59,728 bases of DNA from positions 1 through 59,728 of the forward strand of contig NZ_JHWJ01000021.1 in NCBI RefSeq assembly GCF_000687555.1, given 5' to 3'. Under the pieces are notes generated by a model. It saw only the letters and a list, made by a program, of their open reading frames with translations. It ran no database searches and was not told the DNA's origin. Numbering within the stretch: position 1 is the first letter of the stretch; the number at the start of each line of letters is the position of its first letter. Positions 1 to 59,728 of this stretch are shown in pieces. This DNA comes from [Clostridium] aerotolerans DSM 5434. Lineage in GTDB: Bacteria; Bacillota; Clostridia; Lachnospirales; Lachnospiraceae. Both the position numbers and the translations under genes were made by a program.

Positions 1-300
1 GGAAGACCACAGGGCCAGGGCGGCTACCAGGGAAACCGTGACGGAAGACCACAGGGCCAGGGCGGCTACCAGGGAAATAGACCACAGGGCCAGGGTGGTT
101 ACCAGGGAAATAGACCACAGGGTCAGGGCGGTTACCAGGGAAACAGACCACAGGGCCAGGGCGGCTATCAGGGAAATCGTGATGGAAGACCACAGGGCGG
201 CGGCTATCAGGGAAACCGTGATGGAAGACCACAGGGCCAGGGCGGCTACCAGGGAAATCGTGATGGAAGACCACAAGGAGGTCCAGGCGGAAGAAATGGA
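1..300 (+). repeat. Tandem repeat coding [12 protein letters not shown] units in IF-2
   Basis: Seven GYQGN-containing units of 11-14 residues follow one another in the infB frame, for example [12 protein letters not shown], and then decay into [14 protein letters not shown]. At DNA level the units are 33-42 bp and almost identical, so copy number may vary between strains by slippage or recombination. The run starts at the window edge and may extend further left. The protein segment is probably disordered; its role is unknown. Confidence 0.9.
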
Positions 301-2259
301 AGAGATGCCGGAGCTAAGACAGGATCCTTTGATACTCCAATCCAGGCAAAGCCAACCAGCAACCGTGCAACAAAGAATAACTATAAGAATGACAGATTTG
401 ATAAAAGAGACAAAGATGATGACAGCGTAAACAAAGGCGCAGTAAAAGGCGGTAAGGGCAAAGCTCCAATCCTGCCACCAACACACAGAGAAGCGAAGGT
501 CGAAGAAGTAAAGACCATCATAATTCCAGAGAGACTGACCATTAAAGAACTGGCAGAAAGCATGAAGCTTACGCCATCAGCCATCGTAAAGAAGCTGTTT
601 TTACAGGGTAAAATCGTCACTTTAAATACAGAAATCGACTTTGAACAGGCAGAAGAGATCGCGATGGAATATGATGTACTCTGCGAAAAAGAAGTGAAAG
701 TAGATGTGATCGAGGAACTGTTAAAAGAGGAAGAAGAAGATGAGAAAGATATGGTTACCAGACCACCGGTTGTTTGTGTTATGGGCCATGTTGATCACGG
801 TAAAACTTCCCTTCTTGATGCAATCCGTCAGACCAGCGTAACCTCCAGAGAGGCAGGCGGTATCACACAGCACATCGGTGCTTATACGGTTGAGGTCAAC
901 GGACAGAAGATTACATTTTTAGATACACCAGGACATGAGGCATTTACTGCCATGCGTATGAGAGGTGCTCAGTCCACAGATATCGCAATCCTTGTTGTTG
1001 CAGCAGATGATGGAGTTATGCCTCAGACCGTAGAGGCCATTAACCATGCAAAGGCTGCAGGCGTAGAGATTATTGTTGCTATCAACAAAATCGATAAGCC
1101 AAGTGCTAACATCGATCGTGCAAAGCAGGAATTATCTGAGCATGAACTGATTTCAGAGGATTGGGGCGGAAGCACTGTCTTTGTACCGGTTTCAGCTCAT
1201 ACAAAGGAAGGTATCAAAGAGCTTCTTGAAATGATTCTTCTTACTTCCGAAGTAAAAGAATTAAAGGCGAATCCAAACCGCCGCGCCAGAGGTCTTATTA
1301 TTGAGGCAGAGCTTGATAAGGGCAAAGGCCCGGTAGCTACCGTACTGGTACAAAAAGGTACCTTACGTGTTGGTGATACCGTTGCAGCCGGATCCTGTTA
1401 CGGAAAAGTTCGTGCCATGATGGATGACAAGGGACGTAGAGTAAAAGAAGCAGGCCCATCCACTCCAGTAGAGATTTTAGGTCTGAATGACGTTCCAAAT
1501 GCAGGAGAAGTCCTGGTTGGAACTGAGACTGAAAAAGAAGCAAGAAGCTTCGCGGAAACATTTATTTCAGAAGGTAAGAATAAATTACTGGAAGATACAA
1601 AAGCTAAGTTATCATTGGATGATTTATTCAGCCAGATCAAAGCAGGTACTGTAAAAGAACTGCCGATCATCGTTAAGGCTGATGTACAGGGATCTGTAGA
1701 GGCGGTAAAGCAGAGTCTTGTGAAGCTGTCTAATGAAGAAGTTATGGTAAAAGTGATTCATGGCGGCGTTGGTGCCATCAATGAGTCCGACGTATCCCTG
1801 GCTTCCGCATCAAACGCTATCATCATTGGTTTTAACGTTAGACCTGATGTAACAGCTAAATCCATTGCGGACCGGGAAAAAGTAGATATGAGACTTTACA
1901 AAGTAATCTATCAGGCGATTGCAGATGTGGAATCAGCCATGAAGGGTATGCTTGATCCGATCTTTGAGGAGCAGGTTACTGGTCACGCCATTGTCCGCCA
2001 GACCTTTAAAGCATCTGGTGTAGGTACAATCGCAGGTTCCTATGTAATGGATGGTAAATTCGTAAGAGGCTGCAGCGTTCGTATTACAAGGGCTGGAGAA
2101 AAGATTTACGAAGGACCGTTAGCATCCTTAAAGAGATTTAAAGATGATGTAAAAGAAGTAGCAACCGGTTACGAGTGTGGTCTTGTATTTGAGAAGTTTA
2201 ACGATATCCAGGAAGACGATATGATCGAAGCATATACCATGGTGGAGGTTCCCCGCTAG
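1..2259 (+). CDS. infB: Translation initiation factor IF-2 (5' end outside window)
   Basis: IF-2 is the GTPase that brings initiator fMet-tRNA to the 30S subunit and promotes subunit joining. The frame is open from base 1, so the gene begins upstream; the ATG at 562 is internal. Visible residues 1-105 are a Gly/Gln/Tyr/Arg low-complexity repeat. A charged linker follows, then an IF2_N-like segment ([10 protein letters not shown], about residues 179-205). The G domain has the P-loop GHVDHGKT near residue 262, DTPGHE and NKID. Two beta-barrel domains and the IF2 C-terminal domain ([14 protein letters not shown]) complete it. It opens an infB-rbfA-nrnA-truB-ribF run. The stop at 2257-2259 is followed by a weak hairpin and then rbfA. 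The repeat-rich N-terminus is the only unusual part. Identification is secure. Confidence 0.98.
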
Positions 2260-2289
2260 GAACCACTCCACCTGGATTTTAGAAAGATG

Positions 2290-2313
2290 AGCCCGTTTTT
2301 GCGGGCTGGTCTT
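2290..2313 (+). terminator. Weak hairpin with T-rich tail between infB and rbfA
   Basis: A 6-bp stem (AGCCCG / CGGGCT) with a T-rich loop is followed by GGTCTTTTT. It sits 35 bp upstream of the rbfA start. The stem is short, so it probably lowers rather than stops read-through. Confidence 0.45.
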
Positions 2314-2347
2314 TTTGAAAATGTGGATGAAAAGCGAAAGGAATAAC

Positions 2348-2710
2348 ATGCGTAAAAACAGTATAAAGAATACAAGAATCAATATGGAAGTCCAGAGGGA
2401 GTTAAGCCAGATTATCCGTCTGGAAATCAAGGATCCTAGAATTCACCCTATGACAACTGTAGTTGCTGTTGAGGTAACTCCAGACTTAAAATTCTGTAAG
2501 GCTTATATCAGTATTCTGGGAGATGAGGAAGCCGGCAAAGCGACCATTGAAGGTTTAAGGAGCGCAGAAGGCTATATCCGCAGAGAACTGGCAAGAAGAG
2601 TCAATCTTCGAAACACACCTGAAATTAAATTCATTCTGGACCAGTCCATTGAGTATGGCGTCAACATGTCCAGACTGATTGAAGAGGTTACAAAAGACAT
2701 CAAAGATTAA
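2348..2710 (+). CDS. rbfA: 30S ribosome-binding factor A
   Basis: RbfA is a KH-fold protein that binds the 30S subunit and helps mature the 5' end of 16S rRNA; it is needed at low temperature. The 120-aa product matches the family length and carries INMEVQRELSQIIR and the DPRIHPMTTVVAVEVTPDLK region typical of RbfA. The ATG at 2348 is preferred over an in-frame ATG at 2315: an AAAGGA-like site lies just before it and family members begin with a short MRKNS-type N-terminus. It lies between infB and nrnA, the usual order in Firmicutes. Confidence 0.96.
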   Translation: MRKNSIKNTRINMEVQRELSQIIRLEIKDPRIHPMTTVVAVEVTPDLKFCKAYISILGDEEAGKATIEGLRSAEGYIRRELARRVNLRNTPEIKFILDQSIEYGVNMSRLIEEVTKDIKD

Positions 2711-2722
2711 GGAGGTGCACCT

Positions 2723-3673
2723 TTGAGTTACCTTGATACAATCCTTGAAGATGTAAAGAATGCGGCCATTATGGGCCATGTCAGACCAGATGGGGACTGT
2801 GTAGGTTCCTGTCTGGCAACATATAATTACTTAACAGAAAACTATCCTCAGATAGAGACGGTGGTATATCTTGAGAAGCCGTCGGAGAAATTTAACTATC
2901 TAAAACATTTTGACCGTATTGTCAGTGATTTTTCCAAAGACAAGGAGTATGACCTGTGCATTTGTCTTGACTGCAGCGATACCCTTCGCCTTGGAGAAGC
3001 GGTGAAGTATTTAAATACGGCAAAGAAAAGCATCTGTGTAGACCACCACATTACAAACATCGGCTATGCCGGTGAAAACATTGTGGAAGGACATTCCAGC
3101 TCGACCTGTGAAGTGCTTTACGGCCTTCTTGATGAAGCTAAGATCAGCAGGGAAGTGGCAGAATGTATCTATACCGGCATCATTCATGATACCGGAGTAT
3201 TCAAATATGACTCTACATCCAGAAAGACCATGGAAATAGCCGGAAAGCTGATGGAAAAAGGAATTAATTTTTCCAGAATCATCGATGACAGCTTTTACCG
3301 AAAAACATATATACAGAATCAAATTCTTGGAAGGGCACTGCTGGAAAGCATAACCTTTCATGACAGCCAATGTATCTTCAGTGCGATCAGCAAGAAAGAC
3401 ATGGAGTTTTACGGTGTCTCAGGAAGTGATATGGATGGAATCATTGACCAGCTTCGGATAACGGAAGGTGTGGAATGTGCCATCTTCATGTATGAGACTG
3501 CCTGCAGAGAATATAAAGTAAGTCTTCGTTCCACGTCTGATCTTGATGTGAGCAAAATCGCTGTATACTTTGGCGGAGGCGGTCATAAAAAGGCTGCTGG
3601 CTGTACAATGACAGGAAGCGTTCACGATGTGATTAACAATCTATCGGATCAGATCGTAAAACAGCTTAATTAG
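2723..3673 (+). CDS. nrnA: DHH-family bifunctional oligoribonuclease / PAP phosphatase
   Basis: NrnA degrades nanoRNAs of 2-5 nt and dephosphorylates 3'-phosphoadenosine 5'-phosphate in the cytoplasm. The 316-aa protein shows an N-terminal DHH domain (GHVRPDGDCVGS near residue 18, CLDCSD, and the hallmark VDHH near residue 107). The C-terminal DHHA1 domain ends with FGGGGHKKAAG, the substrate-binding glycine motif. Translation starts at TTG 2723, 6 nt after a strong GGAGGT; no ATG fits as well. It is 12 nt downstream of rbfA and 12 nt upstream of truB, so clearly co-transcribed. Confidence 0.95.
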   Translation: MSYLDTILEDVKNAAIMGHVRPDGDCVGSCLATYNYLTENYPQIETVVYLEKPSEKFNYLKHFDRIVSDFSKDKEYDLCICLDCSDTLRLGEAVKYLNTAKKSICVDHHITNIGYAGENIVEGHSSSTCEVLYGLLDEAKISREVAECIYTGIIHDTGVFKYDSTSRKTMEIAGKLMEKGINFSRIIDDSFYRKTYIQNQILGRALLESITFHDSQCIFSAISKKDMEFYGVSGSDMDGIIDQLRITEGVECAIFMYETACREYKVSLRSTSDLDVSKIAVYFGGGGHKKAAGCTMTGSVHDVINNLSDQIVKQLN

Positions 3674-3685
3674 GAGAAACGGACG

Positions 3686-4585
3686 ATGGCAGACGGCATC
3701 ATCAATGTGTATAAAGAAAAAGGATTTACCTCTCATGACGTCGTGGCGAAAATGAGAGGTATTTTAAAGCAGAAAAAAATAGGACATACCGGTACGTTAG
3801 ATCCCATGGCAGAAGGAGTTCTTCCTGTCTGTCTTGGTAAGGCTACCAAGCTCTGTGATATGCTGACGGATAAGACGAAAACATATGAAGCGGTCTTACT
3901 TCTTGGAAAAGAAACCGATACCCAGGATGTGACAGGGACGGTTCTGGCAGAATACCCGGTTCACAGGGAGGAAGATGAGGTCCGGGAAGCGGTATTAAGC
4001 TTTCTGGGTCATTATGACCAGATTCCCCCAATGTATTCCGCGCTGAAAGTAGATGGCAAGAAGCTTTATGAGCTTGCCAGAGCAGGAAAAGAAGTGGAAC
4101 GGAAGGCAAGACCGGTAGAAATTCTTAACATACGGGTGGATAAGATAGAGCTTCCCAGAGTCACTATGACAGTGACCTGTTCCAAGGGAACTTATATCCG
4201 TACCCTTTGCTATGATATTGGAAGAAAGCTGGGCTGCGGCGGCTGTATGGAGTCACTAATCCGTACCCAGGTCTCAGGCTTTTGTCTGGAGGAGAGTCTG
4301 ACTCTGTCCCAGATAGAAGCGTTTAGAGACGAAGGAACCTTAGGAGAACGTATCCTTGCCGTGGACAAGGTATTTGAGGATTATCCCGCCATTATCATGA
4401 AGCAGGAGTTTGATAAACTGGTTCATAATGGTAACCCATTTTACAATCACCAGGCGGAAGGTTCCGTCCCGGATCATGGTCCGGTGAGAGTTTATGACAG
4501 TGAGAATCATTTTATTGGAGTTTATGAGCCTGACACAGAAAAGAACTTGCTTAAGCCCCAAAAGGTATTTCTGGGAGGAAAATAA
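3686..4585 (+). CDS. truB: tRNA pseudouridine(55) synthase
   Basis: TruB converts U55 to pseudouridine in the T-loop of tRNAs. The 299-aa protein has the family start GIINVYKEKGFTSHDVV and the catalytic motif GHTGTLDPMAEGVLPVCLG, whose Asp (about residue 39) is the nucleophile. YSALKVDGKKLYELAR and CSKGTYIRTL are further TruB landmarks. A PUA-like C-terminal part follows. It begins 12 nt after nrnA with GGAGAA as ribosome binding site, and ribF starts 2 nt after its stop, so the two are translationally close. Confidence 0.97.
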   Translation: MADGIINVYKEKGFTSHDVVAKMRGILKQKKIGHTGTLDPMAEGVLPVCLGKATKLCDMLTDKTKTYEAVLLLGKETDTQDVTGTVLAEYPVHREEDEVREAVLSFLGHYDQIPPMYSALKVDGKKLYELARAGKEVERKARPVEILNIRVDKIELPRVTMTVTCSKGTYIRTLCYDIGRKLGCGGCMESLIRTQVSGFCLEESLTLSQIEAFRDEGTLGERILAVDKVFEDYPAIIMKQEFDKLVHNGNPFYNHQAEGSVPDHGPVRVYDSENHFIGVYEPDTEKNLLKPQKVFLGGK

Positions 4586-4587
4586 GG

Positions 4588-5541
4588 ATGAAGTATATAA
4601 CCGGAACCAGGAAATTTCAGATCGAAGAACCATCAGTGGTCACACTTGGAAAGTTTGACGGACGCCACAGGGGCCACCAGAAGCTTCTTCGGGAAATGGC
4701 AGAAGTAAAAAAGGAAAAAGGGTATCAGATTGCCGTTTTTACCTTTGACATGTCACCAAGTATCCTGGATTCAGAAAGCACGCAGCAGGTCATTACTACG
4801 AATCTGGAGAGAAAAAATAATCTGGAGCGAATCGGCATCGACTATCTGGTAGAATACCCCTTTACCATGGAAACGGCTCATATGGACCCGGAGGAATTTG
4901 TAAAGGAAATACTGGTAGGTCAGATGAATGCAAAGACCATAGTAGTCGGCACGGACTGCACCTTTGGCTATCTTGGGGCAGGAAATGCGGACAGCCTAAA
5001 TCAGTGGAAAGACCGGTATGGATACGAATTAATTGTCATTCAAAAAGAAAAGGATGATCACCGTGATATCAGCAGTACATACATCAGAGAGCTGCTGGAT
5101 GCCGGAAATATGGAAAAGGCCAATGAGCTCTTAGGTGAGCCTTACTCCATTCATGGAAACGTAGTTCATGGCAATCATCTGGGAGGGCCAGTGTTAGGCT
5201 TTCCTACAGCCAATATTGTACCGGAGCCAGAAAAACATCTGCCCACCTTCGGCGTTTATGTATCCAGAGTCTATATAGAAGGCTGTTATTATGGAGGGAT
5301 CACCAACATCGGAAAGAAGCCCACCGTGGAAGGTGGATCCCCCGTAGGAGCAGAAACTTACATTTATGGTATAAATAGGGATATTTATGGAAAGACTATA
5401 GAAGTACAGCTATTGCACTTCGTCCGCCCAGAACGGAAATTTGACGGATTGGAGCAGTTAAAAGTGCAGATAGAAAAAGACAGGGACTATGGAAGGGAGT
5501 ATTTAAAGAGCCGTTCCACGGAACTCAATATCCAATTGTAA
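4588..5541 (+). CDS. ribF: Bifunctional riboflavin kinase / FAD synthetase
   Basis: RibF phosphorylates riboflavin to FMN and adenylates FMN to FAD. The 317-aa product has the N-terminal nucleotidyltransferase domain (VTLGKFDGRHRGHQKL near residue 20; the family usually reads GxFDGxHxGH) and ISSTYIRELL near residue 165. The C-terminal flavokinase domain has GNHLGGPVLGFPTANI and GITNIGKKPTV. GGAGGA upstream of the start lies within the end of truB, so expression is coupled. It is the last gene of the translation cluster before a small inverted repeat at 5548-5562. Confidence 0.96.
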   Translation: MKYITGTRKFQIEEPSVVTLGKFDGRHRGHQKLLREMAEVKKEKGYQIAVFTFDMSPSILDSESTQQVITTNLERKNNLERIGIDYLVEYPFTMETAHMDPEEFVKEILVGQMNAKTIVVGTDCTFGYLGAGNADSLNQWKDRYGYELIVIQKEKDDHRDISSTYIRELLDAGNMEKANELLGEPYSIHGNVVHGNHLGGPVLGFPTANIVPEPEKHLPTFGVYVSRVYIEGCYYGGITNIGKKPTVEGGSPVGAETYIYGINRDIYGKTIEVQLLHFVRPERKFDGLEQLKVQIEKDRDYGREYLKSRSTELNIQL

Positions 5542-5547
5542 AGGAAA

Positions 5548-5562
5548 GGCGGTCACACCGCC
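5548..5562 (+). other. Small inverted repeat between ribF and the NlpC gene
   Basis: A perfect 6-bp stem (GGCGGT / ACCGCC) with a 3-nt loop lies 6 nt after the ribF stop. The following TGGTTAAAAA is not a good U-tract, so this may be a weak terminator or an mRNA 3'-end stabiliser. Confidence 0.4.
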
Positions 5563-5598
5563 TGGTTAAAAATGAATAACTTGCGAAGGAACGTGCAT

Positions 5599-6642
5599 AT
5601 GACTGACAAAGCATGGAAAGTGCTGGGCTTCGCGATCGCATGCGGCAGCGCCGTATGGATTGCAACAGCAGATGTGCAGGCCGCAGGAACCAAGACGACT
5701 GTGACTACCGGTACTCCGGTAGCTGGTATCGATGTCTATATGGACAAATACCAGGAAAATACCAAACAGAAGTCAGGAGAAAACCCGGCCGATCTTACGC
5801 AGGAAAAAATGAGAATAGGAACCTTTCAGACCATATTCAGTAACCTTGGAGTGGCGGTCGTAGAAGATTCCTTGAATATCAGAAAAGAACCAAAGAATGA
5901 TGCGGAAATCGTAGGAAAATTAAGAAGCCATTCCGGAGCCAGCGTGCTGTCGGAGGAAAATGGCTGGTATAAGATAAAATCAGGGCAGATCACTGGTTAT
6001 GTGTATGGACAGTATCTGGCGACAGGAAAAGAAGCAAGGGCCATCGCCTATTATGATATGAAGCTAATGCTTCGTGTTAACACCGATACCCTTCGTGTCA
6101 GAAACCAGCCAGGTACCGATGCTCAGATTTTAGGAAGAATCCATGAGGGAGAAACCTATCGGTTCCTTTCTGGAAGTGATGGCTGGGCCAAGATAGAATA
6201 TAAGGGCCAGACTGCCTATGCCTATGTGCCGGAATTTGCCACCATAGCTTACACCATACCGGAAGCAGAGAAAAACAGTGACATGCGTACCCAGGTTGTA
6301 AATTATGCGGTTAATTTCGTTGGAAAGCCTTATAGGTGGGGAGGTACCGATCCAAATACCGGTGCAGACTGTTCTGGTTTCGTCCAGTATGTTATGGAGC
6401 ATGCGGCAGGAGTACAGCTTGACAGAACTTCGAGACAACAGGCGGCAGAGGGAGAGGCAATTCCAGCCTCCAACATGGAGCCGGGAGACTTGTTGTTCTA
6501 TTCCAGCGGAAGCCAGATCGACCATGTGGCTATGTATATCGGAAAAGGCCAGATCGTTCATGCAGCAAACCGAAGAAGCGGGATTAAAATTTCCTCGTGG
6601 AATTACAGGAAACCGGTTACCATACGCCGGGTGATCCAATAG
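5599..6642 (+). CDS. Secreted SH3b-SH3b-NlpC/P60 cell-wall hydrolase
   Basis: This is probably a gamma-D-glutamyl-diamino acid endopeptidase that cuts peptidoglycan stem peptides outside the cell. The ATG at 5599 is preferred because GAAGGA lies 8 nt upstream, while the ATG at 5572 has no ribosome binding site. From 5599 a Lys and a hydrophobic stretch (VLGFAIACGSAVWIATA) ending in VQAAG form a signal peptide. Two bacterial SH3 domains follow, around residues 85-140 and 160-215. The C-terminal NlpC/P60 domain has catalytic Cys in DCSGFVQYVM and His in IDHVAMYIG. It follows ribF and is closed by a strong terminator. The exact substrate bond is not shown by the sequence. Confidence 0.9.
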   Translation: MTDKAWKVLGFAIACGSAVWIATADVQAAGTKTTVTTGTPVAGIDVYMDKYQENTKQKSGENPADLTQEKMRIGTFQTIFSNLGVAVVEDSLNIRKEPKNDAEIVGKLRSHSGASVLSEENGWYKIKSGQITGYVYGQYLATGKEARAIAYYDMKLMLRVNTDTLRVRNQPGTDAQILGRIHEGETYRFLSGSDGWAKIEYKGQTAYAYVPEFATIAYTIPEAEKNSDMRTQVVNYAVNFVGKPYRWGGTDPNTGADCSGFVQYVMEHAAGVQLDRTSRQQAAEGEAIPASNMEPGDLLFYSSGSQIDHVAMYIGKGQIVHAANRRSGIKISSWNYRKPVTIRRVIQ

Positions 6643-6688
6643 TGAGACTTAATAAAAGATCCATATACGACCGCACATGTAAAAGAAA

Positions 6689-6743
6689 AGGAACTGTAAC
6701 CATTTAGCCGTTTATGAGGGCTTTGTGGTCACAGTTCCTTTTT
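6689..6743 (+). terminator. Intrinsic terminator after the NlpC/P60 gene
   Basis: A long stem (AGGAACTGT...ACAGTTCCT, extended by an AACCA / TGGT arm) is followed by TTTTT at 6739-6743. It also lies just past the 3' end of the convergent M6 protease gene, so it may act for both strands. Confidence 0.8.
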
Positions 6744-6770
6744 CATGTATCATTTTAGAATAAATTTCTT

Positions 6771-8846
6771 TTAGTTACCGTATACCTTCCATTCAAGGAT
6801 ACCGGTAGAGCTGGTTCCTTTTGATTCCATAACAATGGAAATGGCATAGGTTGAGACAGGAGTAAAGGTCGTGGTGTTATATTGATTGGTCTTTGTTCCA
6901 AGGCCCTTTGGATTCTTTATATCCTGCCATGCACTTCCATCCCAGTAATACATACGGTAAGATGCGGGAACATCAATTCCCTGTCCATCTTTAAACCAAT
7001 AAATATCACTGCCTGTGATGGTATGGGGCTCATTAAATGTATACTGTACCCATTGAGAACCGGTCTCCGGCCAGTTACCGTAAACAGCAGCGCTTCTGTC
7101 ATTTGAGTTAGCTGGATCAATTCCATCATTTAAAGCACTGATGCTTTCCCAATCAGAAACGTAGGAGCCTGTAGGAGCAGCTAATCCGGCGATGTTCTTT
7201 TGCTGTGGGTCAGGATCTGGGTCCGGGTCAGGATTCTGACCGTTGGAGGCCTGAACAAATGTCATCTCAGAACCCACATTGCTGATCTGGGATAGTTCAA
7301 GCCCTGAGGCTGACTGATTCCACCATTTGGAATTTGGTGCCGTGTTGCTGGTAAAGGAATCCTTGTATCCTTTCCGGAATAAGTCTCCTCTGTTTCCGCC
7401 GTTTCTATTTCTCTCCATATCATAATTTCCATCGGCCTGTTCCAGGGAAACTAAATAATGATTGCTTGATGTCATTTGATTACTGGAGTTATTTCCTTTT
7501 TCATCAATATGCCAGATGGCCAGTCCTGCATCAGGCAGGTCTGCATATCTGCCGGTTTTCTGGAGGTTCTCAATGAGGAAATATTCGTTTGACTGATTGC
7601 CGGACCATCTGTAGGCATAGGAATTACCATTGCCGTCAGAGACTGCAGCAAACTTGGTTCCTGCATTGTATTCATTCATATTTATGGGAAGGTTCCAGCG
7701 TGATATCACATTTCTGCAATATGGATCTGGTGGAACCGGATTTTTGTCATTTGCCACGGTACTCATTAAGCTGTACATACCAGTGCCCTGGGAATCACCA
7801 TCGTAATCATAAAGATCCGGATATCCGTATATCATATGACCGCTTTCATGGCAGATGGTATAAAGAGACAAATCCCGTCCGATGTTAGTCATCTCATATT
7901 TCTGGATTCTGGCTCCATTGATATAATCAGACTTTGGATACCAGGCTTGATGAGGCCACAATCCCTTTGCCCAGCCTGCATCCGGAGTCCCGGCATAAAG
8001 AATGTTCACAGCTTTTAAGTATCCTTTAGAATCTGTCGTTAAAGAGGAAAGGTTATATCCAGAGCTTTTGAGCCACTGAAATACTTCTTCTGCAAACTCA
8101 TTGGATTTTGCGTAGGAGCCTGTCTGCTCGTAAATGTCATCATAATATGTTTTTGGATGCTTTGCCGTATAGAATCCAATTAAATTATTGGTATAGGTGA
8201 CTCTGCCGCCTGAGACATCATAATAATAATCTTTCACAGACCCATTGTTGTTAAAGCCTCTATACCCAGTTTCGTTGAAGAAGCGTTCTATTTCGGATTG
8301 GGAAATATCGCTTTTTTTATCTGGGAAATCAACCAGGATCGTCAGTCCCTTCACATCACCAGATGCCGCTACCTTGGAATCCAGCAGTGAATTTTCAAAA
8401 CTGTATTCTGATTTAGGCGTATTTTTAAAATCATTTCCATGAAGCTTGTTCCTCACTTCATCCGCCTGTTCCCTGATTGCCTCACTCTTGATTTTTAAAT
8501 GCTTTTGAAGGCCGCCGCCTCCCCGCTGAGGCTCATCATTAGAGTTAGTGCTACCATCGTTTGTCTTGTAAACCGTTCCCGTGGACACATAGTCTGTCTG
8601 GTCATCGTTTAATTCAGCATAGCAGATCCAGCCGTTATCATCACGGATCAGCGTATATCCGTCCGGGCTTTCAATATGCTGATAATATTCATCTCCCGTA
8701 ATGGATACGGAAACCTTGGTTCCATCAGGCTGTGCTAATTCAAACTCTTTGTTGTTGTAAGGAGCAGCCAGAACAGCGTAGTTCGTCATGGAAGACAAGG
8801 ATACTACAGCTAATCCAGTTGCGAGTAGCTTAATCATTTTACTCAT
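6771..8846 (-). CDS. Secreted M6-family metalloprotease with C-terminal discoidin-like domain
   Basis: M6 peptidases (immune inhibitor A type) are secreted zinc endopeptidases. The 691-aa protein has a signal peptide of about 28 residues ending in VLAAP, a propeptide-like N-terminus, and the zinc motif HESGH at residues 333-337 followed by GYPDLYDYDG, typical of M6. A PDPDPDPDP linker near residue 545 leads to a C-terminal module of about 135 residues (YVSDWESISALNDG, WVQYTFNEPHTITG, ILEWKVYGN) that resembles F5/8-type C carbohydrate-binding domains. The ATG at 8846 has AAAGGGGAAA upstream and overlaps the stop of a 13-codon leader. It is monocistronic. The target is unknown; extracellular protein or glycoprotein breakdown is likely. 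Confidence 0.88.
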   Translation of the reverse strand: MSKMIKLLATGLAVVSLSSMTNYAVLAAPYNNKEFELAQPDGTKVSVSITGDEYYQHIESPDGYTLIRDDNGWICYAELNDDQTDYVSTGTVYKTNDGSTNSNDEPQRGGGGLQKHLKIKSEAIREQADEVRNKLHGNDFKNTPKSEYSFENSLLDSKVAASGDVKGLTILVDFPDKKSDISQSEIERFFNETGYRGFNNNGSVKDYYYDVSGGRVTYTNNLIGFYTAKHPKTYYDDIYEQTGSYAKSNEFAEEVFQWLKSSGYNLSSLTTDSKGYLKAVNILYAGTPDAGWAKGLWPHQAWYPKSDYINGARIQKYEMTNIGRDLSLYTICHESGHMIYGYPDLYDYDGDSQGTGMYSLMSTVANDKNPVPPDPYCRNVISRWNLPINMNEYNAGTKFAAVSDGNGNSYAYRWSGNQSNEYFLIENLQKTGRYADLPDAGLAIWHIDEKGNNSSNQMTSSNHYLVSLEQADGNYDMERNRNGGNRGDLFRKGYKDSFTSNTAPNSKWWNQSASGLELSQISNVGSEMTFVQASNGQNPDPDPDPDPQQKNIAGLAAPTGSYVSDWESISALNDGIDPANSNDRSAAVYGNWPETGSQWVQYTFNEPHTITGSDIYWFKDGQGIDVPASYRMYYWDGSAWQDIKNPKGLGTKTNQYNTTTFTPVSTYAISIVMESKGTSSTGILEWKVYGN

Positions 8847-8884
8847 TCATTTTCCCCTTTGCTTTTTTCTTTCGTAATAAACAT
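8843..8884 (-). CDS. Possible 13-codon leader peptide overlapping the M6 protease start
   Basis: Upstream of the M6 gene an ATG at 8884, preceded by GAAAGGAAATT, opens a 13-codon frame (MFITKEKSKGENE). Its TGA overlaps the protease ATG as ATGA (8846-8843). Such an overlap usually couples translation. The ribosome binding site of the protease lies inside this frame. It could be chance; there is no second line of evidence. Confidence 0.35.
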   Translation of the reverse strand: MFITKEKSKGENE

Positions 8885-9090
8885 AATTTCCTTTCAAATA
8901 CTATTTTAAAATTCACATGGGAATCACCTCCTTAAATTTATTTATTACATGAAATTATTATCGAATTTATATTGCAATAGTTAATAAAATGGATTGAATA
9001 TTAAGAATTATTAATGATATAGTTATATTTGCAAACATGTTGTTAAAAAACATAATATTAGTTAAACAAATTAGGGTTTTTGTCGAATAG
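8885..9090. other. A+T-rich intergenic region upstream of the M6 gene
   Basis: This holds the presumed minus-strand promoter of the protease. A perfect AAGGAGGTG at 8923-8933 (minus strand) is followed after ATTCCC by ATG-TGA, a start-stop pair, so no protein is made from it. I see no other gene here. Confidence 0.5.
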
Positions 9091-9150
9091 AAGAGAAGAA
9101 AAAAGAAGCCATTGTTCCATAAGCAATCATTCACTTATGGAGCAATGGCT
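9091..9150 (-). terminator. Intrinsic terminator of the liv operon
   Basis: A near-perfect stem (AGCCATTG-TCCATAAG at 9107-9123 pairing with 9134-9150) lies directly after livF. On the minus strand it is followed by a T-rich stretch (CTTCTTTTTTCTTC). It ends the livJHMGF transcript. Confidence 0.85.
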
Positions 9151-9158
9151 CCTTATCA

Positions 9159-9875
9159 TTAGTTTTTCTTTTTACCAAGGTAAGCTGCTTTCACTGATTC
9201 ATCAGCCAGAAGCTCTTTACCGGCACCGGATAAGGTGATTCTTCCGGTTTCCAGTACATATCCGATATCAGCCGTGTGAAGGGCCATATTGGCATTCTGT
9301 TCGATTAAAAGTACGGTCACGCCCTTTTTATTGATTTCCTTAATGATGGAGAACAAGTCCTTAACGATAAGAGGTGCAAGTCCAAGGGAAGGTTCATCCA
9401 TCATGAGGATTCTGGGGTGGCTCATTAAGGCTCTTGCGACTGCAAGCATCTGCTGCTCACCGCCGGATAAGGTTCCGGAGAGCTGCCAGCTTCGTTCCTT
9501 TAACCTTGGAAACAGGCTGTAGACCCAGTTGATATCGTCTTCCAGGCTGTCGTTTCTTAAATAAGCCCCGATCTTAATGTTTTCAAGTACGGTCATATCG
9601 GGAAATACATGACGGCCTTCCGGTACAAGAGCAATGCCCTTGGATACCACCTGAGTGGTATCAAGTCCGATGAGCTCTTCTCCATCGAGAGTAATGCTGC
9701 TTCCGGCAGAAGGCTTTACAAGGCCTACAATGGAGCGGAGCGTGGTACTTTTACCGGCGCCGTTGGCACCGATCAGGGTTACAATGCTTTTATCCGGCAC
9801 TTCAAATGAAATGCCCTTAACGGCTTCAATGCCCCCGTAGTTCACTTTTAAATTCTCAATCTTCAGCATCGTCAC
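9159..9875 (-). CDS. livF: Branched-chain amino acid ABC transporter ATP-binding protein LivF
   Basis: LivF is one of the two ATPases that power high-affinity uptake of leucine, isoleucine and valine. The 238-aa product has Walker A GANGAGKST (about residue 35), signature LSGGEQQML, Walker B ILMMDEPSLGLAP and the switch His in LLIEQNA. The LivF type is indicated by GLVPEGRHVF-like ALVPEGRHVFPDMTV. The start lies inside the end of livG (20-nt overlap, or 14 nt if the second Met at 9869 is used). It is the last gene of the operon. Confidence 0.95.
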   Translation of the reverse strand: MTMLKIENLKVNYGGIEAVKGISFEVPDKSIVTLIGANGAGKSTTLRSIVGLVKPSAGSSITLDGEELIGLDTTQVVSKGIALVPEGRHVFPDMTVLENIKIGAYLRNDSLEDDINWVYSLFPRLKERSWQLSGTLSGGEQQMLAVARALMSHPRILMMDEPSLGLAPLIVKDLFSIIKEINKKGVTVLLIEQNANMALHTADIGYVLETGRITLSGAGKELLADESVKAAYLGKKKN

Positions 9876-10722
9876 TCACCCCCAGATATGCTTCAATAAC
9901 CCGTTCGTTATTCTGGATTTCTTCCGGTGTTCCCTGTGCAATCAGTTTTCCAAAATCCAGTACATAGATACGGTCTGAGATCTGCATGACCAGATCCATA
10001 TGGTGTTCAATCATAAAAACAGTCAAATGATAGGTGTCCCGGATCTGTTTGATAAAATCCGTAAGCTCCTGAGTCTCCTGTGGATTCATACCAGCCGCAG
10101 GCTCATCAAGGAGAAGAAACTTCGGCTCGGTAGCCAGAGCTCTTGCGATCTCCAGACGTCTTTGCAGACCATAGGGGAGAGAAGAGGCAATCTCATCCTT
10201 TAAGTGGAGAAGATTCTGCTCCTCCAAAAGTGCGGTGGCCTCTGCACGCATCCGTTCTTCCTCTTTACGGTTTAAACGGAGAGTGGCGGAAAATACATTT
10301 TGTCTGGCCCGCATATGCTTTGCAATAAGAACATTGTCGAATACAGTAAGCTGACCAAATAAACGAATGTTCTGAAAGGTTCTGGCGATTCCCTTCTGGG
10401 TAATCTTATCCGGTGTGTTTCGGATAATGGAAATGGGTCTGGGAGTTACTTCACCTAAGTATGTTTTCTCCGCTTTCCCCTTGGGAGTATTAGAGAGAAT
10501 GGTCTCTCCCATAAAATCCACCTTACCGAAGGTAGGCTCATAGATACCGGTAACACAGTTAAAGGCAGTTGTTTTTCCAGCGCCGTTGGGACCGATGAGT
10601 GCCACGATTTCGCCTTGGTTCACATCAAGAGTCAGTCCGTTGACAGCCACAACGCCGCCAAACTGCATGGTAACATCCTCCATATGGAGGACATTGACTG
10701 GAGTTTTTGCTTCCGCTGACAT
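9856..10722 (-). CDS. livG: Branched-chain amino acid ABC transporter ATP-binding protein LivG
   Basis: LivG is the partner ATPase of LivF. The 288-aa protein carries Walker A GPNGAGKTT (about residue 44), the LivG-specific long insertion before GIARTFQNIRLF, the signature-region LPYGLQRRLEIARAL and Walker B FLLLDEPAAGMNP. The start codon overlaps the livM stop by one base, and the 3' end overlaps livF. Order and overlaps show one operon with livJHM. Confidence 0.95.
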   Translation of the reverse strand: MSAEAKTPVNVLHMEDVTMQFGGVVAVNGLTLDVNQGEIVALIGPNGAGKTTAFNCVTGIYEPTFGKVDFMGETILSNTPKGKAEKTYLGEVTPRPISIIRNTPDKITQKGIARTFQNIRLFGQLTVFDNVLIAKHMRARQNVFSATLRLNRKEEERMRAEATALLEEQNLLHLKDEIASSLPYGLQRRLEIARALATEPKFLLLDEPAAGMNPQETQELTDFIKQIRDTYHLTVFMIEHHMDLVMQISDRIYVLDFGKLIAQGTPEEIQNNERVIEAYLGVSDDAED

Positions 10723-11825
10723 TATATGTTTTCCCCCTTATGTGTTTTATTTTTCCTCTTTAATCTGTCTGGAATGCTGCGGATCAGCCTTCCAAGGCCT
10801 TCCCATGAAAATTCATTGCTTCCCATGATTCCACGGCGGTAGAAGAGCACCACTGCCATAAGAAGAATGGAGAAGATGACCATACGAAAGCCGGAACGGA
10901 ACAGAGGAATGTCAATGCCTCCAATGGTAAGAGGATTGTCAAAGAAACGAAGCCATTCTCTTCCGGCAGTAACTAAAAATGCACCGATAACGCTTCCTGT
11001 AATGCTTCCGATTCCACCAAGCACTACGATAAGAAGAATGTCGTAGGTCAAATTAATGGAGAAGGTCTTAGAATCGATGGAGCGCATGAAAATAGCAAGA
11101 AGACCACCGCCAACTCCTGTAAAGAAGGAGGAAATTACAAAAGCCAGCTGTTTATAACGGAATAAGTTAAGTCCCATAGCCTGAGCAGCCACCTCATCCT
11201 CACGAAGAGCCTTAAATGCACGGCCATAAGAGGAATTGATCAAAAGCACCATAAGGAGGATGCAGAGGGCGCATAAGCCAAAGGCCACAAAAAGGTTTGG
11301 AAAGCCTGGGATATTTTTAAGTCCGTAGGAACCATTGGTAATCTTATTAAGCTGTGGAGCAGAAATTACGGCACGAATGATCTCAGAAAAACCAAGGGTA
11401 GCAATGGCTAAATAATCACTTTTTAAACGAAGCACCGGAATCCCGATTAAGGCAGCAATGGCAGCGGAAAAAACTCCTGCCAGAATGAGTGCCAGCCAGA
11501 AGGGACACTGGATATTTGCAATGGCTGGCGCAATACCGTCTACATAATAAACGCTTGCGCGGTTGTCTACGGGGATTGTAAGAATGGCTACCGTATAAGC
11601 ACCGATTGCCATAAATCCGGCCTGACCCAAGGAAAAGAGTCCGGTAAATCCGGTGAGCAGGTTCATGGAAACAGCTACCACCGCATAGATGGCACTTCGT
11701 TCCAGAATGGAAATCTGATAGCTGTACTGAGCACTGTTAGCCTGTAAAATACCCAGGATTCCAATGACAAATAAAAGGGCGATCAGGGTATAGAGTCTGT
11801 TTTTGGATATTGCTTTTTTCTTCAT
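10722..11825 (-). CDS. livM: Branched-chain amino acid ABC transporter permease LivM
   Basis: LivM is one of two membrane subunits that form the translocation path. From the ATG at 11825 the product is 367 aa with many hydrophobic helices and the conserved SLGQAGFMAIGAYTVA and VLGGIGSITGSVIGAF segments of the family. That start has GAGGTG 8 nt upstream and lies 10 nt after the livH stop, so the longer frame starting at 11861 is less likely. Confidence 0.94.
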   Translation of the reverse strand: MKKKAISKNRLYTLIALLFVIGILGILQANSAQYSYQISILERSAIYAVVAVSMNLLTGFTGLFSLGQAGFMAIGAYTVAILTIPVDNRASVYYVDGIAPAIANIQCPFWLALILAGVFSAAIAALIGIPVLRLKSDYLAIATLGFSEIIRAVISAPQLNKITNGSYGLKNIPGFPNLFVAFGLCALCILLMVLLINSSYGRAFKALREDEVAAQAMGLNLFRYKQLAFVISSFFTGVGGGLLAIFMRSIDSKTFSINLTYDILLIVVLGGIGSITGSVIGAFLVTAGREWLRFFDNPLTIGGIDIPLFRSGFRMVIFSILLMAVVLFYRRGIMGSNEFSWEGLGRLIRSIPDRLKRKNKTHKGENI

Positions 11826-11835
11826 AAATGACACC

Positions 11836-12717
11836 TCACACTTTATCGGTTGTTTTCTCACCGAACAAGCCAGTAGGTTTGATCAGGAGAATGGCAATTA
11901 ACAGAACAAAGGTAAATGCATCGCTGAAGGTGGAATACCCGGTTGCGACCAGGGCAGTTTCTCCAATTCCCAGGATAAAGCCGCCGATGACGGCGCCTGG
12001 AATGCTGCCGATTCCTCCGAATACCGCAGCTACGAAGCACTTTAAGCCCGGCAGTGAGCCGGAGAATGGAAACACGGTCATACGGTCTGTAAAATAGAGG
12101 ATAGAGCCGACAGCAGCTAAAAGAGAACCGATTGCAAAGGTAAAGGTAATGATCCGATTAATCTTGATTCCCATTAAAGAGGCAGTATCGTAATCCTTTG
12201 CCACTGCACGCATCGCCATACCGATCTTTGTTTTGTTGATCAGGACCATAAGAACATACACAATAATGAGAGTCAGTACCGGTGTTAAGAAGGTAACGAA
12301 GGAAGCAGAAAGCCCCCCGATCTGATAAATCTTCTTTAAGACCGGAAGCTCAGGATATCCCTTTGGAAGGGCAGTAAATAAGTATGTAGCAAGATTTTGC
12401 AGGAGGTAGGAAACACCGATGGCCGATATCATAACAGACATTCTTGGAGCGGAGCGAAGGGGGCGGTAAGCGACCCGTTCAATGGATACGCCAAGAACAA
12501 CGGTGATGAAGAGAACCAGAGGAATGGAAATGAACCATGGAAAACTTGCCATGGCAAATATCATGAAATAGCCTGCCATCATAAAAATATCGCCATGAGC
12601 GAAGTTTATGAGGCGAAGGATTCCGTAAACCAGCGTATAGCCAATGGCTATGAGGGCATATGCACCGCCAAGGGAAATACCGGTCAGGCACTGCTGTAAA
12701 AAGGTTGAAAGACTCAT
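11836..12717 (-). CDS. livH: Branched-chain amino acid ABC transporter permease LivH
   Basis: LivH is the second membrane subunit. The 293-aa protein has about eight hydrophobic segments, the family start GISLGGAYALIAIGYTLVYG and RLINFAHGDIFM, and FGGIGSIPGAVIGGF near the end. TAGGAGG lies 12 nt upstream of the ATG. A stable hairpin at 12777-12804 separates it from livJ. Confidence 0.95.
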   Translation of the reverse strand: MSLSTFLQQCLTGISLGGAYALIAIGYTLVYGILRLINFAHGDIFMMAGYFMIFAMASFPWFISIPLVLFITVVLGVSIERVAYRPLRSAPRMSVMISAIGVSYLLQNLATYLFTALPKGYPELPVLKKIYQIGGLSASFVTFLTPVLTLIIVYVLMVLINKTKIGMAMRAVAKDYDTASLMGIKINRIITFTFAIGSLLAAVGSILYFTDRMTVFPFSGSLPGLKCFVAAVFGGIGSIPGAVIGGFILGIGETALVATGYSTFSDAFTFVLLIAILLIKPTGLFGEKTTDKV

Positions 12718-12776
12718 GTGGCGAAAGGCCTCCTATCTGTGAAGTATGTGGAAAAAGTACCCGTTACAAATGGAAC

Positions 12777-12804
12777 GAGTGGGGAAGGAAATGCGTCCCC
12801 ACTC
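12777..12804 (-). other. Intercistronic hairpin between livJ and livH
   Basis: A perfect 9-bp G+C-rich stem (GAGTGGGGA / TCCCCACTC) with a 10-nt loop lies between the binding-protein gene and the permease genes. No T-run follows on the minus strand. It likely protects the livJ message from 3' decay or causes partial termination, giving more binding protein than permease. This role is an inference from similar operons. Confidence 0.6.
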
Positions 12805-12839
12805 ATCCGGTGATGTTTGCATCATTGCGATGTAAGTTA

Positions 12840-14021
12840 TTATTTTACGGTAGTTGTTGTCAGGAATTTGAACTTTCCGTTCTCAACGGTCTTAATAAAT
12901 GCCATATCCTTTTTTGCATCTCCGTTTTCGTCAAAGGAGATATTACCGGTAACGCCTTCAATGGATACTCCCTTTAAAGCGTCTTTAATCTTTTCACCAT
13001 CGGTGGAACCAGCGGTTTCAATTGCCTTTAATGCGCTTAAGTAAGCGTCATAGCCAAGAGCAGATACGGCTGGAATGATCTCATCCTGCTTGTTTTCCTT
13101 TAAGTAGGTTTTGAAACCAGAGATAAAGGAAGCTGCTTCGTCGTTGGCAGGCTCTGCTTCATCAAAGAAAGTAGAAAGAACGATTCCGTCTGCGGAGGTT
13201 CCTGCATTCTCAATGACAGTTGAGTTCTCCCAGGTATCACCAGCAGCAATGGTAGCAGTGATTCCAAGCTCACGGGCCTGCTTAATGATGAGAGGAGCCG
13301 TTGTAATGGAAGAAGGTGCAAAGATAATGTCAGGATTCTGTGCCTTGATGTTTGTAAGGATAGCCTTAAAGTCTGTCTGGTTTGTCTGGAACTGTTCTTC
13401 ACTTACCACAGTACCGCCAAGCTTCGTAAAGGAGGTCTTAAAGAAAGAACCAAGTCCGGAAGAGTAATCATCTCCAAGCTGTGTGATAACGGCTGCCTTC
13501 TTTGCTCCATTGTCATTGGCATAGTTTGCCATAACAGTTCCCTGGAAGGGATCTAAGAAGCATACACGGAAGTAATAGTCATTTCCCTGGGTAACCTGAG
13601 GGTTCGTACAGGAAGCGCCGATCGCCGGAATCTTGGCATCTGCAAAAATCTGTCCGGCCGCAATGGAAACACCGGAACCATAGCTTCCGATCACTGCAGA
13701 AACCTTCTCACTTACAAGCTTCTGAGCTGCATTAACAGCTTCTGTTTTATCGGATTTATTATCTACTTCTACTAATACTACTTTATAGTCCTCTCCGCCG
13801 ATCTTCACGGTTGGGTGAGTTTGGTTGGCGTAACGAACGCCTAAGACTTCCTGGAAGCCGCCGCCGCCGTTTTCTCCGGTGGTTGGCTCAAATACACCAA
13901 TTTTTACAACCTTTTCGCCGCTGTTTGAAGATCCTGAGGAACCTGAGCTGCTGCAGCCGGCAACGAGAGAAGCACTTAAGCAAGCAGCAAGAGTAAGAGC
14001 AAAAACTTTTTTCAATTTCAT
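12840..14021 (-). CDS. livJ: Branched-chain amino acid ABC transporter substrate-binding lipoprotein
   Basis: This is the extracytoplasmic receptor of the transporter, anchored as a lipoprotein. The 393-aa precursor has a signal peptide with lipobox LVAGC (Cys near residue 23), then a Ser/Gly-rich tether and the periplasmic-binding type 1 fold (KIGVFEPTTGENGGGG, VSAVIGSYGSGVSIA, FFKTSFTKLGG). It is first in the livJHMGF operon with AGGAGG upstream. Ligand class follows from the LivHMGF neighbours; the exact amino acid is not determined. Confidence 0.93.
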   Translation of the reverse strand: MKLKKVFALTLAACLSASLVAGCSSSGSSGSSNSGEKVVKIGVFEPTTGENGGGGFQEVLGVRYANQTHPTVKIGGEDYKVVLVEVDNKSDKTEAVNAAQKLVSEKVSAVIGSYGSGVSIAAGQIFADAKIPAIGASCTNPQVTQGNDYYFRVCFLDPFQGTVMANYANDNGAKKAAVITQLGDDYSSGLGSFFKTSFTKLGGTVVSEEQFQTNQTDFKAILTNIKAQNPDIIFAPSSITTAPLIIKQARELGITATIAAGDTWENSTVIENAGTSADGIVLSTFFDEAEPANDEAASFISGFKTYLKENKQDEIIPAVSALGYDAYLSALKAIETAGSTDGEKIKDALKGVSIEGVTGNISFDENGDAKKDMAFIKTVENGKFKFLTTTTVK

Positions 14022-14171
14022 AAAACATATCCTCCTTATTGTGTATCTCCTGTGAGTACAACTGTCTTCCCTGCGGACACACGTTGCATATTATTATAGC
14101 AGAAGATGAGAAAAGTGCAAGAAAAAATTAAAAGAAAATAATAATTTAAAGTAAATTCCTATTTTCGCAAA

Positions 14172-14212
14172 ATAAAAATGGAGCCAGATTCTTAGAAAGA
14201 ACCTGAACTCCA
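14172..14212 (-). terminator. Intrinsic terminator of pyrG
   Basis: A stem of about 14 bp with small mismatches (14180-14211) lies 14 nt after the pyrG stop and runs into a T-rich tract (ATTTTTATTTT) on the minus strand. The rest of 14022-14171 presumably holds the livJ promoter. Confidence 0.8.
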
Positions 14213-14225
14213 TCGTTCGGTGTCA

Positions 14226-15830
14226 TTATTTTTTATTTTCAACTGCTGCCTTGATGAAATCACGGAACAGCGGGTGAGGTCTGTTTGGTCTTGACTTAAA
14301 CTCCGGATGGGCCTGTGTTGCGACAAACCAGGGGTGTGCCGGGATTTCTACCATCTCAACGATCCGTCCGTCTGGAGAGATACCGGAAAGCTTCATTCCA
14401 GCCTTCGTTAATTCCTCACGGTAATGGTTATTTACCTCATAACGGTGCCTGTGGCGTTCGTGAATCAGTTCTTCTCCATATACCTCATAGGATTTGGAAG
14501 ACTTGTCCAGAACACAAGGATAAGAACCAAGGCGAAGAGTTCCGCCAATATCCTCGACATCATTTTGGTCTGGCATTAAATGAATCACAGGATGAGTGGT
14601 ATCCATATCAAGCTCTGAAGTATGGGCATCGGCAAAACCGACTACATTACGGGCAAATTCCACGATGGCCATCTGCATGCCAAGGCAAATGCCAAGGAAT
14701 GGAATGTTATGTTCGCGGGCATATTGTATGGAAGAAATCTTTCCTTCGATTCCACGGCTACCAAAGCCTCCCGGAACAAGAATACCATTGACATCGCTGA
14801 ATAATTCATCTGCATTCTCGTTGGTAACGAGTTCAGAATCTACCCATTTAATGGTAACGTCGGCACGGTTATATACGCCGCCGTGTTTTAATGCCTCGAC
14901 AACGGAAATATAAGCGTCATGGAGCTGAATGTATTTGCCTACTAATGCAATGGTCACTTCCTTTTCCGGATGCTTCCAGTTATCAATCATGGCAGCCCAT
15001 TCTGTTAAATCAGGAGTAGGACATGGGAGCTTTAAACATTCGCATGCGACCTGAGCCAGATGTTCTTCTTCCATAACAAGGGGAAGTTCATATAATACCT
15101 CAACATCCAGGTTCTGGATTACGTGAGTCTTGGGGACATTACAGAATTGTGCGATTTTGCTTCGGATTCCGTCATCAAGGGGCTGTTCGGAACGGCATAC
15201 GATGATGTCGGGCTGGATACCCATTCCCTGTAAATCTTTTACACTGGCCTGGGTCGGTTTGGTTTTTAGTTCTTCGGAAACTTTCAGATATGGAACCAGG
15301 GTCACGTGGATTAGCATTGCATTCTCGCGGCCTACTTCATGTTGGAATTGGCGGATCGCCTCTAAGAAAGGCTGGCTTTCGATGTCGCCTACTGTTCCGC
15401 CTACTTCTATGATAGCAATTTCTGTTTCGGAGGAATTGTGGTTGTGGTGGAAACGGCTTTTTATTTCGTCGGTAATATGAGGGATAACCTGTACGGTGCC
15501 TCCCCCGAAGTCGCCCCGTCGTTCACGGGTCAATACGGTCCAATAAACCTTTCCAGTTGTAACGTTGGAATTCTTGGTCAGGCTCTCATCGATAAAACGT
15601 TCGTAGTGGCCAAGATCTAAATCTGTTTCTACTCCATCTTCTGTCACGAAAACCTCTCCATGCTGAACGGGATTCATGGTACCTGGATCAATATTAATAT
15701 AAGGATCGAATTTCTGCATGGTGACTTTATAGCCCCGGGCTTTTAACAGTCGACCAAGCGATGCTGCGGTAATACCTTTGCCAAGTCCGGACACAACGCC
15801 TCCGGTGACAAATACGTATTTCACTGACAT
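14226..15830 (-). CDS. pyrG: CTP synthase (glutamine hydrolysing)
   Basis: PyrG makes CTP from UTP, ATP and glutamine. The 534-aa protein has the N-terminal synthase domain ([45 protein letters not shown]) and a C-terminal class I glutamine amidotransferase domain with the nucleophile Cys in LGICLGMQ and a C-terminal His-Pro-Glu (AHPEFKSRP). GGAGG lies upstream of the start. It is a single gene closed by its own terminator. The GGGC start-site leader known for Bacillus pyrG reiterative attenuation is not evident. Confidence 0.97.
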
Positions 15831-16157
15831 AACAGTGTAACCTCCTTCTGTGGTGATGGTATGGGGATGTTTTCAAAAAAACGATTATACACCTATTCAA
15901 AAAAAAAATCCAGAGCCAAACATAAAAAACTAAAATAATTAAGTGGAAATTTTTTGGGTGGATTATATTTATATGGAAGTGGTTGGAATTTCTTCTATAT
16001 ATTATGGCGTTTGTTTTTCATTTTTATAGAAAAAGAAAAATGGGGGAAAATAGGATGGAAAAGGCTAAAAAACACCATACTATAATAACCGCTTATTAAT
16101 GATAATTAAGCCCGCTTATGGTGAAAAGAAATAGTGTAAAAAATGACATTTTTCTTA
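15831..16157. other. Intergenic region between divergent pyrG and BMP lipoprotein genes
   Basis: This holds the pyrG promoter on the minus strand (a TATAAT at 15884-15889, without a convincing -35) and A+T-rich sequence before the + strand promoter. I see no open frame with a ribosome binding site, no riboswitch fold I recognise, and no repeat. Confidence 0.5.
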
Positions 16158-16185
16158 TTGACAAGCCTTAAAACGATGTTATACT
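16158..16185 (+). promoter_or_regulatory. Sigma-A-type promoter of the BMP/nucleoside transporter operon
   Basis: TTGACA (16158-16163), a 16-bp spacer and TATACT (16180-16185) form a near-consensus promoter about 70 bp upstream of the lipoprotein start. Confidence 0.75.
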
Positions 16186-16255
16186 GGGTAATGTAAATTT
16201 TGCAATTTATTGAGGTTAACAACACCAAAGCGCACACGTTTGAGGAGGATTAGTT

Positions 16256-17515
16256 ATGAAATCAAAGAAGTTGGTTGGTCTGGCTCTGGCAGGACTTATG
16301 GCTCTGTCATTAACCGCCTGCGGTAACTCCGGTTCCCCATCCGCTACAGCTACAACAAAAGCAGAAGGTCAGGCAACAGAGGCTGGCAAAACAGAAGCTG
16401 CTGACCCAAAAGGCGGAGTCGCCAAAGAGGATTTAAAGGTAGGATTTATTTACATCGGCGATGAGAACGAGAGCTACACAGCCGCTCATTACAATGGTGC
16501 CCTGGATATGAAGAAAGCCCTTGGCTTATCCGATGACCAGATCATTGTAAAGTGGAACGTTCCAGAAGACGAGAGTGCAAAAGATGCAGCTATGGATCTT
16601 GCTGATCAGGGCTGCAACATTATTTTTGCCAACAGCTTTGGTTACGAATCCTATATTATAGAAGCTGCAAAAGAATATCCAGATGTTCAGTTCTGTCATG
16701 CAACCGGATATCAGGCAAAAACAAGCGGCTTAAGCAATATGCATAATTATTTTACTAACGTATATGAATCCCGTTATGTATCCGGTATCGTGGCTGGACT
16801 TAAGTTAAACCAGATGATTCAGGATGGAAAAGTAAAAGAAGACGCAGTAAAGATCGGTTATGTAGGCGCATATCCATACGCAGAGGTAATCAGCGGATAT
16901 ACTTCCTTCTTCCTCGGCGTGCGTTCTGTATGTCCGCAGGCTACTATGGAAGTGAAGTATACCAACAGCTGGGGAAGCTTTGATCTGGAAAAAGAAGCAG
17001 CAGATGCTTTGATTTCCAATGGCTGTGTATTAATCAGCCAGCATGCAGATACCACTGGCGCTCCTGTTGCTTGTGAGGCAGCCGGCGTTCCGGACGTAGG
17101 CTATAACATCTCCATGCTTGCAACGGCTCCTAAGACTGCACTTACTTCAGCCTCCATCAACTGGGCTCCATATGTGACCTATGCAGTACAGAGTGTGATT
17201 GACGGCAAGGCCATTGACACAGACTGGTGCCAGGGCTACAAGGACGGAGCTGTTTCCATTACCGAACTGAATAAGGATGCAGTGGCTCCTGGAACAGAAG
17301 AGAAGGTAAAAGAAGCAGAAGATGCCATTAAGGCAGGAACCCTTCACGTATTTGATACTTCTACTTTTACAGTAGGCGGCAAAAAGCTTGAAACCTATAA
17401 AAAGGATGGAAGTGACGTGGAATACGTATCCAATGGATATTTCCATGAGTCTGAATTCGGTTCTGCACCGGCATTTGATATCTTAATTGATGGCATTACT
17501 ACCATTGATAAATAA
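16256..17515 (+). CDS. BMP-family substrate-binding lipoprotein (nucleoside type)
   Basis: BMP/PnrA-family lipoproteins bind purine nucleosides and hand them to an ABC transporter. The 419-aa precursor has a signal peptide with lipobox LTACG (Cys near residue 22), an Ala/Thr-rich tether, and the BMP fold: KVGFIYIGDENESYTAAH, the YESRYVSGIVAGL region and the KIGYVGAYPYAEVISGY motif. AGGAGG precedes the ATG. An intrinsic terminator follows, then three ABC transporter genes of the nupOPQ (yufOPQ) type. Guanosine or another purine nucleoside is the likely ligand by family, not proven here. Confidence 0.88.
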   Translation: MKSKKLVGLALAGLMALSLTACGNSGSPSATATTKAEGQATEAGKTEAADPKGGVAKEDLKVGFIYIGDENESYTAAHYNGALDMKKALGLSDDQIIVKWNVPEDESAKDAAMDLADQGCNIIFANSFGYESYIIEAAKEYPDVQFCHATGYQAKTSGLSNMHNYFTNVYESRYVSGIVAGLKLNQMIQDGKVKEDAVKIGYVGAYPYAEVISGYTSFFLGVRSVCPQATMEVKYTNSWGSFDLEKEAADALISNGCVLISQHADTTGAPVACEAAGVPDVGYNISMLATAPKTALTSASINWAPYVTYAVQSVIDGKAIDTDWCQGYKDGAVSITELNKDAVAPGTEEKVKEAEDAIKAGTLHVFDTSTFTVGGKKLETYKKDGSDVEYVSNGYFHESEFGSAPAFDILIDGITTIDK

Positions 17516-17545
17516 ATGCTCAGACGGAAATGAGTCAGGCTTAAA

Positions 17546-17576
17546 AGCGGCGCCAGATATTTTGGCCCCGCTTTTT
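17546..17576 (+). terminator. Partial terminator between binding protein and ATPase genes
   Basis: A 9-bp stem with one mismatch (AGCGG-C-GCCA / TGGC-C-CCGCT) is followed directly by TTTTT. It lies inside the operon, so it probably lets the lipoprotein gene be expressed more than the transporter genes. Confidence 0.75.
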
Positions 17577-17631
17577 GCTATTAAAGAATGGAATGGGAAA
17601 AGCAGGAAAAAACGAAACGGAGGATGTCCCG

Positions 17632-19161
17632 GTGAACGATAATTATGCCATTGAACTGAAAAATATCACCAAACGGTTTGGCAAGGTAACTGCCAACGAC
17701 AAAGTCTGCCTGTCTGTAAAGAGAGGAGAAATACTTTCGATTCTGGGGGAAAACGGAAGCGGCAAAACAACACTTATGAATATGATTTCCGGAATCTATT
17801 ACCCTGATGAAGGGCAGATTGCGGTGAATGGAAAAGAGGTATCCATACGGTCTCCCAAGGATTCCTTTGATTTAGGAATTGGTATGATTCACCAGCACTT
17901 TAAGCTGGTCGAGGTGTTTACCGCAGCGGAAAACATCATTTTAGGCCTTCCGGGCCAGGAGCTTCTTGACCGGAAAGCAGTCAGCGATAAGATCAACAGC
18001 CTGACCGCCAAATACGGATTTGATTTAGACCCTGACCAGAAGATTTACACCATGTCAGTGTCCCAGAAGCAGACCGTAGAGATCGTTAAGCTGTTATACC
18101 GAGGCGTGGACATCCTTATATTAGATGAGCCTACGGCAGTACTTACCCCTCAGGAAGCGGACCGTCTCTTTGCAGTACTCCGCAACATGAGAAAAGCAGG
18201 TCATTCCATTATCATCATCACCCATAAGCTCAATGAAGTACTTACCTTGTCTGACCGGGTATCGGTTCTTAGAAAGGGCCAGTATATCGGCACCATCGAG
18301 ACAAAAGAGGCGACAGAAGAATCCCTGACCGAAATGATGGTAGGAAAGAAAGTCAGCTTGAACATAGAACGTCCGGATCCCGTTTCCCCGGAAAAGAGAC
18401 TGGAAATACATGGGCTTACCTGTGTAAGCAAGGAAGGAATCACTACGCTTGAAAACGCCACCTTTGTCGCTAACAGTGGAGAGATTCTTGGAATAGCAGG
18501 CGTTGCAGGAAGCGGACAGAGAGAGCTTTTAGAGGCTATTGCAGGACTGATTCCAACCACCAGAGGTTCTGCCCTTTATTACCCTCCGGAAGGCGGAGAA
18601 AAGGAACTGACCGTTATGAGCGCAGCCGATATTGCAAAGGCTGGAGTCCGGCTTTCCTTTGTTCCGGAAGACCGTCTTGGTATGGGACTTGTTGGTACCA
18701 TGGATTTAACAGATAACATCATGCTTCGAAGCTATAAAAAAGGCCGTTCCTTTTTTGCAGACCGAAGATCCCCTAAGGCACTGGCAGAAAAGCTGATTCA
18801 TGAGCTTGGAATCGCCACACCGGGAACCTCAATACCAGTACGAAAGCTGTCAGGCGGTAATGTTCAGAAGGTTTTAGTTGGACGTGAGATCGCATCTGCA
18901 CCATCTGTACTTTTAGTGGCTTATCCGGTTCGCGGACTTGATATTCATTCCTCCCACACCATCTACAACCTGCTCAATGAGCAGAAAAAGAAAGGGACCG
19001 CTGTCATCTGCGTTGGTGAGGACCTGGATGTGCTCATGGAATTATGTGACAGCATCCTAGTTATGTGTGGCGGAACCATAAGCGGTATCGTTGACGGCAG
19101 AACTGCCACAAAAGAAGAAATCGGAAAGCTGATGATGAAAACAGGAGGAAATCAGGAATGA
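17632..19161 (+). CDS. Nucleoside-type ABC transporter ATP-binding protein (two ATPase domains)
   Basis: This 509-aa protein supplies both nucleotide-binding domains of a carbohydrate/nucleoside ABC importer (YufO/NupO type). The first half has Walker A GENGSGKTT, the signature position as VSQKQTVEI and Walker B ILILDEPTAVL. The second half has a degenerate P-loop (GVAGSGQREL), LSGGNVQKVL and VAYPVRGLD, as is normal for this family. GTG 17632 is chosen as start because CGGAGGA lies 8 nt upstream; an earlier TTG or ATG has none. The stop overlaps the next gene start by 4 nt. Confidence 0.9.
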   Translation: MNDNYAIELKNITKRFGKVTANDKVCLSVKRGEILSILGENGSGKTTLMNMISGIYYPDEGQIAVNGKEVSIRSPKDSFDLGIGMIHQHFKLVEVFTAAENIILGLPGQELLDRKAVSDKINSLTAKYGFDLDPDQKIYTMSVSQKQTVEIVKLLYRGVDILILDEPTAVLTPQEADRLFAVLRNMRKAGHSIIIITHKLNEVLTLSDRVSVLRKGQYIGTIETKEATEESLTEMMVGKKVSLNIERPDPVSPEKRLEIHGLTCVSKEGITTLENATFVANSGEILGIAGVAGSGQRELLEAIAGLIPTTRGSALYYPPEGGEKELTVMSAADIAKAGVRLSFVPEDRLGMGLVGTMDLTDNIMLRSYKKGRSFFADRRSPKALAEKLIHELGIATPGTSIPVRKLSGGNVQKVLVGREIASAPSVLLVAYPVRGLDIHSSHTIYNLLNEQKKKGTAVICVGEDLDVLMELCDSILVMCGGTISGIVDGRTATKEEIGKLMMKTGGNQE

Positions 19162-20258
19162 TGAAGGGAAAAGAGCCGCTGTTTCAAACGGCAAAGCGGG
19201 AATCCATTGAACCATGGAAGGCATGGATGATTCGCCTCATTGCGGTTTTTCTGTCTTTGGTAGTCTGTGCAGGAGTCATCGTGGCACTGACTGGACTGAA
19301 TCCTATTGAAGTTTATAAAGGAATTTTTGAAGGTGCCGTAGGTACCAAGAGAAGAATCTGGATGACCATAAGAGATACCCTGGTGCTTCTTTGTATCGCA
19401 GTTGGTATCACACCAGCATTTAAAATGAGATTCTGGAATATTGGTGCAGAAGGTCAGGTCTTAATTGGAGGCGTAACCTCTGCCGCTATGATGATTTATT
19501 TTGGAAATACTCTTTCTCCTTTTATATTATTTCCCCTCATGTTCCTTGGAAGCGCCATTGCAGCCATGATCTGGGCCTGCATTCCAGCTTTCTTTAAGGC
19601 ATACTGGGATACCAATGAAACATTATTTACCTTGATGATGAACTATGTTGCCATGCAGGTGGTTACCTTTGGCATCATTTTCTGGGAAAATCCAAAAGGA
19701 TCTAACTCCGTTGGTACCATTAACTCTGCAACAAAGGGCGGCTGGCTTCCAAAGCTCTTTGGCCTTGAGTATGGCTGGAATCTTATCATTGTATTAGGAC
19801 TTACCATTGCCATGTATTTTTACTTAAAGCACAGCAAGCAGGGCTATGAAATCTCCGTCGTGGGAGAGAGCGGCAATACCGCCCGCTATGCCGGAATTAA
19901 TGTGAAAAAAGTAATTATGAGAACCGTAGCTCTTTCCGGTGCCTTATGCGGAATTGCCGGATTCATCATCGTAAGCGGTGCCAGCCATACGATTTCCACC
20001 AGTACGGCAGGAGGCAGAGGATTTACTGCCATCATCGTTTCCTGGCTTAGTAAATTCAACACCTTTGCCATGATCATCGTTTCTTTCTTCCTTGTTTTCA
20101 TGCAAAAGGGAGCCGGACAGATCGCCTCTCAGTTCAATTTAAATGAAAATGCTTCCGATGTTATTACCGGCATCATTCTTTTCTTTATTCTGGGCTGTGA
20201 ATTCTTTATTGACTATGAAGTAAGGTTCCGGGGCGGCAAACGTTCATCGGCAGAATAG
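19158..20258 (+). CDS. ABC transporter permease, NupP/YufP type
   Basis: First membrane subunit of the importer, 366 aa, with about nine hydrophobic segments and the BPD_transp_2 family features FRMRFWNIGAEGQ-like FKMRFWNIGAEGQVLIGG, AYWDTNETLFTLMMNYVA and GESGNTARYAGI. The ATG overlaps the ATPase stop (ATGA), showing translational coupling. The context with a BMP lipoprotein points to nucleoside import. Confidence 0.9.
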   Translation: MMKGKEPLFQTAKRESIEPWKAWMIRLIAVFLSLVVCAGVIVALTGLNPIEVYKGIFEGAVGTKRRIWMTIRDTLVLLCIAVGITPAFKMRFWNIGAEGQVLIGGVTSAAMMIYFGNTLSPFILFPLMFLGSAIAAMIWACIPAFFKAYWDTNETLFTLMMNYVAMQVVTFGIIFWENPKGSNSVGTINSATKGGWLPKLFGLEYGWNLIIVLGLTIAMYFYLKHSKQGYEISVVGESGNTARYAGINVKKVIMRTVALSGALCGIAGFIIVSGASHTISTSTAGGRGFTAIIVSWLSKFNTFAMIIVSFFLVFMQKGAGQIASQFNLNENASDVITGIILFFILGCEFFIDYEVRFRGGKRSSAE

Positions 20259-20274
20259 GAAGGAGTAATAGATC

Positions 20275-21255
20275 ATGGGACTTTTGGTAATCTTTATTCA
20301 AAAAGTGATCGGCCAGGGAATCGGAATTCTCTACGGCGCACTTGGAGAAATCCTGACAGAAAAATCAGGTAACTTAAATCTGGGGATTCCGGGCATGATG
20401 TATATGGGAGGCATTGCAGGACTCATTGGCGCCTTTTTATATGAAAATTCCACAGCGGCCCCCAATGGACTGGTTGGCGTGCTGATTTCCTTTTTATGTG
20501 CCTTTTTGTGTGCTGCATTTGGCGGACTGATCTACAGCATACTGACCATAACCTTAAAAGCAAATCAAAACGTGACCGGACTTGCCCTGACTACCTTTGG
20601 TGTGGGCTTTGGTAACTTTTTTGGCGGATCTCTTTCAAAGCTTGCCGGCGGTGTTGGACAGATCTCTGTTGCAGTAACCGGACAGGCATTTAAAACTCCC
20701 ATTCCAGGACTGTCAAAGCTTGGAGTCTTGGGACAGGCTCTGTTTTCTTATGGTTTTCTTACTTATCTTGGTGTTGCACTTGCAATCGCACTTGCTCTTT
20801 TCTTAAATAAAACAAGAAAGGGCCTGAACTTAAGAGCAGTAGGAGAGAGCCCGGCGACTGCGGATGCAGCAGGAATTCCTGTTACTGCCTACAAGTATCT
20901 GGCAACCTGCATTGGCGGCGGTTTAAGCGGTCTTGGCGGTCTCTACTTTGTAATGGAGTATTCCGGAGGAACCTGGACCAATAACGGTTTTGGCGACAGA
21001 GGCTGGCTTGCCATTGCTCTAGTCATTTTTGCCCTTTGGAAGCCGGTGGGAGCCATCTGGGGTTCTTTACTGTTTGGAGGGCTTTACATCCTATATTTAT
21101 ATATCCCAGGCTTAAGCCGTGGGTCACAGGAAATATTCAAGGCACTGCCTTATGTTGTAACCATCATCGTACTCATTATTTCGAGTTTAAGGAAAAAAAG
21201 GGAACACCAGCCGCCGGAAAGTCTTGGTCAGGCGTATTTCCGTGAAGAACGATAA
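20275..21255 (+). CDS. ABC transporter permease, NupQ/YufQ type
   Basis: Second membrane subunit, 326 aa, with eight to ten hydrophobic segments and the motifs GEILTEKSGNLNLGIPGMM and LRAVGESPATADAAGI of the family. It starts 16 nt after the previous gene with AAGGAG upstream. It ends the operon; the next gene, ftsH, has its own promoter. Confidence 0.9.
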   Translation: MGLLVIFIQKVIGQGIGILYGALGEILTEKSGNLNLGIPGMMYMGGIAGLIGAFLYENSTAAPNGLVGVLISFLCAFLCAAFGGLIYSILTITLKANQNVTGLALTTFGVGFGNFFGGSLSKLAGGVGQISVAVTGQAFKTPIPGLSKLGVLGQALFSYGFLTYLGVALAIALALFLNKTRKGLNLRAVGESPATADAAGIPVTAYKYLATCIGGGLSGLGGLYFVMEYSGGTWTNNGFGDRGWLAIALVIFALWKPVGAIWGSLLFGGLYILYLYIPGLSRGSQEIFKALPYVVTIIVLIISSLRKKREHQPPESLGQAYFREER

Positions 21256-21315
21256 ATTACATTTTTGAAAAATAAAACCAGTCCGGGTGTTTATAAGGAT
21301 TTTATAATTCTTTTC

Positions 21316-21344
21316 TTGATTTATGGGGAGACTGACACTATAAT
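21316..21344 (+). promoter_or_regulatory. Sigma-A-type promoter of ftsH
   Basis: TTGATT (21316-21321), a 17-bp spacer and a perfect TATAAT (21339-21344) lie 51 bp before the ftsH start. Confidence 0.75.
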
Positions 21345-21395
21345 GATAGAGATATATAATGGGTAGAAACTATCCGGATTGGAGACTTTACACAG

Positions 21396-23372
21396 ATGGA
21401 TAACAAGAATCAGAATCAAAACAAGATGCCGAAAAATACCCAGGCCATCGTTATATGGGTCGCTGCGTTTCTGATTGCCGTAGCAGGAATTTCTTATCTG
21501 CACAACGCGATTACAACGAGGACCAATAAAGAGCTGAGTTACGACACCTTTATGAATATGGTTGATGCGAAACAAGTAGAGTCTGTTCATGTAGACGATA
21601 CAAAGATTACCATCACACCTAAGAGCACCTGGGAAGGATACAAGCCTGGAGTCAGCTATTACACGGTGCGTATGGACTCTGATTTAAAGCTGGTAGACCG
21701 GCTTTATGATGCAGGTGTAGATATCGTAAGGACTCGAAAAGACAGCAATTTCTTCATTCAGACCATAGTCAGCTATCTGCTTTTATTTGCAGCCATGGGA
21801 TTCTTATTGAACTTCATGATGCGCCGGGTTGGCGGCGGCGGACTGATGGGAGTTGGAAAGAGCAACGCCAAGGTCTATGTGCAAAAGGAAACCGGCATTA
21901 CCTTTAAGGATGTGGCGGGAGAAGACGAGGCAAAGGAATCCTTAACTGAGATTGTAGATTTCCTTCATAATCCGGGGAAATATACAAAGATTGGAGCCAA
22001 GCTTCCAAAAGGTGCTCTTCTTGTAGGCCCTCCAGGAACAGGTAAGACACTCCTTGCAAAGGCAGTAGCTGGAGAGGCTCACGTGCCCTTTTATTCCCTG
22101 TCAGGTTCCGATTTTGTTGAGATGTTCGTAGGTGTGGGTGCTTCCCGTGTCCGTGATTTATTCAAACAGGCTCAGGAATCTGCTCCCTGTATTATCTTTA
22201 TCGATGAAGTGGATGCCATCGGAAAAAGCCGTGATTCCAGATTTGGAGGCGGCAACGATGAGAGAGAACAGACACTTAACCAGCTTCTTTCTGAGATGGA
22301 TGGATTTGACTCTTCCAAGGGCCTCTTAGTCCTTGCGGCGACTAACCGTCCGGAGATTCTGGATCCGGCTTTATTAAGACCAGGCCGTTTTGACCGTCGT
22401 ATTATCGTAGATAAGCCGGATTTAAAAGGCCGTGTGGATATTTTAAAGGTTCATGCAAGAGACGTACTTCTTGATGAGACCGTTGATCTTGATGCCATCG
22501 CTCTTGCAACCTCTGGAGCCGTTGGTTCTGATCTTGCCAACATGATTAATGAATCCGCCATTTTAGCAGTTAAGAACGGACGTCATGCCGTGGCTCAGAA
22601 GGATTTATTTGAGGCAGTTGAGGTCGTACTTGTTGGTAAAGAAAAGAAAGACCGTGTTCTTAATAAGGAAGAACGCCGTATCGTTTCCTATCACGAGGTG
22701 GGTCATGCGCTGGTCAGTGCTCTTCAAAAAGATGCAGAGCCAGTACAGAAGATCACCATTGTTCCAAGAACCATGGGTGCTTTGGGATACGTCATGCAGG
22801 TACCGGAAGAAGAGAAATTCTTAAATTCCAAGAAAGAGCTTCATGCCATGCTGGTAGGCTATCTGGCCGGCCGTGCGGCTGAGGAAATCGTATTTGATTC
22901 CATTACCACAGGAGCTGCCAATGACATTGAACAGGCAACTAAGATTGCCAGGGCTATGGTGACTCAGTATGGTATGTCAGATAAATTCGGCCTTATTGGT
23001 CTTGCTACCAAGGAAGACCAGTACTTAAGCGGTCGTACTGTGATGAACTGCGCAGAAGCAACTTCTTCCCAGATAGATGACGAAGTCATGAGAATGCTGA
23101 AGGAGGCCTATGAAGAGGCCAAATCCCTGCTGTTGGAGAATCGTGATGTCATGGATAAGATTGCAGAGTTCCTGATTGAAAGAGAAACCATCACTGGTAA
23201 GGAATTCATGAAGATTTTCCGAGAGGCAAAAGGAATTCCTGAGCCGGAGGAGAAAAAGAAGGATTCTGAAGGGGAAGATAAAGCAGAACCTTCTGACGGT
23301 CTTACAGACTGGGTAGAGGAAAAGGAAGCCGAGAAAGAACCAGATTCTCACTTTGGAGATATTAAAAATTAG
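21396..23372 (+). CDS. ftsH: ATP-dependent zinc metalloprotease FtsH
   Basis: FtsH is the membrane-anchored AAA+ protease that degrades misfolded membrane proteins and regulators. The 658-aa protein has two membrane segments (residues about 12-34 and 125-145), the AAA domain with Walker A GPPGTGKT near residue 211 and Walker B CIIFIDEVDAIG, the second region of homology LLRPGRFDRR, and the zinc site HEVGH near residue 433 with the third ligand in the TTGAANDIEQAT region. The C-terminus is acidic. It is monocistronic, with a promoter in front and a terminator behind. Confidence 0.97.
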   Translation: MDNKNQNQNKMPKNTQAIVIWVAAFLIAVAGISYLHNAITTRTNKELSYDTFMNMVDAKQVESVHVDDTKITITPKSTWEGYKPGVSYYTVRMDSDLKLVDRLYDAGVDIVRTRKDSNFFIQTIVSYLLLFAAMGFLLNFMMRRVGGGGLMGVGKSNAKVYVQKETGITFKDVAGEDEAKESLTEIVDFLHNPGKYTKIGAKLPKGALLVGPPGTGKTLLAKAVAGEAHVPFYSLSGSDFVEMFVGVGASRVRDLFKQAQESAPCIIFIDEVDAIGKSRDSRFGGGNDEREQTLNQLLSEMDGFDSSKGLLVLAATNRPEILDPALLRPGRFDRRIIVDKPDLKGRVDILKVHARDVLLDETVDLDAIALATSGAVGSDLANMINESAILAVKNGRHAVAQKDLFEAVEVVLVGKEKKDRVLNKEERRIVSYHEVGHALVSALQKDAEPVQKITIVPRTMGALGYVMQVPEEEKFLNSKKELHAMLVGYLAGRAAEEIVFDSITTGAANDIEQATKIARAMVTQYGMSDKFGLIGLATKEDQYLSGRTVMNCAEATSSQIDDEVMRMLKEAYEEAKSLLLENRDVMDKIAEFLIERETITGKEFMKIFREAKGIPEPEEKKKDSEGEDKAEPSDGLTDWVEEKEAEKEPDSHFGDIKN

Positions 23373-23380
23373 ATGAATCA

Positions 23381-23414
23381 AACCGCTGTTAGCTATGGCT
23401 GCAGCGGTTTTTTT
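23381..23414 (+). terminator. Intrinsic terminator of ftsH
   Basis: An 8-bp stem (AACCGCTG / CAGCGGTT) with a 13-nt loop is followed by a run of T. It lies 8 nt after the stop codon. Confidence 0.85.
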
Positions 23415-23557
23415 ATATTAAGAAATTACGCTCTATTACATAAAAAGCTCTGCCGGTCGGGATGCGCATGACGCTCTGCAGATTGTCAGAGACTATAGCA
23501 TTTCTTTGCTTCCTTGATGAACTCTAATACGGTCCCACTGCTATAAATTTACAATAT

Positions 23558-23587
23558 TTGACAAATATCTACTATTTGTTATATAAT
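23558..23587 (+). promoter_or_regulatory. Promoter of the chemotaxis receptor gene
   Basis: TTGACA (23558-23563), an 18-bp spacer and TATAAT (23582-23587) lie about 55 bp before the coding region. This is a housekeeping rather than a sigma-D-type motility promoter. The sequence from 23415 to here shows no gene. Confidence 0.7.
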
Positions 23588-23643
23588 TCAATTACAATTT
23601 TTCAAAGAATTTATGATTAAAATACAAAGGATAAGTGGGGGAT

Positions 23644-25800
23644 ATGACCATGGAAAGGAAGAGTCAATTTTTACAGAAGGCCATCAAAAAGAAAGAGGAA
23701 GGCCAGGGATCACTTGGGAAGAGACGATCCATCAAAAAGACATTGTTAATTGGTATCATCAGTCTCTCCGTTTCAATCTCTATTCTTTTTGGATTAGTTA
23801 ACGGTTTCATGTTTTACAGTGATACGAAAGATAATACTGATAAGAGGCTGATGGAATCAGCTCAGGCGTATGGTCAGGCTGTAGAGAATGCCATCGATGT
23901 ATATAAGACAAAGATTGAAGCCGCTGCCCAATACACAACCATTACCGACCAGAACAAAAGCCCGGACCAGAGAAAAGAAGCCTTAGACAAGCTGGCAAAG
24001 CAATATGGCTTTATCGATCTGATTACATCAGATGTCAACGGAAAGGCCAGCAATGGAACCGATGTGAGCAATAAGGAATACTTTATCCAGGCAATGAAGG
24101 GAGAGACCTATCTTTCTTCCACCTTCCATAGCGATGCACTTGGAAAGACCGTTCTGGTCATTGCCACTAAGGTGAATAACGGACAATTCAACGGAGTAAT
24201 CTCAGGAGCCCTGGATGCAGATACCTTTAGCAATATGATTGACGGCGTTTCCATAGGAAAATCAGGCTATGGTTTTATCGTAGATAAAACAGGTAAGGTG
24301 GTTGCTCATAAGAACAGAGAGACCGTAGCCAAAGAGACCAATTATATTGAAATGGGCAAAACAGACAAAGCGTTTGCCGTACTTTCTAAAAACATTCAGG
24401 ATATGGCAAATGGAAATACAGGAATCCGGGAATCAGCCTTAAAGGGTAAGGTCCTGATTATGGGATATACACCAATTAAGAATACCGATGGCTGGTCCAT
24501 TGGAATCGTATCCGATAAGTCAGAGATGATGATGGCATTTTATCAGTCAGTAGGAATGACAGCCCTAATGACTGTACTGCTGATTGGTGTATCGTTGCTC
24601 TTTGCGTTCCGAATCGCCACTCCTATTGTAACTCCCATCATCAATCTGGTAAAACGCATTGAGGCCCTGTCAGAGGGAGATTTACATACCGAAGTACCAC
24701 AGGTGAACTCAGGTGATGAGCTTGAAATCCTGTCTCATTCCTTTACGGAAACCGTGAATACCTTAAATCAATATATCAATGAGATATCCATGATCTTAAG
24801 CAGCCTGGAAAAAGGGGATTGTACCGTTACAACCTCCCAGGATTATAAAGGTGATTTTGTAAAGATCAGAGATTCTTTAAATAGAATTACTTCAAACCTG
24901 AATTCTGTATTTGGTAAGATCAAGGAATCCTCAGAACGTGTAGCAGACGGATCCAAACAGATTTCAGATGCTTCCACGGCTTTGGCGGCGGGAGCTACGG
25001 AACAGGCAGCTACGGTGGAAGAATTAAGTTCTTCTATCACTCAAGTTGCAAACCGGGCTCAGGAGAATGCAGCCAATGTTCAAAAGGCAACCGATTATGT
25101 AAAACAGGCCGGTGACGGAATGAATGAAGGCAATGCCTATATGGAGAGACTGGACCAGTCCATGAAGGAAATCGGACAGGCTTCTGATAAGATATCCAGC
25201 ATAACCAAGGTGATTGAGGACATTGCATTCCAGACCAATATTCTGGCTCTGAATGCAGCAGTGGAATCTGCAAGAGCCGGCGAAGCAGGAAAAGGCTTTG
25301 CAGTCGTTGCCGATGAAGTACGGAATCTGGCTGGCAAATCCGCGGAGGCCGCCAAGCAGACAGCAGAGCTTATAGGACACTCTGTTGAAACCGTCTCAGA
25401 GGGAGGAAAAATAGCCCGTGAGACCACCCGTATCTTAAAGGAAGTGGCAGAGCATTCTGCACTGGTAGAAAAGACGATCCAGGAGATTGCAGAAGCCTCT
25501 TATGAGCAGGTGGAAGCCATTGATGAGATTAACCAGGGCCTGACCCAGGTATCTGTAGTGGTACAGACCAATGCGGCTACTGCGGAAGAAAGCTCTGCAT
25601 CCAGTGAAGAATTAGATGCCCAGGCACAGTTATTAAAACAGGAAGTGGAAAAATTCCGTCTACAGGATATGGGAGCTGCCCCAGTTAAAGAGCAGGAAGC
25701 GTTTGACAACGGATATTCTGCATACAATGCTGTTTCCCATGTTTCCCAGGAGATTGAGATTCCAGAAGATGTACAGAGCTACCATTCTTCAAAATATTAA
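23644..25800 (+). CDS. Methyl-accepting chemotaxis protein with dCache sensor
   Basis: A transmembrane chemoreceptor that passes ligand signals to CheA/CheW. About 718 aa: a positively charged start, a first membrane helix (about residues 37-60), an extracellular double-Cache-type sensor (ending near VIGTPI-like [17 protein letters not shown]), a second helix around residue 300, a HAMP segment, and the long coiled-coil signalling domain whose tip reads [20 protein letters not shown] and [23 protein letters not shown]. The start is uncertain among GTG 23635, ATG 23644 and ATG 23650; the G-rich site at 23635-23641 favours 23650 or 23644. The ligand cannot be read from the sequence. Confidence 0.92.
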
Positions 25801-25858
25801 TCATCACTAAGGCTTAAATTCCTTACACAGGCAGATACCATCAGCAAGTATAATGTTA

Positions 25859-25887
25859 TTGTAAGAAATGGAGATTTTTGCTATAAT
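25859..25887 (+). promoter_or_regulatory. Sigma-A-type promoter upstream of jetA
   Basis: TTGTAA (25859-25864), a 17-bp spacer and TATAAT (25882-25887). The predicted transcript starts near 25895, only about 20 nt before a terminator-like hairpin. Confidence 0.65.
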
Positions 25888-25913
25888 GTAAGGAGAAGCC
25901 TTAATAAAAACAT

Positions 25914-25950
25914 AACGGCTGTCATGAACCTATGATAGCCGTTTCTTTTT
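25914..25950 (+). terminator. Terminator-like hairpin in the jetABC leader
   Basis: A 12-bp stem with one G-U pair (AACGGCTGTCAT / ATGATAGCCGTT) and a 6-nt loop is followed by TCTTTTTG. It sits between the only good promoter and the jetA start, so it could act as an attenuator, or it could end a short RNA. Confidence 0.7.
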
Positions 25951-26022
25951 GTCCGTTTCTGCAAAAATGCCGCTGAAACTAAAGAATCTTAGCAGAAGGA
26001 CGGGAGAGGAAGCGAAAGAAAT

Positions 26023-27384
26023 ATGATACTGATGAATGAAATACCAGACCGCTTTTGGGGATTGTTCCGTTCCATCAACCGGTCTACCTACATAGAAGCT
26101 TTGCTGAGAATCAATGAAGAATATGAATATAGCAACTACTTTTTAAGCAGAGAGGTCTGTCTCCAGGTGCTTGACGATTATTTTCTCCAGAAACGGTTCG
26201 TCATCTGGCAGGATGAGCTGGAAGAGGAAGCCGATGAGCTGGAGCCCCCTGCCGCCAGAGTTCTTAACTGGCTGTTAAGAGCCGGCTGGCTTCGAAAAGT
26301 AGATGATTATGCCTCCATGACAGTCCATATCGTAATCCCTGATTACGCAGCTGTTATGATTGAGGCATTTTTTAAGCTTACCACAGACGAAGAAGATGAG
26401 ACCCAGATTTATATCCAGAACATTTACGCCATCCTTTTTTCCCTGAAAAATGATCCAAGAGCCAGCATCAGCCTCTTAAATACGGCCTATGTCAATACGA
26501 AACGGCTTAACAAGACACTTCAGGACATGCTTCACAACATGGACAAGTTCTTTGCAAGCCTCCTTGAAAAACGGGCATACGGAGAGCTTTTAAAGGATCA
26601 TCTGGAAGGTTATGTGGAAGAGATCGTAAAAAAGAAATACCACATTTTAAAAACCTCTGATAATTTCTACCTCTATAAAAATGATATCAAGCGCTGGATC
26701 AGCGCCATGCGGGAGGATGTCCAGTGGATGGAAGAGATGAGCACCCGCAGCCGGAATAAAGTAACGGCAGCAGATGTTTCCGAAAAACTGGATCAGATTG
26801 AGCGGGGATTTGATGATATTGAGCACCGGATCGCCAACATGGATAAGGAACATTCCAGGTATATCCGTGCGACAGTAACAAGGCTTAATTATCTGTTGAA
26901 CCAGGAAGACAACATGAAGGGGCTTGTCATCCGTCTGTTGAACCACTTATCCGAGGCAGAGGATCAGGAAGCTGCGATTCAGGAGACTGGCAATCGGCTG
27001 AACTTATCCCAGGTATCCATTTTATCGGAGCATGCTCTATATAAGAAAAGAAAGCCAAGGTCCATCTTTAAAGAGACCCTGGCAGCGGATGAGGAATCCG
27101 TGGAGCTGACAACTCAGGAGATTTTAAACTTAAACCGGCTAAAGAACCGTTACAGCCGGAAAGAGATTGAAAGCTACTTAGCTTCTCATATGGATAACGG
27201 GCGTATGGAAGTGACAGAGCATACGGTGAAAACGGCAGAGGATTTTGAAATGCTTATTCTGGCTTATGATTATTCGACCAGACGAAAAAGCATTTACGGA
27301 GTGGAAGATCCGGAACCGGAATTGATTGACAATGGCAGATACCGCTATCCCAAGCTGGTGTTTGTAAGGAGGAATGAATCATGA
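26023..27384 (+). CDS. jetA: Wadjet-type JetA family protein (kleisin-like, DUF5716)
   Basis: JetA is the kleisin-like subunit of a JetABC SMC complex related to MukF/MksF. The 453-aa product starts with the family pattern IPDRFWGLFRSINRSTYIEALLRI and is largely helical, with a winged-helix-like N-terminus and a coiled region around residues 240-320. It begins with ATG 26023 behind a GAGAGGAAGCG stretch. Its stop overlaps the jetB start by 4 nt, and jetC follows, so the three form one translation-coupled operon. In known Wadjet systems the complex recognises plasmid DNA by loop extrusion and JetD cuts it; no jetD is present here. Family assignment is from order, size and motifs. Confidence 0.82.
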   Translation: MILMNEIPDRFWGLFRSINRSTYIEALLRINEEYEYSNYFLSREVCLQVLDDYFLQKRFVIWQDELEEEADELEPPAARVLNWLLRAGWLRKVDDYASMTVHIVIPDYAAVMIEAFFKLTTDEEDETQIYIQNIYAILFSLKNDPRASISLLNTAYVNTKRLNKTLQDMLHNMDKFFASLLEKRAYGELLKDHLEGYVEEIVKKKYHILKTSDNFYLYKNDIKRWISAMREDVQWMEEMSTRSRNKVTAADVSEKLDQIERGFDDIEHRIANMDKEHSRYIRATVTRLNYLLNQEDNMKGLVIRLLNHLSEAEDQEAAIQETGNRLNLSQVSILSEHALYKKRKPRSIFKETLAADEESVELTTQEILNLNRLKNRYSRKEIESYLASHMDNGRMEVTEHTVKTAEDFEMLILAYDYSTRRKSIYGVEDPEPELIDNGRYRYPKLVFVRRNES

Positions 27385-28031
27385 CATACGAAGAGACTGC
27401 TGGCGCCATCGGCCAGATCCCATATTATGACGCTTTAAGCCAGGAGGAAAAAAGAGAGGTCACCGACGGCTTAAAAATACTCCTGCGTCAGACCTTTGTG
27501 CTGGAGCACAAGTACGATAAGCGGACCGAGCGCTTTGCCTATAATCAGGAATTTCGAATCTGCAACAAGCACCTGGAATTTATCCGTTCCTATCTAGCCG
27601 TAATCGGTGTGTCCGTTCTGGAAAACAGTCAGCTTGGGATCATCTATATTCAGGGAGAGACAACCATGGGAGACAAACTTCCAAAGCTTGCCACCCTTTA
27701 TCTTCTTGTACTAAAGCTTATTTACGACGAACAGATGGCAGAGGTATCCACCAGCGTCAATGTTTACACCACATTAAGCGATATCCACGAAAAGCTTGGA
27801 AGCTACCGGCTCTTTAAAAAGCAGCCGGCGCCTACTGAAATCAGAAGGACCATAGCATTGTTAAAGAAATATCAGGTATTGGAGCCCTTAGACCTTCTGG
27901 AAGATTTAGAAGGGGACAGCCGACTGATCATTTACCCCTGTATCAATGTGGTGCTTTTTGGTGACGACGTGAGGGGCCTGTTAGAATCATTTGAAGAAGG
28001 AGAGGACAGCGATGACGAATCAGAAATTTGA
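27381..28031 (+). CDS. jetB: Wadjet-type JetB family protein (KITE-like, DUF4194)
   Basis: JetB is the small winged-helix (KITE) subunit that binds the kleisin in JetABC/MukE-type complexes. The 216-aa protein has the expected length. Motifs such as LLRQTFVLEHKYDKRTERFAYNQEFRI and ENSQLGIIYIQGE resemble DUF4194 members. The very acidic C-terminus (EEGEDSDDESEI) overlaps the start of jetC by 20 nt in another frame. Start ATG 27381 overlaps the jetA stop. Confidence 0.82.
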   Translation: MTYEETAGAIGQIPYYDALSQEEKREVTDGLKILLRQTFVLEHKYDKRTERFAYNQEFRICNKHLEFIRSYLAVIGVSVLENSQLGIIYIQGETTMGDKLPKLATLYLLVLKLIYDEQMAEVSTSVNVYTTLSDIHEKLGSYRLFKKQPAPTEIRRTIALLKKYQVLEPLDLLEDLEGDSRLIIYPCINVVLFGDDVRGLLESFEEGEDSDDESEI

Positions 28032-31000
28032 GGCTCTTTCCAGGATCCTGTTAAACAACTGGCACTATATCAACCGGAAAACCTTATCCTTTCATAAAGA
28101 AATCAACTTCTTTACTGGTCATTCCGGCAGCGGAAAATCCACGGTCATCGATGCCATGCAGATTCTTCTTTATGCCAATACCGATGGCCGGGGCTTCTTT
28201 AATAAGGCAGCTGCCGATGATTCCGACCGAAATCTTATTGAATATCTGCGGGGCATGGTAAACATTGGGGAGAACAACGAATTTGCCTACTTAAGAAACC
28301 AGAATTTCTCAACTACCATAGTGCTGGAGCTGGAGCGAACCGACACCGAGGCCTTCCAATGCGTTGGTGTTGTTTTTGATGTGGAGACCTCCACCAATGA
28401 AATCTCCAGAAAATTCTTCTGGCACAAGGGGCCATTATGGGACAATGGATACCGGACGGCTGACCGGGCCATGACCATAGAGGAAATTACTGCAACCCTT
28501 CGTTCTAATTATACGAAGGAGGAGTATTTTGCAACGTCCCATAACGAGCGGTTTCGGAGACAGCTCTATGACGTATACTTAGGCGGCCTTGATTCAGAGA
28601 AATTCCCTCTGCTCTTTAAGCGGGCCATTCCATTTCGAATGAATATCAAGCTGGAGGATTTCGTAAAGGAATACATCTGCATGGACCAGGATATCCATAT
28701 TGAGGATATGCAGGAAAGCGTCATGCAGTATGGCCGTATGCGGAAGAAAATCGAGGATACGTCGGTTGAGATCGGCATTTTAAAGGAACTATCGGATCAA
28801 TACAACCGGGTCCAGGAGTTCAATGAACAGATCCATAAAAATATGTACTTTTTCCGAAAAGCGGAAATCAAGGACTACCAGACAAAAATCCAGGCTTTGG
28901 CGGATAAAACAGGACTTGCAAAGGAAGACCTTCTTCGTCAGGAAGAGCAAAAGACCAGTCTGGAAGGTCAGGTGAAGGATTTGACGCTGCAGGGAGAAGA
29001 GCTTCTTCGAAGAATCTCTTCCACCGGATATGAGGACTTAAAAAATCAGTGGAATGCGACTGAGGAACTGATCGGTCATTTAAACAAAAGTGCTGTCAAA
29101 TGGTCCCAGACCTCGGATAAGCTGAAGGAATGGGTGGAGGAAGATACCACCGCAAACCAGACCATTTGGGATATCGAAGCATTTGGCAAAAAGGAAGCAG
29201 ATGAGGAAACTCTCATCCGGTTAAAACGTTCCATTGCCGAGATGCAAAAAGAAACGGAAGAGACCAAAAAAGAAGCAGAAGGTACCTTACGTGATATCCG
29301 AAAAAAAGAGCGCCAGACAAGCGAAGAACTGACCCAGCTTAAGGCAGGCAATAAAGCCTACCCCAAATATTTAGAACGGGCCAGAGCCTATGTCCAGAAG
29401 CGTCTTTTAGAAGAGACGGGAAAGGCCGTTGAAGTGTGGGTTCTGGCAGACCTTCTGGATATCAAGGACGAGACCTGGAGAAATGCCGTTGAGGGCTACA
29501 TGGGCAATCACAAGCTGTCTCTGGTGGTAGCTCCAGCTTATGCCAAGGCGGCGCTTGGAATCTATGGAGAGCTTGACAAGAACGAATACTATAACGTGGC
29601 AGTTCTGGATACGGAGGAAGCGTCAAAGCATACCAGCGAGGTAATGGAAGGAGCGTTGTCCCAGGAGGTAGTGGTGCGTGAGTCCTACTTACAGCCTTAC
29701 ATCGATCTTCTCCTGGGCCGCGTTGTAAAATGCCTGACTGTGGAGGAGCTTCGCCGCTGCAAGGTAGGGGTGACTCCTGACTGCATGCTGTATCACACCT
29801 TCCGGCTCCAGCATATGAATCCGGACAATTACACGAAATTTGCCTATATCGGCAAGGACAGTGTCCGCAGAAGAATCCGTTTGCTGGAAAAGAGCCTCAT
29901 TTCCATGGAGGAAGAGAAAAAGCCTCAGGAAGAAGTCTTAAAAGAATGTCAGAGAATCCTTTCCATGGAAGCCTTATCAGAAGAAACAAGCGTTTATCTG
30001 GAATGGCAGCAGGATATGAACTCCTTAAAGGAAAAGGAAAAAGAAAAAAAGAAGCTGGAACAGAAGCTTGAGAAAATAAAGGCCCAAAATGTCAGCGAGT
30101 GGGAAAAGGAACGGGAAGCCATTTTAACACTGTGTGACGGAAAAAGGGCAGAGCAAAGAGCCTTAGACAAGCTGATCTTTGAATGCAGCGGTAAGATCGA
30201 AGGGTATCAAAAAGAGATTCTGGAGCTTCAGTCACAGCTGGTGGAGAGGACAAGCAGCCTGGAGCCAGAGGAAGAGCTGGAAGAGGAAAGCAGAGCGTAC
30301 TTTGATACGGAAGAAATCCCAAGGTACGACCGGTTGAAGGACCGATTCTATGCTCTGTCAAAAAAGGCGGAGGAAGCAAGAGATGATGCCTTTTCTATTC
30401 TGGTCTCTGCCAGAGGAGAGTATGGAAGGAAATATCCCAACAGAAACTGCTCCCTTACCTCAAAGGACAATGAAGAATACGACAGGCTCCTGGAGCTGAT
30501 GGAATGCGGAAACCTGGAAGAGTATCGGAAAATGGCAGCAGAGCAGGCAAAATCAGCTGTTCTTCATTTTAAAGACGATTTCATGTTCAAGATACGAAGC
30601 GCCATTCGGGATGCCATTCAGCGAAAGGAAGAACTGAACCGGATCATCAGCCGTCTTGATTTCGGAAAGGATAAATATCAGTTCGTCATAGGTAAAAACA
30701 AAGGACCTGACGGCCGTTATTACGACATGTTCATGGATGACTCCCTGGAGGTAAATCCCTCTCAGCTTACAGATTCTGTAGATGACCAGATGAACCTGTT
30801 CACCATGGAGCACGAAAATCAGTACGGCGAAATCATCAATGACTTAATCAACATCTTCATCCCACCAGACAATGCCACCCCGGAGCAGATGGAGGAAGCC
30901 AAGAGAAATATGGACCGGTATGCAGATTACCGCACCTATTTATCCTTTGACATGCAGCAGCTGGTGCAAAATGAAGATGAAGTCATTAAAATCCGCTTAA

Positions 31001-31380
31001 GTAAAATGCTTAAGAAAAACTCCGGCGGCGAGGGGCAGAACCCCCTTTACGTGGCACTTCTGGCAAGCTTTGCACAGGCCTACCGCATCAGCCAGTCCCC
31101 TAAGGTACAAAGAAATCCTACCATTCGCCTGGTGGTTCTTGATGAGGCATTCTCCAAGATGGACGCAGAAAAGGTAGCAAGCTGTATCGAGCTGATCCGT
31201 GGTCTTGGTTTTCAGGCAATCATCAGTGCCACCAACGACAAAATCCAGAATTACGTGGAAAATGTGGACAAAACCTTTGTCTTTGCCAATCCAAACAAGA
31301 AGTCTATCTCTATTCAGGAATTTGAACGGGAAAGCTTCCCGGAACTGATGCAGGAGCTTGATGAGGACGTGGAGAGCTAA
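28012..31380 (+). CDS. jetC: Wadjet-type JetC SMC-like ATPase
   Basis: JetC is the SMC-like ATPase that would form the ring of the complex. The 1122-aa protein has an N-terminal ATPase lobe with Walker A GHSGSGKST (residues 36-44), long coiled coils around 270-440 and 620-760, a hinge-like centre (ETWRNAVEGYMGNHKLSLVV), and a C-terminal lobe with signature KNSGGEGQNPLYVALLASF and Walker B LVVLDEAFSKMD (Asp near 1044). All ATPase motifs look intact. ATG 28012 is chosen over TTG 27991 because AAGGAGAGG lies 6 nt upstream. No jetD-like nuclease (toprim fold) follows; the next gene is an unrelated acetyltransferase on the other strand. Confidence 0.88.
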   Translation: MTNQKFEALSRILLNNWHYINRKTLSFHKEINFFTGHSGSGKSTVIDAMQILLYANTDGRGFFNKAAADDSDRNLIEYLRGMVNIGENNEFAYLRNQNFSTTIVLELERTDTEAFQCVGVVFDVETSTNEISRKFFWHKGPLWDNGYRTADRAMTIEEITATLRSNYTKEEYFATSHNERFRRQLYDVYLGGLDSEKFPLLFKRAIPFRMNIKLEDFVKEYICMDQDIHIEDMQESVMQYGRMRKKIEDTSVEIGILKELSDQYNRVQEFNEQIHKNMYFFRKAEIKDYQTKIQALADKTGLAKEDLLRQEEQKTSLEGQVKDLTLQGEELLRRISSTGYEDLKNQWNATEELIGHLNKSAVKWSQTSDKLKEWVEEDTTANQTIWDIEAFGKKEADEETLIRLKRSIAEMQKETEETKKEAEGTLRDIRKKERQTSEELTQLKAGNKAYPKYLERARAYVQKRLLEETGKAVEVWVLADLLDIKDETWRNAVEGYMGNHKLSLVVAPAYAKAALGIYGELDKNEYYNVAVLDTEEASKHTSEVMEGALSQEVVVRESYLQPYIDLLLGRVVKCLTVEELRRCKVGVTPDCMLYHTFRLQHMNPDNYTKFAYIGKDSVRRRIRLLEKSLISMEEEKKPQEEVLKECQRILSMEALSEETSVYLEWQQDMNSLKEKEKEKKKLEQKLEKIKAQNVSEWEKEREAILTLCDGKRAEQRALDKLIFECSGKIEGYQKEILELQSQLVERTSSLEPEEELEEESRAYFDTEEIPRYDRLKDRFYALSKKAEEARDDAFSILVSARGEYGRKYPNRNCSLTSKDNEEYDRLLELMECGNLEEYRKMAAEQAKSAVLHFKDDFMFKIRSAIRDAIQRKEELNRIISRLDFGKDKYQFVIGKNKGPDGRYYDMFMDDSLEVNPSQLTDSVDDQMNLFTMEHENQYGEIINDLINIFIPPDNATPEQMEEAKRNMDRYADYRTYLSFDMQQLVQNEDEVIKIRLSKMLKKNSGGEGQNPLYVALLASFAQAYRISQSPKVQRNPTIRLVVLDEAFSKMDAEKVASCIELIRGLGFQAIISATNDKIQNYVENVDKTFVFANPNKKSISIQEFERESFPELMQELDEDVES

Positions 31381-31426
31381 AAAGAACATCTATCCTTATA
31401 AGGAAGAAATTACAGAGTAAAAAGTC

Positions 31427-31483
31427 GAACAGGGCTAAAGCTGTGCAGATCAATAGATCAATGCGCTTGCTTAGGCCCTGTTC
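31427..31483 (-). terminator. Terminator between jetC and the acetyltransferase
   Basis: A 10-bp stem (GAACAGGGCT with CCCTGTTC arm, one bulge) closes a long loop. On the minus strand it is followed by GACTTTTTAC, so it best fits as the acetyltransferase terminator; it may also slow the jet transcript. Confidence 0.65.
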
Positions 31484-31503
31484 CTATGAATTAAGCAGGT
31501 AAA

Positions 31504-31956
31504 TTATAATACCTTTTTCATGCAGATGGAATCAGCCATATCTTTATATTGCCCATAATTAGGAATGGTCTCAAACCCTATGCCCTGGTATAAATGGATT
31601 GCCCTGGTCATAGGTCTGCCGGTCTCCAGGATCAGAGCTAGAAACCCTTTTTCTTTGGCATAGACCTCAATCAGTTCCATAAGCTTTTTGGATATTCCCT
31701 TACCCCGATATTCATCACGCACATAAACCCGCTTTACCTCAGCACATTCTTCATCATACCGCTTGAAGCTGGCACATGCGACGGGAGAGTTATTGTCATA
31801 GGCCACGATCACATCCTTAATATCATCTAAGTAATTGTACTGGGCATATTGGGAGCGGTTCTTTTCCCCACCAACCTGTTCATTTAAAGATTCATCCAGC
31901 TCCTGGCATAGTAAAATGAAATCCTGACTGACTGAATTTGTATATTCAAACCTCAA
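31504..31956 (-). CDS. GNAT family N-acetyltransferase
   Basis: A 150-aa GCN5-type acetyltransferase that would transfer acetyl from acetyl-CoA to an unknown amine. The acetyl-CoA loop is VRDEYRGKGISKKLM (consensus R/QxxGxG/A) near residue 78, with a following helix and the LILETGRPMTRAIHLYQGIGFE region, close to typical family ends. Translation starts at TTG 31956, 7-8 nt after a perfect AAGGAGG; no ATG fits. It is a single gene between jetC and uvrA. The substrate is not predictable. Confidence 0.88.
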   Translation of the reverse strand: MRFEYTNSVSQDFILLCQELDESLNEQVGGEKNRSQYAQYNYLDDIKDVIVAYDNNSPVACASFKRYDEECAEVKRVYVRDEYRGKGISKKLMELIEVYAKEKGFLALILETGRPMTRAIHLYQGIGFETIPNYGQYKDMADSICMKKVL

Positions 31957-32470
31957 GTTTTTACCTCCTTGTATTTATCCCTTTTTTGTAAGATTCTGCA
32001 AGCTTTCAACACGTACCCACTCTTGTGTTGATACATACGCATATGCACATGTAATGTATTACTGTGTACCTCTAAATGTTTTTCGAGGATAAATAAAATC
32101 ATATATAATAGAAAGGTGGATGTCAAGAAAAGCGGCTTTTCTTCTTGATAAATAAATATTATTTCTGCATAAGTAAGAAACGCCTTTAGATCTTACTTCA
32201 CATCATATCATATCATATCATGTGCCATTAGCCTGTGAACTTATGGAGCATGTCACGTTACATTCTATGTGCATTCGCATATGAAGAATCAGGGGTGCCC
32301 CCCTAGCCACTCTCGTACCTGATCTATATCAATCCCTCATTCATTTTCTTCCTGCCTTGATTGACGTATCCTGGAATGGATGCGATTTCATAGTTATTTT
32401 TCACTGCTGTTTGTTATATAATGGAGTTTGCTGGTCTTTCATCAGAGAGACCAAATTGTAGATTTATTAT
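31957..32470. other. Long intergenic region with a possible micro-ORF
   Basis: No normal gene is seen in this 514-bp stretch. On the + strand a TATAAT near 32104 and GAAAGGTGG precede an 11-codon frame (ATG 32120 to TAA 32155) whose centre forms an AAGAAAAG / CTTTTCTT hairpin; this could be a micro-ORF or a short RNA end. A short ATATC tandem run occurs near 32203-32222. A GGTCT / AGACC inverted repeat lies at 32432-32452. The minus-strand promoter of the acetyltransferase should lie here too. Confidence 0.4.
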
Positions 32471-32484
32471 CGAACAAATGTTTG
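32471..32484 (+). promoter_or_regulatory. LexA (SOS) operator of uvrA
   Basis: CGAACAAATGTTTG fits the Gram-positive LexA/DinR box (CGAACN4GTTYG). It overlaps the -35 element of the uvrA promoter, so bound LexA would block transcription until DNA damage. Confidence 0.85.
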
Positions 32485-32510
32485 CAAAAAGCAAAATAGT
32501 GTGATATAAT
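32482..32510 (+). promoter_or_regulatory. Promoter of uvrA
   Basis: TTGCAA (32482-32487), a 17-bp spacer and TATAAT (32505-32510). The leader to the start codon is about 90 nt and holds a CATCCTGA / TCAGGATG hairpin near 32559-32586. Confidence 0.75.
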
Positions 32511-32608
32511 TGGAAAAATCAGTTGTTGTGTTATAAGGGAGTGGGCCGAGGAGACCCCCATCCTGAGGCAGTGTCATTCAGGATGTCAGTTGATAACAGG
32601 AGTACATT

Positions 32609-35434
32609 ATGGCAAAACAGTATATTAAGATAAGAGGTGCCAATGAGCACAATTTAAAAAACGTTACCGTGGATATTCCAAGGAATGAGCTGGTAGTTTT
32701 AACGGGCTTAAGTGGTTCGGGAAAATCTTCCCTGGCTTTTGATACCATTTACGCAGAGGGGCAGAGACGCTATATGGAGTCCCTTTCTTCTTATGCCAGA
32801 CAGTTCTTGGGCCAGATGGAAAAACCGGATGTGGAGAACATTGAAGGACTTTCACCGGCCATTTCCATCGACCAGAAGTCTACCAACCGTAATCCACGTT
32901 CCACCGTAGGTACGGTAACAGAGATCTATGATTATTTACGACTACTCTATGCCAGAGTAGGAATCCCTCATTGTCCAAAGTGCGGACGGGAGATTAAGAA
33001 ACAGACCGTAGACCAGATGGTAGATCAGATTATGGGGCTGCCGGAGAGAACAAAGATTCAGCTTTTGGCTCCAGTGGTTCGCGGAAGAAAAGGCGAGCAT
33101 GCAAAGGTTCTGGAAAACTCCAGAAAAAGCGGTTACGTCAGAGTCCGCATTGATGGCAATCTCTATGAGCTGTCTGAAGAAATCAAGCTGGACAAGAACA
33201 TTAAACATAACATAGAAGTCGTCGTAGACCGTCTGGCTATCCGGGAAGGCATAGAAAAACGACTGACAGATTCCATCGAGACCGTGATGGAGCTGGCAGA
33301 TGGCCTTATGATCGTAGACGTAATAGATGGAAATCCTATTAATTTCAGTCAGAGCTTCTCTTGCCCTGACTGCGGCATCAGCATTGACGAAGTGGAACCA
33401 AGAAGCTTCTCCTTTAATAACCCATTTGGAGCCTGCCCGGACTGTTTTGGTCTTGGATATAAGATGGAGTTCGACGAAGATCTGATGATTCCTGACAAGA
33501 GCCTTAGCATTGATGAAGGAGCCATTACCGTACTTGGCTGGCAGTCCTGTACTGATAAGGGAAGCTATACCCGCGCGGTCCTGGATGCGTTGGCAAAGGA
33601 GTATCATTTTAAGCTGAATACTCCCTTTGAGGATTATCCAAAAGAAGTACATGACATCCTGATCCATGGAACCAATGGTAAGGAAGTAAAAGTATATTAT
33701 AAGGGACAGCGAGGAGAAGGTATCTACGATGTTGCCTTTGAGGGACTGGTACAGAATGTTGCCAGAAGATACCGGGAAACCTATTCTGAATCCTCCAAGG
33801 CTGAATATGAGACCTTTATGCGCATCACCCCATGTCCAGCCTGCGGCGGCATGAGACTGAAAAAAGAATCACTTGCCGTTACAGTTGGAGATAAAAATAT
33901 TTACGAAGCCACCAATATGTCCATCGTCCGCTTCCGCGAGTTCTTTGACCAGATGAATCTGACTCCTATGCAGCGCGCCATCGGTGACCAGATTTTAAAA
34001 GAGATCAGAGCAAGAGTTTCCTTCCTCATTGATGTTGGTCTTGATTACCTGACCTTAAGCCGTGCCACAGGAACCTTATCCGGCGGCGAGGCCCAGAGAA
34101 TCCGTCTGGCCACTCAAATCGGTTCAGGACTGGTAGGTGTAGCTTATATCTTAGATGAGCCAAGCATCGGTCTTCACCAGAGAGATAATGACAAGCTGTT
34201 AAAGACCCTTCTTCATCTGAGAGACCTTGGAAACAGTGTAATCGTGGTAGAGCATGACGAAGACACCATGATGGCAGCCGATTATATTGTGGATATTGGT
34301 CCAGGTGCCGGAGAGCACGGTGGAAATGTTGTTGCAGTAGGTACTGCAAAGCAGATTATGAAGAATAAGAATTCAGTCACTGGAGCTTATTTAAGCGGAC
34401 GCATTAAGATTCCAGTACCAAAAGAGCGCAGAGAGCCAACCGGATATCTGACTGTAAAGGGAGCACAAGAGAATAATCTAAAGAACGTCGATGTTTCGTT
34501 CCCTCTTGGAGTCATGACCTGTGTCACCGGTGTATCCGGTTCTGGTAAGAGTTCTCTTGTCAATGAGATTCTTTACAAAGCTCTGGCAAAGAAGCTGAAC
34601 CGGGCAAGAACTGTTCCTGGAAAGCATAAGTCCCTGGAGGGTGTGGATCAGCTTGATAAAATCATAGCCATCGATCAGTCCCCAATTGGAAGAACACCAA
34701 GATCCAACCCTGCCACCTATACAGGTGTATTTGACTTGATCCGTGACTTATTTGCCTCCACCCCCGATGCAAAGGCAAAAGGCTATTCCAAAGGCCGTTT
34801 CAGCTTTAATGTTAAAGGCGGACGCTGTGAAGCATGTAATGGTGATGGTATTATTAAGATAGAGATGCACTTTCTTCCTGATGTCTACGTACCTTGTGAG
34901 GTATGTAATGGAAAACGTTACAACCGCGAGACATTAGATGTAAAATATAAAGGAAAAAACATTTATGATGTTCTTGACATGACCGTGGAAGAGGCCGTAA
35001 AGTTTTTTGAAAATGTACCATCTATCTCAAGAAAAATATCTACCCTGAATGATGTAGGACTTTCCTATATCCGTCTTGGACAGCCTTCCACAGAGTTATC
35101 TGGCGGTGAGGCTCAGAGAATTAAACTTGCTACAGAATTAAGCAAGCGTGGTACGGGTAAGACCATTTACATTTTAGACGAGCCTACCACCGGACTTCAT
35201 TTTGCTGATGTTCACAAGCTGATTGAGATCTTAAGAAAGCTTTCAGAGGGTGGCAATACTGTAGTTGTCATTGAACATAATCTGGAGGTCATCAAGACTG
35301 CGGACTACATCATTGACATTGGCCCCGAAGGAGGAGACAAAGGCGGTACTGTAATCGCCCAGGGTACACCAGAAGACGTGGCACTTTGTCCCGATTCTTA
35401 CACCGGCCATTATATAAAGAAATATTTAGAATAA
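32609..35434 (+). CDS. uvrA: Excinuclease ABC subunit A
   Basis: UvrA finds DNA damage and loads UvrB in nucleotide excision repair. The 941-aa protein has two ABC ATPase halves: Walker [10 protein letters not shown] (about residue 33) and GVSGSGKSS (about residue 644), each with LSGGEAQRI and ILDEP motifs. Zinc modules appear as CPKCG, CPDCG, CPDCFG, CPACGG and the long C-terminal CEACNGDG...CEVCNGKRY. The start ATG has an AGGAG 7 nt upstream. uvrB, often adjacent, is not in this window. Regulation by LexA is supported by the operator in front. Confidence 0.98.
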
Positions 35435-35909
35435 GTAAGGTTTCATAACTATAATGATATTGAAGATTCCGCCTTTTGTAGCATGCCTGTCAGAAATGAC
35501 AGCAGTATGGATCAACAGGCGGGATTTTCCCGTATCATAGCAGGTATGATATATTGGAACAAGGGAACATATAACAGATAGGTCATTTTTCGGGGATAAT
35601 TTAAGAATGCACATGCAGTATGCGGTGGTTTATCACAGCAGTAGCAGTCTATAATAGTTCTAAGAAAAGGAAGACGCTGGCAGAAGGGGGATTCTGCCAG
35701 CGTGATATGAAAAAGTATTATGAGAAAAAATGCTTTTTTCGTTTACAAGGAATATCATAAATGTTTCATGTGATGAAACTTTGACCAAATTGTGAAATAA
35801 ACGTGAAAACAGGAGAAGCACCACCACTGGCTATTTGATGGCTGTTTGGGAGTGTCTCACCTAATATTTTGTGACTTTCCACATGTTTTTTTTGAATTCG
35901 AGAAAATGC
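35435..35909. other. Intergenic region between uvrA and guaA with hairpins
   Basis: A broad hairpin (CCGCC near 35468 pairing with GGCGG near 35521, then ATTTTCCC) may be the uvrA terminator. A perfect 11-bp stem (ACGCTGGCAGA / TCTGCCAGCGT, 35674-35703) lacks a T-run on the + strand. The perfect inverted repeat GTTTCA-N5-TGAAAC (35763-35779) looks like a regulator site. No gene is seen, and no purine riboswitch fold was recognised. Confidence 0.45.
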
Positions 35910-35938
35910 TTGTCAAGCCCAAGGAAGTAGAATATAAT
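35910..35938 (+). promoter_or_regulatory. Sigma-A-type promoter of guaA
   Basis: TTGTCA (35910-35915), a 17-bp spacer and a perfect TATAAT (35933-35938), about 48 bp before the start codon. The short leader leaves no room for a riboswitch. Confidence 0.78.
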
Positions 35939-35985
35939 GTAACCCAAAGCGCTATTTGTCAAAGATGAAATTAGGAGGAATACCC

Positions 35986-37527
35986 GTGAAAAGAGAAATG
36001 ATTATCGTTCTGGATTTCGGCGGACAGTACAACCAGCTGATTGCCAGAAGAGTCAGAGAATGCAATGTTTACTGTGAGGTTCATCCCCACACGCTGTCAC
36101 TGGACAAGATTAAGGAAATAAATCCCAAAGGAATTATTTTTACAGGTGGTCCAAACAGTGCATATAAGGAAGAGTCACCTCGCTGTGAAAAGGAGCTCTT
36201 TGAATTGGGAATCCCGATTCTGGGAATCTGCTATGGTTCTCAGTTAATGGCACATATGCTGGGCGGCAAGGTAAACACAGCTCCTGTCAGTGAATACGGC
36301 AAGACTGAGGTTGACGTAGAAGCAGACAGCAAAATCTTAGAAAATGTAAGCTCCAAGACCATCTGCTGGATGAGTCATACCGATTATATAGAAAAAGCAC
36401 CAGAAGGCTTTAAAATCACCGCTCACACTCCCGTCTGCCCAGTTGCAGGCATGGAATGCGAAGAGCGTGGCCTCTATGCCGTACAATTCCACCCTGAGGT
36501 TATGCACACCCAGGAAGGTACCACAATGCTTTCAAACTTTGTTTACAACGTCTGCAAATGTTCCGGTGACTGGAAGATGGATTCTTTCGTAGAAACCTCT
36601 ATTCAGGCAATCCGTGAAAAGGTAGGAGACGGAAAAGTGCTTTGCGCATTATCCGGCGGCGTAGACTCTTCTGTAGCTGCTGTTATGCTTTCAAAAGCAG
36701 TAGGAAAGCAGCTTACCTGCGTATTCGTAGATCACGGCTTACTCCGTAAGAACGAAGGCGATGAGGTAGAAGCCGTATTTGGACCAGATGGACACTATGA
36801 CTTAAACTTTATCCGTGTCAACGCTCAGGATCGTTTCTACGACAAGTTAAAGGGCATAGAAGACCCAGAGAGAAAGCGTAAGATCATCGGAGAAGAATTC
36901 ATTCGTGTATTTGAAGATGAAGCAAAGAAGATCGGCGCTGTAGATTTCTTTGTACAGGGAACCATTTATCCTGACGTTATTGAATCAGGACTTGGAAAAT
37001 CTGCTGTGATTAAATCCCACCACAACGTAGGCGGTCTGCCAGAGCATGTGGATTTTAAAGAGATCATTGAACCGTTAAGACTTCTTTTTAAGGATGAGGT
37101 TAGAAGAGCAGGTCTGGAACTTGATATTCCGGAATACCTGGTATACCGCCAGCCATTCCCAGGCCCAGGGCTCGGCGTTCGTATTATTGGCGAAGTAACT
37201 CCTGAAAAGGTGAAGATTGTTCAGGAAGCGGATGCGATTTATAGAGAAGAGATTGCAAAAGCTGGAGTTGATAAAGGATTAGGACAGTACTTTGCAGCTC
37301 TTACTAACATGCGTTCTGTTGGATGTATGGGAGACGAGAGAACTTACGATTATGCGATAGCACTTCGTGCGGTATTAACTTCTGACTTTATGACAGCGGA
37401 ATCTGCAGAACTTCCTTGGGAAGTTCTTGGAACAGTGACCAGAAGAATTGTAAATGAAGTGAAAGGCGTGAACCGGGTGCTGTATGATTGCACTGGGAAG
37501 CCGCCGGCTACTATTGAGTTTGAATAA
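35986..37527 (+). CDS. guaA: GMP synthase (glutamine hydrolysing)
   Basis: GuaA converts XMP to GMP using glutamine and ATP. The 513-aa protein has an N-terminal class I amidotransferase domain (nucleophile Cys in LGICYGSQ, His-Pro-Glu in [10 protein letters not shown]) and the ATP pyrophosphatase P-loop [13 protein letters not shown], followed by the dimerisation domain ending in [12 protein letters not shown] 35986 is chosen because AGGAGG lies 8 nt upstream; the in-frame TTG at 35956 has none. The last 12 bases, including the stop, are the left attachment site of a genomic island, and insertion has kept the C-terminus intact. Confidence 0.97.
37516..37527 (+). other. attL: left 12-bp direct repeat at the guaA 3' end
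   Basis: GAGTTTGAATAA, encoding the final Glu-Phe-Glu-stop of guaA, is repeated exactly at 56879-56890. The 3' end of guaA is a known target for tyrosine-recombinase islands. Confidence 0.8.
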
Positions 37528-37534
37528 AAATTTT

Positions 37535-37578
37535 GAGCCCGCAAAGCCTTGTAAAATAAGGATTTGTGGGCTCTCTTT
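37535..37578 (+). terminator. Intrinsic terminator now serving guaA
   Basis: An 11-bp stem (GAGCCCGCAAA / TTTGTGGGCTC, one G-U pair) is followed by TCTTTAT, 7 nt after the guaA stop. It lies inside the island and thus came with it. Just after it is a double TTTGGTAC-type direct repeat (37585-37602), possibly recombinase arm sites. Confidence 0.8.
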
Positions 37579-37688
37579 ATGTCGTTTGGTACTGTTTTGG
37601 TACTATGCGGACATCTATTCTATGAATAAGAAAATCTCACTTTTTTGTGCAAAATCAAAGATTTTGTATAAAATTCTTTCGGAAGAGC

Positions 37689-38083
37689 TTAGGCATGTGG
37701 CCATGTAATCTTCCATTCAAAATATTCATTGGCACTAATGGTGCGATCTGCAAGTTCTTTTTTCTTTGTATTCCATTCTAACAGAAAATCATTTACCAAT
37801 CCATATTCAAAAGTTAATGCTACTGGAGCACCTGACGTCATGTACTCATTGTCATTGTAGGTCATCTTGACATCGGCGTTCTTTGTCACAGGATACATTT
37901 CATTCAGACGAATGAGATTGCCAGGAGCAGTGTATTCAGGGAAATGTTTTCCTCTTCCTTCTCCGTCTGAACTGGAAGAAAGACTTTCTTCTAACCAGAA
38001 AAGTGTTTCGATGATATCTTCAGCGGCACCAAGGCTATAATTATCAAGTGTTTTGTAGTTACATTGTAACGCCTCAGCAATTT
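37689..38083 (-). pseudogene. Truncated hypothetical gene of the island
   Basis: A minus-strand frame of about 129 codons is open from the junction near 38083 down to the stop at 37689. It has no plausible start in front: upstream of IAEALQCNYKTLDNYSLGA an in-frame TAA is met. The visible protein includes DIIETLFWLEESLSS and EYFEWKITWPHA at its end. I do not recognise the family. It is cut at the point where the relaxase relic begins on the opposite strand, indicating a deletion or rearrangement junction. Confidence 0.5.
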
Positions 38084-38750
38084 ATGGATGAAATGTTTAC
38101 GCAAGAGCATTTTGGCTATGCCATGTAATACTCTTATAAAATGATTCCCTACTATTATTCCAAGAATCCGTTATATTATAAGCGATCAAATATGACACCA
38201 TTCCAGAAGAAGTATTACCGGAAGATCTATCGGTTGCGTATGATTGAACAAAAAAGATTCTATGTCGATTCTGTTAAATATGCCAAAGATTTGTGTGAAC
38301 TTCAGCGACTATAAGATGAGTATTTACTCATATGCAAGAATCATATTGAAACTTTTGAAGGCTTATTGGATTATCATGTAAAGCAGGAAGAACGATGGAA
38401 TGAAATCGAGTCAAGGCAGAAAGAAATTTATAAAATAAAGTCTATAAAGAAACGTTCATATAAATCGGAGGAGAACTGGTCAGAATTTCAGATTTGGTAT
38501 CTGGGAATGGAGAAAAGAACTTGATGAGCTGAAACTGAAAAAGAAGAAAGTCAAGTATCAGCTGAAGCTGGTGAAGAATTGCATCTATGAGCGTCTGGAT
38601 ACGGTAATTGGTGTGATTAATGAGGATGAACCAGTCCTTGGAAGCGGTTATATTGATGTACCTGAATTTGAAGAGGTAAAGACACTAGAGGTAGTAAATG
38701 AATCAGATGTTAGAGAGACGGATTATATTGATAAAGCTTATTACTATTGA
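38084..38750 (+). pseudogene. Relaxase (MobA/Rlx type) C-terminal remnant
   Basis: Joined across damage, the frames read a helical, Lys/Tyr-rich protein with NPLYYKRSNMTPFQKKYYRK, YAKDLCELQRL and WRKELDELKLKKKKVKYQL, which resembles the C-terminal part of relaxases from Firmicutes mobilisable elements. There are in-frame stops at about 38126 (TAA) and 38312 (TAA) and a frameshift near 38505-38520. The N-terminal nicking domain is missing. It is evidence that the island was once mobilisable. Family assignment is from pattern memory and needs a search. Confidence 0.6.
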
Positions 38751-39359
38751 ACGTATTCCAGATGAAATGGGGTTAGAATCGCTGATAGAAGTTAAGTCTG
38801 ATGATGTGAGGGTTCCTCTGGTAGATAATTTTACTTAAATAGAATCTACAAATTTGGATTTAAGAGAGGATGTCTCCGTTGGAAATGATTTTGATCTTAA
38901 AGCAGATGCAGAGCGAAAATGCCTAAAACTTATGCAGAATATAGTTTTTTATCTCTAGAAGAAAAGATGGAGCTCTTTGCAGTATTGGATTATGTTGAGT
39001 CATTAGATGTTATGCGATTAGTAAAGCAGTATTTTCAAGAAATTGGTCATGATTATAGCATTAATGAAGTTATGGAGGAATCAGATAAAATTTATGAGGG
39101 GGCTAGACAAATTAGTATCAGTAGAAATGTAGATCTGATATGTAATGATTTACAGGAAGCAGGATTATCTTACTGGTATTTGACGGTGACTGAGAAATCA
39201 AAGTTATTTGAATTCTGAGTGGATGATAATCATTATAATCTGGCACTTCATACTGCTGTTTTGAAGAAAATAGGAGTTGATATGGATTTTGATGAGCGAT
39301 ATGAGGATTATCAGAAGGTTTATGAGGCAGGACTGGAAATACAGAGAAAAGATAGTTAG
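38751..39359 (+). pseudogene. Broken hypothetical genes after the relaxase relic
   Basis: From 38919 an open frame of 99 codons (MPKTYAEYSFLSLEEKMELF...) ends at TGA 39216-39218. The same frame continues with VDDNHYNLALHTAVLKKIGVDMDFDERY to a stop at 39357-39359, so a single gene interrupted by a nonsense codon is likely. The bases before 38919 read as a stop-ridden acidic tail. No convincing ribosome binding site precedes 38919. Function unknown. Confidence 0.45.
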
Positions 39360-39434
39360 AGAGACAGGGGACGATAAGTTCCTTGTCTTTAAGACTATTT
39401 CCTATTAAATCATATGTAAGAAGTCGAAATTTGG

Positions 39435-39463
39435 TTGCTAATATGACAATTTAGAGATACAAT
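39435..39463 (+). promoter_or_regulatory. Candidate promoter of the island's HTH gene
   Basis: TTGCTA (39435-39440), a 17-bp spacer and TACAAT (39458-39463), 50 bp before the start of the excisionase-like gene. It may start the transcript that includes the R-M genes. Confidence 0.5.
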
Positions 39464-39512
39464 AATTGTAGTTGTGTAAAAACTGAAAGTTAGACAATTT
39501 GGAGGAAAATGT

Positions 39513-39698
39513 ATGTCTGAAACAATGGAAAAATGGTCGAGTTTAGAAGAAACAGCAGAGTATCTGGGAGTAACAAAAGATACCATACGAAACTGGATTA
39601 AAAAGGCAGATATACCAGCACATAAAGTGGGTAGATTATGGAAGTTTAAATTATCTGAAGTAGATGCCTGGGTAAAAAGTGGTAAGGGTGCGCTGTAG
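39513..39698 (+). CDS. Excisionase-family helix-turn-helix DNA-binding protein
   Basis: A 61-aa protein of the HTH_17 / excisionase type: WSSLEETAEYLGVTKDTIRNW followed by the wing segment IPAHKVGRLWKFKLSEVDAWV. It has GGAGG 7 nt before the ATG. Proteins of this kind are either recombination directionality factors or small regulators, and they often stand in front of type I R-M operons. With no integrase nearby, a role in regulating the hsd genes is the more likely choice here. Intact by length and motif. Confidence 0.85.
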   Translation: MSETMEKWSSLEETAEYLGVTKDTIRNWIKKADIPAHKVGRLWKFKLSEVDAWVKSGKGAL

Positions 39699-39769
39699 TG
39701 TTGGATTTTGATAGAAGACTACGATAATAATTTGAGTAAGAATCACATAAAAAAGGAACAGGTCTAAAA

Positions 39770-40713
39770 ATGATGTACGAGTATGAAGAAGCGTTATTAA
39801 GTCCAGAAATATCTTATGATAGATTAATTTCTAGTATTACAATGCAAAAATAATTATATAAATATCAATGTTTTTATGATAAATTAGGAAAACAGAATCC
39901 TTATTGGAAGGATAATATGAAAGGTACATTTCATTTGAGTTTAGGATCTGAATTTGAAGGTAAAAATGATTGTAAGCCATATATTGATATTGATCAAGTA
40001 AGTTGTTTTATAGAAAACTTTTTATTTAGAATAAAAATTGAAAATAATAAAATTGAAGATATTAGGATGCAGCTTGCTAAAAACATAACGAATAATTCAC
40101 TTGATAATATAGCATCTAATTATCTAACCAGTATTAAAATTGGATGTTTTACAACAAATGCTGATAATAACATGATGCGTAGTAAATATGCTTGCTTTAG
40201 AAAAGGTTACTGTATTGAATATAATACAGAAGGGAATATATTGTTTAGAAATTCAACATTACCGTTGGTCTATAGAAATATCCCATATGATTCCTCCATA
40301 TCATTTGCTAATCAATTAATTTTAGAGTGCTGTAGGGAAGGGAAAAATAGGACTATTGAAGAGCAATTAGAAATTTATTTATCGATTTATGAAAAAATCA
40401 TGAAAACAACATATATCTTAATTTTTTTAAAGAAAAGAGAAAATTGGAGTTTGAGAAAGAATACAGAATGTTTTTGCTTAAGAATAGGACCACAAGAGTT
40501 GGTTTAATTAAAGATTCAGATTATCTTGATGAAAAATTTAATATAGATTTATCAAGTCAAGTATCTGCTATATATTTATAGGAAAAATTTGACGAAAACG
40601 AAGGAAGCAGTGAATTATTAACAAAAATCTGTAGTGTTTTAGAAGAAACAAAGATTCAATTGTACAGGAAAAGTATTAAAGATGGGAAAATTATTAATGA
40701 AAAAATCATTTAA
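39770..40713 (+). pseudogene. DUF2971-family gene, broken
   Basis: An in-frame TAA near 39851 separates an N-terminal piece (MMYEYEEALLSPEISYDRLI) from the open frame beginning at ATG 39917. The latter has the DUF2971 pattern: a CFT...N..M.SKYA segment followed by KGYCIEYN and LPLVYRNIPYD. Near 40430 a frameshift moves the protein into the frame reading FEKEYRMFLLKN, after which another stop (near 40579) precedes the tail ending at 40713. At least three lesions make it non-functional. DUF2971 proteins occur in defence islands; the function is unknown. Confidence 0.7.
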
Positions 40714-40815
40714 TAATACTTATATTTTAATGTAAAGTCCTATTGCAAAAAGAGAAAATCATTAAAGCAAGCAAATGGATGAAGAATAAAACTTGAAATA
40801 CCGGAGGAAACAAAA

Positions 40816-43251
40816 GTGGCTATCAAAAAAAGTGAGATTTACAGCCAGATATGGGCTGCATGTGATAAATTGCGTGGTGGAGTTGAACCAGCGAGATATA
40901 AAGACTATATATTGACCTTATTATTTGTAAAGTATGTATCAGACAGATTCAAAGGAGATCCTTATGCAGATATAGTAATTTCTGAAAGTGGTTCTTTTGA
41001 TAAAATCGTAGAACTAAAAGGAAAACCAAATATCGGTGAGGGAATAAACATTGTAATCAGTGCGCTTGCTGAAGCGAATGAACTTAAGGGCGTTATTGAT
41101 GTTGCTGATTTCAATAGTGATGATTTGGGAACAGATAAAGAAGCCGTTGATAAACTAACGGGTTTAGTGGCAATATTTGAAAAGCCAGAGTTGAATTTTG
41201 AAAAAAATAAAGCAGGTGGTGATGATATTCTTGGCGATGCTTACGAATATCTTATGAAAAAATTTGCGGTTGATTCAGGTAAGAGCAAGGGACAGTTCTA
41301 CACACCTGGAGAAGTTTCCAAAATTATGGCTAAGGTAGTTGGAATTGATAAAGCTGAAGGAACAGATAAAACCGTTTATGATCCAGCATGTGGATCAGGT
41401 TCTTTGTTGATTCGTGCAGCAGACGAAGCCCCTGTAAGAGAGGATGGAACTTCGGTTGTGGCAATATACGGACAGGAGAAAGATAAAGCAACAGCAGGTT
41501 TAGCAAGAATGAATCTTGTACTTCATAACAAAGCCAATGGAGTAATTTCTGGTAATAAAAGCACAATTTCATCACCGGAATATAAAGATGATAGAAATTC
41601 TACATTGCTAAAGCGCTTCGATTATATTGTAGTAAATCCACCGTTTTCAGATAAATCTTGGATGGATGGAATTCAAACACCAGATTTATATGGCAGATTT
41701 GATGGTTTTGAAACACCACCAGAAAAGAATGGAGATTATGCATGGTTTTTGCATGTTCTTAAATCTTTAAAGTCAGATGGTAAAGCAGCAATCATACTTC
41801 CTCATGGAGTACTATTCAGAGGAAATACAGAAGCCAATATTAGAAAAAAAATTATTGATAGAGGATACATTAAAGGTATTATCGGGTTGCCAGCGAACTT
41901 ATTTTATGGAACTGGAATTCCAGCGTGTATTATTATTGTAGATAAAGAAGATGCAGAAATAAGAGAAGGAATCTTTATGATTGATGCATCGAAAGGCTAT
42001 ATAAAGGATGGAAATAAAAACAGACTTCGTGAGCAGGACATTCATAGAATTGTAACAGTATTTAATCATCAGATGGAAATTGAAAAGTACTCCAGATTTG
42101 TGCCAAATAGAGAAATAAAAAAAGATAATGAATATAATCTTAACATCCCAAGGTACATTGATAATAGTGAGCCAGAAGATTTACAGGATATCAATGCACA
42201 TTTGAATGGAGGAATTCCATGCGTTGATATTGATAGCCTTAATGCGTATTGGACTGTTTATCCTTCTATAAAAGGCACTTTGTTTGCAACATTAAGAGAA
42301 GGTTATTATAAAGCTATAGTAGCTAAAGAAAATATTGTTTCCACGATATTGAATCATGAAGAATTTATAGCCCATGCTGAAAAAGTGGATGAGGCTTATT
42401 CAGTGTGGAAAGAAAAAGTTATCCCTATTTTAAGTTCATTAACAGTTGAAGATAATCCGAAGAGTATCATTAAGATCATTGCAGAATCATTGCTTGAACA
42501 GTTTAAAGAAGTGGACTTAATCGATGAGTATGATATTTATCAGGTTCTTATGGAATATTGGGAAGAAATCATGCAGGATGATGTATACGCGATTTGTTAC
42601 GATGGATATGAGACTGGAAAAGAAATTGCATATGAGTATGTAATGAAAAAAGATGTAAAGACAAATAGAATTAAAAGTTTTGAAGGAAAATTAATACCGA
42701 AAAAGATAGTTATTGAAACTTATTTTTTAGAACAAGCAAGGGCTATCCAAAAACTGAATGAAGATTTAGATGAAGTGGTTTCTAAAATGGAAGAAATGGT
42801 AGAAGAAAATACAGGTGAAGATGGATTGTTCTCAGAACTCGATGACATGAAAAAAGGCACCATAACTGCCAGAATGAAAGTGATAAAAGGTGATCCTGAG
42901 GCAAAGGACGAGTTAGATGTATTAAATCAATATAGCAAATGGATTGATGCAGAATTAAACTTTAAAAAAGCAATAAAGCAGGCAGAGGAAGATTTGGATA
43001 AATTAGTAAGAGAACAATATGGTAAATTGACAATTAATGAAATAAAGAATCTTTTAGTCGAGAAAAAATGGCTTATATCTATATATGACGGTATTAATTC
43101 AATTCATCAGGCAGTATCTCATAGACTATCTAATAGATTGGTAGAACTTGTTGTAAGATATGAGTGTACCATGAGCCGATGTGGTGATGAAGTAAAAGAA
43201 TATGAGATGAAAGTGAAAGCTCATCTGGAGAGGATGGGGTTTTCATGGTAG
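40816..43251 (+). CDS. hsdM: Type I restriction-modification DNA methyltransferase HsdM
   Basis: HsdM transfers methyl from S-adenosylmethionine to N6 of adenine at the site set by HsdS. The 811-aa protein starts at GTG 40816, 7 nt after CCGGAGGA. It has an HsdM N-terminal helical domain (residues about 5-140), SAM motif I DPACGSGSLLI (189-199), and the N6-adenine catalytic motif NPPF (274-277). The C-terminal extension of roughly 370 residues, rich in charged helices, makes it much longer than the classical 520-aa enzymes but fits a known long subgroup. It overlaps hsdS by 7 nt. All key motifs are intact. Confidence 0.95.
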   Translation: MAIKKSEIYSQIWAACDKLRGGVEPARYKDYILTLLFVKYVSDRFKGDPYADIVISESGSFDKIVELKGKPNIGEGINIVISALAEANELKGVIDVADFNSDDLGTDKEAVDKLTGLVAIFEKPELNFEKNKAGGDDILGDAYEYLMKKFAVDSGKSKGQFYTPGEVSKIMAKVVGIDKAEGTDKTVYDPACGSGSLLIRAADEAPVREDGTSVVAIYGQEKDKATAGLARMNLVLHNKANGVISGNKSTISSPEYKDDRNSTLLKRFDYIVVNPPFSDKSWMDGIQTPDLYGRFDGFETPPEKNGDYAWFLHVLKSLKSDGKAAIILPHGVLFRGNTEANIRKKIIDRGYIKGIIGLPANLFYGTGIPACIIIVDKEDAEIREGIFMIDASKGYIKDGNKNRLREQDIHRIVTVFNHQMEIEKYSRFVPNREIKKDNEYNLNIPRYIDNSEPEDLQDINAHLNGGIPCVDIDSLNAYWTVYPSIKGTLFATLREGYYKAIVAKENIVSTILNHEEFIAHAEKVDEAYSVWKEKVIPILSSLTVEDNPKSIIKIIAESLLEQFKEVDLIDEYDIYQVLMEYWEEIMQDDVYAICYDGYETGKEIAYEYVMKKDVKTNRIKSFEGKLIPKKIVIETYFLEQARAIQKLNEDLDEVVSKMEEMVEENTGEDGLFSELDDMKKGTITARMKVIKGDPEAKDELDVLNQYSKWIDAELNFKKAIKQAEEDLDKLVREQYGKLTINEIKNLLVEKKWLISIYDGINSIHQAVSHRLSNRLVELVVRYECTMSRCGDEVKEYEMKVKAHLERMGFSW

Positions 43252-44501
43252 ATGAATTATACAAAACAACAGATTTGGGAAGAGTGCCCTATAATTGGAA
43301 AGTAAAAAACATAATGGATGTTGTTGAATCTATTAAAATTGGTCCTTTTGGAAGTCAGTTAAAAAAAGAATATCTAATAAAAAATGGAAAATATCGAGTG
43401 TATGGTCAGGAAAATGTGTATAAAAAAGATTTTACTTTTGGTGAACGTTATCTTACAAAAGAACATTTTCAGAGGTTAAGAAGTTGTGAGCTGATAAGAG
43501 AAGATTTTGTTATTAGTAGTATGGGAACTATAGGAAAATGTCATGTTATTACTGAAAATATCATGACAGGAATTATGGATTCTCATTTAATTAGATTACG
43601 ATTAAATACAACATTAATTGACAGTAAGTATTTATTGTATTTATTTGGAAATGAAACGGGTATTATAATTAATCAAATTTCAAAATTAAGTGTAGGAGGA
43701 ATAATGGATGGTCTCAGTACGAAGATTATTAAGTCATTAAATGTTGTTTTACCTCCTATTGCAGAACAACACGAAATAGCAGAAGTTTTGTCAGATGTTG
43801 ATAAGCTCATTCAAGCTCTTGAAAGGTTAATTGAAAAGAAAAAAGCAATAAAGCAAGGAACAATGCAAGAATTGTTGACAGGAAAGAAAAGAATTGATGG
43901 ATTCTCAAAGAAGTGGGATAGGGGTATTTTGGGAGATTTGTGCGATATTTACAGAGGTGGTTCACCTAGGCCAATTCAGAAATATCTTACAAATAATTCA
44001 AATGGTGTTAATTGGATAAAAATTGGGGATGTTTCAAGAAATGCAAAATATATAGAATCTACAGATGAGAAAATAATACAAGAAGGAATACGTTATTCTA
44101 GAGTTGTTCATAGTGGTGATTTTCTTTTGTCTAATTCAATGAGTTTTGGTAGACCATATATTTTAAAGCTAGATGGGTGTATACACGATGGATGGCTTGT
44201 TATACAAGATTATAAGAAAAATTTTAATACAGAGTATTTATATTATATGTTAATGTCTCCATTTGTATTAGATCAATATTTAAGTAAAGCAGCGGGAAGT
44301 AGTGTTTTAAATTTAAATAAAGAATTAGTTTCAACGGTAGAGGTTTTGATACCAGAGTTAAAAGAGCAAGAAGCAATAGCTGGTAAATTAGCAACATTTG
44401 ATGATGAAATAAATTCACTAGAACTAAAACTGGAAAAATATCGTCAAATCAAACAGGGAATGATGCAAGAACTATTAACCGGAAGAATTCGTTTAATATA
44501 G
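43245..44501 (+). CDS. hsdS: Type I restriction-modification specificity subunit HsdS
   Basis: HsdS recognises the bipartite DNA target and assembles HsdM and HsdR. The 418-aa protein has two target recognition domains, each followed by a conserved helix: IEKKKAIKQGTMQELLTGKKR (near residue 200) and LEKYRQIKQGMMQELLTGRIR (near residue 405). The near repetition about 200 residues apart is the normal HsdS architecture and also a site for domain exchange. Its start overlaps the end of hsdM. The target sequence cannot be predicted here. Confidence 0.93.
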   Translation: MVDELYKTTDLGRVPYNWKVKNIMDVVESIKIGPFGSQLKKEYLIKNGKYRVYGQENVYKKDFTFGERYLTKEHFQRLRSCELIREDFVISSMGTIGKCHVITENIMTGIMDSHLIRLRLNTTLIDSKYLLYLFGNETGIIINQISKLSVGGIMDGLSTKIIKSLNVVLPPIAEQHEIAEVLSDVDKLIQALERLIEKKKAIKQGTMQELLTGKKRIDGFSKKWDRGILGDLCDIYRGGSPRPIQKYLTNNSNGVNWIKIGDVSRNAKYIESTDEKIIQEGIRYSRVVHSGDFLLSNSMSFGRPYILKLDGCIHDGWLVIQDYKKNFNTEYLYYMLMSPFVLDQYLSKAAGSSVLNLNKELVSTVEVLIPELKEQEAIAGKLATFDDEINSLELKLEKYRQIKQGMMQELLTGRIRLI

Positions 44502-44516
44502 GAGGTGTATAGAAAT

Positions 44517-45524
44517 ATGAAAAAATCAAATGCAGAAATATTACTCTATAGCCTAGATAATAGTAATGTGTATGCTATTGTTTTTTCAAAGATGCAACAT
44601 TCTGGTTAACCCAGAAATCCATGGCAGAACTTTTGATTGTTCTACGGATAATGTTTCATTACATTTGAAAAACATTTATGAAGAGGAAGAATTAGATAGA
44701 GATTTAACTACCGAGATATTCTCGGTAGTTCGAAAAGAAGGCAATAGAAAAGTAAACAGAGAATTAGAATTCTATAGCTTAGATGTTATTATTGCAGTTG
44801 CTACCGTGTGAACTCAAAAAATGCGACACATTTTCGTCAATGGTCAACCAAGACTTTGAAAGAATATATTCAAAAAGGTTTTGTTTTAAATGACGAAATG
44901 CTCAAAAATGGGAAGCCGTTTGGCAAAGATTATTTTGATGAATTATTAGACAAAATCAGAGAGATTCGTGCAAGCGAGAGACGAGCTTACCAGAAAATCG
45001 CAGATATATTTGAACAGTGCAGCTATGACTATGATAAGAACAGTAATTTGACCAAAGAATTTTATGCCTTTGTCCAAAACAAACTTCATTATACACTAAC
45101 AGGAAAAACAGCAGCGGAACTCATTAGTGAAAGAGCAGATGCATAACATCCTACTATGGGATTGACGACATGGAAAGATGCATCGGATGGAAAAATTTTA
45201 AAGCGTGATGTAATTGTAGCTAACAACTATCTCAATGAAAAAGAAATTAAAAAAATAAATCGTCTGGTGACTATGTTTATCGACTATGCAGAACTAATGG
45301 CAGAAGATGAAGAGTTAATGAGTATGCAGGATTGGCTCAATGAAACAGATAACTTTTTGAAAAATAACCGAAGAAATGTATAAGAAGGGAAGGGCACAAT
45401 TTCACATAAAGATGCATTGCAAAAAGTAGGTGATGAATATCAGATTTTTCGAGTAAGGCAAGATAGAGAATATATATTGGAATTTGACAAAGACATGGAA
45501 AAGTACTTAAAGGGTAAGAACTAG
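44517..45524 (+). pseudogene. RhuM-family gene, multiply broken, between hsdS and hsdR
   Basis: After AGGAGG at 44500-44506 an ATG at 44517 opens a frame that is lost after about 20 codons. Pieces in different frames rebuild a RhuM (virulence protein family): FWLTQKSMAELF, FDCSTDNVSLHLKNIYEE, VNSKNATHFRQWSTKTLKEY, ASERRAYQKIADIFEQC, MGLTTWKDASDGKILK and a tail HKDALQKVGDEYQIFRV. Lesions are frameshifts near 44585, 44634 (one T lost) and 44800 (one G lost), plus in-frame TAA at 45144 and 45381. RhuM genes often sit inside type I R-M operons; this copy is dead while hsdM, hsdS and hsdR around it are intact. Confidence 0.8.
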
Positions 45525-45537
45525 AAGGGAGTTACTT

Positions 45538-48500
45538 ATGAGTGTTGGGGAAGTGGAAAAAAAGACACAAGAGAGAATCATAAACTTATTCGTAAATGAA
45601 TTAGAATATACCTATCTGGGAGACTTTACAGATAAGAAGAACTCTAATATAGAGCTGAAATACCTTATAAAGTTTCTACAAAGACAAGGTTATTCTGATG
45701 TCCTGATTAAGCGTGGAATAAAGGCGCTTCAGGATAAAACGACAAACCAGCAATTATCACTGTATGATCTTAATAAAGAAACTTATGCTATTTTACGATA
45801 TGGGTCGAAAGTAAAAGAAGGTGCTGGAGAACAGACCAGAACTGTAAATTTTGTAGATTGGGAACATCCTTTGAATAACGATTTTTACATAGCGGAAGAA
45901 GTATCTATTTCAATTTCCAATAACAGTACGACGAAAAGACCAGACCTTGTTTTATATATTAATGGAATAGCTTTTGGTGTAATCGAGTTAAAACGTAGTA
46001 CAGTATCAATGGCAGAAGGCATCAGACAGAATTTAACCAATCAAAAAAAGGAAATGATTCGTCATTTCTTTGCTACTATTGGTTTGGTGATGGCTGGAAA
46101 TAATGCACAAGGTTTAAAATATGGTGTAATCAATACTTCCGAGAAATATTATCTTACATGGAAAGAAGATAAAGAAGCAACTGATGAGATTTCAAAAGTG
46201 GTTAAAAAGACCATTGATAAATACCCAATTCGTTTAGATAAAAATTTAATCTCGCTTTGTAAGAAAGAGAGATTAATTGAGATATTATATAATTTCATGA
46301 TCTTTGATAGTGGAACGAAAAAGACATGTAGACCGAACCAATATTTTGGAAATTTAGCCGCTCGTAGTTTTGTGAGAAAACATGCTGGAGGGGTTATTTG
46401 GCATACTCAGGGTTCTGGTAAATCACTTACTATGGTTTGGCTTAGTAAATGGATAAAAGAGAATATTTCCAATAGTAGAATTTTGATTGTAACGGATCGT
46501 GATGAATTGGATGAGCAGATTGAAGGCGTATTTACGGGTGTAGATGAAAAAATAGTACGTACCACTTCTGGGAAAGACCTGGTAAGTAAAATTAACGATA
46601 CTTCACCAGTGCTAATGTGCTCTTTAGTTCACAAGTTTGGTCGACGAGGCGGAAGTGCAACAGAAGCAGATTATACAAGCTTTATGGAGGAGCTGATGGC
46701 ATCTTTACCACCGAATTTCTCACCGAAAGGAGATTTTTATGTATTTGTAGACGAATGTCATAGAACCCAGTCGGGGAAATTACATAAAGCGATGAAAACG
46801 ATTTTGCCTAATGCATTGTTAATCGGTTTTACTGGAACTCCGCTTATGAAGAAGGACAAGCAAAAAAGCATTGAAGTTTTTGGACCTTATATACATCGAT
46901 ATAAATTTGATGAAGCGGTAAAAGATGGAGTTGTTTTGGACTTAAGGTATGAAGCCAGAGAGGTTGAACAAAATGTTATCTCACAGGAGCGTATAGATGC
47001 ATGGTTTGATTCAAAAACAGCTGGCTTAAGTGAAACAGCAAAGGCGCAGTTAAAGCTGCGCTGGGGATCATTGCAGAAAATGTTTAGTTCAAAATCAAGG
47101 CTGAGTGTTATTGTATCTGATATCATGTTTGATATGGAAATGAAGCCGAGATTAAAGTCAGGCAGAGGAAATGCTATGCTGGTAGCAGGTAGTATTTATC
47201 AGGCATGTAAATACTATGAATTGTTTCAATCTGCAGGGTTAAAAAAATGTGCGGTTGTAACTTCATATGAACCTAACATCGGAGATATCCGAACTGAAAC
47301 AGTTGGAGAAGATGGTGAAACAGAAGCAGTGCAACAATATGAAATCTATCGCAAAATGTTAGATGGAAAAGATCCGGCAACTTTTGAAAAGGAAGTAAAA
47401 AAGAAATTCATCGAGGAACCAGATGAGATGAAACTTCTTATCGTGGTAGATAAATTATTGACCGGATTTGATGCACCACCAGCAACCTATCTTTACATAG
47501 ATAAATCAATGAGAGATCATGGATTGTTTCAGGCGATTTGTCGTGTTAATCGATTAGATGGTACGGACAAGGATTTTGGATACATCATTGATTACAAAGA
47601 TTTATTCCGTTCTTTAGAAAAGACGGTGGCAGATTATACGGCTGAAGCGTTCGCTGAATATGATGCAGAAGATATCTCTGGATTGTTAACAGATCGTTTT
47701 GATAAGGCAAAAGACCAATTAGAAGATGTTTTGGAAAGTTTATATGCTTTGTGTGAACCAGTTGAACCACCTAAGAATGATGTAGACTATATTCATTATT
47801 TTTGCGGAAAGAATACAGAGCAATTTGATGTTGAAGAGTTAGAAGCAAATATGCCAAAGAGAGAACAGCTATATGATCTGTCGGCATCAGCTCTTCGTTC
47901 ATTTGCCGAAGTTTCTGGGGAGTTGCAAGAAAGATATCATTACTCGTTGTCTCAGATAAAGAAACTGGAATCTGAAGTTAGTAATTTTATAAAAATCAGA
48001 GATGTAGTACGTGCAGCAAGTGGCGATTATATTGACTTAAAAGCATACGATCCAGATATGCGCCACTTAATCGATAATTATTTGTCAGCAAATCCAAGTA
48101 AAATTTTGACTTCATTTAATGATATGTCTATCGTTCAGTTGTTGGTCGATAGAGGTGTAGATGCACTATCGGGAATGCCATCTGAGAAAAAAGAACAACA
48201 GGAAGCAGTGGCAGAGACTATTGAAAACAATGTACAGAAGGAAATTGTTGAAAAGTCCCATAGCAATCCGAAATACTATGAGAAAATGTCAGCTTTGCTT
48301 AAAGAACTGGTTGAGAAAAGAAAACAAGATGTTCTAAATTATCAGCAGTATTTGCAGGAAATTATCGAGTTGGCTAAGAAAGTACAAAAACTAGAGACAA
48401 ATATGTTTTATCCGGAAACCATACGTACTAGCCCCGCTTGCAGGGCATTATATGATAACTTGGATTCTGATCAATCACTGACTATGCAGGTGCATGAGGC

Positions 48501-48669
48501 TGTTATGGAATATAGAACCGATGGATTTCGTGGAAACGTTGTAAAGGAACGACAGATAAAAAGACAACTAGCAAGAGTTCTTAGTGTATTCTGCAAGATA
48601 AATGAAAGAAATGAAAGTGAAATTGTTGAAAAAGTGTTTTCAATAGTCAAAGAACAGGATGAATATTAA
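45538..48669 (+). CDS. hsdR: Type I restriction endonuclease subunit HsdR
   Basis: HsdR translocates DNA with its motor domain and cuts unmodified DNA. The 1043-aa protein has an N-terminal PD-(D/E)xK nuclease (Asp in RPDLVLYING, IELK near residue 155), helicase motif I TQGSGKSLTMVW near residue 290, DECH box near residue 405, motif III GFTGTPLM, and the helicase C-terminal part with DKLLTGFDAPP and QAICRVNR. A helical C-terminus probably binds HsdMS. GAAGGGAG precedes the ATG. The stop shares one base with the next gene's start. All catalytic motifs are intact, so restriction should be active if hsdMS are expressed. Confidence 0.95.
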   Translation: MSVGEVEKKTQERIINLFVNELEYTYLGDFTDKKNSNIELKYLIKFLQRQGYSDVLIKRGIKALQDKTTNQQLSLYDLNKETYAILRYGSKVKEGAGEQTRTVNFVDWEHPLNNDFYIAEEVSISISNNSTTKRPDLVLYINGIAFGVIELKRSTVSMAEGIRQNLTNQKKEMIRHFFATIGLVMAGNNAQGLKYGVINTSEKYYLTWKEDKEATDEISKVVKKTIDKYPIRLDKNLISLCKKERLIEILYNFMIFDSGTKKTCRPNQYFGNLAARSFVRKHAGGVIWHTQGSGKSLTMVWLSKWIKENISNSRILIVTDRDELDEQIEGVFTGVDEKIVRTTSGKDLVSKINDTSPVLMCSLVHKFGRRGGSATEADYTSFMEELMASLPPNFSPKGDFYVFVDECHRTQSGKLHKAMKTILPNALLIGFTGTPLMKKDKQKSIEVFGPYIHRYKFDEAVKDGVVLDLRYEAREVEQNVISQERIDAWFDSKTAGLSETAKAQLKLRWGSLQKMFSSKSRLSVIVSDIMFDMEMKPRLKSGRGNAMLVAGSIYQACKYYELFQSAGLKKCAVVTSYEPNIGDIRTETVGEDGETEAVQQYEIYRKMLDGKDPATFEKEVKKKFIEEPDEMKLLIVVDKLLTGFDAPPATYLYIDKSMRDHGLFQAICRVNRLDGTDKDFGYIIDYKDLFRSLEKTVADYTAEAFAEYDAEDISGLLTDRFDKAKDQLEDVLESLYALCEPVEPPKNDVDYIHYFCGKNTEQFDVEELEANMPKREQLYDLSASALRSFAEVSGELQERYHYSLSQIKKLESEVSNFIKIRDVVRAASGDYIDLKAYDPDMRHLIDNYLSANPSKILTSFNDMSIVQLLVDRGVDALSGMPSEKKEQQEAVAETIENNVQKEIVEKSHSNPKYYEKMSALLKELVEKRKQDVLNYQQYLQEIIELAKKVQKLETNMFYPETIRTSPACRALYDNLDSDQSLTMQVHEAVMEYRTDGFRGNVVKERQIKRQLARVLSVFCKINERNESEIVEKVFSIVKEQDEY

Positions 48670-49376
48670 TGGAAGATCAAATTGTAATTAGTAATATTGA
48701 AATGTTGGTCGAAAGAAAAGATATTAAAAATATGTATATCCGCATCCTGCCACCAGATGGAAAAGTGAAAATTACCGTTCCAGAAGCTATTTCGGATGAT
48801 GCAATTCGAATGTTTGCTATTTCAAGAATAGCTTGGATTAAAAAGCAAAAAGCAAATTTTCAAAATCAATCCAGACAAACGAAACGCCAGTATATATCAG
48901 GAGAAAGTCATTTTCTATGGGGAAAACGATACCGTTTAGAGGTTGTATATTCTGGTGTGCGCAATGATGTGTTTATAAAAGGAGACAAACTGTTCCTTCA
49001 AGTTAGAAAAGAAAGTACGCAGGAACAACGCGAAACTGCAATGGAAGAGTGGTATCGAGAGCAGATAAAGCAAGCGATTCCAGCAGTCCTTGAAAAGTAT
49101 GCAAAAATAGTTGGGAAAGCGCCAGATGATTGGCGTGTAAAGAATATGCGAACAAAATGGGGAACGTGTAATCCTATAAAAAGAAGAATCTGGTTGAACC
49201 TACAGCTTGCAAAAAAAACACCGGAATGTTTAGATTATGTAATCGTTCATGAGCTGGTTCATCTTTATGTTAAAAATCATGATGACGAGTTCAGATCGTA
49301 TATGGATCAGTTTTATCCGAATTGGCAAGTAGTGAAGAAGCAGCTGAATGAGCAGATGTTGGATTGGATGGAGTAG
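48669..49376 (+). CDS. YgjP/SprT-like M48-type metallopeptidase (DUF45)
   Basis: A 235-aa protein of the YgjP-like metallopeptidase family often found behind hsdR. The zinc motif is HELVH (residues 194-198) followed by VKNHDDEFRSYMDQFYPNW, and the upstream WGTCNPIKRRIWLNLQLA segment is typical of the family. It begins one base inside the hsdR stop and its end lies 11 nt before the RT gene start, so it is translated from the same message. The substrate is unknown. In this position it may process or clear components of the R-M complex, but that is only a suggestion. Confidence 0.88.
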   Translation: MEDQIVISNIEMLVERKDIKNMYIRILPPDGKVKITVPEAISDDAIRMFAISRIAWIKKQKANFQNQSRQTKRQYISGESHFLWGKRYRLEVVYSGVRNDVFIKGDKLFLQVRKESTQEQRETAMEEWYREQIKQAIPAVLEKYAKIVGKAPDDWRVKNMRTKWGTCNPIKRRIWLNLQLAKKTPECLDYVIVHELVHLYVKNHDDEFRSYMDQFYPNWQVVKKQLNEQMLDWME

Positions 49377-49387
49377 AGGAAGCACAG

Positions 49388-52348
49388 ATGTTTGATAGCT
49401 TGGATAATGTACGTTATATGGTAGAGGGTTCTTACAAAAAGCTTAAATCATATTATTATTATGATAAGACATTGTTGTATATAAAAATGAAAATAGTAGA
49501 ATTTGAAGCAGATGAGAAATTTAAAGACAAACTGGAAATCTTATCAAAGAACTTATTCGAGGACAACCTGGAGTATTTTGAAGAATTGAAAAGGCAGGTA
49601 AAATTTTGTGTTTTGCCAAAAACGTTTAAGAGTATAAATAACGATATAAGGCTAATACGAGGAAATGTAGATAAGAATAAAAAAATTTCCAAAGTGAATT
49701 TTACAATAGAGTTACCTGTGGAATTATTAATTTTAGACTTAATGTGGACTCTGTTTGTAAAAAAAATATATACAGAACATCATGGAGATTTCGTTTATTC
49801 TCATGCAGGTCAATTTAAAAAAGGAGTTTTTAATAAGGAAGAGGAATTGATTGCGGGAATAGATTTTAAATCTAATCGTTGTTTTGAACCTTATTTTCAA
49901 TGCTATACAAAGTGGAGAAATACAGCATTAGATTCAGCATTAGAAACATGCAAAAATGAAAATACGGTTATGATTAGTTTAGATTTGAAGAGCTTTTATT
50001 ATAATATTAATTTTGATTTTGGAGATTTAGCAAAAGTATTTGATAATGATGCAAGATATACAGAAATAGAATTTCTTACATCAATGATAAGTGACATATA
50101 TACTAAATATACAGAATTAGTTGCCAAGTACAAAAAAGGAATAACAAAATCAGTGGAGAAAACGGTATTCCCTATTGGTTTAATAAGCCCATTAATATTG
50201 AGGGATATAGCACTTGAGGGGGTTGACAATAGTATAAAAAAAGGTCTTTCGCCTAAGTATTATGGAAGATATGTTGACGATATGCTTATAGTTGTTGGAA
50301 CTGGTCCAATAGAACACATATCAACAGAAGAAATTATTGAAGACATCCTAGTCAAGAAGCGAATATTAAATGCCAAGAATACAAAAGGGGAATATGAATT
50401 TTTTGAAGAACCATCAGTCAAATTGCAAGGCGAAAAGGTCAATTGTTTTTATTTTGAAAAAGGTAAAGAAAATATTCTCCTTGATGTGTATTGTAAAAAA
50501 ATTAAAAAAAATTCAAGTGAGGCAAATCTGTTACCAGACATAGATGTTTTAAGTGATTCATTTAATAGTAGAGCCTACACTATGAATTCTAGTGATGATT
50601 CCATGAAAATAAGAAATCTTGAATTTATGGAAAGTGATAATTATAATGCAACATTATTCATAAATGGTTTAAAGGGAATTTTAAAAAATGCATCTTATGA
50701 TAAAAAGTATATTGAAAATTATTTGACAGATATTGTTAATTTTTATTCGGGAAGCCAGGCAATTGAATTTTCAAATACATGGAGAACAATATTCGAGTTA
50801 TTAATTTTATGTAAAGATAAGGATAGGGCAAACACATTTTATCTTAATGTCAAAAAAGAGATAGAAAATATTTCGTTTGATTATATTGAAGAGGATGAAA
50901 TTCTTTCAAAAAAGAAACTGACAATATTAAATAATTTGAAACGTTCTTTAGTGCTTAAGCTTGATATTTCGATTGGGTTGGCTGTTGCATTGGATTACGA
51001 CAGGGGAAAGCAGAAAAAGCATAAAATATTAGGACAAAAGATAAGACAGACAAATATGCTAAGTCATAATATGGTCTCTTTTCCATTAATAAATTATTCA
51101 ATGGATGATAGTATTGATGAAATTTCGTTAATAAATTTGGATTTAAATAAAATTTTATCAAATGTTACTCTTAGAAAAAAGATATTTAAGTTAGATGAAG
51201 AAAAAATACGTTGGTCTCCGAGATTTATTCATTTGCATGAATTGTATTTTTGTTTTTTTTACTTTTACATAGGAAGTGAAGAAAAGCTTTTGAATGAAAA
51301 AAAGAAAACGATATTTAAAAGCTATGTTAGAATTAACTGTTTAAGTGATAAAATCCCCAATCCTATAATTTGTGATGAGGAGAAAAGTTTTTCAGAACTT
51401 AATATAGAAAGAAAAGATGTTGTTATAACTGATAATTGTGAAAAGAAAAATACTAAAGTGGGTTTGGTGAATACAAAAATTAATGAAGATGAAGTTCTTG
51501 AAATATTATTGAATCCGGCAAAGGGTACAACTGTTAAAAAAAAGCAGAGTCTATACAAAATTTTAAATGCTGCAAAGGAAGAAAAGGTGAAATACTTGGT
51601 TTTTCCTGAATTTTACATGCCGGCATTGTGGCTTAGTGATATCGGTAATTTTACAAAACAATTTGGAATTACAGTTGTCACAGGACTTCAATATATTACT
51701 TGTAATGAAAGAGTTTTTAATTTTGTTTGTGTGATTGCAAGTACATGTGGAAAGACATATTTTAAAAATATGATTCCATTGATTAGAGAAAAAAACTATT
51801 ATGCACCAGAAGAAAGAATGGAATTAGCTGCATTAGGATATGTAAGTAAAAATCCTTCTAAGGCGTCTTATTACATGGTGAATAATGGTAAAGAAACATT
51901 TAGTACAATTCTATGTTTTGAATTTACAGATATTGCCTCGAGATTAATAATGAAGGGTGAACTGGATTTCTTGTGTGTACCACAATTAAATAGGGATACA
52001 AATTACTTTTCAAGTATAGTTGAATCAGCTGCGAGAGATTTGCATACTATAGTCGTTCAAGCAAATACTTCAAAATATGGAGACTCAAGAGTGACGGGTC
52101 CGTATAAAACGGATTTTAAAGATATTTTAAAGATAAAGGGTGGAGAAAACGATATTCTTATTGTTGGAGAGTTAGAGGTAAAATCATTACAAAAGTTCAA
52201 AAATAGTTATTATAGTGATTTTGAAAAACAAGTGAGAAAATGTTTGGCTTGTACAAAGGTTCGAACAGTATCGCATTTATCACAAAAATGCACCAAATGT
52301 TTGAATAAAAAAGGAAAAATTAAAGGGCTACCGCCAAACTGGAAGTAA
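49388..52348 (+). CDS. Reverse transcriptase-nitrilase fusion, defence-associated RT (DRT type 1 / UG1-like)
   Basis: This 986-aa protein joins a reverse transcriptase to a C-N hydrolase. RT motif A is SLDLKSFYYNI (Asp 199), motif B FPIGLISPL, and motif C YVDD (295-298), so the polymerase centre is intact. A helical middle region follows. The C-terminal nitrilase domain has its Glu-Lys-Cys triad at E741 (FPEFYMP), K793 (YFKNMIP) and C843 (TILCFEF). The tail adds two CxxC pairs (C952/C955 and C968/C971) like a small zinc ribbon. The architecture matches the RT-nitrilase class described as DRT type 1, which protects against phages; the mechanism is not settled to my knowledge. ATG 49388 has AGAGGA 7 nt upstream. 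Base composition is very A+T-rich. Confidence 0.9.
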   Translation: MFDSLDNVRYMVEGSYKKLKSYYYYDKTLLYIKMKIVEFEADEKFKDKLEILSKNLFEDNLEYFEELKRQVKFCVLPKTFKSINNDIRLIRGNVDKNKKISKVNFTIELPVELLILDLMWTLFVKKIYTEHHGDFVYSHAGQFKKGVFNKEEELIAGIDFKSNRCFEPYFQCYTKWRNTALDSALETCKNENTVMISLDLKSFYYNINFDFGDLAKVFDNDARYTEIEFLTSMISDIYTKYTELVAKYKKGITKSVEKTVFPIGLISPLILRDIALEGVDNSIKKGLSPKYYGRYVDDMLIVVGTGPIEHISTEEIIEDILVKKRILNAKNTKGEYEFFEEPSVKLQGEKVNCFYFEKGKENILLDVYCKKIKKNSSEANLLPDIDVLSDSFNSRAYTMNSSDDSMKIRNLEFMESDNYNATLFINGLKGILKNASYDKKYIENYLTDIVNFYSGSQAIEFSNTWRTIFELLILCKDKDRANTFYLNVKKEIENISFDYIEEDEILSKKKLTILNNLKRSLVLKLDISIGLAVALDYDRGKQKKHKILGQKIRQTNMLSHNMVSFPLINYSMDDSIDEISLINLDLNKILSNVTLRKKIFKLDEEKIRWSPRFIHLHELYFCFFYFYIGSEEKLLNEKKKTIFKSYVRINCLSDKIPNPIICDEEKSFSELNIERKDVVITDNCEKKNTKVGLVNTKINEDEVLEILLNPAKGTTVKKKQSLYKILNAAKEEKVKYLVFPEFYMPALWLSDIGNFTKQFGITVVTGLQYITCNERVFNFVCVIASTCGKTYFKNMIPLIREKNYYAPEERMELAALGYVSKNPSKASYYMVNNGKETFSTILCFEFTDIASRLIMKGELDFLCVPQLNRDTNYFSSIVESAARDLHTIVVQANTSKYGDSRVTGPYKTDFKDILKIKGGENDILIVGELEVKSLQKFKNSYYSDFEKQVRKCLACTKVRTVSHLSQKCTKCLNKKGKIKGLPPNWK

Positions 52349-52385
52349 AGGATGAGGAACTAATAAATGAAAGAGGAGGAACATA

Positions 52386-52472
52386 ATGAGCAAATTCAGT
52401 TTGATAGGAAAACAAAAAAACATGCCCGTTATCGCTAGTGAAGCAATCGCCGCTAAATTAGTTGACCTTTGA
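52386..52472 (+). CDS. Possible 28-codon ORF after the RT-nitrilase gene
   Basis: An ATG at 52393 region, here taken from the AGAGGAGGAACATA-preceded ATG near 52386, opens a short frame (MSKFSLIGKQKNMPVIASEA...) ending at TGA 52470-52472. The ribosome binding site is strong. No homologue comes to mind. It may be a small peptide, a truncated gene, or part of a non-coding RNA belonging to the RT. Confidence 0.35.
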   Translation: MSKFSLIGKQKNMPVIASEAIAAKLVDL

Positions 52473-52489
52473 AATGGAGATTTATAAAC

Positions 52490-52588
52490 ATGAAAAAATC
52501 AAGAAATTCTAATATGGATTCAGCAATATCTATAGCAGCATTTGTTATTCAAATGATGAAAGGTGATTATTTAGATGTCTCACATTAG
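52490..52588 (+). pseudogene. Upstream piece of the HNH gene, separated by an amber codon
   Basis: ATG 52490 opens a 32-codon frame (MKKSRNSNMDSAISIAAFVI...) that stops at TAG 52586-52588. The HNH gene begins at 52607 in the same frame, 18 nt later, with no ribosome binding site of its own. The simplest reading is one gene with an in-frame stop; a separate peptide is possible. Confidence 0.45.
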
Positions 52589-52606
52589 TTTGAATATTTT
52601 GATGTT

Positions 52607-53296
52607 ATGGAAACGGCAGTAAAAAAATGGGAGAAACCGCATAAGAAAACATTAGTACATGAATATACAAGAGATATGTATCTTGAAAGTCAAAATTATA
52701 CATTAGATAAACATTTTCCAGTAGAAGAAATTATTGAGATGCAGATGCTTCTTGAAAACTATAGCATAGATTATTCAAGTGTAGGATATACGGATGTAAG
52801 CGAATTGGAATTTGATGATTGTAGTGATGAATTGGAGGAATATGCAGAAAAATTACAGAATTTCTTTATAGAAAATACTTTGGATACAGTTGTAGATGAT
52901 GTGTTTTCTATATTGTATATGGATAAAAATTTTTTGCACGAATTCAATAGACAATGTTCAGATAAAATACAAGACATGGAAAAAGCAGATTATCCAAACT
53001 TACTTAAAGAAGATGGAGTGATTGAGAGGATAAGTTATTATCCTACATGGTTTAAATATGGAATTGAATATAGGGATAAGCTTAGATGTTCACTATGTGG
53101 ATGTGATTTATCGAGCTCGTTTACCACAATCGTAGATGAAAATTTTGATCATATCATTCCATTACAAGCAGGTGGTAACAATGATCCATCTAATTGGCAG
53201 TTGACTTGTGAAAGTTGTAATAAATCGAAAGGTGCAAGAAGCAGCGCTTACAAAAATATTATTTTTCCATTTTGGGAAATGGATGTAGAAATCTAA
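52607..53296 (+). CDS. HNH endonuclease
   Basis: A 229-aa protein with a C-terminal HNH/zinc nuclease core: CSLCGCD (C161, C164), FDHIIPLQAGGNNDPSNWQLTC with the catalytic His at 182 and the Asn in NWQL, and CESCNKSKG (C201, C204). The N-terminal 150 residues are helical and acidic without a family I know. It lies about 260 bp behind the RT-nitrilase gene and directly before two unknown genes. Translation is uncertain: the ATG lacks a ribosome binding site and an amber codon splits it from an upstream in-frame ATG. It may act in defence; no pairing partner is proven. Confidence 0.75.
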   Translation: METAVKKWEKPHKKTLVHEYTRDMYLESQNYTLDKHFPVEEIIEMQMLLENYSIDYSSVGYTDVSELEFDDCSDELEEYAEKLQNFFIENTLDTVVDDVFSILYMDKNFLHEFNRQCSDKIQDMEKADYPNLLKEDGVIERISYYPTWFKYGIEYRDKLRCSLCGCDLSSSFTTIVDENFDHIIPLQAGGNNDPSNWQLTCESCNKSKGARSSAYKNIIFPFWEMDVEI

Positions 53297-53316
53297 CTTA
53301 AATTAGAGGTGACAAA

Positions 53317-53913
53317 ATGTGTATATTGAATGGAGAATTTCCATATGATTGTACCGTATATAGTGAAGAAGAATTAAGAGCAAGTGAGGGTCATGATGCG
53401 ATATATGAATTTGATAGTTCTGAAATTGATAATGAAGAAAGATTAAAACAGATTTGTGATAATATCAAAATCAAATATGTTGGAAAGCATGTGTGGGCAC
53501 TATATGGTTCAAATAAAGAGAATGAATGGATTTGCTTGCAGGTTGCAAGCAGAAAAACAGAGGACGTAGTAAGCGAAATATTAGAAGATATAGAATGTAT
53601 GACGAAGCGGGATTCAATCAGTGGTAGAGTTTGGCGTAGTAAATTTCACTCGAATGTATTTCAACCAAACTATGAATATGTTTTGTCAGATTTAAAACAT
53701 CAGAAGTATAAACTAATGAAAGAGAACTTTAGAAAACTAATGTTTGTTGCTCCAAAAGAAGAAATTCTAGGAAAAGAAGGTTCAGCAATTGCTCGAAAAG
53801 AAATATATCAACACATTGAAGTAAAGTATGCTTGCAATACAAATTCCTTGTTTTGGAATGCTTATGGCAAAGAACATAAAATGGTGACACAATATATATC
53901 AAAAAATAATTAG
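53317..53913 (+). CDS. Hypothetical protein next to the HNH nuclease
   Basis: A 198-aa protein with AGAGGTG 7 nt before the ATG, starting 21 nt after the HNH gene, so the two are probably co-transcribed. I do not recognise it. Visible features are an acidic N-terminus (DCTVYSEEELRASEGHDA), a KYVGKHVWALYGSNKENEW strand-rich segment, and a basic C-terminal half ending in GKEGSAIARKEIYQHIEVKYACNTNSLFWNAYGKE. No signal peptide or membrane segment is visible. Composition is soluble and mixed. A partner or regulator of the HNH protein is possible but unsupported by a motif. Confidence 0.6.
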   Translation: MCILNGEFPYDCTVYSEEELRASEGHDAIYEFDSSEIDNEERLKQICDNIKIKYVGKHVWALYGSNKENEWICLQVASRKTEDVVSEILEDIECMTKRDSISGRVWRSKFHSNVFQPNYEYVLSDLKHQKYKLMKENFRKLMFVAPKEEILGKEGSAIARKEIYQHIEVKYACNTNSLFWNAYGKEHKMVTQYISKNN

Positions 53914-53931
53914 AGGAATGGCGATGCATAG

Positions 53932-54255
53932 ATGAATAAAAGAAGAACGCTTAAAAAAGTATCCGTAAAAATGAAGAGCAGAATACAAAAAATGCCAGGA
54001 CCTCAGTTATATAAACCTAGAGAGAAATTGCAAAATTGTATTTGGGAATTCACAATAGGAGATGCGGATGATAAACCATCTGTACCACATGCTCATGATA
54101 GGGAAACTGGATATAGATTAGATGCATGGACAGGGGATATATATCCAGCTGAAAAAGAAAGAGTAGATACAATAGGAAAATTGAAACCAAAGGAGTTAAG
54201 TAAATTGCACAGAGATCCAAGATTTGTTGAATTTGCGCAAAAACAAATTAAATAG
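53932..54255 (+). CDS. Hypothetical 107-aa protein
   Basis: A small basic protein starting at 53932, 18 nt after the previous gene; the GAGGA upstream is distant (about 14 nt), so the start is weakly supported. The N-terminus is very basic (MNKRRTLKKVSVKMKSRIQK). The middle has a WEFTIGDADDKPSVPHAHDRETGYRLDAWTGDIYP segment, in which HAHD and the aromatic residues stand out. No family is recognised. It may be a nucleic-acid-associated protein, judged only from charge. Confidence 0.5.
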   Translation: MNKRRTLKKVSVKMKSRIQKMPGPQLYKPREKLQNCIWEFTIGDADDKPSVPHAHDRETGYRLDAWTGDIYPAEKERVDTIGKLKPKELSKLHRDPRFVEFAQKQIK

Positions 54256-54481
54256 TATAGAGAAGACAAACCACATGTTAGTTTTTATGTACCAGAGTGG
54301 TTTGAATTGAAGAATATGCATAAAAGGGCAGTTACTATGAAACAATCAAAGCCAATAACTAACTTTGTATTTATTGGACAAGCAAATATCCATGCATAAG
54401 GAATTGTTGAAGTGATGAGTTTGTGTGAAGCAGACATGAAATAATCAGGTTCGGAAATGCTTTTTATAGATTGGAGACAAT
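54256..54481. other. Short intergenic stretch before the XRE gene
   Basis: Only short frames without good ribosome binding sites are seen here (for example a 27-codon frame from ATG 54316). It presumably contains the promoter of the XRE gene. Confidence 0.4.
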
Positions 54482-55351
54482 ATGAATGACAACCAGGAAA
54501 TTGGTAGAAATCTAAGAGTCCTTCGTAAGATACACCATGAAACACAAGAAGGATTAGGAGAACTCTTAGGCTTAAGTAAGTCTGCAATCTCGGCTTATGA
54601 GAAAGGCGAGAGAGCATTAGATACACAGAAGTTGCAGCTCTATGCAAATCATTATTGTAAAACTGTGGATGAATTAGTGAATGGGGATTTGACAGGTCTT
54701 AAATCCATGAGATATTTTCATGGAAGCAAAGAACAGATGAAAAAGATGTTCAATTATTTATTTCCAAGAGTTTATTCGGACGAAGCAAGTCATAACAAAA
54801 ATTTTCAAAGTGCATACGAAAAACATACAAAAATTTATGAAGCTATGTATGGTATGGAGACACCAAGTAAAGTATTAGTAAGCCGATGCTGGGAAGAGTA
54901 TTCTGGTGCATTAGAGGAGTCTGAACTTGTTGAGGCAGCAGTTAATATACTTGGTCTTCTTTTCATTTGTTGGACTTCCATAGCGGATAAAAAAAATATA
55001 GAAATTGGTAATATGATTAAAACAAGTGGAACGATACCTCTTGAAATAAAGAATCTCTTAGCAGATGGGGATACTGTAATTGATCCTGAAATAGAGAGAT
55101 TACGAGAACAGTTTCTAGAAGAGTATGATGATATGGCAATGGAGTTGATTGCCTATGCAAAAGCATCAATGGAATGGGCAGAATGTGGAGATTTTTATTT
55201 GGCAATGAAATATATAGTAGGAATGCAGGATAACTATCTATCACTGGAGATGAACCAACAAATAGGTATTCAGATGATATGCTCCCTATGTGAATTGAAC
55301 AATCCATATGCACTTCGATATTTACTGGAACAGGACGAGATAATAGAATAA
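54482..55351 (+). CDS. XRE-family transcriptional regulator with large C-terminal domain
   Basis: A 289-aa protein with an N-terminal HTH_3 domain (NLRVLRKIHHETQEGLGELLGLSKSAISAYEKGERALD, residues 9-47) and a helical C-terminal part of about 220 residues without a family I can name. TTGGAGA precedes the ATG. It is followed by a terminator and then a small membrane protein. The long acidic C-terminus could sense a ligand or protein. It likely controls the neighbouring island genes or a lost mobility module. Confidence 0.82.
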   Translation: MNDNQEIGRNLRVLRKIHHETQEGLGELLGLSKSAISAYEKGERALDTQKLQLYANHYCKTVDELVNGDLTGLKSMRYFHGSKEQMKKMFNYLFPRVYSDEASHNKNFQSAYEKHTKIYEAMYGMETPSKVLVSRCWEEYSGALEESELVEAAVNILGLLFICWTSIADKKNIEIGNMIKTSGTIPLEIKNLLADGDTVIDPEIERLREQFLEEYDDMAMELIAYAKASMEWAECGDFYLAMKYIVGMQDNYLSLEMNQQIGIQMICSLCELNNPYALRYLLEQDEIIE

Positions 55352-55362
55352 TGATTTAACCA

Positions 55363-55396
55363 AAGGACTTTGAAGTTTTTTCAAGGTCCTTTTTCC
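55363..55396 (+). terminator. Intrinsic terminator of the XRE gene
   Basis: A 12-bp stem with one G-U pair (AAGGACTTTGAA / TTCAAGGTCCTT) and a short T-rich loop is followed by TTTTT. It lies 11 nt after the stop. Confidence 0.85.
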
Positions 55397-55480
55397 ACGT
55401 TTTGTTGATCTTTTCTTTGAAATTATCTTGTATGATTAACTTAGAACAAAAGTAAACGAAAATCATTGGAGGATAAGCAT

Positions 55481-55729
55481 ATGACAAATACAAGTGACGT
55501 GACAAAAGTTGGAACAGATGTAGTAACACAGGGAATTAGAAGGTTTAACAATGGTACTATTACAAAAGATAATGTGATCATAGTCGCATCGATTATTACA
55601 ATTGGCTCCTTAATTGCAATTCATGATTTAATCGTACATGGCTATGGAGCAGAAGGTGAATATGATCCAGAGACAAAGAAGGCATCGGTGAAGATAAAGC
55701 CAAATGCGTACTATGAAAAAGCAGTGTAA
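55481..55729 (+). CDS. Small membrane protein of unknown function
   Basis: An 82-aa protein from ATG 55481, 7 nt after TTGGAGGA. It has one hydrophobic helix (VIIVASIITIGSLIAIHDLIVHG, about residues 35-57), a short Thr/Val-rich N-terminus and a polar C-terminal tail (EGEYDPETKKASVKIKPN). No family recognised. Small single-helix proteins occur among both toxin-antitoxin and conjugative-element genes; nothing decides between them here. Confidence 0.6.
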   Translation: MTNTSDVTKVGTDVVTQGIRRFNNGTITKDNVIIVASIITIGSLIAIHDLIVHGYGAEGEYDPETKKASVKIKPNAYYEKAV

Positions 55730-55919
55730 ATTAGTAAAAGATGTCGTGTTCCCCCTTTGGTAGTTCGGGTAAGGGGGCTAGAGAGTGTCGGATTGGTACC
55801 ATTATAAAAAACTAAATAGAAATTGTACGTAGATTCTCAGTACAAAGAAACGTCCAGTGGATTTTTTTATATTAAAATGAAATTCGAGTAAGTGAAAACA
55901 AAATCCTGACCCACATGCT
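55730..55919. other. Non-coding remnant sequence near the right end of the island
   Basis: A GGGGGA-GGTAGTTC...AGGGGGC stretch may form a short hairpin near 55749-55780. Stop codons are frequent in all frames. No gene is seen. Confidence 0.35.
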
Positions 55920-56171
55920 GTGACAGGATTCTTATCCATTTTTAACGTAGATTCAGATACCTTTTCGAATGCAGCCATGACCGAAGATGAAATCAATCAG
56001 ATTGTAGCGGATTCAGGATGTGATTCCACACAAGAAAAGGTGATTCGATTTGCACTATTGAAAGTGGGGCATCCATTCAGTCAGTAACAGCGTACTAGTG
56101 GAAGAGCATATGACTGTAGTCTCATTGCCTATTACGCGTGGAAGGAGGCAGGTGTCAGGAAAGTCCATTAA
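55920..56171 (+). pseudogene. NlpC/P60-type peptidase remnant
   Basis: In one frame the sequence reads MTEDEINQIVADSG, then VIRFALLKVGHPFSQ, a TAA, and continues in the same frame as QRTSGRAYDCSLIAYYAWKEAGV before a stop at 56169. The GHPFSQ...TSG.AYDCS..AYYAW pattern is that of the NlpC/P60 domains (catalytic Cys in YDCS) of cell-wall hydrolases carried by conjugative elements of Firmicutes. It is cut at both ends and has one nonsense codon. Confidence 0.65.
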
Positions 56172-56239
56172 TGAATGCTTAGATGAGTTAGAGCTTAGTT
56201 TTACCAATGGTGAGATTGTAGCTTTTTGTACTGTTATCA

Positions 56240-56353
56240 AAGAAGTACAGAGAAGAAAAGGGTATTAGCCAAAAACATCTGGTAGAAGCTATTGGGGTTA
56301 GCAGGAAAACAATCTCGCTAATGGATAATATAAAAAGAACTTATATGAAATGA
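56240..56353 (+). pseudogene. XRE-type HTH remnant
   Basis: A short frame reads REEKGISQKHLVEAIGVSRKTISLMDNIKRTYMK, a clear HTH_3 helix-turn-helix, and then stops at 56351. There is no start codon and no ribosome binding site, so it is a fragment of a small regulator. Confidence 0.65.
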
Positions 56354-56878
56354 TAGAAGACAATGGTGGAAATCGCTATTATACTGATAATATGATGGAA
56401 TGTTTTAATACAGAAGAATTATTTTTAAACTTTTCATTTGCCTGATTATTTTGTTACAGGTAACTACTTGATAGTTTATCAGTAGATGAGAAGGGATAGA
56501 CGGAATAGAAGAAATAGAAGGAGTCTGCATTATAGTGTTTGCTTTTCTGGTTTTTAATAACCTTTGGATTGAAATGCAATAAATTAATTTTCTACTCAGA
56601 ATGAGTTAGAACTGGCACATATTTTCGGTTGCATTTTAGCGGAATCAATTTTATAATTATAGCAATGGAACTGCAAACCACTTTCACATCATTTTATGAT
56701 TAGAAAAGACTGGATTGCAAACCATTGGATACCATGAGAATGACGCGGAAATGTCTTGCTACTGGATTGGTACTAAAAAGTGTTTAAACGATATGGAATG
56801 GGTAAGAAAACTGAAATATACTATACAAATATGTATAGAAATAGAATGAGATATACGAAAAAGTACAAAGAACTTTGC
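56354..56878. other. Degenerate right end of the island
   Basis: Only short, stop-ridden frames are seen, some Tyr/Asn-rich. A tyrosine recombinase gene would be expected at one end of such an island, but I find no RHRY-type catalytic motifs here. The last codons before attR read RYTKKYKELCEFE-stop, ending in the same Glu-Phe-Glu-stop as guaA. Confidence 0.4.
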
Positions 56879-56890
56879 GAGTTTGAATAA
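56879..56890 (+). other. attR: right 12-bp direct repeat of the guaA 3' end
   Basis: GAGTTTGAATAA, identical to 37516-37527 and in the same orientation. It marks the right limit of the island and is followed 10 nt later by a strong terminator. Confidence 0.8.
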
Positions 56891-56900
56891 CAAACAGTTT

Positions 56901-56940
56901 CGGGAACCCCTAGTGTTTATGTGGGTTCCCGGTTTTTTTT
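56901..56940 (+). terminator. Strong terminator after attR, probably the ancestral guaA terminator
   Basis: A perfect 9-bp stem (CGGGAACCC / GGGTTCCCG) is followed by eight T. Its distance from attR (10 nt) equals a normal stop-to-terminator distance, which suggests it belonged to guaA before the island was inserted. Confidence 0.85.
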
Positions 56941-57342
56941 ATGGCAAGTGACACCCAAATGACACCCTTGTTACCATATTCAGTTGTTTTATAAGAATTC
57001 TGTTGGCATTTCCCATTTTGAAACACAAAGAATGGTACCGGGTACCAGCTGATAATATCCATCTTCCGGATCAAAAGCTATTGTAAGCATAGTAGTATTA
57101 TAATTATTTATTTATCGTAGATCTACTATTAATTATGTTAAAATAGAGTATAAGATGTTTCATTTTATTTCTATTTATTCTTATATGGCTGCTTAATATT
57201 CATAACGATAAAACTCAGTAAAATCTATTCCTCTTAAAACTTGGCTAAATGGATAAGTTAACCCTGCATTTGAAACATAAAAAAATGAAATAGGTAGATA
57301 CTAAGAGAGTTTTATATACTGTTTCTTAAGGAGGATGAAAAA
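56941..57342. other. Intergenic region before selO
   Basis: Holds a GACACCC direct repeat (56949-56967), a GGTACCGGGTACC palindrome near 57035, and A+T-rich sequence that should contain the selO promoter. No open frame with a ribosome binding site is seen. Confidence 0.4.
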
Positions 57343-58776
57343 ATGGAACAGGGAAAATGGAATTTTAATAACAGCTATGCTAAATTGCCGAAAATTTTCT
57401 ACACGAATCAATCCCCAACCACTGTGCGTGCCCCAAAGCTTATTATTTTTAATCATCCATTGGCGTCTTCCTTGGGAGTACCTCTGGATTTGAATGTCTT
57501 TGCAGGAAATGAAATTCCAAAAGGTGCAGAGCCTTTGGCACAAGCATATGCCGGGCATCAGTTTGGGTATTTTACCATGTTAGGAGATGGACGTGCCATT
57601 CTGCTTGGTGAACAAATAACAGATTCAGGAGAACGTTTTGATATTCAACTAAAAGGCTCTGGACGAACCCCGTACTCCAGGGGAGGTGACGGACGAGCCG
57701 CTTTAGGCCCCATGCTGCGGGAATATATTATTAGTGAAGCAATGCATGAATTAGGTATTCCCACAACAAGGAGCTTAGCGGTCGTAACAACGGGAGAGAC
57801 TATAACCCGCGAAGAAAATTTACCTGGAGCCGTCTTAACACGTGTTTCAGCAAGCCATATTCGAGTAGGAACATTTGAATATGCTTCACGTTTTGGAACA
57901 TCTGAGGATGTTCGCTGCTTAGCCGATTATACTATCACACGCCATTTTCCAAGCATCGCTACATTTGAAAACAAATATCTGCAACTGTTAAGAGAAGTGA
58001 TTAAACGGCAGGCATCTCTGATTTCTAAATGGCAATTAGTTGGATTTATTCACGGTGTAATGAATACAGATAATATGGCCATTAGCGGTGAAACCATTGA
58101 TTATGGCCCTTGCGCATTTATGGACGTTTATGACCCAACTACTGTTTTTAGTTCTATTGACACTCACGGCCGCTATTCCTATGAAAATCAACCAAAGATG
58201 GCGGTTTGGAATTTAGCACGTTTTGCAGAAACCTTGCTGCCTTTTTTACATGATGATAAGAATAAGGCTGTTAGTCTTGCACAAGAAGAGCTTGCAAAAT
58301 TTGAGAGCTTATATCAAGAACATTGGCTATCTGGAATGCGTGCCAAGTTGGGTTTGTATCATAACGAAGTAGAAGATCTATCTTTGATCAAAGACATCTT
58401 GCAACTAATGCAACAATACAAAGCGGATTATACGAAGACATTTCAGTCTTTAACTTTTGATAAAAACGATGGTCAGATTTTGTTTTCCAGCCCTGATTAT
58501 CATCATTGGCATGAGCGATGGCAAGCACGTCTTAGCCGACAATCAAATTCAAAGGATGAAAGCAAAGAGCTTATGAAAAGTCATAACCCTGCTATTATTC
58601 CAAGAAACCATAGGGTTGAAGAGGCACTGGCTGCTGCTAATGAGGGGGATTTAAGCAAAATGCACAAGCTTCTCGATGCCTTGAAAAATCCTTATAGATA
58701 TACACCTGAACAAGAAGAATTTTCAACGTTGCCTGCACCTGAGTCTTGTCATTATAAAACATTTTGTGGGACTTGA
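57343..58776 (+). CDS. selO: SelO/YdiU family protein AMPylase (pseudokinase)
   Basis: SelO proteins transfer AMP from ATP to Ser, Thr or Tyr of target proteins; they have a kinase fold that binds ATP in flipped orientation. The 477-aa protein has the family blocks [50 protein letters not shown] and the metal-binding region [22 protein letters not shown]. It ends with FCGT: the Cys third from the end matches the position of selenocysteine in the eukaryotic protein. AAGGAGG lies 9 nt before the ATG. It is a single gene just outside the island; a role in oxidative stress is known for the family. Confidence 0.93.
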
Positions 58777-58837
58777 GCGGACAATTAGACCAAATGTGAA
58801 TCACTGGTAGTAAACATATACGTAACTTATAAGGTTT

Positions 58838-58889
58838 TATACTGAAAGTTAGAAGTGTGCTTTTTAAGCACACCCCAACTTTCAGTATA
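58838..58889 (+). terminator. Long hairpin after selO
   Basis: A 13-bp perfect stem (TATACTGAAAGTT / AACTTTCAGTATA) encloses an inner GTGTGC / GCACAC stem with a T-rich loop. No T-run follows on the + strand. It may be the selO terminator or the end of a small mobile element. Confidence 0.5.
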
Positions 58890-59035
58890 GAACCATTTTC
58901 TTAAGCTGATTTATAATCTCTTAAATGTCAGACAAGTGCTTATTTTACAATGTTTCTATATAGAAAAAGACCTCATAGAGAGGCCTCTCTCTACAAGGTC
59001 TGTAAAAGTTTGTTCTATTCTCTTGTTTTCTAGGT
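58890..59035. other. Non-coding stretch with palindrome
   Basis: Contains an AGACCT...AGGTCT hairpin whose centre is the palindrome AGAGAGGCCTCTCT (58977-58990). No gene is seen. Confidence 0.35.
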
Positions 59036-59308
59036 TTGAGTACTATTTCTTTGAGTAAAACTTGGTTCCTTTCTAAGGAAATTGTAAATGATACAAATAA
59101 AACACAGTATTTATTTCGCATTGAAAAGGGAGTTTTAGATATTAATGATCAAGGAGTCAATGACTATTTTTCTCCAAAGGAGGTTAGAGTACCATTTCGT
59201 AACATGGTGTACATTGGGGATAGCGATACAGAAGATCATATACTTACTTTACCCTATCAATCAATCTCCGGCCTAAAAAAATGCAATGGAAACGTGAAAG
59301 AGTGGTAA
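59036..59308 (+). pseudogene. HAD-family hydrolase fragment
   Basis: From TTG 59036 a 90-codon frame contains FRIEKGVLDINDQGVNDYF and VPFRNMVYIGDSDTEDHILTL. The YIGDSDT block is the C-terminal Asp motif of HAD-type phosphatases. There is no ribosome binding site, the N-terminal DxD half is absent, and the frame ends soon after the motif, so it is a truncated relic at both ends. Confidence 0.6.
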
Positions 59309-59539
59309 AATGCTGTCTGAATAGTTGGAAGGAAACTACAGACTTTTTGGATATGTGGAGTAAAACGAGACCGTTTCAAAGTCCGTGTAAACTCCAAAAA
59401 CTGATATAAAATATTGATTGTTATTTATGGGCAAGGCCATTTTTCATTGGTTCTTGCCCATGCTTGTATTATAAAACTGTTTTTGGGGTTGTCAAGTAAA
59501 ACTCCCCTTTGGCAGTCTTAATACCTCGCTCTTTGATTT
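59309..59539. other. Non-coding region between HAD fragment and IS256 transposase
   Basis: A hairpin (TGGGCAAG / CTTGCCCA, 59428-59460) may end the transposase transcript. The IS terminal inverted repeat should lie in this interval, but without the other IS end I cannot place it. Confidence 0.4.
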
Positions 59540-59728
59540 TTAAGATAACCTTTCTTCAAAGAAGATCTCCAACTGGGAATGAATCTGACCCCAATCCTGT
59601 CGGTGACCCGTCCATTTTTTTGTGATATCCATAGTTGCCAGATACAGCATTTTTAGCAGGCTGTCATCTGTGGGGAATACCGTTTTACTTTTAGTGACCT
59701 TTCGGAGCTGCCGGTTAAAGCCCTCTAT
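59540..59728 (-). mobile_element. IS256-family transposase, C-terminal end (runs off the window)
   Basis: On the minus strand the frame is open from the window edge to a stop at 59540. The 62 visible codons read IEGFNRQLRKVTKSKTVFP, DDSLLKMLYLATMDITKKW and WGQIHSQLEIFFEERL, the typical C-terminus of mutator-type (IS256) transposases. The catalytic DDE residues would lie outside. It marks mobile DNA next to the HAD fragment. Confidence 0.85.

Follow-up and report, generated by a model that had tools for sequence, protein, structure and literature searches.

A predicted UG5-nitrilase reverse transcriptase at the end of a type I restriction-modification operon in [Clostridium] aerotolerans: a probable defence cargo, separable from its restriction genes

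A reverse transcriptase (RT) gene standing last in a type I restriction-modification (R-M) operon raises the question of whether the two work together or are merely carried together. Such a gene is present in the window, i.e. the whole analysed stretch of 59,728 nucleotides from [Clostridium] aerotolerans DSM 5434 (contig NZ_JHWJ01000021.1), where a 986-aa RT–nitrilase is encoded on the + strand at 49388..52348. A first-pass annotation had proposed a layered or even cooperating defence unit. The reading favoured here, with a probability of roughly 0.7, is a self-contained class 3 defence RT of the UG5-nitrilase kind that is the terminal cargo of the R-M operon, would use a DRT1-like mechanism and would form a separate backup layer.

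The annotated RT–nitrilase is genuine: it is intact and evolves under purifying selection, as judged from its intact frame, PADLOC, an AlphaFold2 model with a mean pLDDT of 87.0 and the dN/dS values given below. The best PADLOC family was RT_UG5-nitrilase (PDLC03780), with 675.7 bits over residues 12-945, nearly the whole chain, and on this profile match the protein is classed as a UG5-nitrilase class 3 RT. The Drt1a (DRT1/UG1) model reached 70.5 bits, and membership in DRT1/UG1 was ruled out by these scores. The protein had been called DRT type 1-like, with UG1/UG5-type RTs expected as its closest relatives; it does belong to that circle, namely to UG5, and the closest relatives are UG5-nitrilase RTs, but it is not DRT1/UG1 itself, DRT1 being its best solved relative. 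RVT_1 spans residues 187-323 (Pfam), and the RT catalytic core, placed by Pfam and by conservation in 63 aligned rows, comprises residues 193-302 (49964..50293, + strand), with D199 and the YVDD motif at 295-298. The nitrilase domain comprises residues 684-945 (51437..52222, + strand). Structure comparison by VIA-align confirmed the nitrilase fold, mainly over residues 684-986, and barely covered the RT and middle parts. The DRT1 structure, PDB 9yfd, was absent among the fold-search matches listed (entries up to 2026-04-08) and was found instead by sequence, a profile of 19 relatives matching it at 4.7e-28 in the RT part and the nitrilase part alike.

Conservation was read from a 63-row alignment, from which L070, L076, L136, L155 and P0124 are absent and in which two rows (L003 = P0006) are identical. 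In the RT centre D199, R294, D297 and D298 were each invariant (63/63), and the same was true of E741, K802, E809 and C843 in the nitrilase. The annotated single protein with an intact RT centre and an intact nitrilase was thereby borne out, including E741 and C843 as members of the nitrilase triad. The catalytic lysine had been assigned to the wrong residue, K793: a lysine is found at position 793 in 20/63 sequences and at position 802 in 63/63, which rules out the former in favour of K802. In the profile alignment K802 and E809 pair with a lysine and a glutamate of DRT1; E1017, K1077, E1084 and C1116 of DRT1 correspond to E741, K802, E809 and C843, the first three numbers being manual counts and C1116 coming from the available part of PMC13275509.

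According to the same part of that paper, DRT1 carries out protein-primed, untemplated DNA synthesis with priming at S402, forms filaments and has a lid containing K1219 and A1223 (PMC13275509). A candidate for the priming residue was found in the window RT. Among 36 positions invariant in the 63 sequences S377 (codon 50516..50518, + strand) is the sole Ser or Thr, and it lies within a segment of pLDDT<50 (residues 372-381) in the AlphaFold2 model. The profile alignment stops at N397 of DRT1, five residues short of S402, and when it is extended S377 falls about two residues before S402. From its invariance, its low-confidence loop and its place near that of S402, S377 is a good guess as the predicted priming site for DNA synthesis. 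Its conservation could have another reason, since, as far as the available part of PMC13275509 goes, other class 3 DRTs do not conserve S402, and DRT1 can do without the neighbouring S403.

The C-terminal end carries two further motifs. A four-cysteine motif, CxxC-12-CxxC, at residues 952-971 (52241..52300, + strand) was found in 48/63 rows: every row of the window's clade has it, and the 15 rows outside that clade lack it; by its look it is a probable zinc ribbon. The lid motif K979-G-L-P982-P-N-W (52322..52342, + strand) shows K979 in 62/63 rows, P982 in 61/63 and P, A or I at position 983 in 63/63. It contains the equivalents of K1219 and A1223, the DRT1 counterpart being KTQPAGF at 1219-1225.

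Upstream of the RT, all on the + strand, profile searches identified hsdM (40816..43251, 811 aa; TIGR00497 263.8 bits, N6_Mtase 331.2 bits), hsdS (43245..44501, 418 aa, with two specificity-domain stretches, PF01420) and hsdR (45538..48669, 1043 aa; TIGR00348 503.9 bits, PADLOC REase_I 1344.2 bits), followed by a gene for a YgjP-like metallopeptidase (ygjP, 48669..49376; PF01863 212.9 bits). The three hsd genes are intact by these searches, which makes the type I set complete, with its activity a prediction. The order is hsdM-hsdS-(broken rhuM)-hsdR-ygjP-RT, and the placement of the RT within a type I R-M operon, behind hsdR and ygjP with gaps of -1 and 11 nt, agreed with the first-pass annotation at both junctions. 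Transcription of the RT and the R-M genes as one message is plausible from this arrangement, and no terminator-like + strand site was found between hsdS and the RT. The rhuM-like gene (44566..45521) is broken into two partial RhuM frames that overlap and end at 45146, and DNA similarity to the Anaeromicropila populeti locus (L002) over it extends to 45572. In A. populeti it is a single 383-aa frame and the R-M genes were lost instead, so the cassette genes met opposite fates in the two loci, rhuM decay in one and R-M loss in the other.

Two loci with fetched DNA encode RTs more than 80% identical to that of the window, L002 of A. populeti and L003 of [Clostridium] fimetarium; three further clusters above this identity, P0004, P0005 and P0007, lack genomic context. 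All three source genomes are Lachnospiraceae. L002 follows the window colinearly through four blocks (8439-8529/39381-39472, 8530-8728/41018-41216, 8722-9838/44463-45572 and 9826-12957/49213-52344), and deletions between them have taken most of hsdM, hsdS bar its end, almost the whole of hsdR and 3/4 of ygjP. Its RT is complete, with 986 aa, open and constrained. In L003 the recognisable ygjP consists of the last 30 codons only, again directly before the RT. Upstream stand hsdM, hsdS, an HsdR with an EcoEI_R_C domain and an Abi_2 gene; since this other type I system, with a different HsdR type from that of the window, lies about 1 kb upstream of the RT, L003 represents an exchange of the R-M genes and not their absence. 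Similarity to the window stops at the RT stop codon in both loci. Because a ygjP stump immediately precedes the RT in both, the linkage of RT and R-M genes goes back to the ancestor of this small clade, although it can be broken.

The RT dN/dS was 0.143 and 0.132 against the two relatives, the three pairwise values being 0.143, 0.132 and 0.135, and the nitrilase part had the lowest values, 0.062-0.085. On the L002 branch alone the RT value was about 0.15, with no relaxation seen. Decay of the RT upon R-M loss was thus not seen in this one undated case; the deletion may be too recent for decay to show.

These scars are natural experiments that show the RT and the R-M genes to be separable. A rival proposal is that R-M and RT cooperate, with restriction products or restriction failure triggering the RT–nitrilase in the manner of a PrrC-like guard. 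PrrC is an anticodon nuclease encoded within type Ic hsd loci and is kept silent by the R-M complex. It resembles the RT–nitrilase as a cell-suicide effector within an hsd operon, but is an unrelated protein, and the RT–nitrilase persists without the R-M complex. The tight gene order with its -1 and +11 nt junctions, and the ancestral linkage in 3/3 loci above 80% identity with DNA, are what cooperation would lead one to expect. However, the A. populeti RT is intact though most of hsdM, hsdS, hsdR and ygjP is gone, and the C. fimetarium RT stands behind a module of a different HsdR type (L003/L148). Cooperation is therefore considered unlikely, the likelihoods given to the favoured reading and to its alternatives not being exclusive of one another; of the annotated layered or cooperating unit, the layered part remains a fair description.

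The wider placement of these RTs was examined in 18 genomes, which are all those with a UG5-nitrilase-like RT at the cut-offs used and in each of which the surroundings were inspected. The RTs of 8/18 loci (window, L068, L069, L125, L127, L133, L134 and L135) were scanned with PADLOC, and the other 10/18 were assigned by the A1 profile, alignment or identity. A DNA-targeting multi-gene system was found immediately upstream of or around the RT in 8/18 genomes and none there in 10/18, a raw count that may reflect no more than ordinary clustering in defence islands. The systems are of five kinds, type I, type II, BREX, Wadjet and DISARM/Druantia-like. Type I R-M genes stand at the RT in 4/18 genomes on two tree branches, comprising the window, the relics in A. 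populeti (G054 = L002) and C. fimetarium (G300 = L003), and G1043 (L115), in which HsdR is 28 bp upstream of the RT. The others have a C5-methylase and a FokI-type nuclease (G1212), PglZ and BrxL (G294), JetC/JetD beside a broken RT (G447), or DrmD-, type IIG/DrmMI- and DruE-like genes (G1483). With a KwaB-like gene in G1078 and a candidate PDC-S39 in G1169, any known or candidate defence gene stands at the RT in 10/18 genomes. No defence gene was recognised immediately upstream in G306, G344, G668 and G1242 by a profile scan of the upstream gene, nor upstream in G1183, G1247, G1504 (split RT) and G1541 from frames and strands by eye; in G344 a C5-methylase lies about 6 kb from the RT. The tree used for the branches has 60 rows, 59 of them different, and leaves out L070, L076 and L136 (split frames), L133-L135 and L155. 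The G1483 locus (L135, 241-19424) carries its RT–nitrilase in a run with DrmD-like, type IIG/DrmMI-like, UvrD-like and DruE-like genes; this mixture may represent a hybrid defence system that is as yet undescribed.

Since G1043 belongs to a deep branch separate from the window, hsdR-RT neighbours arose at least twice, and this second pair, like the 8/18 count, speaks for cooperation; the variety of partners, with five kinds and 10/18 genomes lacking such a system immediately upstream, speaks against it. The order hsdR-YgjP-RT as a recurrent unit, for which a genome survey had been proposed as a check, did not hold up: ygjP or its stump precedes the RT in 3/18 genomes, all of one origin, and type I R-M in any form in 4/18. 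The hsdR-ygjP pair itself is ordinary, being present in 6/6 opened hsdR loci without an RT (three non-window hsdR matches among 150 family genomes and the best 3 of 471 plasmid records). The plasmids, from Mycolicibacterium, Euhalothece and Aeromonas, have the hsdM-hsdS-hsdR-ygjP order of the window but no RT in the opened stretch; behind ygjP are SIR2 and DUF87 genes, hypothetical genes or an opposite-strand recombinase. The UG5-nitrilase RT thus looks like a recurrent defence cargo and not a dedicated R-M partner.

The operon lies in a variable island, the left border of which is guaA (35956..37527, + strand; GMP synthase, named by eye), and the distance from guaA to the RT is 11.9 kb in the window and 11.5 kb in C. 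fimetarium. Behind guaA, 310 bp (39400-39709) match L148 2824-3132 at 82.6% identity, and this block common with the C. fimetarium island includes a 61-aa ORF (39513..39698, + strand) with a helix-turn-helix look by eye. The content between guaA and the gene at 57343 differs among three same-genus genomes: in G968 and G321 the two genes enclose other content, and in G1029 the 57343 gene is inverted. The type I operon of L073 likewise lies near guaA; the A. populeti assembly has guaA and the RT on separate contigs. Because the content after guaA differs in the same-genus genomes and in C. fimetarium, the R-M module seems to have been exchanged at a variable guaA-linked site. An 83-bp block (56643-56725) is 90% identical to L003 18427-18509, where a frame that by eye resembles an incomplete integrase lies close by, and could mark the right end of the island.

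A variable site also allows the R-M and RT genes to be chance neighbours in a defence island, sharing a hotspot and neither a message nor a function. Defence genes generally cluster, the guaA-to-57343 interval varies as described, and the RTs of L066, L134 and L155 sit among genes without a defence look. Against chance stand the common strand with the 11-nt gap, the ygjP tail at the RT start in all three close loci and the lack of a terminator-like + strand site noted above. This explanation is possible but on balance doubtful.

Under the preferred reading of a self-contained cargo, and by homology to DRT1, the RT would start DNA synthesis without a template on a residue of its own, for which S377, in the flexible loop that follows the RT core, is the prediction. 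The covalently attached DNA would drive oligomers of the nitrilase core and keep them quiescent, with the K979-P982 motif as a lid over the nitrilase site of the neighbouring subunit. A phage cue would open the lid, and the nitrilase (E741/K802/E809/C843) would attack an essential metabolite of the amide or nitrile type and so halt cell and phage alike. Restriction-modification would act first and separately, with the RT as backup. We infer the abortive outcome, the trigger and the substrate from DRT1 as described in the available part of PMC13275509, and the DNA priming, oligomers, lid, shared transcript and order of action are similarly conjectural. An RNA-templated RT dependent on a non-coding RNA, as in class 2 DRTs, would fit the fully intact RT active site seen here. 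It is nevertheless highly improbable, as no Rfam match was obtained in the window at gathering scores, similarity between L003 and the window begins 94 bp before the RT with no non-coding segment shared in L002 or L003 outside the ygjP tail, and class 3 relatives synthesise DNA without a template (PMC13275509, available part).

Both the protein and its kind of neighbourhood have precedents, because UG5-nitrilase fusions are known and AbiA and AbiK have been noted beside R-M genes. The window RT is like the UG5-nitrilase RTs of PDLC03780 in its single-chain RT and nitrilase, catalytic residues, size and near full-length profile match; its clade adds the four-cysteine motif before the C-terminal lid, and it stands behind hsdR-ygjP. 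With DRT1/UG1 (9yfd) it shares the order of RT, middle part and nitrilase, a K-x-x-P lid motif and a flexible loop after the RT core that holds a key serine, predicted to be S377 in the window RT, but the sequence is distant (70 bits), the length is 986 compared with 1229 aa and the serine is offset by about two residues. In the available part of PMC8934634 an AbiA RT gene shares its operon with an R-M system, and an AbiK is seemingly part of such a system. These RTs resemble that of the window in standing beside R-M genes; they belong to other RT classes, and a nitrilase is not mentioned for either in that part.

Class 3 is described as the least characterised group of UG/Abi RTs in the available part of PMC13275509, which explains DRT1 but names no residue on which priming starts in the other class 3 proteins examined there. 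Among these are DRT5S and DRT5L, for which, as for DRT1, the synthesised DNA is described as covalently attached to protein; they are perhaps UG5 proteins, a term absent from the main text of that paper as available. For the UG5 branch, an invariant serine in a flexible loop puts the matter within reach of a single mutant. That these RTs turn up repeatedly next to R-M, BREX, Wadjet and DISARM/Druantia-like genes suggests a layered design. A bolder and quite improbable extension is that UG5-nitrilase RTs are general fail-safe guards repeatedly recruited, at the end or in the interior, to type I/II R-M, BREX, Wadjet and DISARM/Druantia-like operons, which would sense failure or debris of the attack on DNA through S377-linked DNA and kill by the nitrilase, a metal-bound ribbon by the lid giving the window's clade a second control. 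Added here are the scars of separability, the recurrent placement by DNA-targeting operons of unrelated kinds, the correction of the catalytic lysine, the cysteine motif specific to the clade and the prediction of S377. In the open-licence literature, outside which most subscription papers fall, no paper on UG5 RTs in R-M operons was found by title or start of abstract, and for YgjP with hsdR title and abstract gave nothing but a genome announcement.

The A1 set contained 46 sequences, the query and 45 hand-picked from the best 120 of 536 matches. Genomes with an RT match made up 6/397, 3/398, 3/295, 2/59, 8/327 and 6/346 of random draws, which overlap and mostly include the window's own genome (cut-off E 1e-30 for the 6/397 draw, otherwise 1e-60). 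P0008-P0123, at 38-65% identity, are sequences without genomic context between the window's clade and the distant relatives. Spread of close relatives by plasmid or phage was rejected, with five plasmid records, none reaching 60% identity or covering more than 58% of the query, and no RT relative among phage records. At least four long but distant relatives came from IMG/VR (L013, L014, L077 and, in two frames, L076; best segment at most 31%), and other loci there match RT portions only.

Elsewhere in the window, JetA, JetB and JetC genes lie in one run at 26023-31380 (Wadjet type I models); the listed frames next to them showed no recognisable JetD, the profile scan covering JetA-C and a small frame at 31504. 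A 229-aa HNH protein is encoded at 52607-53296, and its HNH part bears a weak similarity to IscB and Cas9d models, with scores far below cut-offs; this gene is placed outside the RT cassette because similarity to L002 and L003 stops before it. Among the plasmid sequences, a 1069-aa hypothetical protein with RT and nitrilase parts is encoded on the E. coli plasmid CP088862.1 (L150, 103-3312), and it retains the invariant serine and a C-terminal FKPLPEGF motif.
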